A program made the position numbers and the translations under genes. A stretch of 35,480 nucleotides of DNA from Chloroflexota bacterium (GTDB taxonomy: Bacteria > Chloroflexota > Dehalococcoidia > Lucifugimonadales > UBA3495), in the NCBI GenBank assembly GCA_022562475.1, contig JADFPD010000011.1:1-35480 (forward strand), written 5' to 3'. The notes under the pieces are model-generated. The model saw only the letters and a list, made by a program, of their open reading frames with translations. It was not told the origin of the DNA and did not search any database. Position 1 is the first letter of the stretch; every line of letters starts with the position of its first letter. Positions 1-35,480 of the stretch are shown here, piece after piece.

Positions 1-19
1 GCCCACCATCGGCAGGGGA

Positions 20-358
20 ATGATGGACGCATTCGACATGTCCGAGATCGAGGAAGGTCACCGCAAGAACGGGGAGTTGTATCACGAGTTTTTCAAGGCC
101 GAACGCCGTAGCATCGGCCTGTACGCCTGTGAAGCTGGGGCCACAGATCCCCAGGTCCCTCATACCGAGGACGAGATCTACTACATCGTGTCCGGCACGG
201 GAATGATCGAGGTGGCCGGAGAACACCGCCCGGTGAGCGCCGGGTCGGTAATCTACGTGGGCGTCAACGTCGACCACCGCTTCCACTCCATCACAGAAGA
301 CCTCAGTGTGATCGTGGTATTCGCTCCGCCGCGCCGTTCCCTGGCAGTTCAGAGTTAG
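20..358 (+). CDS. Small cupin-domain protein
   Basis: 112 aa; cupin pattern PHTEDEIYYIVSGTGMIEVAG...VSAGSVIYVGVNVDHRFHSI; AGGGGA just upstream of ATG. Confidence 0.85.
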   Translation: MMDAFDMSEIEEGHRKNGELYHEFFKAERRSIGLYACEAGATDPQVPHTEDEIYYIVSGTGMIEVAGEHRPVSAGSVIYVGVNVDHRFHSITEDLSVIVVFAPPRRSLAVQS

Positions 359-369
359 GAGCTGGTTCA

Positions 370-1491
370 ATGTCAGAAGTAGAGATAATGGGAATGATCG
401 GCGTCAACCGGGAGCGGGACTCCTCCCGGGGTGTTACCGTCAGCCTCTTCGGTGGCGGCATCAATCCTGCCGACGAGATTCCCGCCGGTATCGACCCGGA
501 TTACATCGCCGAATTCTCCCAGGCCCACGAGGACAGCGGGTTCGACAAGGTGCTTATCGGGTATTCCTCAGCGACGGCAGAGGGTTTCGGAGTCGCGGGT
601 TACGCCGCGTCACGGACCAAGACGCTGGGTTTTCTCATCGCCCACCGGCCCGGATTCATGGTCCCTACGCTGGCCGCCCGCCAGATAGCGACTCTGGACC
701 AACTGACCAAAGGCCGCATCGCCATGCACATCATCAGCGGCGGTAGCGACGTCGAGCAACGGCGGGATGGCGACTGGATAGACCACGACGCCCGCTACCG
801 GCGGACCGACGAGTACATGGAGGTGTTGCGGCGGGTCTGGACCGAGACTGTCCCCTTCGATTACGACGGTGAGTTCTACCGGTTTGAGCAGAATCTGAGC
901 GAAGTGAGGACCTTCCAAAAACCCCACGTGCCCCTTTACTTCGGCGGAGCATCGGATGTGGCCAAGGAAGTCGGCGCACAACGGGCCGATGTCTACGCAC
1001 TATGGGGGGAACCGCTGGCCTCCATAAAAGAGCAGATAGCGGATATCCGGGCGCGGGCCGCCAGATACAACCGCACCATTCGCTTCAGTGTTTCCGTTAG
1101 GCCCATCCTGGGGGACACCGAAAGTGAAGCGTGGGAACGGGCCAGGGGTATCCTCGAGCGGGTCAAGTCATCGGTGGGAGACACCATCGGACCGGGGAAA
1201 CCGGCCAGGCTGCAATCGGAGGGGTCACGCCGCTTGTTGGACTTCGCGGCCAAGGGCGATATCCACGACAAACGCCTTTGGATGCCCATCGCCGCAACCA
1301 CCGGGGCCGCAGGCAGCACCACCGCCCTGGTGGGCACCGCCGAGCAGGTGGCCGAATCTCTGCTGGCCTACCATCAAGCCGGAGCCGACGCATTCATCAT
1401 CCGGGGCTTTGATCCGATGCAGGACACGATCGACTGGGGGAAAGACCTGATTCCCATGGTGCGTGAGGGAGCGGCGGCGCTCGCTAAGTAG
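370..1491 (+). CDS. LLM-class flavin-dependent oxidoreductase (SsuD/alkanesulfonate monooxygenase-like)
   Basis: 373 aa; GFDKVLIGY, LIAHRPGFMVPTLAARQIATLDQLTKGRIAMHIISGG, DGEFYRFEQ, VPLYFGGAS typical of SsuD-like FMN monooxygenases. Confidence 0.85.
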   Translation: MSEVEIMGMIGVNRERDSSRGVTVSLFGGGINPADEIPAGIDPDYIAEFSQAHEDSGFDKVLIGYSSATAEGFGVAGYAASRTKTLGFLIAHRPGFMVPTLAARQIATLDQLTKGRIAMHIISGGSDVEQRRDGDWIDHDARYRRTDEYMEVLRRVWTETVPFDYDGEFYRFEQNLSEVRTFQKPHVPLYFGGASDVAKEVGAQRADVYALWGEPLASIKEQIADIRARAARYNRTIRFSVSVRPILGDTESEAWERARGILERVKSSVGDTIGPGKPARLQSEGSRRLLDFAAKGDIHDKRLWMPIAATTGAAGSTTALVGTAEQVAESLLAYHQAGADAFIIRGFDPMQDTIDWGKDLIPMVREGAAALAK

Positions 1492-2407
1492 GCTGAAACC
1501 CCTCCAGTTCCAACAACCCCTCCAGAAGGCCGAAGAACCGGGCGGAGTCCACCTGCCGTGCCAGTGTTATCTCGCCCGGCCCACCCGTCTCTGAAGTCTC
1601 CCCCAAAGACTCGTTCTCTTCCAAACTAACGTCCAGGTCTACCTTGGCGACTGTAGTGATCGCCGGTTCCAGTGCGATAGCCAGGGCCAGGGGGTCGTAG
1701 AACTCGAATCTCTGTCTGCTAGGATGCTTCTTAAACCAACCTTGTAGCAGCTCCAATGTCAGTCGGCCGATTGGGTGGTCGGAGCGGAGTCGCATTGCCT
1801 GTTCGCGGCTGATTCCCACCTGACGGCAGGCCGCCAGATCGACCAAGGTCACCGGCAGGCGGCTGGAGAGGACAATCTCGGCGGCCGCCGGGTCACTGTA
1901 GAAATTGAACTCCGCCCGGGGAGTGACGTTGCCCGGAGTGTTCACGGCGCCGCCCATGACCACGATGTTTTTGGCCTGCCCCAAAGCGTCCGGGCGCTCC
2001 CAAATCAGGCGGGCCAAGTTGGTCAGCGGCCCCAAGGCCACCAGCACGACTTCACCCGGCGCCCGGGTCAACCGGTCGTAGAGAAATTGGACTGCTCCCT
2101 CTTTGACCGCCCGCGCTGCCGGCTCGGGTAGGCGGCGGGACAGCCCTCCTGGGCTGTGGACTTGGGGCGCATATTTAAACCTGCCCCGCAACGGACGAGA
2201 TGCCCCCTTGGCCACCGGGATGTCGCTCCGGCCCGCCGCTTGCAGAAGCGCCAAGGCGTTGCGGGTGGTCCGGGCCAGCGGGACGTTGCCACCAACCGTG
2301 GTCAGACCCAAGAGCTCAACCTCCGGCGCGGCAAGGGCCATCAATATGGCCACGGCGTCGTCCACGCCGGGGTCGGTGTCGATGATTAGTTTCGTCGGTT
2401 CGGCCAT
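1484..2407 (-). CDS. Inosine/uridine-preferring nucleoside hydrolase family protein
   Basis: 307 aa; N-terminal IIDTDPGVDDAVAILMAL Ca-binding motif; VALGPLTNLA; VVMGGAV; AEFNFYSDPAAA. Confidence 0.9.
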   Translation of the reverse strand: MAEPTKLIIDTDPGVDDAVAILMALAAPEVELLGLTTVGGNVPLARTTRNALALLQAAGRSDIPVAKGASRPLRGRFKYAPQVHSPGGLSRRLPEPAARAVKEGAVQFLYDRLTRAPGEVVLVALGPLTNLARLIWERPDALGQAKNIVVMGGAVNTPGNVTPRAEFNFYSDPAAAEIVLSSRLPVTLVDLAACRQVGISREQAMRLRSDHPIGRLTLELLQGWFKKHPSRQRFEFYDPLALAIALEPAITTVAKVDLDVSLEENESLGETSETGGPGEITLARQVDSARFFGLLEGLLELEGFQPT

Positions 2408-2437
2408 CGGTTTATTGGATGCGCCCGATCGGTGAAG

Positions 2438-3418
2438 CTAAAATGGGGACGGGTCTTTGTAGAGATACGCCGAGTTGGCAAAGGCGGTTAGGGATTCCAA
2501 GGCCGTGTGCCAGAAGCGGTATCCGGTGGCCTTGTGGAGCTTGCCGGTGCTCATCACGATCGGCCAGCGGACCTGGTCAAGGCCGTTGCTGGACGCCTCC
2601 CGTTGTAAACGAAGCCCCCAGCACAACCGGACCAGGGGATAAGCCACGAACGGCGGCAGGTTGATCAACTTGCTCTTGATGATCTTGGCCATCTCACGGT
2701 AATGGACCACCCCGTCGCCGGCAACGTTGAATGTCCCAGGGATCTCTTGTTGAATCATGATGGCGATGACCCGGGCCAGGTCGTCGTCATAGACGAATTG
2801 CATGGGCGGGTCGTAGTCCAGCACGCCGAGAAGCCAGGGGCGAAAGAAGGACCGAGTTGCCCAGGTGTCGGCGCCGTGGCCCAACACCGTGCACGACCTT
2901 AGCACCGTAATCTTGACCTCTTCTTGGGCCTGGGCGAACTCCTCGAGGAGCAGCTCGCACTGGTGCTTGTCGTAGGCGTAGGGAAAATCGAGGGACGGCC
3001 GCATCGGCGCGTCGTCGGAGATGGGGACCGGGTTGTCGCTGTGCGCGCCATATACCGTGTGAGAACTGAGGTAGATCAGGTGAGTGACTCGTGCACTGGC
3101 GCACGAGGCCATCACTGACCGCAAGGTTTCCAAGTTCTCCTCATGTATGGCGGCCACCTCGCGGCGGTTGGCCCCACGGCGTGCGTTGAATGCCAGATGC
3201 ACCAATGTGGTGGCGCCCTGGTCGTTCAATTCGTCTTCGATGGGCTCCGAGACGTTTTTGCGGTAGAAGGCGATGTTATGGACGGGCAGGGGCAGCGGAT
3301 TAACGTCAAATGCCACCAATTTCCGTAGGCCGGATTCCTGTTCCAGCCGCGCCAGAAGCTTGGTGCCAACGTAACCGGAAGCTCCGGTGACCGCTACTAC
3401 CTTTCCCTGTTGGGCCAT
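2438..3418 (-). CDS. NAD-dependent epimerase/dehydratase (extended SDR)
   Basis: 326 aa; VTGASGYVGTKL Rossmann motif; YAYDKHQCE (YxxxK). Confidence 0.85.
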   Translation of the reverse strand: MAQQGKVVAVTGASGYVGTKLLARLEQESGLRKLVAFDVNPLPLPVHNIAFYRKNVSEPIEDELNDQGATTLVHLAFNARRGANRREVAAIHEENLETLRSVMASCASARVTHLIYLSSHTVYGAHSDNPVPISDDAPMRPSLDFPYAYDKHQCELLLEEFAQAQEEVKITVLRSCTVLGHGADTWATRSFFRPWLLGVLDYDPPMQFVYDDDLARVIAIMIQQEIPGTFNVAGDGVVHYREMAKIIKSKLINLPPFVAYPLVRLCWGLRLQREASSNGLDQVRWPIVMSTGKLHKATGYRFWHTALESLTAFANSAYLYKDPSPF

Positions 3419-3494
3419 CCTATCCTGCCGTCTAATCAGGTGAACAATCGATCGAAAGAAAATTGTTGTTTAGACAAAAGGTCTCAGGTAGAGG

Positions 3495-4403
3495 TTACCG
3501 GAGGGGGGAAGGGAGGGGCAACATACTGCCCAGCCAGGTCTTAGCCGTTATGCCGATCTTTTCGGCCTTGCTCAGGGACACCCTGGACTCCAAGACATCG
3601 TAGTCCGACGCCTCGATCCGGTCTAATACCTTGGAGTAGAGCGCTCCTAATACGGCGGGGCAGGCGCGGGACCGCCGCGAGAGATAGGGCAACAGCTTGA
3701 AGCCGCGGTCGAAATATTCTCGGGCCCTTTGCGATTGGAACCTCATGAGGTCCTGAAACGCCTCGTTTCGGACCCCCATTCTCAGGTCCTCTTCCGAATA
3801 CCCGAATCGGGCCATCTCGTCCTGAGGTAGATACACCCGTCCCATATCGAAGTCTTCCCGTACGTCCCGGATGATGTTGGTCAACTGCATGGCCAATCCC
3901 AGGTCAACGGCGTATTCTTTGGCATCGTCGTCCTCGTAGCCGAAGATCTGAAGACAGATCAAGCCCACCACCGAGGCCACCCGGTAGCAGTAAATTTTAA
4001 GTTCCTCGAAGTTCTGGAACCGGTCCTTGACCAGGTCGCTTTCCACGCCCAGGATGACCTCTTTGAAGTAGTCCTTGGGGATATCGTAGTTGCGTGCGAC
4101 ATCCGCCAACGCCACATAGACCGGGCCGGTGGCGCCCCCTGAATAGGAGCTATCGAGGTCAGTCTGAAGCTCGGCCAAAGCCTTTAATTTGGCGTCGTGA
4201 GAGGTTTCCTCATCAACCGAATCATCGCAGTGGCGGCAGAAGGCATAGGCTGCGTAGATGGCCCGGCGCTTGGCGGCGGGGAGGGTCAAAAAAGCATAGT
4301 AAAAGTTCTTGGCTTCCCGGCGGGTGATGGTCCGGCAGGCCTCGTACGCCGATTCCAAGTCCAATGCCAAATTCGGCTCAGGTTCAGTGGTGGGAGGCTG
4401 CAT
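3495..4403 (-). CDS. Squalene/phytoene synthase family protein (HpnD-like)
   Basis: 302 aa; AYAFCRHCDDSVDE and LTNIIRDVREDFDMGRVYLPQDEM aspartate-rich motifs; located in hopanoid cluster. Confidence 0.85.
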   Translation of the reverse strand: MQPPTTEPEPNLALDLESAYEACRTITRREAKNFYYAFLTLPAAKRRAIYAAYAFCRHCDDSVDEETSHDAKLKALAELQTDLDSSYSGGATGPVYVALADVARNYDIPKDYFKEVILGVESDLVKDRFQNFEELKIYCYRVASVVGLICLQIFGYEDDDAKEYAVDLGLAMQLTNIIRDVREDFDMGRVYLPQDEMARFGYSEEDLRMGVRNEAFQDLMRFQSQRAREYFDRGFKLLPYLSRRSRACPAVLGALYSKVLDRIEASDYDVLESRVSLSKAEKIGITAKTWLGSMLPLPSPLR

Positions 4404-4463
4404 AGGACCTACTGGAGGATACCGGGTGACGGGGAATGGCCGATATGTTTGGCCCGTTGAATA

Positions 4464-4493
4464 ATTATATTACAGAAAAGAGCTGGTCTTGAA
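4464..4493 (-). promoter_or_regulatory. Candidate promoter for the squalene synthase-like gene (perfect TATAAT -10, weak -35)
   Basis: Minus strand reads TTCAAG - 18 nt - TATAAT (-10 at 4469-4464) about 60 nt upstream of the ATG at 4403. Confidence 0.4.
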
Positions 4494-4513
4494 TGCACCG
4501 GCAGATGGGACCT

Positions 4514-4547
4514 GGCCCAGACCGGGGGGTACGCTTTGGTCTGGGCC
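4514..4547 (-). terminator. Candidate transcription terminator/attenuator hairpin downstream of yjbQ
   Basis: Perfect 10-bp inverted repeat GGCCCAGACC (4514-4523) / GGTCTGGGCC (4538-4547), 14-nt loop; no clear U-tract. Confidence 0.4.
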
Positions 4548-4573
4548 GGAGTGACCTACCGTGATAGGCGAGG

Positions 4574-5017
4574 TTATTCGCCGACTACCTGGACCATGAC
4601 TTCACGATTGCGAGCATGGTCCAACTCGATGAAGAAGACGCTCTGGTAGGTCCCAAATTGCATCTCGCCGTTGATCACCGGCACGGTCTCGCTCGTGCCC
4701 AGTAGCAGGTGCTGTAGATGGGCGTGGCCGTTGGGCGATTCGTCGTCGTTCATATTTACGGTGCGAATCTCAAAGTTGTTGTGTTGGTAGCCGTTCTCCC
4801 GGGGAGACATCCTTTCTAGAAATTCCTTCATGTCTTCCAGCAACAACGGCTCATTCTCGTTGATCTTGACCGCCGCGGTAGTGTGCTTGGAATACACGAC
4901 GGCGAACCCGTTGGTGATCTGCGATTCAGCGACACACTGGGCCACCCAATCTGTGATGTCGATGAACTCCGGCGCACACTTGGTCTTTAACCGCTTGCAA
5001 AAGGACCTGGTTTTCAT
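4574..5017 (-). CDS. yjbQ: YjbQ/UPF0047 family protein
   Basis: 147 aa; SKHTTAAVKINENEPLLLEDM and NGHAHLQHLLLGTSETVPVINGEMQFGTYQSVFFIELDHARNREV are family signatures. Confidence 0.92.
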   Translation of the reverse strand: MKTRSFCKRLKTKCAPEFIDITDWVAQCVAESQITNGFAVVYSKHTTAAVKINENEPLLLEDMKEFLERMSPRENGYQHNNFEIRTVNMNDDESPNGHAHLQHLLLGTSETVPVINGEMQFGTYQSVFFIELDHARNREVMVQVVGE

Positions 5018-5096
5018 CTTGGAGACCCCCTAATTTGTTAGCCCCATGCTACTTTTTGCTTTCGTCCTTGCCGCCTGAGATATTGTCCCTTACTTG

Positions 5097-7097
5097 CTAC
5101 CGGCCGGAAATGGCCTGGAAATATCTTCCCAGAGCCAGCAACGGCCAGTAGTTGCGGTACAGGTGGTAATTGATCATAAATCCGGCCGGCATATCCAAGC
5201 CTTGGTAATTGGTTTCTCCATGATCCGGCAACGCCTTCAGGCGCTCGCCTACCCCGTAGCCGGGAAATCCGGTGCCGGTGAAGTACGGCTCATCCCACGC
5301 GCCGTCTTCCTGTTGAGTTTCGGCCAGGTATGCCAAGCCCCGCTGGGTGGCCTCGCATCCATGCTCCCCGGCCGCCACCAGTCCAAGCAAGGCCCAGGCG
5401 GTCTGAGACGCGGTGCTGGGCCCAACGCCGCGGAGGGTTGGGTCCACGTATGAACCGCAGCTCTCGCCCCACCCACCGTCTTTGTTCTGGTGGGCAACCA
5501 GCCAATCAACCGCCCGGCGGACGTACGGCTGAGACATGTCTTCGCCGATGGCTTCCATCGCCGGCAGGACCGCTCCGGCGCCGTAGACGTAATTCACGCC
5601 CCAACGCCCGAACCAGGAACCGTCTTCTTCCTGCTCGCTGACGATGTAGCCGTATCCACGATTGACTGCCGGGTGTTCCTTGGTGTAACCCAAGCGTCCG
5701 TACATCTCCAGCAGATGGGCCGTCACATCGACGCTGGGCGGGTCCAGGGTCTCGCCAAAATCCGAGAACGGTATCTTGGTCAGGTATTTCTTGTTGTTGT
5801 CCTTGTCAAAGGCGGCCCAGCCGCCGTTCTTGGACTGCATACCGGCCATCCACTCCACACCCCTATGGATAGAATCGGCCCGGCGTGGTTCCTCGGCATC
5901 CGGCAGCCGGACTTGGTCGAGGGCCATCACGACGATGGACGCGTCATCGATGTCCGGGTAGATCAGGTTATCGAACTCGAATGACCATCCGCCGGGTCGG
6001 AGGTCTTTGGCCCGGACCTGCCAGTCGCCGCCGGCGAATATCTGCTTGTCCATCAGCCACCGGGCGGACGACTGGACCATGGGGTCGTCAGGGGCCACGC
6101 CCGATTCCAGCAGGGCTAATTGGGCGATGCCGGTGTCCCATACAGGGGAGATACAAGCCTGAAGGCTGCACTTGTCATCGTCTTCCAAGGCGAACCCTTC
6201 GAAGCCCTGGAATCCCCTTTTAACCGCCTCATGCTCCGGCCCATAGCCCATGATATGGAGGGCGATCAGAGAGTATACCCAGGGGGGCTGGATCCCGGCC
6301 CAGGAGCCATCGGCTTCCTGGTGCTCCAAGACCCATTGAATGGTCTTGCGCTCGGCACGGCCTCTGAGAGGGTGCACCGGCAACTTTTGGTAGAGTCCGA
6401 CCAGTTTGTCGGTCCAGTAGAGGGCCTTGGCCCAGCCGAATCCTCCCTTGGGTTTGGGCAAGGTGTAGTCGGTGCCTTCCCGTCCGCCGGGATAGAGTTC
6501 GTCGATGCTGGCCGACTCGGGCACCGGACAGTATGGCTGGTGGGTCAGGATGATCAGCATGGGGACCACGGTGGCGCGGGCCCAACTGGCGAATTCATAG
6601 ATGTTAAAGGGCGCCCAAGACGGTAGAAAAATCATCTCGGGGGGCATATTAGGCGTGCCTTTCCAGTCCCATTGGCCGAACAGCGCCAACCAGATCTTGG
6701 TGAACACCCGGACCTTGGGCATCCCGCCCTTGGACAAGATGAACTCACGGGCCCTTTGTAGAGGCTCTTCGTCCGGCGAATGACCCGCCAGTTTGAGGGC
6801 GAAGTAACACTCGACCGATGTGCTGACGTCGCCGGGAGCATCGTAGTACTGGGCCCATGAACCGTCGGTCCGCTGTTTGCTCAAGATGTAATTGCAGACC
6901 TTGCTCCATCGATCTTGGTCATGGCGGCCGGTGAAATGGCACAGCATCAGATACTCGGCTTCCATCGTGGGGTTGGATTCCAGTTCACCCCACCAGTAAC
7001 CTTCGGGATACTGGGTCCGGCGGAAATAGTCTTGGGACCGCCGCACCGCCTGCCCTGCCGCCTGATCGACCGGTGTATGTTTCTGTTGCGCCACCAT
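5097..7097 (-). CDS. shc: Squalene-hopene cyclase
   Basis: Start reassigned from 7163 to ATG at 7097 (2 nt after the hpnA stop); DXDD protonation motif (PDIDDASIV), multiple QW repeats (QxxDGSW, QNKDGGWG, QEDGAW). Confidence 0.96.
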   Translation of the reverse strand: MVAQQKHTPVDQAAGQAVRRSQDYFRRTQYPEGYWWGELESNPTMEAEYLMLCHFTGRHDQDRWSKVCNYILSKQRTDGSWAQYYDAPGDVSTSVECYFALKLAGHSPDEEPLQRAREFILSKGGMPKVRVFTKIWLALFGQWDWKGTPNMPPEMIFLPSWAPFNIYEFASWARATVVPMLIILTHQPYCPVPESASIDELYPGGREGTDYTLPKPKGGFGWAKALYWTDKLVGLYQKLPVHPLRGRAERKTIQWVLEHQEADGSWAGIQPPWVYSLIALHIMGYGPEHEAVKRGFQGFEGFALEDDDKCSLQACISPVWDTGIAQLALLESGVAPDDPMVQSSARWLMDKQIFAGGDWQVRAKDLRPGGWSFEFDNLIYPDIDDASIVVMALDQVRLPDAEEPRRADSIHRGVEWMAGMQSKNGGWAAFDKDNNKKYLTKIPFSDFGETLDPPSVDVTAHLLEMYGRLGYTKEHPAVNRGYGYIVSEQEEDGSWFGRWGVNYVYGAGAVLPAMEAIGEDMSQPYVRRAVDWLVAHQNKDGGWGESCGSYVDPTLRGVGPSTASQTAWALLGLVAAGEHGCEATQRGLAYLAETQQEDGAWDEPYFTGTGFPGYGVGERLKALPDHGETNYQGLDMPAGFMINYHLYRNYWPLLALGRYFQAISGR

Positions 7098-7099
7098 CT

Positions 7100-8119
7100 C
7101 TAATTTGCTTTGCTCCGGATGATCTGGCGGTCTCCAGCCACATATCCGTGGGCGGCGAACCAATCGGCCGCCTTTTTCAATGCGGCTTCGATGGGCCGCT
7201 GGGGTTGCCCCAACTCTCTGACCGCCTTTTCGCAGTTGACGTAGGCCGGTGTCTTGGACGCCAACACCCCTTCGACTGGAATGGCCGGTTCCCGGCGAAG
7301 GAGAGTTCCCTCGACGAACCGGTCGGCATAGCCAACGCCCACCACCAGCCAGTAGGGCGCCCTTATACGGGGCGCCGGCAGGCCGGTCAGGTTGCTCAAT
7401 ATGTCGAATATTTCCTTCAAACTCACGTTCCGGTTGCCCAAGATATACCGTTCTCCGGACTTGCCCTTCTCCAAGGCCAAGATGTGGCCTTCAACCACAT
7501 CGGCCACGTCCACTAGATTCATTCCCGTCTTCAAATAGGCCGGCACCCGCCGGCGTAGAAAGTCCAATACCATCTTCCCCGTTGGCGTGGGTTTAACGTC
7601 CCACGGCCCTACCGGAGCGGTGGGATTCACCACCACCAGGGGCATACCCGCCGCGGCCAGCGCCAGTGCCTCCTGCTCCGCCTGGTATTTGGACCTCTTG
7701 TAATGGCCGTGGAGCGATTTGGGGTTGAGGTAGGTGTCCTCATCTCCGAGCCCCTGTTTGGGGAGCCCGACGGTCCCGACCGTGCTGGTGTAGACCGTAC
7801 GGGAGACCCCCGCCTGCCGCGCGGCTTCTAACACGTTCAATGTGCCCGCCACGTTGGTCCGCGTAACCGCTGTGGGGTCCCTGGACCAGAAAGTGTAGGC
7901 GGCGGCCACGTGGAATACTGCCTCACAGCCCTGGACGGCCCGGTCCACCGACTGCCGGTCCAGGATGTCGCCTTCCATGGGGACGATTCCGGTGTCTTCT
8001 ATTGTTAATCGGTTGCTTCCCGGGCGCACCAGCGCCCGGACATCGTCACCTCGCCGCCACAGCTCGCGGGCCAGGTTTCCGCCGATGAACCCGGTGGCGC
8101 CGGTGACAAGTACCTTCAT
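7100..8119 (-). CDS. hpnA: Hopanoid-associated sugar epimerase (HpnA-like SDR)
   Basis: 339 aa; MKVLVTGATGFIGGNLAREL; HVAAAYTFWSRDP; NPTAPVGPWDVKPTPTG typical of HpnA; adjacent to shc. Confidence 0.85.
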   Translation of the reverse strand: MKVLVTGATGFIGGNLARELWRRGDDVRALVRPGSNRLTIEDTGIVPMEGDILDRQSVDRAVQGCEAVFHVAAAYTFWSRDPTAVTRTNVAGTLNVLEAARQAGVSRTVYTSTVGTVGLPKQGLGDEDTYLNPKSLHGHYKRSKYQAEQEALALAAAGMPLVVVNPTAPVGPWDVKPTPTGKMVLDFLRRRVPAYLKTGMNLVDVADVVEGHILALEKGKSGERYILGNRNVSLKEIFDILSNLTGLPAPRIRAPYWLVVGVGYADRFVEGTLLRREPAIPVEGVLASKTPAYVNCEKAVRELGQPQRPIEAALKKAADWFAAHGYVAGDRQIIRSKAN

Positions 8120-8127
8120 TTTTTAAC

Positions 8128-8856
8128 CTAGCCGGCGCCGATAATTCCAGTCGCCTTCAGGTATGAAACCCCAAAGTTTGTCAGGACCGCCTGGCACAGT
8201 TGCAACTGGCTCTTCAGGCGCAGCACGGTGGGGATCCGCCAGGGCATGAGCAGAACATTGGTCAACACTTTGTATCGCGATTTGGCCAGCCCCGGCAGAT
8301 AGCCGGGGAGGCGTTGGCTTGCCGTGTCCAAAACCACCCGGACCGACAAGAAAGGGACGCCCGCATTCTGGGCCGCCTCTGCCGCCCGGTAGTCTTCCAT
8401 GTTGACGCTAGACGTCTGATACCGGGCCCGAAGCTCCTCACGTTCTTGGGGCCCCGCAACCAGATGGTCAACGGTCAACGACCCGCCATTAAAGATGGGG
8501 ACTGAAAGATCGAGGGCCGCCTGTTGCGCGGATTGAAGCATCACGGCGTCGGGCTTGATCGCCTGTCCCGCGCCTTTGACTGCTCCGTCTTGTAGGGCGT
8601 AACGGTCCGCCAGCAGCAGGTCTCCGGTCTCCAGTTCGGGGTCCACGCCTCCGGCGACTCCAATGACCAACACCCCATCCACATTGGAACGCCGGTTTTC
8701 CAGCAATGCCGCCATCGAAGCGCCCGCCCGTTCGGGCCCAACACCCAATACCTGAAACTCCACCTGGGGGTGGACCCCGGTGGCGTCTTCGATGTCGAGC
8801 AATTCACGGCGAAGGCCGTTTAATTCTTGCTCCATGCTGGCAGCCACGATCAACAA
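8128..8856 (-). CDS. hpnG: Nucleoside phosphorylase-like protein, HpnG-like (adenosylhopane phosphorylase)
   Basis: 242 aa; VIGVAGGVDPELETGDLLLADR; SSVNMEDYRAAEAAQ; adjacent to hpnH. Confidence 0.85.
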   Translation of the reverse strand: MLIVAASMEQELNGLRRELLDIEDATGVHPQVEFQVLGVGPERAGASMAALLENRRSNVDGVLVIGVAGGVDPELETGDLLLADRYALQDGAVKGAGQAIKPDAVMLQSAQQAALDLSVPIFNGGSLTVDHLVAGPQEREELRARYQTSSVNMEDYRAAEAAQNAGVPFLSVRVVLDTASQRLPGYLPGLAKSRYKVLTNVLLMPWRIPTVLRLKSQLQLCQAVLTNFGVSYLKATGIIGAG

Positions 8857-8874
8857 ATTTCCTTACTCTTGGAC

Positions 8875-9939
8875 CTAGGCAGCCGTTATTCCGCCCTTGT
8901 GGGCGGCGCCGGATTTGATCAGCGTGATCCAGTCCTTGGGCGTTGTCACAGCCGCGAAGATGGTGGCGGACTCGAAGCCGCAGTGCATCATGCAGTTGGC
9001 GCAACGCGGGTCTTTGCCCACGCCATATCTCTCCCAGATATCCTCGTCAAATAGCTCCGTGACGTGTTCGACATGCTCATCGGCCAGAGGGTAGCAGGGC
9101 TTCCTCCATCCCATCACGGTGTAGGTCGGGTTGGACCAAGCCGTGCACTGGTACTCCCGGTCCCCCTTCAGGAAATTCAAATAGAGGGGGTTGTTGTAAA
9201 AACGGGCGCCCTCGGAGTTTTCCGGCGACAGTAGGTCTTTGAATATCTCGTGGGACTCCTCGCGTGTCAAGAACATGTCTTGGTCGGGGGCGTCTTTAAA
9301 ATCGAAGCCTGGAGAGATCATGGAACCCTCGATTCCCATATCCGCCACCATGCGGAACATCTCGGAAAGGTCACCGACATCGCTGGTTCGGAAGACCGTG
9401 GAGTTGGTGCAGACGCGGTAGCCGCGGTCCAAGGCCGATTGGATGGCGTCGACAGCCTTCTTAAAGACTCCTTTCCGGTCCACCGACTCATCGTGCTTGT
9501 CTTCCATTCCGTCCAGATGCACCACCCAGCACAGGTACTTGGACGGGGGCACCTTGTTCATCACCCGGTCCAGCAACAGGCCGTTGGTGCAGCAATACAC
9601 GAAGTATTTTTCTTCGATCAACTGGTTGATGATCTGGTCGATCCGGGGGTGAATGGTAGGTTCTCCGCCGGCGATCGATACTATGGGCGCGCCCGACTCA
9701 CGAACGGCGGCCAGGGCTTCCTCCACCGGCATCATCTTGTCCAGAACCGGCTTGTATTCCCGAATACGTCCGCAACCGATGCAGGCTAAGTTGCACATCT
9801 CCAGAGGCTCAAGCATGGTCACCAACGGGAATTTCTTCCTTCCCTTGAGTTTATTCTTAAGGATGTAGCCCGCCAGTCTCGTGGATAGCTCCAGCGGCCG
9901 TTTGGCTCGTTTGGGTTGGCCTTTTTCTACCGTGGTCAT
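8875..9939 (-). CDS. hpnH: Radical SAM adenosylhopane synthase HpnH
   Basis: 354 aa; EMCNLACIGCGRI (CX3CX2C radical SAM motif); SIAGGEPTIHP; conserved C-terminal RCANCMMHCGFE. Confidence 0.93.
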   Translation of the reverse strand: MTTVEKGQPKRAKRPLELSTRLAGYILKNKLKGRKKFPLVTMLEPLEMCNLACIGCGRIREYKPVLDKMMPVEEALAAVRESGAPIVSIAGGEPTIHPRIDQIINQLIEEKYFVYCCTNGLLLDRVMNKVPPSKYLCWVVHLDGMEDKHDESVDRKGVFKKAVDAIQSALDRGYRVCTNSTVFRTSDVGDLSEMFRMVADMGIEGSMISPGFDFKDAPDQDMFLTREESHEIFKDLLSPENSEGARFYNNPLYLNFLKGDREYQCTAWSNPTYTVMGWRKPCYPLADEHVEHVTELFDEDIWERYGVGKDPRCANCMMHCGFESATIFAAVTTPKDWITLIKSGAAHKGGITAA

Positions 9940-9989
9940 ATCGTAAACACCTTAGCGGTTAGCGAATTCCGTATCGAGACGTATCTTGG

Positions 9990-11075
9990 TTAGTATTCTC
10001 TTCGGGCGAGAAAGTCAACCAGTTCTTCAGCCTCGGTTTGCGCCCATTGGGGCAGCGAAACCGGCTTCAAAGCCTCCAAAGCCCGGGCTGCCGCGGCTTC
10101 CGTAAGGCGTTGCGAATGCTCCTGGGACCCGACTTCGTCCAGCACGGCCAATACCCGCTGCACGTCGTCTTCTTTCAGCTCCTCCTGGCCATAGATGCGT
10201 AGCAGGTCTTCCATGGCCCTTCCGCTGGCCTGCTCCAGAGCGAACACCACCGGGTATGATTTCTTCCGCCGGCGTATATCGCTGTCGGTGGCCTTGCCCA
10301 AGGTGGCCTGGTCGCCCCAGATCCCCAGGTAATCATCCCTGATCTGGAATACCCGGCCAAGATGGTCGCCAAATTCGGCGAAAGCCCTCACCGCCGCCGC
10401 GTCTTCCGTGGCGAGGAGTGCCCCTATCTCAAGGGCGCAGCGTATCAAAGCGCCCGTTTTACAGGCGATCATATATAAGTATTCATCGGACTTGACGTCG
10501 GTCCGGGATTCGAATTCTAGGTCTAGGCATTGACCTTGAATCATTTCCAAGTAGCTCTCGGTCAAGATTTCGGAGACCTGGAGGACCATCGATGGGGTGG
10601 CGTCTTGGCCGGCGACCTCCAGCAGTGACAGGTCGCCGGTGCATTGCATCGCGTTGCCCGACCAAAGCGCCTTTGGGATCCCCCAAAGATGCCACACCGT
10701 TGGATGGTGCCTCCGCTCCACGTCCTGGTCTTGGATGTCGTCGTGGATCAGCGAGAAATTGTGGATCAATTCCACCGCCGCGGCCGCGGGCAGCGCCTTG
10801 GAGTAATCGTCGGCCAAGGCGTTGCAGGCGAAGAGACACAGCGTTGGGCGGAGCGCTTTGCCCTGGGTTATTGAGGTGTCCATCGGACCGCCAAGTTCAT
10901 CGACCCAGCCCAGGTGATAGCGGAGTAATCGGTGGGCCTCGAAGTTCTCGGCGCCGGGCACGGCGGCATAGAGCCCTTGCTCTACAGAGCTTTGGTATCT
11001 GGAGAACATGCCGGGAAGTTTTGTTCCCAGGTCCGAACTCCTATGTGATTGCTGTGCGCCGTCGTCTTTGACCAT
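9990..11075 (-). CDS. Polyprenyl (farnesyl/geranylgeranyl) diphosphate synthase
   Basis: 361 aa; LIHDDIQDQDVERR (first Asp-rich motif), FQIRDDYLGIWGD (second). Confidence 0.93.
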   Translation of the reverse strand: MVKDDGAQQSHRSSDLGTKLPGMFSRYQSSVEQGLYAAVPGAENFEAHRLLRYHLGWVDELGGPMDTSITQGKALRPTLCLFACNALADDYSKALPAAAAVELIHNFSLIHDDIQDQDVERRHHPTVWHLWGIPKALWSGNAMQCTGDLSLLEVAGQDATPSMVLQVSEILTESYLEMIQGQCLDLEFESRTDVKSDEYLYMIACKTGALIRCALEIGALLATEDAAAVRAFAEFGDHLGRVFQIRDDYLGIWGDQATLGKATDSDIRRRKKSYPVVFALEQASGRAMEDLLRIYGQEELKEDDVQRVLAVLDEVGSQEHSQRLTEAAAARALEALKPVSLPQWAQTEAEELVDFLARREY

Positions 11076-11295
11076 ACTCCTATTCTCTATCGAGAAAAGG
11101 TGGGCCGCATATGGGCGGCCGGCTACTTAGGCTTACGCCAAGATCGGAGTGCCTCAAGATACCTCGGCATTCGATGGATGACGATGGCTGAAATGCTAGC
11201 AAAGCGTTTCAGACCATGTCAAGATATTTCGCCTCGCATGATTTTACCGTCCGGTCTATATCATTTGGCGATGGGGCTCCGATAATGCCCAGAGA

Positions 11296-11367
11296 TGATT
11301 TCTGTCCATCAGATAAATGGTAGGTGTTTACGCCTCATCGATGACTGTGCTAACTGGACGGAAATTG
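11296..11367 (+). other. Candidate structured RNA element in intergenic region
   Basis: 11-bp stem 11298-11308/11355-11365 with one G-U wobble (extendable by two wobbles), internal hairpin AGGTG TTTA CGCCT (11322-11335). Confidence 0.35.
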
Positions 11368-11458
11368 ATATGATTCCCACGTTGCCGGCCGTTTTGGCAG
11401 GAACTTGCTGATCAAAGGGCGGGTCCATCGGTTAAATCGAGCGAATATGGACCATTTG

Positions 11459-11568
11459 AACTAGAATGTGGGCCCTCAAAATCGCGGACAATTGGGGTTT
11501 TTGTCAGGCACCGTTTAGCTTCGGCAAAAACCGGCCGGATTTCATTTGACACTTCTCCCACATTAGTT
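11459..11568. repeat. Nested inverted-repeat element upstream of the DUF1800 operon
   Basis: AACTagAATGTGGG (11459-11472) / CCCACATTAGTT (11557-11568); nested AAATCgCGG (11479-11487) / CCGGATTT (11535-11542); GGTTTTTG (11496-11503) / CAAAAACC (11525-11532). Confidence 0.45.
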
Positions 11569-11574
11569 TATATT
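11546..11574 (+). promoter_or_regulatory. Sigma70-like promoter of the DUF1800-DUF1501-NHL operon
   Basis: TTGACA (11546-11551) - N17 - TATATT (11569-11574). Confidence 0.7.
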
Positions 11575-11663
11575 TCTTCCTTGTAATGAATGTTACATAA
11601 GGGGTGTATCGAGCCTGGGTTTAGCCCAAGCGCGTCGCGCCTTCTTGATGTGACCGAGAGATA

Positions 11664-11682
11664 CGGGCGGCGGCGCTGCCCG
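11664..11682 (+). promoter_or_regulatory. Strong hairpin in 5' UTR of the DUF1800 gene
   Basis: CGGGCGGC GGC GCTGCCCG: 8 pairs including one G-U, 3-nt loop, about 39 nt upstream of the ATG. Confidence 0.5.
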
Positions 11683-11720
11683 ATGACGAACCAAATAATA
11701 CATTCCCCAAGGAGAAGCAC

Positions 11721-13145
11721 ATGGCTGAACAGGATATTGCCTTGATGGCCCACCTCTTGCGTCGCGCCGGCTTCGGTGCGAGCCGCGATGAGATTGAGGC
11801 TAAGGCAACCCAAGGTTATGACAGTGTAGTCCAAGAGTTGCTCAATCCCGAGACCCAAGAGGCCGTCCCGGAAGACCTGCTGATTCGCTATAACCCTTCC
11901 TACTATGAAGCAGCTGCCATTGAAAACAACGTGCAGCAATGGGTCTGGCGCATGATCAACAGCCCCCGCCAGCTTCAAGAGAAGGTGACCCTCTTCTGGC
12001 ACATGATCTTCTGTGCTGGTCACAGCAAGATCGACAGCGGCCAAGAGATGGGTCTGATGGTCGATATCTTCCGCCAAAACGGAATGGGTAAATTCGACGA
12101 CCTGCTGCTCAAGCTCTCCACAAACCCCGGCATGATGTACTACCTGGACAACACCGAGAGCCACAAGGCCAACCTGAACGAGAACTATGGCCGTGAGCTG
12201 CTGGAACTCTTCTCCCTGGGCGTGGGGATGGACGAAGACTTCAACTACAGCGAAGACGACGTCAAAGCCTGCGCCAGGGCCTTCACCGGCTGGAACATCG
12301 CCCCGTCCTATCCTCCATTCCCCCACGGCCGCAGCCCCTGGGTGTTCCGGTTCGACCCCGCCGACCACGACTCCTCCGATAAGACCTTCTTGGGCGAGAC
12401 GGGCAACTGGAACGGCGAGGACATCATCAGAATCGCCTGCAAGCGGCCGGCCACTGCCCGGTTCCTTGCCCGCCATTTGTACAACTACTTCGTCGCTGAC
12501 GAGCCTCAGATCCCCGCCTGGCGGCTGACCCCGCCACGGGACCAAGCGGCCATCGAAGCCATGGAGAAGGCCTACTACGATTCCGACCACTCCATCAAGG
12601 CGATGTTGGAAGTCCTATTCACTTCCGACTTCTTCAAGGACGAAGCGGTCCGTTACCAAAAGGTCAAGAACCCCACTGAGATGGTTGTCAGTCTCCTCCG
12701 CATGACCGGTGAGTTCAAGGGCTACCAGCCCGGCCTGTTTGAGGCCTCCCAAGAGCCAAAGTACATGGGCATGGACCTCATGAACCCGCCCACCGTTGAA
12801 GGCTGGCACACCGGCCGCGAGTGGATCGACAGCGGAACACTGGTCGAGCGCATCAACTTCGCCTCCGATTTGTTGGGCAACACCGAGTTGGCGGGAGTCC
12901 GCTCTCTGGTGGACCGCCTGATGGGCCTGGGCGCCAAGCTCACCCCGGAACAGTTCGTCAACGGCTGTCTGGACCTGACCGGCCCGGTTGTCGTAACTTC
13001 GGACACTATGGGTCAGTTGGTGGGACACGCTTCCCAGGAAGGCGACCTCAGCCACGGTAGCGACGCCGAGGAATCCGAGTTCACCCGGCGCACCGGCGAG
13101 ATGTTCCAGATGATTGCCGCCACCGCTGAATTCCAATTCGAGTAA
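11721..13145 (+). CDS. DUF1800 family protein
   Basis: 474 aa; HLLRRAGFGASRDEIE N-terminus; ATG preceded by AAGGAG; NENYGRELLELFSLGVG...YSEDDVKACARAFTGW; F(L)ARHLYNYFV; characteristic of DUF1800. Confidence 0.92.
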   Translation: MAEQDIALMAHLLRRAGFGASRDEIEAKATQGYDSVVQELLNPETQEAVPEDLLIRYNPSYYEAAAIENNVQQWVWRMINSPRQLQEKVTLFWHMIFCAGHSKIDSGQEMGLMVDIFRQNGMGKFDDLLLKLSTNPGMMYYLDNTESHKANLNENYGRELLELFSLGVGMDEDFNYSEDDVKACARAFTGWNIAPSYPPFPHGRSPWVFRFDPADHDSSDKTFLGETGNWNGEDIIRIACKRPATARFLARHLYNYFVADEPQIPAWRLTPPRDQAAIEAMEKAYYDSDHSIKAMLEVLFTSDFFKDEAVRYQKVKNPTEMVVSLLRMTGEFKGYQPGLFEASQEPKYMGMDLMNPPTVEGWHTGREWIDSGTLVERINFASDLLGNTELAGVRSLVDRLMGLGAKLTPEQFVNGCLDLTGPVVVTSDTMGQLVGHASQEGDLSHGSDAEESEFTRRTGEMFQMIAATAEFQFE

Positions 13146-13197
13146 GCCACCGCAAGTAAGCTAACTCTCGAGACACCAAATCACGTAAGGAGAAATC

Positions 13198-14337
13198 ATG
13201 GTTCAAACCAAGAAAGATCCCGTCCTGGCAGTACTTTCTCTGTCCGGCGGAAACGATGGCCTAAACTGCGTCATCCCCCGCAACAACGGATATTACCGGG
13301 ACTCCCGCCCCACCTTGGCGGTGCCCGAAGACCAGATCATTCCCATCACCGACGAGTTGGGCTTCCACCCCACGATGGGCCCATTGAAGAAGTACTGGGA
13401 CGAAGGTAAATTGGCCATCTTCGTGGGTATCGGATACCCCACCCCCAGCTACTCTCACTTCCGCTCGATGGACATCTGGCACACCTGTGAGCCGGACATC
13501 ATCGGGATCGAAGGCTGGCTGGGCCGGGCCACGAAACAGTTGGACCCCAACTCTGAGAACGTTCTGACCTGCGTCAACTTCGGTCGTGGTCTTCCCCGGG
13601 CTTTGGTCATGGACGGCGTTCCCGTCGCCTCCGTGGGCAACCTGGAGACCTACGGTCTGCTTACCGGCATCGAGGGCGAGAGGCAGCGGAACGACGCGCT
13701 TGACGTGTTTGGCCGCATGTACTCCCCCGCCATCGGCACCGGCGCGGTGATGGACTACATCCATCAGACCGGCACCGACGCCTTGAAGGGCGCCGACATC
13801 CTCTCGACGGCTCCGGACAAGTACACCTCCAACGTGGAGTACTCGACCACCGCCATCGGCCAGTACATGAAGAACATCGCACAGACCCACCTTGCTGGAT
13901 TCGGCACGCGGGTCCTGTACACCACTTCCCCGTACAACGGCTTTGACTCCCACGCCAACCAGGCCCAAGCCAACGCAGCGCTGTTGACGGACGTTTCCAA
14001 CACCGTGGATACGTTCATGACCGATCTCCGGGACCACGACGCCAGCGACAACGTCACTCTGCTGTTGTTCAGCGAGTTCGGCCGCCGTGTGGTCGACAAC
14101 GGCTCCGGCACCGACCACGGCGCCGCCGGAGTTGCCTTTGCGGTCGGCGAGCACGTCAAGGGCGGCATCTACGGCGAGTATCCGTCCCTGGAGCCTTCCA
14201 AACAGGAAGAGGGTGGCAACCTGAAGTTCAACCTGGACTTCCGGTCTGTCTACTCCACCATCTTGGAAGACTGGTTCCAGTTGGATCCCGAGCCGATCGT
14301 TGGCGGCAACTTCGAGCGGGTCAAGTTCCTCGCCTAG
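13198..14337 (+). CDS. DUF1501 family protein
   Basis: 379 aa; LSLSGGNDGLNCVIP; RPTLAVPEDQIIPI; SEFGRRVVDNGSGTDHGAAGVAFAVGEHVKGGIYG; partner of DUF1800. Confidence 0.92.
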   Translation: MVQTKKDPVLAVLSLSGGNDGLNCVIPRNNGYYRDSRPTLAVPEDQIIPITDELGFHPTMGPLKKYWDEGKLAIFVGIGYPTPSYSHFRSMDIWHTCEPDIIGIEGWLGRATKQLDPNSENVLTCVNFGRGLPRALVMDGVPVASVGNLETYGLLTGIEGERQRNDALDVFGRMYSPAIGTGAVMDYIHQTGTDALKGADILSTAPDKYTSNVEYSTTAIGQYMKNIAQTHLAGFGTRVLYTTSPYNGFDSHANQAQANAALLTDVSNTVDTFMTDLRDHDASDNVTLLLFSEFGRRVVDNGSGTDHGAAGVAFAVGEHVKGGIYGEYPSLEPSKQEEGGNLKFNLDFRSVYSTILEDWFQLDPEPIVGGNFERVKFLA

Positions 14338-14450
14338 TCGGCAGCAGGTCGATTCCAGCTATCTAACGCAACGAAATGCTGGGCCGCTTCCTTGGCAGAT
14401 CGCCACGCAACAGGCGGCCCGGCGCACTAAGTACGAAGAGGTAATGAGAT

Positions 14451-15455
14451 ATGGCAACACATTTCTTCGGCCTAACCAGCCGAACATACAAATACAGCCA
14501 TGCCGTTGGCCGGGCAGAATTTGCCGGGACCGGTTTCCGAAACCCCACGGACATGGCCATCGCAGCCGACGGAACGGTCTACATCTGCAACCGGTCTTAT
14601 GAGAACCGGCCGGATGGCGTACACATCACCGTGGTTACTATGGACGAAGAGTACATCACCGAATTTGGCTCCTACGGCGAGGCGGATGGTGAGTTCATGT
14701 GGCCGACCTCGGTGGCCCTGGACAGCAAAGGCAATCTCTTTCTGGCCGACGAGTGGCTGAACCGCATCACTAAATTCACCAAGGACGGTGAATTCGTTAG
14801 CAAGTGGGGCGTCGCTGGTTCCGGCGATGGAGAGCTCAAGGGACCCTCTGGTTTGGCCATCGACGCCGACGACAACATATTCGTCGTCGATGCCGGCAAC
14901 AACCGGGTCCAAAAGTTTAGTCTCGACGGCAAGTACATCAGCCAATTCGGCTCAGAGGGCAGCGCCGACGGCCAGTTCAACAATCCCTGGGGCATCGCAT
15001 TGGACGGCGAAGGCCACATCTACATCGCCGACTGGCGCAACGACCGGATCCAGAAGTTCACCGCCGACGGCAAGTGGGAAGCCTCCATCGGCTCCACCGG
15101 CAGCGGCATCGGCCAACTGAACCGGCCCAACGGCTTGGCCATAGACGCAGATGGCGATATCTACGTTGCCGACTGGATGAATAACCGGGTCCAGGTATTC
15201 GCTCCCGACGGCCGTTACATAACCGAGTTCCACGGGAACGCCGAGCTCTCCAAGTGGGGCCGGGACAAGCTGGCAGCGAACCCGGACATGATTCGGCAGC
15301 GGTCGCTTGCTTACGCCAACAACCCTGGCTACGGGCAAGGCTTGGCCCATCCTTGCGCCGTCAAGATCGACCCTCAGGGCCGGATCGTGATCATTGACCA
15401 CACACGGAACCGCCTCCAGGTTTATATCAAGGAAGCCGAGCCGGCGCTGGTCTAA
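14451..15455 (+). CDS. NHL-repeat beta-propeller protein
   Basis: 334 aa with repeated blocks of the type GPSGLAIDADDNIFVVDAGNNRVQKFSLDGKYISQFGSEG. Confidence 0.93.
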   Translation: MATHFFGLTSRTYKYSHAVGRAEFAGTGFRNPTDMAIAADGTVYICNRSYENRPDGVHITVVTMDEEYITEFGSYGEADGEFMWPTSVALDSKGNLFLADEWLNRITKFTKDGEFVSKWGVAGSGDGELKGPSGLAIDADDNIFVVDAGNNRVQKFSLDGKYISQFGSEGSADGQFNNPWGIALDGEGHIYIADWRNDRIQKFTADGKWEASIGSTGSGIGQLNRPNGLAIDADGDIYVADWMNNRVQVFAPDGRYITEFHGNAELSKWGRDKLAANPDMIRQRSLAYANNPGYGQGLAHPCAVKIDPQGRIVIIDHTRNRLQVYIKEAEPALV

Positions 15456-15485
15456 GACCGCACCAAGCAGCAACAAGCAAGGCAT

Positions 15486-15525
15486 AAAGAATGGGCCGGG
15501 GCGAAGCCCCGGCCCATTCTTTTTT
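15486..15525. terminator. Rho-independent terminator (probably bidirectional)
   Basis: AAAGAATGGGCCGGGGC GAA GCCCCGGCCCATTCTTT, 17-bp perfect stem with triloop, followed by T-tract. Confidence 0.95.
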
Positions 15526-15552
15526 ACTTACCCGATGATTGGAAGGCCGCTG

Positions 15553-15963
15553 CTATGGCCCATCGGGCATGCCTCCGTCGATCCATGCCACGACCTCGTC
15601 AACCTCTTCCGTTGACAAGAACGGCCCGCGCAGGGGCATCTTCCCCGAGGTCCCGACGGCCCTGGCCAGCGCCTTCACAAGATTGGTCTCCCTAGCAGGC
15701 AATCCAGGCTCGATCGTCCGAAGACCGGACAAGACGGAATCCTTGAGCTCTTGTGAAGTCTCCCAGTAATATGTGTGGATGCCGGGTAGCGGTTGCCGCT
15801 CCCAGCGCTCGGTCCAACGCGCCATGATACCGTCCAGAATCTCCTTAACTCTGGGCCAGTAAACAACCTGTGTTTGATTGCCGTCTTCGCTCATCGTCAC
15901 AGTTCTTTTCAGGTTAAGGCCGGAGCCGCCAGAAAATCGGGGCGGCCTCTTCGCCATTGGCAC
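15553..15963 (-). CDS. Small protein with cytochrome-c-like C-terminal signature but no CXXCH motif
   Basis: 136 aa; C-term PLRGPFLSTEEVDEVVAWIDGGMPDGP; true start may be the internal ATG (MSEDGN...). Confidence 0.6.
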   Translation of the reverse strand: MPMAKRPPRFSGGSGLNLKRTVTMSEDGNQTQVVYWPRVKEILDGIMARWTERWERQPLPGIHTYYWETSQELKDSVLSGLRTIEPGLPARETNLVKALARAVGTSGKMPLRGPFLSTEEVDEVVAWIDGGMPDGP

Positions 15964-15996
15964 AGCTCTACTTGGGTTGGGACCGGGTCTGCCGGC

Positions 15997-16488
15997 CTAA
16001 CGGGGGTGTTCGCTTACGGTCTCGCGGTGGAGGAGTTCCAAAGCGTGGGGTATGACGGGCATCACCACGTCCAAGCACTCTTGGACTCCCTTGGTACTGC
16101 CCGGCAGCGTAATTATCAGGGTATTGCCCCGTATGCCGGTCACCGAACGGCTGATCATGGCCATCGGCGTAAACTCCAATGTCTTGGCCCTCATGGCTTC
16201 CGCCATACCGGGCACCTCTTTGTCCAGTATGGCCAAGCAGGCCTCGGGAGTAACGTCATACCGCCCCAGTCCCGTGCCGCCGGTGGTCACGATCAGGTCC
16301 ACGTCGTCAGAGTCGGCCCATTCGGCCAGCTTCGCTGAGATGGTGTCCTTATCGTCGCTCACGATCTCATAGCGGACCACCTGGAATTCATCACCTTCCA
16401 GCTGGTCTTTGATGGCTTGGCCGCTGCTGTCGTCCCGCTTTCCCTGAGACCCCGATGTGCTGACCGTTAGCACCGCTAATCCAAACAT
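15997..16488 (-). CDS. MoaB/Mog family molybdenum cofactor biosynthesis protein
   Basis: Start reassigned from 16515 to ATG 16488 (MFGLAVLTVSTSGSQG) with upstream GGAGGG; TTGGTGLGRYDVTPEA and GNTLIITLPGSTKGVQE. Confidence 0.92.
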   Translation of the reverse strand: MFGLAVLTVSTSGSQGKRDDSSGQAIKDQLEGDEFQVVRYEIVSDDKDTISAKLAEWADSDDVDLIVTTGGTGLGRYDVTPEACLAILDKEVPGMAEAMRAKTLEFTPMAMISRSVTGIRGNTLIITLPGSTKGVQECLDVVMPVIPHALELLHRETVSEHPR

Positions 16489-16579
16489 GGCGCCCTCCGC
16501 GGAAAATGATACCACAGGCAGCGCTTAAGCCTGGGCGCGCCTGGATCACCTGACCCTTGCTTGTTTCAATTCAGTCTCG

Positions 16580-16608
16580 TTGACAAGAAAAAGGGGGCAA
16601 ACTATAGT
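16580..16608 (+). promoter_or_regulatory. Sigma70-like promoter upstream of the HIT gene
   Basis: TTGACA (16580-16585) - N17 - TATAGT (16603-16608). Confidence 0.65.
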
Positions 16609-16646
16609 CTCAAAGCGAGCCGCCAAACTATGAGGACCAACTGCTC

Positions 16647-16982
16647 TTGAGTTCAGACCCCAACTGCATATTCTGCCGAATCTCCCAAGGCCAAGAACCT
16701 GCCAAGTACCGCTATCTGGATAACGAGCTGATGGTCATCGTAAACAAGCTTACCTGGGTCCCTTTGATGCTGCTGGTAATGCCCCGCGAGCACATGAGCC
16801 AGATCCAGGTGTGGAGCAGCGGCCTGTTGGTCCGCATGGGTAATTTGGCGGTGGACATGGGCGCGATGTACTCTCCCAACGGCTTCCGGATACTCTCCAA
16901 TTTCGGTCCCGACGGCATGCAGAGCCAGAGCCACGGTCACATCCATGTGATCGGCGGAACAAATCTGGGGCCGTACGCGTAA
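16647..16982 (+). CDS. HIT family protein (TTG start)
   Basis: 111 aa; CIFCRI N-terminus; SHGHIHVIGG (HxHxH); TTG start with upstream GAGGA. Confidence 0.88.
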   Translation: MSSDPNCIFCRISQGQEPAKYRYLDNELMVIVNKLTWVPLMLLVMPREHMSQIQVWSSGLLVRMGNLAVDMGAMYSPNGFRILSNFGPDGMQSQSHGHIHVIGGTNLGPYA

Positions 16983-17053
16983 GGCAGCATTCGGCCTTGA
17001 TCCGATCGCGGTGGCCGGGGCGTCAAATATCATTCCATCTAGGAGCAACAATC

Positions 17054-17830
17054 TTGGCTGAGACAATTATCTACGAGAAGCAGGGCAACATCGTCACGAT
17101 GACCCTCAACCGGCCGGACTCTTTGAACGCCATCAACCGGCTGCTGCGGAAGGAACTGGGGGAGGCCCTAGTTGAGTTCGACGCCGACCCCGAGGCCTAC
17201 GTCGCCATCATCACCGGCGCCGGCCGGGCCTTTTGCTCGGGACGGGACCTGAAGGAAAGGGCTGAAGACAACGCCAAGGGCGTGCAGGTGGACGCGTCCC
17301 ACAGTATGACCAAGGAGAGTCCCTTCATGTGGCCCCGGACCTGGAAGCCGTTGATCGCGGCAGTGAACGGTTTTGCCCTGGCCGGCGGTTGGTCCATCGC
17401 CCAGATGTGCGACCTGCGTATCGCGTCCGAGGAAGCCAAACTGGGTATATCCGAGACAAGGTGGAGCCTGCTGCCTCCCTTCGGCACCATCCTGCCCAAG
17501 CAGATGAACCTCGCCGCGGTGCTGGAACTTGTCTTGACCGCCCAGCCGGTGACCGCCCAACGGGCCTACGACATGGGTTTCCTGAACAAGGTGGTGCCTG
17601 CCGGAGACCTGATGGAAGAAGCCATGGCCATGGCCCAGCAGATCGCGGACAACGCTCCTTTGGCCGTCCAGACCTTTAAAGAGCTGGCCTACCGGGGCCT
17701 GAACATGTCCAACCAAGACATTTCAGCATTGACCTACCAGATGTACGACGCCCTGCTCCTCACCGAAGACTCCAAAGAGGGCCCCAAAGCCTTCGCCGAG
17801 AAACGAAAACCCCAGTGGAAGGGGCGGTAA
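17054..17830 (+). CDS. Enoyl-CoA hydratase/isomerase family protein
   Basis: Start reassigned from 16997 to TTG 17054 preceded by AGGAG (17041-17045); ITGAGRAFCSGRDLKE; AAVNGFALAGGWSIAQMCDLRIAS. Confidence 0.93.
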   Translation: MAETIIYEKQGNIVTMTLNRPDSLNAINRLLRKELGEALVEFDADPEAYVAIITGAGRAFCSGRDLKERAEDNAKGVQVDASHSMTKESPFMWPRTWKPLIAAVNGFALAGGWSIAQMCDLRIASEEAKLGISETRWSLLPPFGTILPKQMNLAAVLELVLTAQPVTAQRAYDMGFLNKVVPAGDLMEEAMAMAQQIADNAPLAVQTFKELAYRGLNMSNQDISALTYQMYDALLLTEDSKEGPKAFAEKRKPQWKGR

Positions 17831-17854
17831 GCTTAGCCCCGTAAGCGGCCTAGC

Positions 17855-17889
17855 AAAACCCCCTCTCCATTAAGGAGAGGGGGTTTTTT
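17855..17889. terminator. Bidirectional rho-independent terminator
   Basis: AAAACCCCCTCTCC ATTAA GGAGAGGGGGTTTTTT: 14-bp perfect stem between convergent genes. Confidence 0.93.
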
Positions 17890-17969
17890 GCCATTCCGGT
17901 GAAGGCCCGAATGACGGCACTTACTCGCAGAGGGGCCGCTATGGAGTGAGCAGACCGGATCCAACAATC

Positions 17970-19133
17970 TTACAGTTGATACTCCGGCAACCGGAGCAGT
18001 TGTTTGGCTATTACCAGCCGCATGATCTCGTTGGTGCCCTCGCCGATGACCATCAGAGGAGCGTCCCGGTAGTAGCGCTCCACCGGCAGGTCCTTGATGA
18101 ACCCGGCCCCGCCGTGGATACGCATCGAATCCATGGCCACTTCCAAACAGACCTCGCTGGCGAATAACTTGGCCATGCCCGATTCCAGGTCCACCCTCTG
18201 GCCGGTGTCCTTCTTGGCTGCCGCATCGTAGACCAACAACCGGGCGGCTTGAATCTTGGTGGCCATGTCGGCCAATTTGAGTTGTATCGCCTGATGCTGG
18301 GAGATGGGCTTGCCGAAGGTCTCCCGCTGCTGGGAATATTTGATGGCGGCTTCAAAGGCGGCTTGGGCCACGCCGACGGCCCGGGCGGCGATGTTGATGC
18401 GGCCGGTCTCCAGTCCGCTCATGACCATACCGAACCCGGCGCCCTCTTTGCCCCCGATCAAGTTGTCCTCTGGGACCGCGAAGTTATCGAAGATCAACTC
18501 GGAGGTGTCCAGGCCCCTATAGCCCATCTTGTCCATGTCCCGGCCCACCTCGAAGCCGGGGCCGCCCTTCTCCACCACGAAGCAGCTGATCCCTTTGTGC
18601 CTGGGTACCATGTCCGGGTCGGTGCGGGCCAACAGGCAGAACATGTCGCCATAGCGCCCGTTGGTGATGAACATCTTGGTGCCGTTTATTATGTATTCCT
18701 CACCGTCCTTTGTAGCCGTGGTCCGCAGGTTGGCCATATCTGTTCCGCCGGTGGGCTCGGTGAGCGCCAGTCCGCCCCGCTTGCGCCCCGAAGCCAGGTC
18801 GGGCAGGAACCGTTGCTTCTGCTCCTCGGTGCCGTAATGGGTTAGCACGTAAGTCAGGATGTGGTGGGTCCCGATGGCCCCGCTCAGGGTCATGAATCCC
18901 TTGCTGATTTCCTCGAAGATCGAGGCGAAGGTAGTGTAATCCAACCCCATGCCGCCATATTCCTCGGGCACCGTGATGCCGAAAAGACCCAACTCCTTCA
19001 TGCGGTCGATGAGGTCGTGGGGCACCGTGTCGTCGCGGTCGTGTTGGGCGGCCACCGGCTCCACTTCCCGCCGCACGAAGTCACGGACCATATTCACGAT
19101 CTGGGCTCGGGCCTCGGGGGGTGTAGTCGGCAA
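17970..19133 (-). CDS. Acyl-CoA dehydrogenase
   Basis: 387 aa; GGLALTEPTGGTDMANLRTTA; YSQQRETFGKPISQHQAIQ; RIHGGAGFIKDLPVERYYRDA. Confidence 0.95.
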   Translation of the reverse strand: MPTTPPEARAQIVNMVRDFVRREVEPVAAQHDRDDTVPHDLIDRMKELGLFGITVPEEYGGMGLDYTTFASIFEEISKGFMTLSGAIGTHHILTYVLTHYGTEEQKQRFLPDLASGRKRGGLALTEPTGGTDMANLRTTATKDGEEYIINGTKMFITNGRYGDMFCLLARTDPDMVPRHKGISCFVVEKGGPGFEVGRDMDKMGYRGLDTSELIFDNFAVPEDNLIGGKEGAGFGMVMSGLETGRINIAARAVGVAQAAFEAAIKYSQQRETFGKPISQHQAIQLKLADMATKIQAARLLVYDAAAKKDTGQRVDLESGMAKLFASEVCLEVAMDSMRIHGGAGFIKDLPVERYYRDAPLMVIGEGTNEIMRLVIAKQLLRLPEYQL

Positions 19134-19280
19134 CTGAAACTCCTTGTTCTTCGGGAAATAGACTTGGTACGCAGTCTATCTCAGGGTCAAAACAGGGTCA
19201 AGATAAGGTCGAACGTACGAAGACGGCGCCCACCTCTAAGCGGACGCCGTCGATTTCATCAAAGAGGGAGTTGCGGAGGT

Positions 19281-22037
19281 CTAACTATCGGCAAGGGCCG
19301 CCTGGGCCGCCGCCAACCGCGCCACCGGCACCCGGAAGGGCGAGCAGCTCACATAATCGAGCCCGGCCTCGTGGCAGAACACCACGCTGGCTGGGTCTCC
19401 ACCGTGTTCGCCGCAGATGCCGATCTCAAGGTTGGGCCTCTCCCTTCGTCCAGCTTCCACTGCCATCTTGACCAACACCCCTACGCCATGAGGGTCGATG
19501 GAAGCAAACGGGTCATTGGGCAGGATGCCCCGGTCGATATACGACCGGAGGAACTTGGCCTCGGCGTCGTCCCGGCTGAACCCAAAGACCATCTGGGTCA
19601 GGTCATTAGTGCCGAAGCTGAAGAACTCCGATTCCTTGGCGATCTCACCGGCGGTCAGCGCGGCCCGGGGTGTCTCGATCATGGTGCCGAATTTGTAGTG
19701 GACTTTGACGTCGAGGCGTTCCTGCACCTGGGATGCCACCAGGCTCAGGTCCTCCCGCAGCCGGTGCATCTCCTCCACATCCACGGTCAGTGGGACCATG
19801 ATTTCCGGACTTACATCCAGGCCCTCTTTCACCAGAAGGGCGCCGGCGGTGATGATGGCCTCCACCTGCATCCGGTAGATGGCCGGGAAGCTCAGACCCA
19901 ACCGGCAACCGCGGTGTCCCAGCATGGGGTTAGATTCCCGTAGCGAGTCCACCAGGTGCAAGAAGGTCTCTTTTTCCTCCAAGTCGGCCAGGGGCGCGCC
20001 GACATGGCGAAGCTCCAACAGTTCGATCAACAAAGTTTCATACGGTGGCAGAAATTCGTGGAGCGGAGCGTCCAGCAGGCGGATGATCACCGGCCGGGCG
20101 CCCATGACCCGCAGGATCCCGCCGAAATCATCCGTCTGAAGCTCCCGGACCTGGTCCAAGGCTTCGTAAAAGTCCTTTACCGCCTGGGGGGCATCGGCTT
20201 CATTCTCCGCCCGGAATACCCGATCGTTGTTTTCCGTGCGCCAGGCCTCGGCGGCCTCGGCATTAAGCAGCATCTGGCGGACCGACGGCAACCGTTGGGG
20301 GTCCAAGAACATGTGCTCAGTGCGGCAGAGGCCGATGCCTTCGGCGCCCATGATCAAGGCCTGGGTGGCGTCTGACGGAGTATCCGCGTTGGCCATGACG
20401 CCCAGTTTGCGGGTCTGGTCGGCCCAACGCAGCAGCTCGTTGGCCTCCGGTAGGTCTTCCAGGCTAGGACTGACGGTTTCCAACTCACCCAGATAGACCG
20501 ACCCTGAGGCCCCATCCATACTGATGAGTTCGCCTTCATGGACAGTCTTCTCTCCGGCCGTGAACAGACCGGCATCCAAGTCGACCTGTATCCCCTCGCA
20601 ACCGACGATGCAGGGCTTGCCCAGCCCTCTGGTCACCACCGCCGCGTGGCTGGTCACCCCGCCGCGGCTGGTCACGACGCCCACGGCCGCCGTGATTCCG
20701 TGGATATCGTCGGGCTTGGTCTCAGGGCGCACCAAGATCACCGCCACGCCGGCGGCGGCCAACTGGGCGGCTTTGGTGGCGTCGAAACAAACGGTCCCCG
20801 AGGCAGCGCCGGGGGAAGCGGGGGCGCCTCGCGCCAGGAATCTCTCCTCTAAGACATCTTTCGACAGCTCGTCCGAGAACTGGGGTACCAGCAAGTGGGA
20901 TATCTCTTCGGCATCGACCCTTAGCAGGGCCTGGGCTTGGCTGATCAGGCCCTCATTGGCCATATCCACCGCCGTCCTCACCGCTGCCAAGGGGGTGCGC
21001 TTGGCGGTGCGGGTCTGCAGCAAAAAGAGGCGGGAGTTCTCGATCGTGAACTCCACGTCTTGCATATCGGAATAATGGATTTCCAGGTTCTTGGCCAGGT
21101 CCATCAATTGGCCGTAGCACTCCGGCAAGACATCCTCGAGACTGGCGATAGGTTCCGGGGTGCGCACCCCGGCCACCACATCCTCGCCCTGGGCGTTGGT
21201 CAGGAACTCGCCGTAGACCTGCGCCTTGCCGGTGGAGGGGTCACGGGTGAATAGCACTCCGGTCCCGCTGCTGGGGCCCAGATTGCCGAAGACCATCGCC
21301 ATGATGGTCACTGCGGTGCCCATATCGTGGTCGATCTTGTTGTGGTCGCGGTAGAAGATGGCCCGGGGGGTGTTCCAACTTCGGAACACTGCCTCTACGG
21401 CGGCCATCAGTTGTTCCCAAGGGTCCGTGGGTGGCTCGGACCCGGAGGCTTCTCTTGTAACCTTCTTGAATTCGGCCACCAAGTCCCGCAACTGGTCTGC
21501 AGTTAATTGGTGGTCCAGAGTTACTCCCGCCTTTTTCTTATGTTCCGCCAAGACCGTTTCGAAGGTCTCGGGGTCCACGTTCATCACCACTTCCGAGTAG
21601 ATCTGGATGAAGCGGCGGTAGGCGTCGTAGGCTGGGCGCGGGTCGCCCATCATGGAGGCCAGCCCCTCGACTATCTGATCGTTGATACCCAGGTTCAAGA
21701 TGGTGTCCATCATTCCCGGCATGGAGATTCGCGCCCCGGAGCGCACGGACACCAAAAGAGGACTTGAGGTCGAGCCGAAGTTGCGGCCGATGGACCTTTC
21801 CAGTTGCTGGATATTGTCTTTGATCGACTCTTCGAGCCCTCTGGGCAGAGTCTGGTTCTTGGTCAGGTAGTCCCGGCACGCCTGTGTGGATATAACAAAA
21901 CCTGGTGGGACCGGCAGCCCCAACCGGACCATTTCACAAAGGTTGCTCCCCTTGCCCCCAAGGACGTCTGCCATCGAGGCGTTTCCCTCGTCAAACCGGT
22001 AAACAAGCTTCACAGTTTGTGGCGCCTCTATCGTCAT
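19281..22037 (-). CDS. ppdK: Pyruvate, phosphate dikinase
   Basis: Start reassigned from 22112 to ATG 22037 preceded by GGAGGAAG; GGKGSNLCEM, GGVTSHAAVVTRGLGKPCIVGC (catalytic His), GHRGCRLG, GICGEHGGDPASV. Confidence 0.96.
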   Translation of the reverse strand: MTIEAPQTVKLVYRFDEGNASMADVLGGKGSNLCEMVRLGLPVPPGFVISTQACRDYLTKNQTLPRGLEESIKDNIQQLERSIGRNFGSTSSPLLVSVRSGARISMPGMMDTILNLGINDQIVEGLASMMGDPRPAYDAYRRFIQIYSEVVMNVDPETFETVLAEHKKKAGVTLDHQLTADQLRDLVAEFKKVTREASGSEPPTDPWEQLMAAVEAVFRSWNTPRAIFYRDHNKIDHDMGTAVTIMAMVFGNLGPSSGTGVLFTRDPSTGKAQVYGEFLTNAQGEDVVAGVRTPEPIASLEDVLPECYGQLMDLAKNLEIHYSDMQDVEFTIENSRLFLLQTRTAKRTPLAAVRTAVDMANEGLISQAQALLRVDAEEISHLLVPQFSDELSKDVLEERFLARGAPASPGAASGTVCFDATKAAQLAAAGVAVILVRPETKPDDIHGITAAVGVVTSRGGVTSHAAVVTRGLGKPCIVGCEGIQVDLDAGLFTAGEKTVHEGELISMDGASGSVYLGELETVSPSLEDLPEANELLRWADQTRKLGVMANADTPSDATQALIMGAEGIGLCRTEHMFLDPQRLPSVRQMLLNAEAAEAWRTENNDRVFRAENEADAPQAVKDFYEALDQVRELQTDDFGGILRVMGARPVIIRLLDAPLHEFLPPYETLLIELLELRHVGAPLADLEEKETFLHLVDSLRESNPMLGHRGCRLGLSFPAIYRMQVEAIITAGALLVKEGLDVSPEIMVPLTVDVEEMHRLREDLSLVASQVQERLDVKVHYKFGTMIETPRAALTAGEIAKESEFFSFGTNDLTQMVFGFSRDDAEAKFLRSYIDRGILPNDPFASIDPHGVGVLVKMAVEAGRRERPNLEIGICGEHGGDPASVVFCHEAGLDYVSCSPFRVPVARLAAAQAALADS

Positions 22038-22121
22038 GGGCACTTCCTCCCATCGGCCTATGCCCTTCCGGGCTTTCGGTCCCCCGTGGCCAGAATACCG
22101 GCCCTGACCCAACCACCGGAC

Positions 22122-22149
22122 TATATAACGGACGCAAAGATTAAATCAA
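22122..22149 (-). promoter_or_regulatory. Candidate ppdK promoter
   Basis: Minus strand TTGATT - N16 - TATATA. Confidence 0.4.
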
Positions 22150-22242
22150 CTTATCAAGAAAAGATAAATGGCCAAAATTTACGCCTAGTCGTTACGATAT
22201 GCGTAGATATTCGGCCATATTCTCATTTATCCGTTGGAGTTT

Positions 22243-22269
22243 GCCGGGCGTTACACTAGTCCGCCCGGC
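22243..22269. terminator. Hairpin just downstream of the aldo/keto reductase gene, possible terminator
   Basis: GCCGGGCG (22243-22250) / CGCCCGGC (22262-22269), 8-bp perfect stem, 11-nt loop, no U-tract. Confidence 0.35.
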
Positions 22270-22294
22270 GCATTCAGGTTGTCATAACAGCCGT

Positions 22295-23299
22295 TTAAAT
22301 CTCGCGGAATTGGGGTTCAGGTTCCGCGATGTCAAAACCATGTTCCCACAGCTCGTCCAACTTCGCCTGCTCCTCGTCGGTGATCTCGGGAGTGTCCAAT
22401 GCGCCGGTGTACTCTTTGAGTTCGGATAGGTTGGTCAAGTTGGGCAGCACAGAGATGATGCCCGGCTGTTTCAACACGAACTGTATGGCCGATTGCGCCA
22501 TGGTCCTCGTGTCTTCTTGCACCAAGAACCGTACCCGGTCGACCTTCCGCATGGCCTCTTCCAACCACTCATGCTTGCGGTGGGCCCGGTGGTCATCGGC
22601 GTCGAAGGTTGGCAGGCCGTGGTCGAACTCCCCGGTGAGGGTGTTGGACGCGTGGGGCACCCGCGACAGTAGGCCGACGTCATTCTCTTCGGCCAGTTTT
22701 ATGAAGTGCTTGGCCGGGTCTTGCTCTAGGATGTTGTAGATGATTTGCGTGCTTTTCACTTGGCGCTCGGCGATGGAATATTCCCCCTCTTCGAGCCACC
22801 CGATATCCGGACCTATCGCAACGCCGTAGTAGCGTATCTTTCCTTCAAACTGGAGTTGCTCCAGGGTCTCAAATAGCTCGTCCTTTTCCAAGTCGGCCAA
22901 TTTGATGTTGTGCGCTTGGTAGAGGTCGATATAATCGGTGCCCAAGCGGCGAAGGCTTTGCTCGCAGGCGTATTTCACGAACTCCCGGTCGAACTTCTGC
23001 GCCCGTTCCTTATGGCCCTCTCTAGGCTTCGGGTCATAGATGTCGTAGCCGAACTTGGTGGCGATGATGATTTCATTGCGTTTGTGGCCAAGCACCGAGG
23101 CTAGAATCTCTTCACCAAAACCGTCGCCATAGGTGTCGGCGGTGTCGAAGAAGTTGATCCCGGCTTCTACGGCATTTTCCAAGAGCGCCGTTTTGTCGGC
23201 GTCTTCAATCTTGCCCCACCAGTTGGTGGCGATGGTCCAGACTCCGAACCCTACCTCGGACAAAACCAGGTCGGTGTGGGGCATGTTACGGAATTTCAT
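22295..23299 (-). CDS. Aldo/keto reductase
   Basis: 334 aa; GINFFDTADTYGDGFGEEILASVLG; IIIATKFG; SLRRLGTDYIDLYQAHN. Confidence 0.94.
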   Translation of the reverse strand: MKFRNMPHTDLVLSEVGFGVWTIATNWWGKIEDADKTALLENAVEAGINFFDTADTYGDGFGEEILASVLGHKRNEIIIATKFGYDIYDPKPREGHKERAQKFDREFVKYACEQSLRRLGTDYIDLYQAHNIKLADLEKDELFETLEQLQFEGKIRYYGVAIGPDIGWLEEGEYSIAERQVKSTQIIYNILEQDPAKHFIKLAEENDVGLLSRVPHASNTLTGEFDHGLPTFDADDHRAHRKHEWLEEAMRKVDRVRFLVQEDTRTMAQSAIQFVLKQPGIISVLPNLTNLSELKEYTGALDTPEITDEEQAKLDELWEHGFDIAEPEPQFREI

Positions 23300-23318
23300 T
23301 ATTGCTACGTCCTTAAAT

Positions 23319-23924
23319 CTAAGAGGTGTACTTACTCAACCACTCGCCCATTCCAATGATGAACCGGTCCCGGTCATCGGATTGCGGGCCGCAGAATTTT
23401 TCGATCAATTCTTCTTTGAACCCCTGGGGGTCCCGGCCTTCAGGGACCTCGTAGGTCTCTATGGGATCACACCCCAGCATCATATCCTTTCCAGGCTGAA
23501 AATCGCTATTTACCGTCATACCCAACGGCGCCGCTTTGGCCGGCCAGGTCGCATCAACGGTCATCCAACCGGCATCGGTCTTTAGCCGGATGTAAGTATG
23601 AACGTCCGGCACCGGTCCCCGGGCCACCATTTCTTGTAAATTGGGGGGATAATCGGCCGTGGTCTCCTCGGTGAACCGGTGGGTGCACATGATTAACTTG
23701 GACTCCATTCCTTCTTCCTTGAAGATGCGGTCCAGTAGGTAATGTTTGCCGGAGCAGGTGCCCCGCCACTCCTGAATCACAGACTCGGGAGCCCTGGTGC
23801 TGGCGCGCCGGTAGGGCATGTCTCTCACCAGCGCGAAGGCGGCTGCGGCATCAACGGTCTGGCCCGGCTGGCCCAGTCCCCTTCTTCGGCTTTCTGCTTC
23901 CAACATGGAGAGCAACTTACCCAT
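23319..23924 (-). CDS. Transglutaminase-like cysteine peptidase-fold protein
   Basis: 201 aa; GTCSGKHYLL (Cys), PDVHTYIRLK (His), TVDATW (Asp) consistent with a Cys-His-Asp triad. Confidence 0.7.
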   Translation of the reverse strand: MGKLLSMLEAESRRRGLGQPGQTVDAAAAFALVRDMPYRRASTRAPESVIQEWRGTCSGKHYLLDRIFKEEGMESKLIMCTHRFTEETTADYPPNLQEMVARGPVPDVHTYIRLKTDAGWMTVDATWPAKAAPLGMTVNSDFQPGKDMMLGCDPIETYEVPEGRDPQGFKEELIEKFCGPQSDDRDRFIIGMGEWLSKYTS

Positions 23925-23983
23925 CAGCCCATCTTACACGCTCGAACCGGCGCACCCGATGGGGCGCCCGAGCTTGATGGCGG

Positions 23984-24607
23984 TTAACCCGCGGTTACCG
24001 TGAGGCCCAGGCTGCCCTTGATCTCATCAATCCGGAGCTCGAATTCGGCGTCGTCCAATACCGGTCCCATCTTGCCCAAGTTAACGTCCGATATGACCTC
24101 CACCCACGAGGTGCAACCGCCGTATTCCGGCAGGTAGGGCACGGTTACCGGCTTCTCCATCTCGTAGACGCGCAGCAGAAGCACCGACAATGGGAGCATG
24201 GGTTTCCAATGGAGCCTGGACTGGGCGTAGGCGGCAGTCCAGATGTAATGAGGCGCCAGGTCGTCCACCTTCTCCTGGTCGGAAATCTCCAGCACCTCTT
24301 CGGCCTTGGCCCAATGGCTGAAGGTGATGTGGCCGTTATCTTGGGGCTGTTCCAGTAGTTTGCGCAGCGCAGGCCGGTAGGCCGGCTGCAGCAGGTCTTC
24401 CTTCTGATGGAGATAGGTTGGATAGAACAAGAACTCCCGGTGAATAACCCGGAAGTCCTTGCCGTTTTCATGGATCCCGCCTTTGCGCAGGAGAAGCACC
24501 TGGTCTCCCTTGGCCATGGCTTCGACGGTTACGGCCCACTCTTTCAGGGCCATCTGGCAATTGTTGGGTAACATTTTATCGGTCTCCGTCGCCTGCGGTG
24601 TGTGCAA
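23984..24607 (-). CDS. DUF1802 family protein
   Basis: MALKEWAVTVEAMAKGDQVLLLRKGGIHENGKDFRVIHREFLFYPTYLHQ; true start may be an internal Met. Confidence 0.8.
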   Translation of the reverse strand: MHTPQATETDKMLPNNCQMALKEWAVTVEAMAKGDQVLLLRKGGIHENGKDFRVIHREFLFYPTYLHQKEDLLQPAYRPALRKLLEQPQDNGHITFSHWAKAEEVLEISDQEKVDDLAPHYIWTAAYAQSRLHWKPMLPLSVLLLRVYEMEKPVTVPYLPEYGGCTSWVEVISDVNLGKMGPVLDDAEFELRIDEIKGSLGLTVTAG

Positions 24608-24790
24608 CCTGGGAATTCAAATCGACTTGAAGTTGATTGAAAATTCCGGCAGCTAGAGGAAATCAATCGATTCCCAGATAATGCGACGCCAAGACGACTT
24701 GGTCGAAAGCACTAGACCGGGCGCCGCATGGTCAATGGTATCACCGGCCCAAGACGGCCTCAATCCCCTCGGAAAAACCGCCACTAGAAC

Positions 24791-25759
24791 CTATGAGCCG
24801 GCCGTTGAGTCAGAGAAGGACGGCCGCTCGGCCATTAAGAACTCTCGAAAAGCGCGTTGCGATGGAGACAGATAGCGTCCTTTCGGTTGGATCAATGTCA
24901 GGGGCCGGCGGCAATCCCAACCTACGACATCAAGCACCACGAGCATTTCGGCTTTCAACTCGGCGGAGATGCCCAGCCGGGAGATGATTCCGATGCCGCC
25001 GCCGGCCATTGCCGCCTGTTTTACGGCCTGATTGCTACCGAGTTCGATGGCGAATTCGGGCACGATGCCGAGGTCCCGGAGTTGGCGTTCCGCCGAAAGG
25101 CGTGTCGCCGACCCCTCTTCTCTCGACACCAGCCCCAGGTCCACTATTTGCTCCACGGTCGGGCGGACCAAGCTGGCCGCCGGGTGGCTGGGCGCGGCCA
25201 CCAGAACGATCTCGTCGTCTTGGAAATCCACCATCTCCAGTTCGTTGGAGAATTCTTCCACGTGGTCGCCAACCATCCCCAAATCCATGTCCCGGTCCAG
25301 TATCCGCTGGATGATGGTGCGGGTGTTGCCGATCACCAATTCAACGTGTATTCCGGGATACATCTGGCGGAACCGCCCCACGATACTGGGAAGCACGTAC
25401 TCGCCGGGTGTTGTGCTGGCGCCCAGCAACAGATGGCCGGACTGGAGGTCTTCCAGTTCCTGAACGGTATCCACTAGTTGACTGGAAAGCGCGAATATCT
25501 GTTGGGAGTAGGCCAAAACCGCATCTCCCGCTTCAGTGATCCTCAGACCGCGAGGCCGGCGGTGGAAAAGGGTGATGCCCAGGAATTTCTCCAACTCTTG
25601 GACCTGGATCGATACCGCGGGCTGGGTGATCTCCATCGCTTCGGCCGCACGAGAGAAACTCAGGTGGCTCGCGACCATCTGGAATATATAAAGTTGGTGG
25701 AAGTTCAATTGGCGGCCAGAGGAACCGCCGCCGGAGGCGCGCCTAGGTTGGTTGACCAT
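24791..25759 (-). CDS. LysR-family transcriptional regulator
   Basis: 322 aa; LNFHQLYIFQMVASHLSFSRAAEAMEITQPAVSIQVQELEKFLGITLFHRRPRGLRITEAG HTH. Confidence 0.95.
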   Translation of the reverse strand: MVNQPRRASGGGSSGRQLNFHQLYIFQMVASHLSFSRAAEAMEITQPAVSIQVQELEKFLGITLFHRRPRGLRITEAGDAVLAYSQQIFALSSQLVDTVQELEDLQSGHLLLGASTTPGEYVLPSIVGRFRQMYPGIHVELVIGNTRTIIQRILDRDMDLGMVGDHVEEFSNELEMVDFQDDEIVLVAAPSHPAASLVRPTVEQIVDLGLVSREEGSATRLSAERQLRDLGIVPEFAIELGSNQAVKQAAMAGGGIGIISRLGISAELKAEMLVVLDVVGWDCRRPLTLIQPKGRYLSPSQRAFREFLMAERPSFSDSTAGS

Positions 25760-25764
25760 GGCCG

Positions 25765-26562
25765 TTAACCTGTATCTGTTAGGCGCTCAAGCCGAAGCAG
25801 CCGCGCCAGATTTCCCGTAGTCACCTGTGCGACCTCTTCAACCGTGATTCCTTTGATCTCGGCCAGGGTCTGAGCCACCGACTGGACATGCCTTGGCTCC
25901 GTCCAGTTGGTGCGGTATTTCTTGAACGGCTGCGGCGCCGCGTCCGTCTCCAGGACGATGTTTTCCAAAGGTATGACTTTGGCCACTTCCTGCAATTCCG
26001 GCAACCGGGTTAGGGGGCGGGCCAACGAGATGTAGAATCCGCAGTCGATGGCTTCCCTGGCCGTGGCTTCGTCGCCCTGGAAGTAATGCATCGCACCGCC
26101 TACTTCACCGGCGTTTTCCTCTCGCAAGACCTTGAAAACCGCCGCGTGGGACTCCCTAGAGTGGAATATGATGGGCATTCTAAGCGTTCGGGCGAGGCGG
26201 ATGTGCTCCCTAAATACCTGGTTTTGTGTTTCGTGGTCTGGGGATGTGGGCAGGTAATCCAACCCAACTTCGCTGATGCAGACCACCTTGGGCGACGACT
26301 TGGCCATGCGCTCGAGCTCGGCGTAGATCTCGTCGGTGACGGGCTCACGGGCTTCCATGGGGTGGATTCCGACGCCGGCATAGAGCGGTTGGTGTTGCTC
26401 AGCCAGGTCGATGCAGTCCTGGGTGGACTGCAAGGTAGTGCCGGCGCAAACAGCGAACGCTACGCCTGCCTCATGGGCCCGGTCCAAAATCTCGGGCATC
26501 TCCGCAGGGGCGTATTGGTCTAGGTGGGTATGGCAGTCCGCCAGCATGATATCGCTAGGCAT
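25765..26562 (-). CDS. tatD: TatD family hydrolase/DNase
   Basis: 265 aa; ADCHTHLDQY; YAGVGIHPMEA; ISEVGLDYLPTSPDHETQNQVFREHIRLA; IVLETDAAP. Confidence 0.94.
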   Translation of the reverse strand: MPSDIMLADCHTHLDQYAPAEMPEILDRAHEAGVAFAVCAGTTLQSTQDCIDLAEQHQPLYAGVGIHPMEAREPVTDEIYAELERMAKSSPKVVCISEVGLDYLPTSPDHETQNQVFREHIRLARTLRMPIIFHSRESHAAVFKVLREENAGEVGGAMHYFQGDEATAREAIDCGFYISLARPLTRLPELQEVAKVIPLENIVLETDAAPQPFKKYRTNWTEPRHVQSVAQTLAEIKGITVEEVAQVTTGNLARLLRLERLTDTG

Positions 26563-26713
26563 CGTGTATTACATCAACGGTAATATAGATTCGATTCATG
26601 TGCAAACGGGCACGTTAGGCGTCAGCACGATCAATTCATGAATAGAGAAATTATACACTATGGCTACAGATTCAGGTTGATTAATATCATTATTCGCTAA
26701 AAATCGAATTAAA

Positions 26714-26746
26714 TATGCCGAATTATTGCCAAACCATGCCGGCATA
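26714..26746. promoter_or_regulatory. Operator-like inverted repeat upstream of tatD
   Basis: TATGCCG (26714-26720) / CGGCATA (26740-26746), including the perfect palindrome ATGCCGGCAT (26736-26745). Confidence 0.3.
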
Positions 26747-26844
26747 ATGTGTCCAAAATTTCAGTAAGTTTGAGCGGTCGCGCGCTCTCGGCAAAGGGTA
26801 TCTGGCAGTTGGAAAGGGGTTGCACCAGCCCATTACGAAACTCG

Positions 26845-26907
26845 TTGACACTCTCAAACACGAGTGGTAGCATAATTGTTGACCAATTAGGTCGACAATG
26901 TTAAATT
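26845..26907 (+). promoter_or_regulatory. suf operon promoter region with overlapping palindromic operator candidate
   Basis: TTGACA (26845-26850)-N17-TAGCAT, or TTGACC (26879-26884)-N17-TAAATT; palindrome ATTGTTGACC AATTA GGTCGACAAT at 26875-26899. Confidence 0.55.
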
Positions 26908-26997
26908 GCCGTTCGGCCAGCCGGTTGAAACCGCCCCGAAACCGCCATTATAGCCTCATATCAGGTCCGCCTTCCAGACCAAGATTAGGAGCAATCA

Positions 26998-28470
26998 ATG
27001 ACCGCACCCAAGGTCATCTCACGGAACTCCACTTCCAGTGAACTGGAATCTGACTACAAGTGGGGTTTCACAATCGATATCGATGCCGATTTGGCCCCCA
27101 AGGGTTTGAATGAGGACATCGTCCGGTTGATCTCCGCCAAGAAAGAAGAGCCGGAATGGCTGTTGGAATGGCGTCTCAAGGCGTTCAGCCATTGGCTGAA
27201 ACTGAAGCAGGAAGCGCCCACCTGGGCCAACGTGAAATATCCGCCCATCGACTACCAGGACATCTACTACTACGCGGCGCCCAAGACCGACGCGCCCAAG
27301 AGCTTGGATGAGGTCGACCCAGAGATATTGGCGGCCTTCGAAAAACTGGGGATCCCGCTCCAAGAAAGGGAGCGGCTGGCCGGTGTCGCGGTGGCCGGTG
27401 TCGCGGTGGACGCGGTATTGGACAGCGTGTCGGTTGCCACGACCTATAAAGAGACGCTGGAGAAGCAGGGCGTCATCTTCTGCCCGATCAGCGAAGCCGT
27501 CAGAGAGCATCCGGAGCTGGTCCGGAAATACCTCGGTTCCGTAGTGCCCTATGGCGACAACTTCTACGCTACCTTGAACTCGGCCGTCTTCAGCGACGGT
27601 TCGTTCGTCTACATCCCCAAAGGGGTACGCTGCCCCATGGAGTTGATGACCTACTTCCGTATCAACCAGGCCGACTCCGGACAGTTTGAGCGGACGCTGA
27701 TAATCGCCGAAGAGGGCTCATACGTCAGCTACCTGGAAGGCTGTACCGCTCCCGCCAGAAAGACCCACCAACTCCACGCCGCAGTGGTCGAACTGGTGGC
27801 CCTGGACGACTCTGAGATCAAGTACTCCACCCTTCAGAACTGGTTCCCTGGCGACAAGGACGGCAATGGCGGTGTCTACAATTTTGTGACCAAACGCGGC
27901 ATCGCCCACAAGAACGCCAAGATCTCTTGGACGCAGGTGGAGACCGGCTCGGCAATCACTTGGAAGTACCCCAGCGTGATCTTGGAAGGCGACAATTCCG
28001 TTGGCGAGTTCTACTCGGTGGCCCTGGTCAACAACTACCAGCAGGCCGATACCGGCACCAAGATGATTCACAAGGGCAAGAACACCCGCAGCACCATAGT
28101 GGCCAAGGGCATCTCCGCCGGGCACGGCAGCTCAACCTACCGCGGTCTGGTCAAGATTCTGCCCTCCGCCGATGGAGCGAAGAACTTCACCCAATGCGAC
28201 TCCCTTTTGGTCGGAGACCAGTGCGGGGCTCACACGGTGCCCTACATCGAGGTCAAGAACCCCACGGCCCAGATTGAGCACGAAGCGTCGACCTCTAAGG
28301 TCAGCGACGACCAACTTTTCTACTGCCAACAAAGGGGAATATCCGTCGAGGACGCCCACTTCATGATCATCAACGGCTTCTGCCGGGGCATCTTCCAGGA
28401 ACTCCCCTTCGAATTTGCCATGGAAGCCTCCCAACTCCTCAAGGTGAGCCTGGAAGGAGCAGTGGGCTAG
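26998..28470 (+). CDS. sufB: Fe-S cluster assembly protein SufB
   Basis: 490 aa; [55 protein letters not shown]. Confidence 0.97.
27379..27408 (+). repeat. Exact 15-bp in-frame tandem duplication within sufB
   Basis: GCCGGTGTCGCGGTG x2 encoding [10 protein letters not shown]. Confidence 0.97.
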
Positions 28471-29259
28471 ATGGCTGCCGTTGCGAAAGGCCCCACACCC
28501 TTGCTGGCCATCAAGGGCCTCACCGCCTCGGCCGGCGACCTGGAGATCCTCAAGGGTATCGACCTTGAGGTCTTTGCCGGTGAGGTGCATGCCATCATGG
28601 GCCCCAACGGTTCGGGAAAGAGCACCCTGACCAATGTGCTGGCCGGCAGCCCCAACTACAAGGTCACCGGCGGCCAGGTATTGTTTGAAGGCCAAGACCT
28701 CCTGAAACTCGAACCGGAGATCAGGGCCCGCATGGGCCTGTTCCTGGCTTTCCAATACCCCCTTGAGCTCCCCGGCGTGCGGGCCTGGCAATTCCTAAAG
28801 GCCGGAGTGGACGCCCGCCGGCTACACAACGGCGAAGAGGAGATGGGCGCCCGCGAGTTCGACCAGATGTTGAAGGCAAAAGTCGAGCAGGTCCAGATCG
28901 ACCCGGATCTGGTTAAGAGGGCGGTCAACGAAGGGTTCTCCGGTGGCGAAAAGAAACGGAACGAAATCCTGCAAATGGCCGTGCTGGAGCCAAAATTAGC
29001 CCTTCTGGATGAGACCGACTCCGGTCTGGACATCGATGCCCTGCGTATCGTTGCCGACGGGATAAACAACCTGCGCTCTCCACAGAACGCCATTGTCCTG
29101 GTGACTCATTACCAGCGCATCCTCGAGTACATCACGCCCAACCACGTACACGTACTGTTCGACGGACGGATCGTTCGGTCCGGCGGGCCTGAACTGGCCC
29201 ACGAATTGGAAGCAAAGGGTTACGACTGGATCAAAGACGCCGTTAATGCGGGCGTGTAG
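28471..29259 (+). CDS. sufC: Fe-S cluster assembly ATPase SufC
   Basis: 262 aa; Walker A GPNGSGKST; FSGGEKKRNEILQMAVLEPKLALLDETDSGLDIDAL. Confidence 0.97.
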   Translation: MAAVAKGPTPLLAIKGLTASAGDLEILKGIDLEVFAGEVHAIMGPNGSGKSTLTNVLAGSPNYKVTGGQVLFEGQDLLKLEPEIRARMGLFLAFQYPLELPGVRAWQFLKAGVDARRLHNGEEEMGAREFDQMLKAKVEQVQIDPDLVKRAVNEGFSGGEKKRNEILQMAVLEPKLALLDETDSGLDIDALRIVADGINNLRSPQNAIVLVTHYQRILEYITPNHVHVLFDGRIVRSGGPELAHELEAKGYDWIKDAVNAGV

Positions 29260-29283
29260 CGCACACTGCTCCAACGAGACCTC

Positions 29284-30639
29284 ATGACCTCCGCACCCGC
29301 CAAATACGCCCATTATTTTGCCGATTTCCAGTCCTTGGTACAGGGACCGGGGGCCGGGGCGCCTCCCTGGCTGCGGGACCTCCGGGACAACGCTTGGTCC
29401 ATGTTCAGCGAGACCGGTTTCCCAACGGCGCGCCGGGGCAACGAACGCTGGAAGTACACCAACGTGGGCCCCATCGCCAAGATCGACTTCAATTTTTCCA
29501 CCCGGCCCACCGACGCCAACGGATCAAGATCGTTGGCGGCCAGCTACAAGATCGAAGGACCAGCGGTCTCCGACCTGGTCTTTATCGATGGCCGCTACTC
29601 CCCGGAATTATCTTCGCCGGCGGCCGCCACCGATGGAATCACCGCCGCCAGCTTGGCTTCCATCTTTACGGATAGTGCGTTTGACCTAGAGAGCCAGGTA
29701 GGGCGCTACGCTTCCCCGGATGGCGATGGGTTCGCCGCGCTTAACACCGCTTTCCTTCACGATGGGGCTTACATCCACGTTGGCGACGGCCATTCGGGGA
29801 AGGTGCTGGTACGCCTTTCATATATCACGGTTGATGGCACGCACCCCAAAGTAACCCACCCTAGGACTCTGATAGTTGCCGGCCGGAACACCGACGTTAC
29901 GGTGGTGGAGAGTTATTACGGCCCCAAGGATAGCGTCTATTTCACCAACGCCGTCACCGAGATCTCCGTCGGCGACGGGGCCCGAGTCGATCACTACCGG
30001 CTGCTCTTGGAGGGCGAAAAGGCGTTCCACGTCGGCACGAACCGCGTCAAACAAGAAAAGGACAGCAGTTTTAGCTCCGCGTCCTTCACCCTGGGCACGG
30101 CCCTCGCCCGCAACGACCTGGAAGTGCTCTTTGACGGGACCGGCGGCTACTGCTCGTTGAACGGCCTATATCTCACCGCCGACAACCAACACATCGACAA
30201 CCTTATCAGCATCGACCACGCTCAGCCTAATTGCACCAGCCGTTTGAACTACAAAGGAATACTGGACGGAAGGTCCCGTGCCGTGTTTGGCGGCACGGTG
30301 GTGGTGCGTCCCGGCGCCCAGAAGAGCGATGCGGAGCAGACCGACAAGAATCTGATCCTCTCAAAGTTTGCCGAGGTGGACAGTAAACCTAGCCTGTTGA
30401 TCTACGCCGACGACGTGAAATGCAGCCACGGCGCCACCGCCGGGCACATCGACGCCGACACCCTGTTCTACCTTCGCAGCCGAGGCCTCGACCTGGACAC
30501 TGCCAGCAGGATGCTGGTTCACGCCTTCGCCAGTGAGATTATAGAAAAAGTACAGCCCGAACCTCTACGTGATTACCTAAACACCATTTTCGCCGCCGCG
30601 ATACCCGACAAAAGCCTTCCGATCGCGTGGACCGGATGA
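29284..30639 (+). CDS. sufD: Fe-S cluster assembly protein SufD
   Basis: 451 aa; KCSHGATAGHIDADTLFYLRSRGLD. Confidence 0.94.
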   Translation: MTSAPAKYAHYFADFQSLVQGPGAGAPPWLRDLRDNAWSMFSETGFPTARRGNERWKYTNVGPIAKIDFNFSTRPTDANGSRSLAASYKIEGPAVSDLVFIDGRYSPELSSPAAATDGITAASLASIFTDSAFDLESQVGRYASPDGDGFAALNTAFLHDGAYIHVGDGHSGKVLVRLSYITVDGTHPKVTHPRTLIVAGRNTDVTVVESYYGPKDSVYFTNAVTEISVGDGARVDHYRLLLEGEKAFHVGTNRVKQEKDSSFSSASFTLGTALARNDLEVLFDGTGGYCSLNGLYLTADNQHIDNLISIDHAQPNCTSRLNYKGILDGRSRAVFGGTVVVRPGAQKSDAEQTDKNLILSKFAEVDSKPSLLIYADDVKCSHGATAGHIDADTLFYLRSRGLDLDTASRMLVHAFASEIIEKVQPEPLRDYLNTIFAAAIPDKSLPIAWTG

Positions 30640-31862
30640 CCACCGTGTTTGACGTTAACAAAGTCCGGGACGATTTTCCGATATTGAAGCAGTGGGTGAA
30701 CGGTTACCCGCTGGTCTACCTGGACAACGGCGCCACGTCCCAGAAACCCCAGTCGGTGATCGATGCCATCGTCAATTACTACACCACTACCAACTCGAAT
30801 GTGCACCGGGGCGTCCATACCTTGAGCCAACAGGCGACTGACAGTTACGAGGGCGCGCGGGCCAAGGTCCGGCAGTTCATCAACGCCGGCGACGACCGGG
30901 AGATCATCTTCACCAGAAACACCACCGAGGGCATCAACCTGGTGGCCCATTCCTATGGCCGCCAAAACGTGGGTCCCGGCGACGACATCATCGTCTCCAA
31001 CATGGAGCATCACTCCAACATCGTGCCCTGGCAGATGTTGTGCGAGGAGAAGGGCGCCAACCTGCGCGTTGTGCCCATCGACGACACCGGCGAACTGCTG
31101 ATGGACGAGTACGAAAAGATGCTTGGTCCCCGCACCAAACTGGTCTCCATCACCCATGTATCAAACGCGTTGGGCACCATTCTGCCGGTGGCCGAGATCG
31201 TTGAGATGGCCCACGCCCACGGAGCCCCGGTCTTGTTTGACGGCGCCCAAGCCGTCCCCCACATGCCTGTTGATATGAAAGAATTGGACTGCGAGTTTTA
31301 CGTGTTTTCCGGACACAAATTGTTCGGGCCCACCGGCATCGGCGTCCTCTACGGGAAAGCGGAGTACCTGGAGGCCATGCCGCCTTTCCTCGGTGGCGGC
31401 GAGATGATCAAGTCGGTCACCTTTGAAAAAACGATCTACAACGACCTGCCCTATAAATTCGAGGGCGGCACCCCCGACATCGCCGGGGCAATCGGCTTGG
31501 GCGCGGCCATCGACTACGTGAATGACCTGGGCTTCGATTGGATCACCTCCCACGAGGAAGAACTGCTCCGGTACGGCACCGAGGCCCTGTCGTCCATCGA
31601 GGGGCTGAAGATAATCGGCACGGCTGCCCACAAATCGAGCATCATTTCCTTCGTGATGGACAAAGCTCACCCCCACGACATCGGCACCATCTTGGACGAA
31701 CAAGGCATCGCGGTACGCACGGGACACCACTGCGCCCAACCGGTGATGCAGCGGTTCCGGATTCCCGCCACCGCCCGGGCCTCCATGGCCTTCTATAACA
31801 CCAAAGAAGATATCGACGCGCTAGTCAAAGGCATCGACCAGGTCCTTGAGGTCTTCAGTTAA
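30636..31862 (+). CDS. sufS: Cysteine desulfurase SufS
   Basis: ATG 30636 overlaps the sufD stop (ATGA); YLDNGATSQKP; SGHKLFGPTGIGVLYGK; VRTGHHCAQPVMQRF. Confidence 0.96.
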   Translation: MTTVFDVNKVRDDFPILKQWVNGYPLVYLDNGATSQKPQSVIDAIVNYYTTTNSNVHRGVHTLSQQATDSYEGARAKVRQFINAGDDREIIFTRNTTEGINLVAHSYGRQNVGPGDDIIVSNMEHHSNIVPWQMLCEEKGANLRVVPIDDTGELLMDEYEKMLGPRTKLVSITHVSNALGTILPVAEIVEMAHAHGAPVLFDGAQAVPHMPVDMKELDCEFYVFSGHKLFGPTGIGVLYGKAEYLEAMPPFLGGGEMIKSVTFEKTIYNDLPYKFEGGTPDIAGAIGLGAAIDYVNDLGFDWITSHEEELLRYGTEALSSIEGLKIIGTAAHKSSIISFVMDKAHPHDIGTILDEQGIAVRTGHHCAQPVMQRFRIPATARASMAFYNTKEDIDALVKGIDQVLEVFS

Positions 31863-32308
31863 TGGCCGGCCTCAGCGATCTATACCAGGAGATCCTCCTG
31901 GAGCATAACAGCAAGCCCCGGAACTTTCGGAAGGTCGAGGAGGCGAACCAGACCGCGGACGGGTACAACCCCCTCTGCGGCGATCAGATCACCCTCTATC
32001 TCAAGGTCATCGACGGGGTCATCGACGACGTCGGGTTCCAGGGCACCGGTTGCGCCATCTCCCGGGCCTCGGCTTCCATGATGACGCAGAGCATCAAGGG
32101 CCAAACCGTCGAGAAGGCCAAAGAGATCTTCGACGCCTTCCACCATATGATCACCGAGCCCGATGGCGAGTTGGACTTGGACACCCTGGGCGACCTGGAA
32201 ACGCTCTCCGGCATCAACGAGTTCCCCACCCGCATCAAATGCGCTGTCCTAGCCTGGCACACCATGAACGCCGCCCTCTCCGGAGAGTCACAAGTAACCA
32301 CCGAGTAG
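31862..32308 (+). CDS. sufU: SufU-type Fe-S assembly / sulfurtransferase protein
   Basis: 148 aa; NPLCGDQITLYL; GTGCAISRASASMM; RIKCAVLAWHTM; 1-bp overlap with the sufS stop (TAATG). Confidence 0.95.
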   Translation: MAGLSDLYQEILLEHNSKPRNFRKVEEANQTADGYNPLCGDQITLYLKVIDGVIDDVGFQGTGCAISRASASMMTQSIKGQTVEKAKEIFDAFHHMITEPDGELDLDTLGDLETLSGINEFPTRIKCAVLAWHTMNAALSGESQVTTE

Positions 32309-32444
32309 TGCGCCGGCTCAGCCGGGTTTACTTGGGTGCCTTCTACTCTGTGATTGGTCGCCTTTTTCTGTTCAATGGATGAAGCTGCGCCAGTCGCCCT
32401 GTGCTAAGCTGGATACGATTCCGATATTTGACCGACTGATCTCA

Positions 32445-32903
32445 ATGCCTCAACTACCCGACGTCCCTCTGGACGGCCTCTACGGCGACTTGGTCATGGA
32501 CCATTACCGCAACCCCCGAAACCATGCGTCCATCAGTGACGCCGACGTGGAGGCCGAGGAGTTCAACCCGTTCTGCGGCGACCGGGCCACCCTGCAACTC
32601 AAACTGGACGGCCAAGGCAGGGTCTCCGAGATAGGCGCCCGCGCCGATGGGTGCTCCATAATCCAGGCCGCCACCTCCATGCTCTGTGACCAGCTTCACG
32701 GCAAGTCGTTGGATGAAGTGGCGGAGATTGGGGAAAGGTTCCGGCACGCCATGAAGAATGGCGCCGGAGATGATGACTTGGAATTGGGTGACCTGCTCGC
32801 CCTTCAGGTGGTGCGGCAGTACCCGGTGCGGATCAAGTGCGCGTTGTTGCCGCTAACCGCGCTGGAAGAGGGCATCAAAGCCTACCGCGCTAGACCCGGT
32901 TAA
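32445..32903 (+). CDS. Second, divergent SufU/NifU-N-like protein
   Basis: Start reassigned from 32379 to ATG 32445; HYRNPRNHASI; NPFCGDRATLQL; ADGCSIIQAATSML; RIKCALLPLTAL. Confidence 0.88.
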   Translation: MPQLPDVPLDGLYGDLVMDHYRNPRNHASISDADVEAEEFNPFCGDRATLQLKLDGQGRVSEIGARADGCSIIQAATSMLCDQLHGKSLDEVAEIGERFRHAMKNGAGDDDLELGDLLALQVVRQYPVRIKCALLPLTALEEGIKAYRARPG

Positions 32904-34604
32904 TTAACGGTCCAGCCAGGTTCTGGACCAGAAGTTGTATTCGGACAGCGCCGTGTTGGGTTCGAACCCTTTAAGGTCGCGGCTGAACACCCACCGGGAG
33001 GCGGCGGTCACCGGACTGAAAAGGTAGGCTTGGTCCAAGACCCGGCGCTGAATCTCCACCAACTGGCCGCGCCGTGCGAGGTCGTCGAACTCGGCCGCTT
33101 GTGCCTCAATCATCGAGTCCAGTTTGGTATCTTGGTGCCCAGCCAGGTTCCATTGGCCCTGGCTATGCAACAACCCGAACAGATAGCTGTTGGTGGTCGA
33201 TGTCGGGGGGACCGCTCCAACCGCCAACTGGAAATCCCGGGCCGGCCCCATGACCAGGTCGTCAAACTGCACCGGATTCATGCGCCGCAACTCCGGGTTG
33301 AATCCCACGGCGGTCAGGTCTGCGATCAGTCTCTCTTCCAGCGCCAGGTTCTCGCCGCCGGTCCGCTCGATACGCACCGTAACCTCTAAGTCTATGGGCA
33401 GTCTACGACCGGAATCGAGCAGTAATTGCCGGGCTTTGCCGGGGTCCGCGAAGAAGTTTTGGCGCATCTCCGTCCGGTCCAACAGCCAATCTGATTCCCG
33501 TACCGGGATGCCGACGCTGGCGAATCCCTGTCCCTGCCAAACAGTGTCCAGGTAGTCCCAGGGATCGATGGCCTGGAAGACCGCTTGGCGGACGACGGTC
33601 TCATTCAAGCTTGGCGCTTGGGAGTTCATGGCCAATACCACGCCGGCGCCGGATCTCCGTGACACCACCGACTGAAATTCGGTGTCGCCCCGGCGGACCC
33701 TATCCCATTCACTGGGGCCCACCGATAGAACATCGATCAGCCCGGCCCGGAACGCCGCCACTTTGTCCAACGCGACGGATGTTGGGGAACCGGCCAGTGG
33801 GCCGGAACGCATGACCGTGACGTTTAATTGGTCCAGGAATGGCAGACCGCCTTCGAAATAATTGGAATTTCGCGTGAATTCCATCCCCTCGCCTGGCCCG
33901 GTCTCCTGCCAGACCCAGGGTCCGGTGCCGACGACCGGAGCGTTCTTCAAGTCGCCATACATGGCTACGACCTCTGGAGCCACGATCTTGACGTGTCCGT
34001 CGGCCAGGGCCAGGAGGGCGTCGGCGTCTTGCAAGGCCAGTTCGACCTGCAGCGTCAGGTCGTCCAGGGCTTCGGCGTCCCCGATTGAAGCCAGGAGTGG
34101 AGCGTTGGGCCAACCGGCGGTCTTGAGACGGTCCAGGCTAAATACGATGTCCTGGGCATTTAGGGCCCGGCCGTTCACCGGCGCCACGTTCTGCCAACGG
34201 ATACCTGGCCGCAGCTTGAACACGTAGGCCAGGTCTTCGTTCAATTCCCAACTCTGGCAAAGGTCGCACTCCAATAGCAGGTTAGGCTGGTTCGATCCCT
34301 CGCCGGAACGGAGCCGCAGCAGTCTGCTGTAGGCCAGACCCGGCCCCAGGGCAGTCAGGGTCTCTTGGACCTCCTGGTGGACATCCCGGTGGGGAATCTC
34401 CGCCTCGGCGACAACCTTGAGTGTGCCGCCGGAAATTCCCGAGGGCGCAGGGGCTAACACGGCGGTGGGCGATGGCACGGGCACGCCATCGGTTTCCGCG
34501 GAGTTGGATGATGGGGTAGCGCCGGTAGAGGAGCAGCCGATGGCGAAGATGGCTGCTCCTACGATCAATAGCCGCCTTGCTGAGAATAATTTCATGGCTG
34601 ACAC
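32904..34604 (-). CDS. ABC transporter substrate-binding lipoprotein, family 5 (oligopeptide/nickel type)
   Basis: 566 aa; lipobox-like IFAIGCSS; DLAYVFKLRPGIRWQNVAPVNGRALNAQDIVFSLDRLK; true start likely ATG at 34595. Confidence 0.88.
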   Translation of the reverse strand: MSAMKLFSARRLLIVGAAIFAIGCSSTGATPSSNSAETDGVPVPSPTAVLAPAPSGISGGTLKVVAEAEIPHRDVHQEVQETLTALGPGLAYSRLLRLRSGEGSNQPNLLLECDLCQSWELNEDLAYVFKLRPGIRWQNVAPVNGRALNAQDIVFSLDRLKTAGWPNAPLLASIGDAEALDDLTLQVELALQDADALLALADGHVKIVAPEVVAMYGDLKNAPVVGTGPWVWQETGPGEGMEFTRNSNYFEGGLPFLDQLNVTVMRSGPLAGSPTSVALDKVAAFRAGLIDVLSVGPSEWDRVRRGDTEFQSVVSRRSGAGVVLAMNSQAPSLNETVVRQAVFQAIDPWDYLDTVWQGQGFASVGIPVRESDWLLDRTEMRQNFFADPGKARQLLLDSGRRLPIDLEVTVRIERTGGENLALEERLIADLTAVGFNPELRRMNPVQFDDLVMGPARDFQLAVGAVPPTSTTNSYLFGLLHSQGQWNLAGHQDTKLDSMIEAQAAEFDDLARRGQLVEIQRRVLDQAYLFSPVTAASRWVFSRDLKGFEPNTALSEYNFWSRTWLDR

Positions 34605-34764
34605 GTCCGCCCCAACCCAAAGAATGCCCGGAAGCCAAGTTGTGGTCCCGCCTTAGATCAACGGGACTCACACTCGATTATAAGCCTGGGCGGAGGCTGG
34701 TCCATGAGGCAGGGCGATGCACGGTACAGCGAAAACAGCGGGACGACGACGGGGTGGATAAGCA

Positions 34765-35480
34765 TCAGTCCAGAGGCGGCTGGGCCTCGGTTGCCGCGAT
34801 GTCCGGACTCAGGCGGGTTGGATTCCCACGGCCCGTGATGGCCCAAGTGGCAAAAACCATGAGGGCGATCAGTATCGGGGGCATGAAGAGGATCGCGTGG
34901 ATCACCAAGGCGAATCCCAAAGCATCACCGTCTCCCACGCCGATGGTGGTAAGCAGGTAAAAGACGGCAAATTCGAAGGTGCCCACGGAGGCCGGCAGGG
35001 ACGGAACAAGGGCCACGAAAGTTAGGGTCCCGATCACCAGCAGAGTGGCGACCAACAGGGAGATGTCGATCCCCATCCCGTAGGCCAAGACCCAGGCGGA
35101 GAGCCCCAACAGCATCCAATATCCCATGGTCAACAGAAAAGACCAAGTTAGCCTTACCTGCGCCCGAGTCAGCTCCCTGAGGGACGATGAAGTGGAAGCC
35201 AAGAATTGTAGGTGGGTAAGGCCGGGCCTTGACCCGAACCAGATAACCACGGGTATTGCCAGCACACTGATCACGGCGATCAAAACGGCCCCGATGACGT
35301 AGGGAGTAAATCCTTTCAGGCTGGGCAGGACCATCAGCCCCACGATCAACAAGATGGCTGCGATCACGAAATCCAAGACCCGTTGGATCCCCAAAGTGGC
35401 TGCCACTTCTTCGCCTTTCACCCGGTACCGCAGGGTGAGCATGAGGAATTGGGTGGCGTCGCTGATGATTCGAAGGGGAG
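34765..35480 (-). CDS. Flippase-like / lysylphosphatidylglycerol synthase TM-region (UPF0104) family membrane protein, 5' truncated by window edge
   Basis: Hydrophobic multi-TM; GEEVAATLGIQRVLDFV; VALVPSLPASVGTFEFAVFYLL; reading frame stays open past 35442 to the window end (PLRIISDATQFLMLTLRYR...). Confidence 0.75.
   Translation of the reverse strand, partial: PLRIISDATQFLMLTLRYRVKGEEVAATLGIQRVLDFVIAAILLIVGLMVLPSLKGFTPYVIGAVLIAVISVLAIPVVIWFGSRPGLTHLQFLASTSSSLRELTRAQVRLTWSFLLTMGYWMLLGLSAWVLAYGMGIDISLLVATLLVIGTLTFVALVPSLPASVGTFEFAVFYLLTTIGVGDGDALGFALVIHAILFMPPILIALMVFATWAITGRGNPTRLSPDIAATEAQPPLD

Follow-up and report, generated by a model that had tools for sequence, protein, structure and literature searches.

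A leaderless DUF1800-DUF1501-NHL gene triad, multicopy in SAR202-type Chloroflexota and predicted to encode a cytosolic hydrolase module

The window, a 35,480-nucleotide stretch of DNA from a SAR202-type member of the Chloroflexota (contig JADFPD010000011.1), contains three neighbouring genes that encode a DUF1800 protein, a DUF1501 protein and an NHL-repeat beta-propeller (Table 1). The DUF1800 protein aligns with positions 1-418 of 419 of PF08811 (344 bits; gathering score 26.1); the DUF1501 protein scores 72.4 bits against PF07394 (gathering score 27) with only positions 232-347 of 390 aligned, and is homologous over its full length to Tat-type DUF1501 proteins at 36-41% identity; and the NHL protein matches the Pfam NHL repeats in three stretches (143.7 bits). 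A match to the NCBIfam family ScyF (179.6, far below the cut-off of 350) was rejected. As the earlier note had claimed, the genes are rich in C-ending codons: their C3 of 0.54-0.57 is the highest in the window, where one other gene ties at 0.54 and the rest do not exceed 0.51, and their Nc of 37-41 is fairly low, both measures being compared among genes of the window only. Together with the good promoter, this codon bias would fit the high expression that the earlier note put forward as possible. The assembly is incomplete, and a gene for ribosomal protein L22 could not be detected in it.

Table 1. Genes and regulatory features of the triad in the window
Feature	Position	Strand	Remarks
Sigma-70-type promoter, TTGACA-N17-TATATT	11546..11574	+	11/12 consensus match; nearly invariant in L039
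Palindrome TGTAATGAATGTTACA, just 3' of the -10 box	11582..11597	+	Sole match in the window, 0.02 expected
RBS of DUF1800, AGGAG	11710..11714	+	From sequence; conserved in L039
DUF1800 protein gene	11721..13145	+	474 aa; PF08811, Pfam E 1.9e-102; no leader
RBS of DUF1501, AAGGAG	13187..13192	+	From sequence; conserved in L039
DUF1501 protein gene	13198..14337	+	379 aa; PF07394, Pfam E 5.3e-20; leaderless
Probable RBS of NHL gene, GAAGAGG	14435..14441	+	From sequence; conserved in L039
NHL-repeat beta-propeller gene	14451..15455	+	334 aa; Pfam NHL E 4.3e-43; no leader
Intrinsic terminator	15486..15522	+	Perfect 17-bp stem, then T-rich tail; z -7.2

In a scan of 8 kb, sequences of the promoter class are no more frequent than chance predicts (3 observed against 2.9 expected), and the consensus match in the window is therefore weak evidence by itself. 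The near-consensus promoter that had been proposed is nevertheless supported, because the stretch from -35 to about +25 is almost unchanged between the window and L039 while the upstream flank has diverged. The palindrome is kept in L039 with one central change and is probably an operator, with CRP/FNR-like spacing; a search 5' of the other related triads did not recover it, and it is thus no part of the general cassette. The terminator, also proposed previously, is corroborated by three stem pairs that are changed on both sides in L039 with pairing kept. No RNA element was found around the operon in Rfam.

The same arrangement recurs among related triads. A recognisable promoter precedes the first gene in 30 of 62 by one count and in 31 of 62 by another, the latter compared with 2.1 in shuffled sequences, and is thus present in only about half of them; none precedes the second or third gene (0/130). 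Terminators follow the third gene in 19 of 61 cases and the first or second in 2 of 130. Promoters confined to the 5' side of the first gene, together with terminators located mostly 3' of the third, favour one transcript, and the triad is a single transcription unit, as had been suggested for the window.

Each of the three window genes begins at the earliest ATG, GTG or TTG past an upstream in-frame stop, which leaves no longer, leader-bearing form from a common start codon; upstream of the DUF1501 start, the open frame adds only three codons. The twin-arginine leader is absent from the window DUF1501 protein and from every NHL-partnered DUF1501 protein throughout a clade of 89 sequences, in which an NHL gene adjoins 81 of the 89 leaderless clusters. 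Loose RR patterns (for example in L042 and L050) were traced to translation of the upstream frame before the true start and lack a hydrophobic stretch. Among outgroup loci, 33 of 34 carry the twin-arginine motif and none of the 34 has an NHL gene within about 5 kb where sequence was available, flanks having been widened from 1.5 kb since the narrower limit could miss a downstream NHL gene. Absence of the leader is coupled to presence of the NHL partner, and on the tree, where leader state switches once and gene order five times, the branch on which leaders were lost is also the one on which NHL was gained, as a single change.

The Tat system is able to carry leaderless partners in a complex, and close outgroup DUF1501 proteins do bear Tat leaders, so that the triad proteins could still be exported, through a leader-bearing partner or a non-classical route, for work at the cell surface like that of Tat-type DUF1501. 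We regard this as improbable: leaders are missing from the NHL-partnered DUF1501 proteins of the entire clade and from all triad members, and no fixed fourth gene accompanies the triads, the first genes flanking them being scattered over 105 Pfam families. The earlier proposal of a cytosolic version of the system with a dedicated beta-propeller partner is upheld by the lack of any leader from upstream starts, by the NHL gene that adjoins DUF1501 in most relatives and by the single transcription unit; the cytosolic location is predicted from the protein sequences.

The source genome encodes seven DUF1800 and five DUF1501 genes, and five of its loci are DUF1800/DUF1501/NHL triads. Five complete Dehalococcoidia chromosomes contain 32 triads, which account for 32 of 35 DUF1501, 33 of 41 DUF1800 and 32 of 40 matching NHL genes. 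Across related loci the order is DUF1800-DUF1501-NHL in 46, DUF1800-NHL-DUF1501 in 12 and DUF1501-DUF1800-NHL in 7, and genomes of SAR202 and its relatives possess up to about a dozen copies. The cassette is therefore a clade-wide feature of SAR202/Dehalococcoidia, present as a multicopy triad within one genome. DUF1501 is not strictly required, since DUF1800 and NHL genes occur without it at locus C50 of the source genome and at six loci of the five chromosomes. With 47 NHL repeat matches in the source genome, such propellers are common enough that triads might be imagined as accidental adjacencies where all three families are abundant; this is extremely improbable, because the NHL genes of triads fall into a score class of their own (at least 365 bits, against at most 134 bits for others), nearly all genes of that class in the five chromosomes adjoin DUF1800 or DUF1501, and the three genes co-diverge, their pairwise distances correlating with r of 0.73-0.78 (permutation maximum 0.25).

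Structure prediction points to the DUF1501 protein as the likely catalyst. Foldseek searches with its AF2 model (pLDDT 91) retrieved sulfatases and MCR-1 with probability of about 1.0 and E-values down to 1.7e-6, placing the predicted model in the alkaline phosphatase superfamily, at modest TM-scores (0.31-0.46) and low identity (8-13%). A direct sequence search of the PDB gave no match for DUF1501, and profile matches of DUF1501 and DUF1800 there (stathmin, designed helical proteins) were chance-like. Seven residues, D20, S86, D250, H252, E293, D306 and H307, are invariant over 66 DUF1501 relatives, Tat forms included, and are positioned near strand ends in the model; the serine sits in YSHFRSM, and the CxPxR/SxPxR formylglycine motif of type I sulfatases was not found in the window protein. 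DUF1501 is thus predicted to be an alkaline-phosphatase-superfamily hydrolase with a candidate metal site and serine.

The DUF1800 model (pLDDT 94) is predicted to be an all-alpha fold without a solved relative: Foldseek matched no solved structure in the PDB (best E 0.97), direct sequence search of the PDB found none, and a weak match to phycobilisome linkers (E 0.012) was judged to be chance. The flanking genes are diverse and indicate no single pathway, as might be expected if the triad were a complex for housekeeping, storage or defence, with DUF1501 as a binding protein and not a nutrient enzyme. We consider this unlikely, given that the candidate catalytic residues are invariant in the 66 proteins, that PADLOC assigned no defence family to DUF1800 or DUF1501 and found for the NHL protein only a weak and local repeat-level match of 77 residues to PD-T4-6, which does not place the triad among anti-phage systems, and that up to a dozen diverged copies better fit substrate diversification.

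The best solved relatives of the NHL protein in profile searches are NHL propellers (TRIM71, Thin and Pizza designs). It also matches SGL, the SMP-30/gluconolactonase family (E 5.9e-18), one of the related six-bladed propeller families, and sugar lactones and acids are among the compounds that isolates of SAR202 use (PMC10444878); the propeller could on these grounds itself be an enzyme, for instance a lyase or lactonase, in which case the triad would be a short pathway of two or three steps and not a complex. There is little likelihood of this in our view, as the SGL match falls in the repeats and the NHL alignment is invariant chiefly at structural glycines and prolines and at residues of the blade motif, with no evident metal triad.

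On balance we think it probable that the triad encodes a cytosolic module of three proteins, a DUF1501 hydrolase, DUF1800 and the NHL propeller, expressed from one transcription unit and duplicated as a unit. We infer that one transcript would yield a soluble complex in which DUF1501, as a metallohydrolase with a serine nucleophile, may act on an ester of phosphate or another oxyanion, or on a phosphonate, in an organic compound that the cell imports. DUF1800 would be its long-standing partner, joined by the propeller when the pair lost the Tat leaders and became intracellular, and the propeller would most likely scaffold the pair or select its substrate. Copies that arose by duplication of the whole module in the SAR202/Dehalococcoidia lineage would probably differ in substrate, as in other paralogue expansions of the group. 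Much of the plankton of the deep ocean consists of SAR202 bacteria, whose expanded enzyme families are believed to serve the oxidation of persistent dissolved organic matter; the cassette is one of these expansions. More tentatively, the triad may be a new three-subunit cytosolic hydrolase, combining the unsolved DUF1800 fold, an alkaline-phosphatase-like catalyst and a propeller, that arose once through internalisation of a Tat pair and was multiplied as an intact cassette for different phosphorylated or similar compounds of SAR202 dissolved organic matter.

Leader loss, NHL gain and multiplication of the genes together suggest a group of enzymes, probably intracellular, that has not been described before in these abundant recyclers of carbon. 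Three separate 'uncharacterised' families become one testable unit with a predicted catalytic site; the exported pair and the internal triad offer a clean evolutionary contrast; and the unsolved DUF1800 fold occurs in many bacteria. Because SAR202 isolates exist (PMC10444878), expression and localisation of the triad can be checked.

A literature search found no account of the triad as an operon, of how its leaders were lost or of its having arisen once. We take COG4102 to be DUF1501, COG5267 DUF1800 and COG3391 a propeller family. These three are listed together, as uncharacterised, among correlated expansions in SAR202 by Saw et al. 2020 (PMC6946804); the passages found there mention neither an operon nor the order of the genes, and say nothing of lost leaders, a single origin, structure or mechanism. 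The DUF1501 model matches sulfatases and phosphoethanolamine transferases of the alkaline phosphatase superfamily in predicted fold, carries invariant polar residues near strand ends as a candidate site, and differs from type I sulfatases in its lack of the formylglycine motif. The NHL protein resembles solved NHL-repeat propellers (PF01436; TRIM71, Brat, Thin, PknD sensor) in its strong profile match; unlike them it stands alone, without a RING or kinase domain and without a leader, and is bound to an operon. In other bacteria a DUF1501-DUF1800 pair, likewise adjacent, co-directional and of undefined biochemical function, adjoins chitin synthases, and DUF1501 there has a twin-arginine motif (PMC5122149). 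In contrast to that pair, for which no NHL protein is described, the window triad is leaderless, has a fixed NHL partner and belongs to a cassette with many copies per genome.

The earlier note described a DUF1800-DUF1501-NHL beta-propeller operon (families that we take to be COG5267, COG4102 and COG3391, respectively) with its own promoter and terminator and without export leaders, and the positions of the three genes and both signals are borne out (Table). Each protein starts at the first common start codon past an in-frame stop; for the window copy, this rules out a leader encoded from an earlier ATG, GTG or TTG. By itself, the promoter's match to consensus is no better than chance for the region; the putative promoter is supported by comparison with the close relative SAR202 bacterium OSU_TB47 (locus L039; DUF1501 94% identical), in which the -35 box and the bases that follow it, to about +25, have hardly changed and those upstream have diverged. 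The terminator stems of the two organisms differ at three pairs, with both sides changed each time and pairing kept.

Table. Features of the window and further copies in the same genome
Feature	Location	Remarks
Probable hopanoid gene cluster	2438-11075	minus strand, divergent from triad; squalene/phytoene synthase, squalene-hopene cyclase, epimerase, phosphorylase-family, radical SAM with DUF3463, polyprenyl synthetase
Putative promoter	11546-11574	
DUF1800 gene	11721-13145	
DUF1501 gene	13198-14337	
NHL gene	14451-15455	
Putative terminator	15486-15522	
Second promoter-like site	16580-16608	TTGACA-17-TATAGT, 11/12; upstream of enoyl-CoA hydratase gene
suf iron-sulfur operon	26998-32903	two SufBD, ABC ATPase, class-V aminotransferase
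Two consecutive NifU_N genes	31862-32308, 32379-32903	end of suf operon
Triads	C35, C153, C32	gene order as in window
Triad	C84	DUF1501-DUF1800-NHL
DUF1800-NHL pair	C50 (L017:8003-10722)	without DUF1501
Further locus	C131	cut by contig end

Comparative evidence argues strongly that the triad is one transcription unit, as had been proposed. A scan of 65 triads (at least 10/12 matches, within 220 bases of the gene) predicts a promoter for 30 of 62 first genes and for none of 130 second and third genes; with a slightly wider spacer range, 31 are observed before gene 1 (26 with a 17-base spacer) versus 2.1 on average in shuffled upstream sequences. Terminator-like hairpins mostly follow gene 3 (19/61) rather than gene 1 (0/65) or gene 2 (2/65).

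Nearly all of the closest 80 loci in a species-level collection (a single genome for each) come from SAR202 or other Dehalococcoidia; a few are from Caldilineaceae and others. The dedicated propeller partner suspected earlier recurs in these relatives: NHL adjoins DUF1501 in 81 of the 89 leaderless-type clusters that have DUF1501, and several of the remaining eight stop at a contig edge. Complete triads occur in three gene orders (n=46, 12 and 7). Five complete Dehalococcoidia chromosomes carry near-equal numbers of DUF1501/DUF1800/NHL genes (10/11/11, 9/9/9, 4/4/4, 3/4/4 and 9/13/12), of which 32/35, 33/41 and 32/40, respectively, lie in triads, and the triad NHL genes form a separate score class (at least 365 bits versus at most 134 for other propellers). 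DUF1800-NHL pairs without DUF1501, at C50 and several chromosome loci, indicate that NHL tracks DUF1800 somewhat more strictly than DUF1501. The first flanking genes of triads span 105 Pfam families; therefore, there is no fixed fourth member. Among the relatives, a polyprenyl synthetase neighbour like that of the window seemingly adjoins the triad only in L039. At four loci (L014, L048, L049, L051) the orthologous triad seems to retain its neighbours, with TPP-enzyme genes upstream and, in all except L048, a 750-base gene downstream, probably VitK2_biosynth; these single-gene family assignments are inferred. Farther afield, a complete 4.3-Mb chromosome labelled Candidatus Entotheonella (L072, OY282375.1) has five leaderless-type DUF1501 genes and one more distant, which means either that the cassette has crossed into another phylum or that the genome is mislabelled; a proteobacterial Acetobacteraceae MAG (L105) has a single full triad, on a contig of 31 kb, through either transfer or contamination.

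The window's genome encodes seven DUF1800 and five DUF1501 genes, with the triad repeated at four more loci; the other copies, all leaderless, are 44-66% identical to the window's and are therefore old duplicates. Across 54 non-redundant triads, pairwise distances of the three genes correlate (r 0.73 to 0.78; permutation maximum 0.25), a correlation to which shared species history contributes. Since many loci are paralogues that share a genome, the cassette seems to have been inherited and duplicated as a unit.

The DUF1800-DUF1501 pair also occurs without NHL, in the window organism's order and elsewhere in Chloroflexota. Among 34 outgroup loci (Armatimonadota, HR15 and Paenibacillus included), a twin-arginine motif lies upstream of the DUF1501 domain in 33, and NHL is found in none within flanks of ~5 kb per side where the contig allowed; the leader is absent from all NHL-partnered DUF1501 proteins. 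A tree of 100 DUF1501 proteins sets all leaderless members apart across a single branch with full support, and needs only five changes of gene order; the sample was picked for resemblance to the leaderless form, and rare exceptions may lie outside it. Long branches lead to the outgroup, which makes the exact position of the root less sure than this split. One triad DUF1501 (L106:5959-7125) reads MLNSNPNRRDFLIEQKERSLVVIQLS, which lacks the hydrophobic stretch and is either a possible remnant of a Tat motif or a coincidence. In two MAGs from the window organism's order (L019, L020), full-length planctomycete-like DUF1501 genes look unlike the rest and may be contaminants.

For the DUF1501 model (pLDDT 91), the structural matches are enzymes of the alkaline-phosphatase superfamily, among them sulfatases and MCR-1; a formylglycine sulfatase is unlikely because the CxPxR motif is absent from the window protein. 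D20, S86, D250, H252, E293, D306 and H307, invariant in 66 proteins including Tat forms, lie by position near central-strand ends or a helix start in the model, as expected of a candidate metal site and nucleophile. DUF1800 is modelled with confidence (pLDDT 94) as mostly helical and has no PDB match (best E 0.97); its invariant polar set (H11, R15, D143, N153, E154, N155, R158, E159, E162, E178, D180, H216 and R377) may form a site for binding or catalysis. The third protein resembles solved NHL propellers. We infer a cytosolic hydrolase module, with predicted hydrolysis and complex formation, in which NHL would scaffold or select substrate.

The gene organization and evolution of the triad are solid, and its biochemistry stands at the level of prediction. 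Few openly accessible papers name DUF1800 or DUF1501, and among them we found no account of the three genes as a physical unit, of the missing leaders or of one common origin; a subscription journal may hold an earlier one. Co-expansion of the three families in SAR202 is already known, to judge from PMC6946804, which groups COG3391, COG4102 and COG5267 as uncharacterised, among correlated expansions. The triad is a real, lineage-wide three-gene unit and a variant of the known DUF1800-DUF1501 pair. PMC5122149 reports such a pair beside chitin synthases, its DUF1501 bearing a twin-arginine motif, whereas the DUF1501 protein of the triad has no leader.
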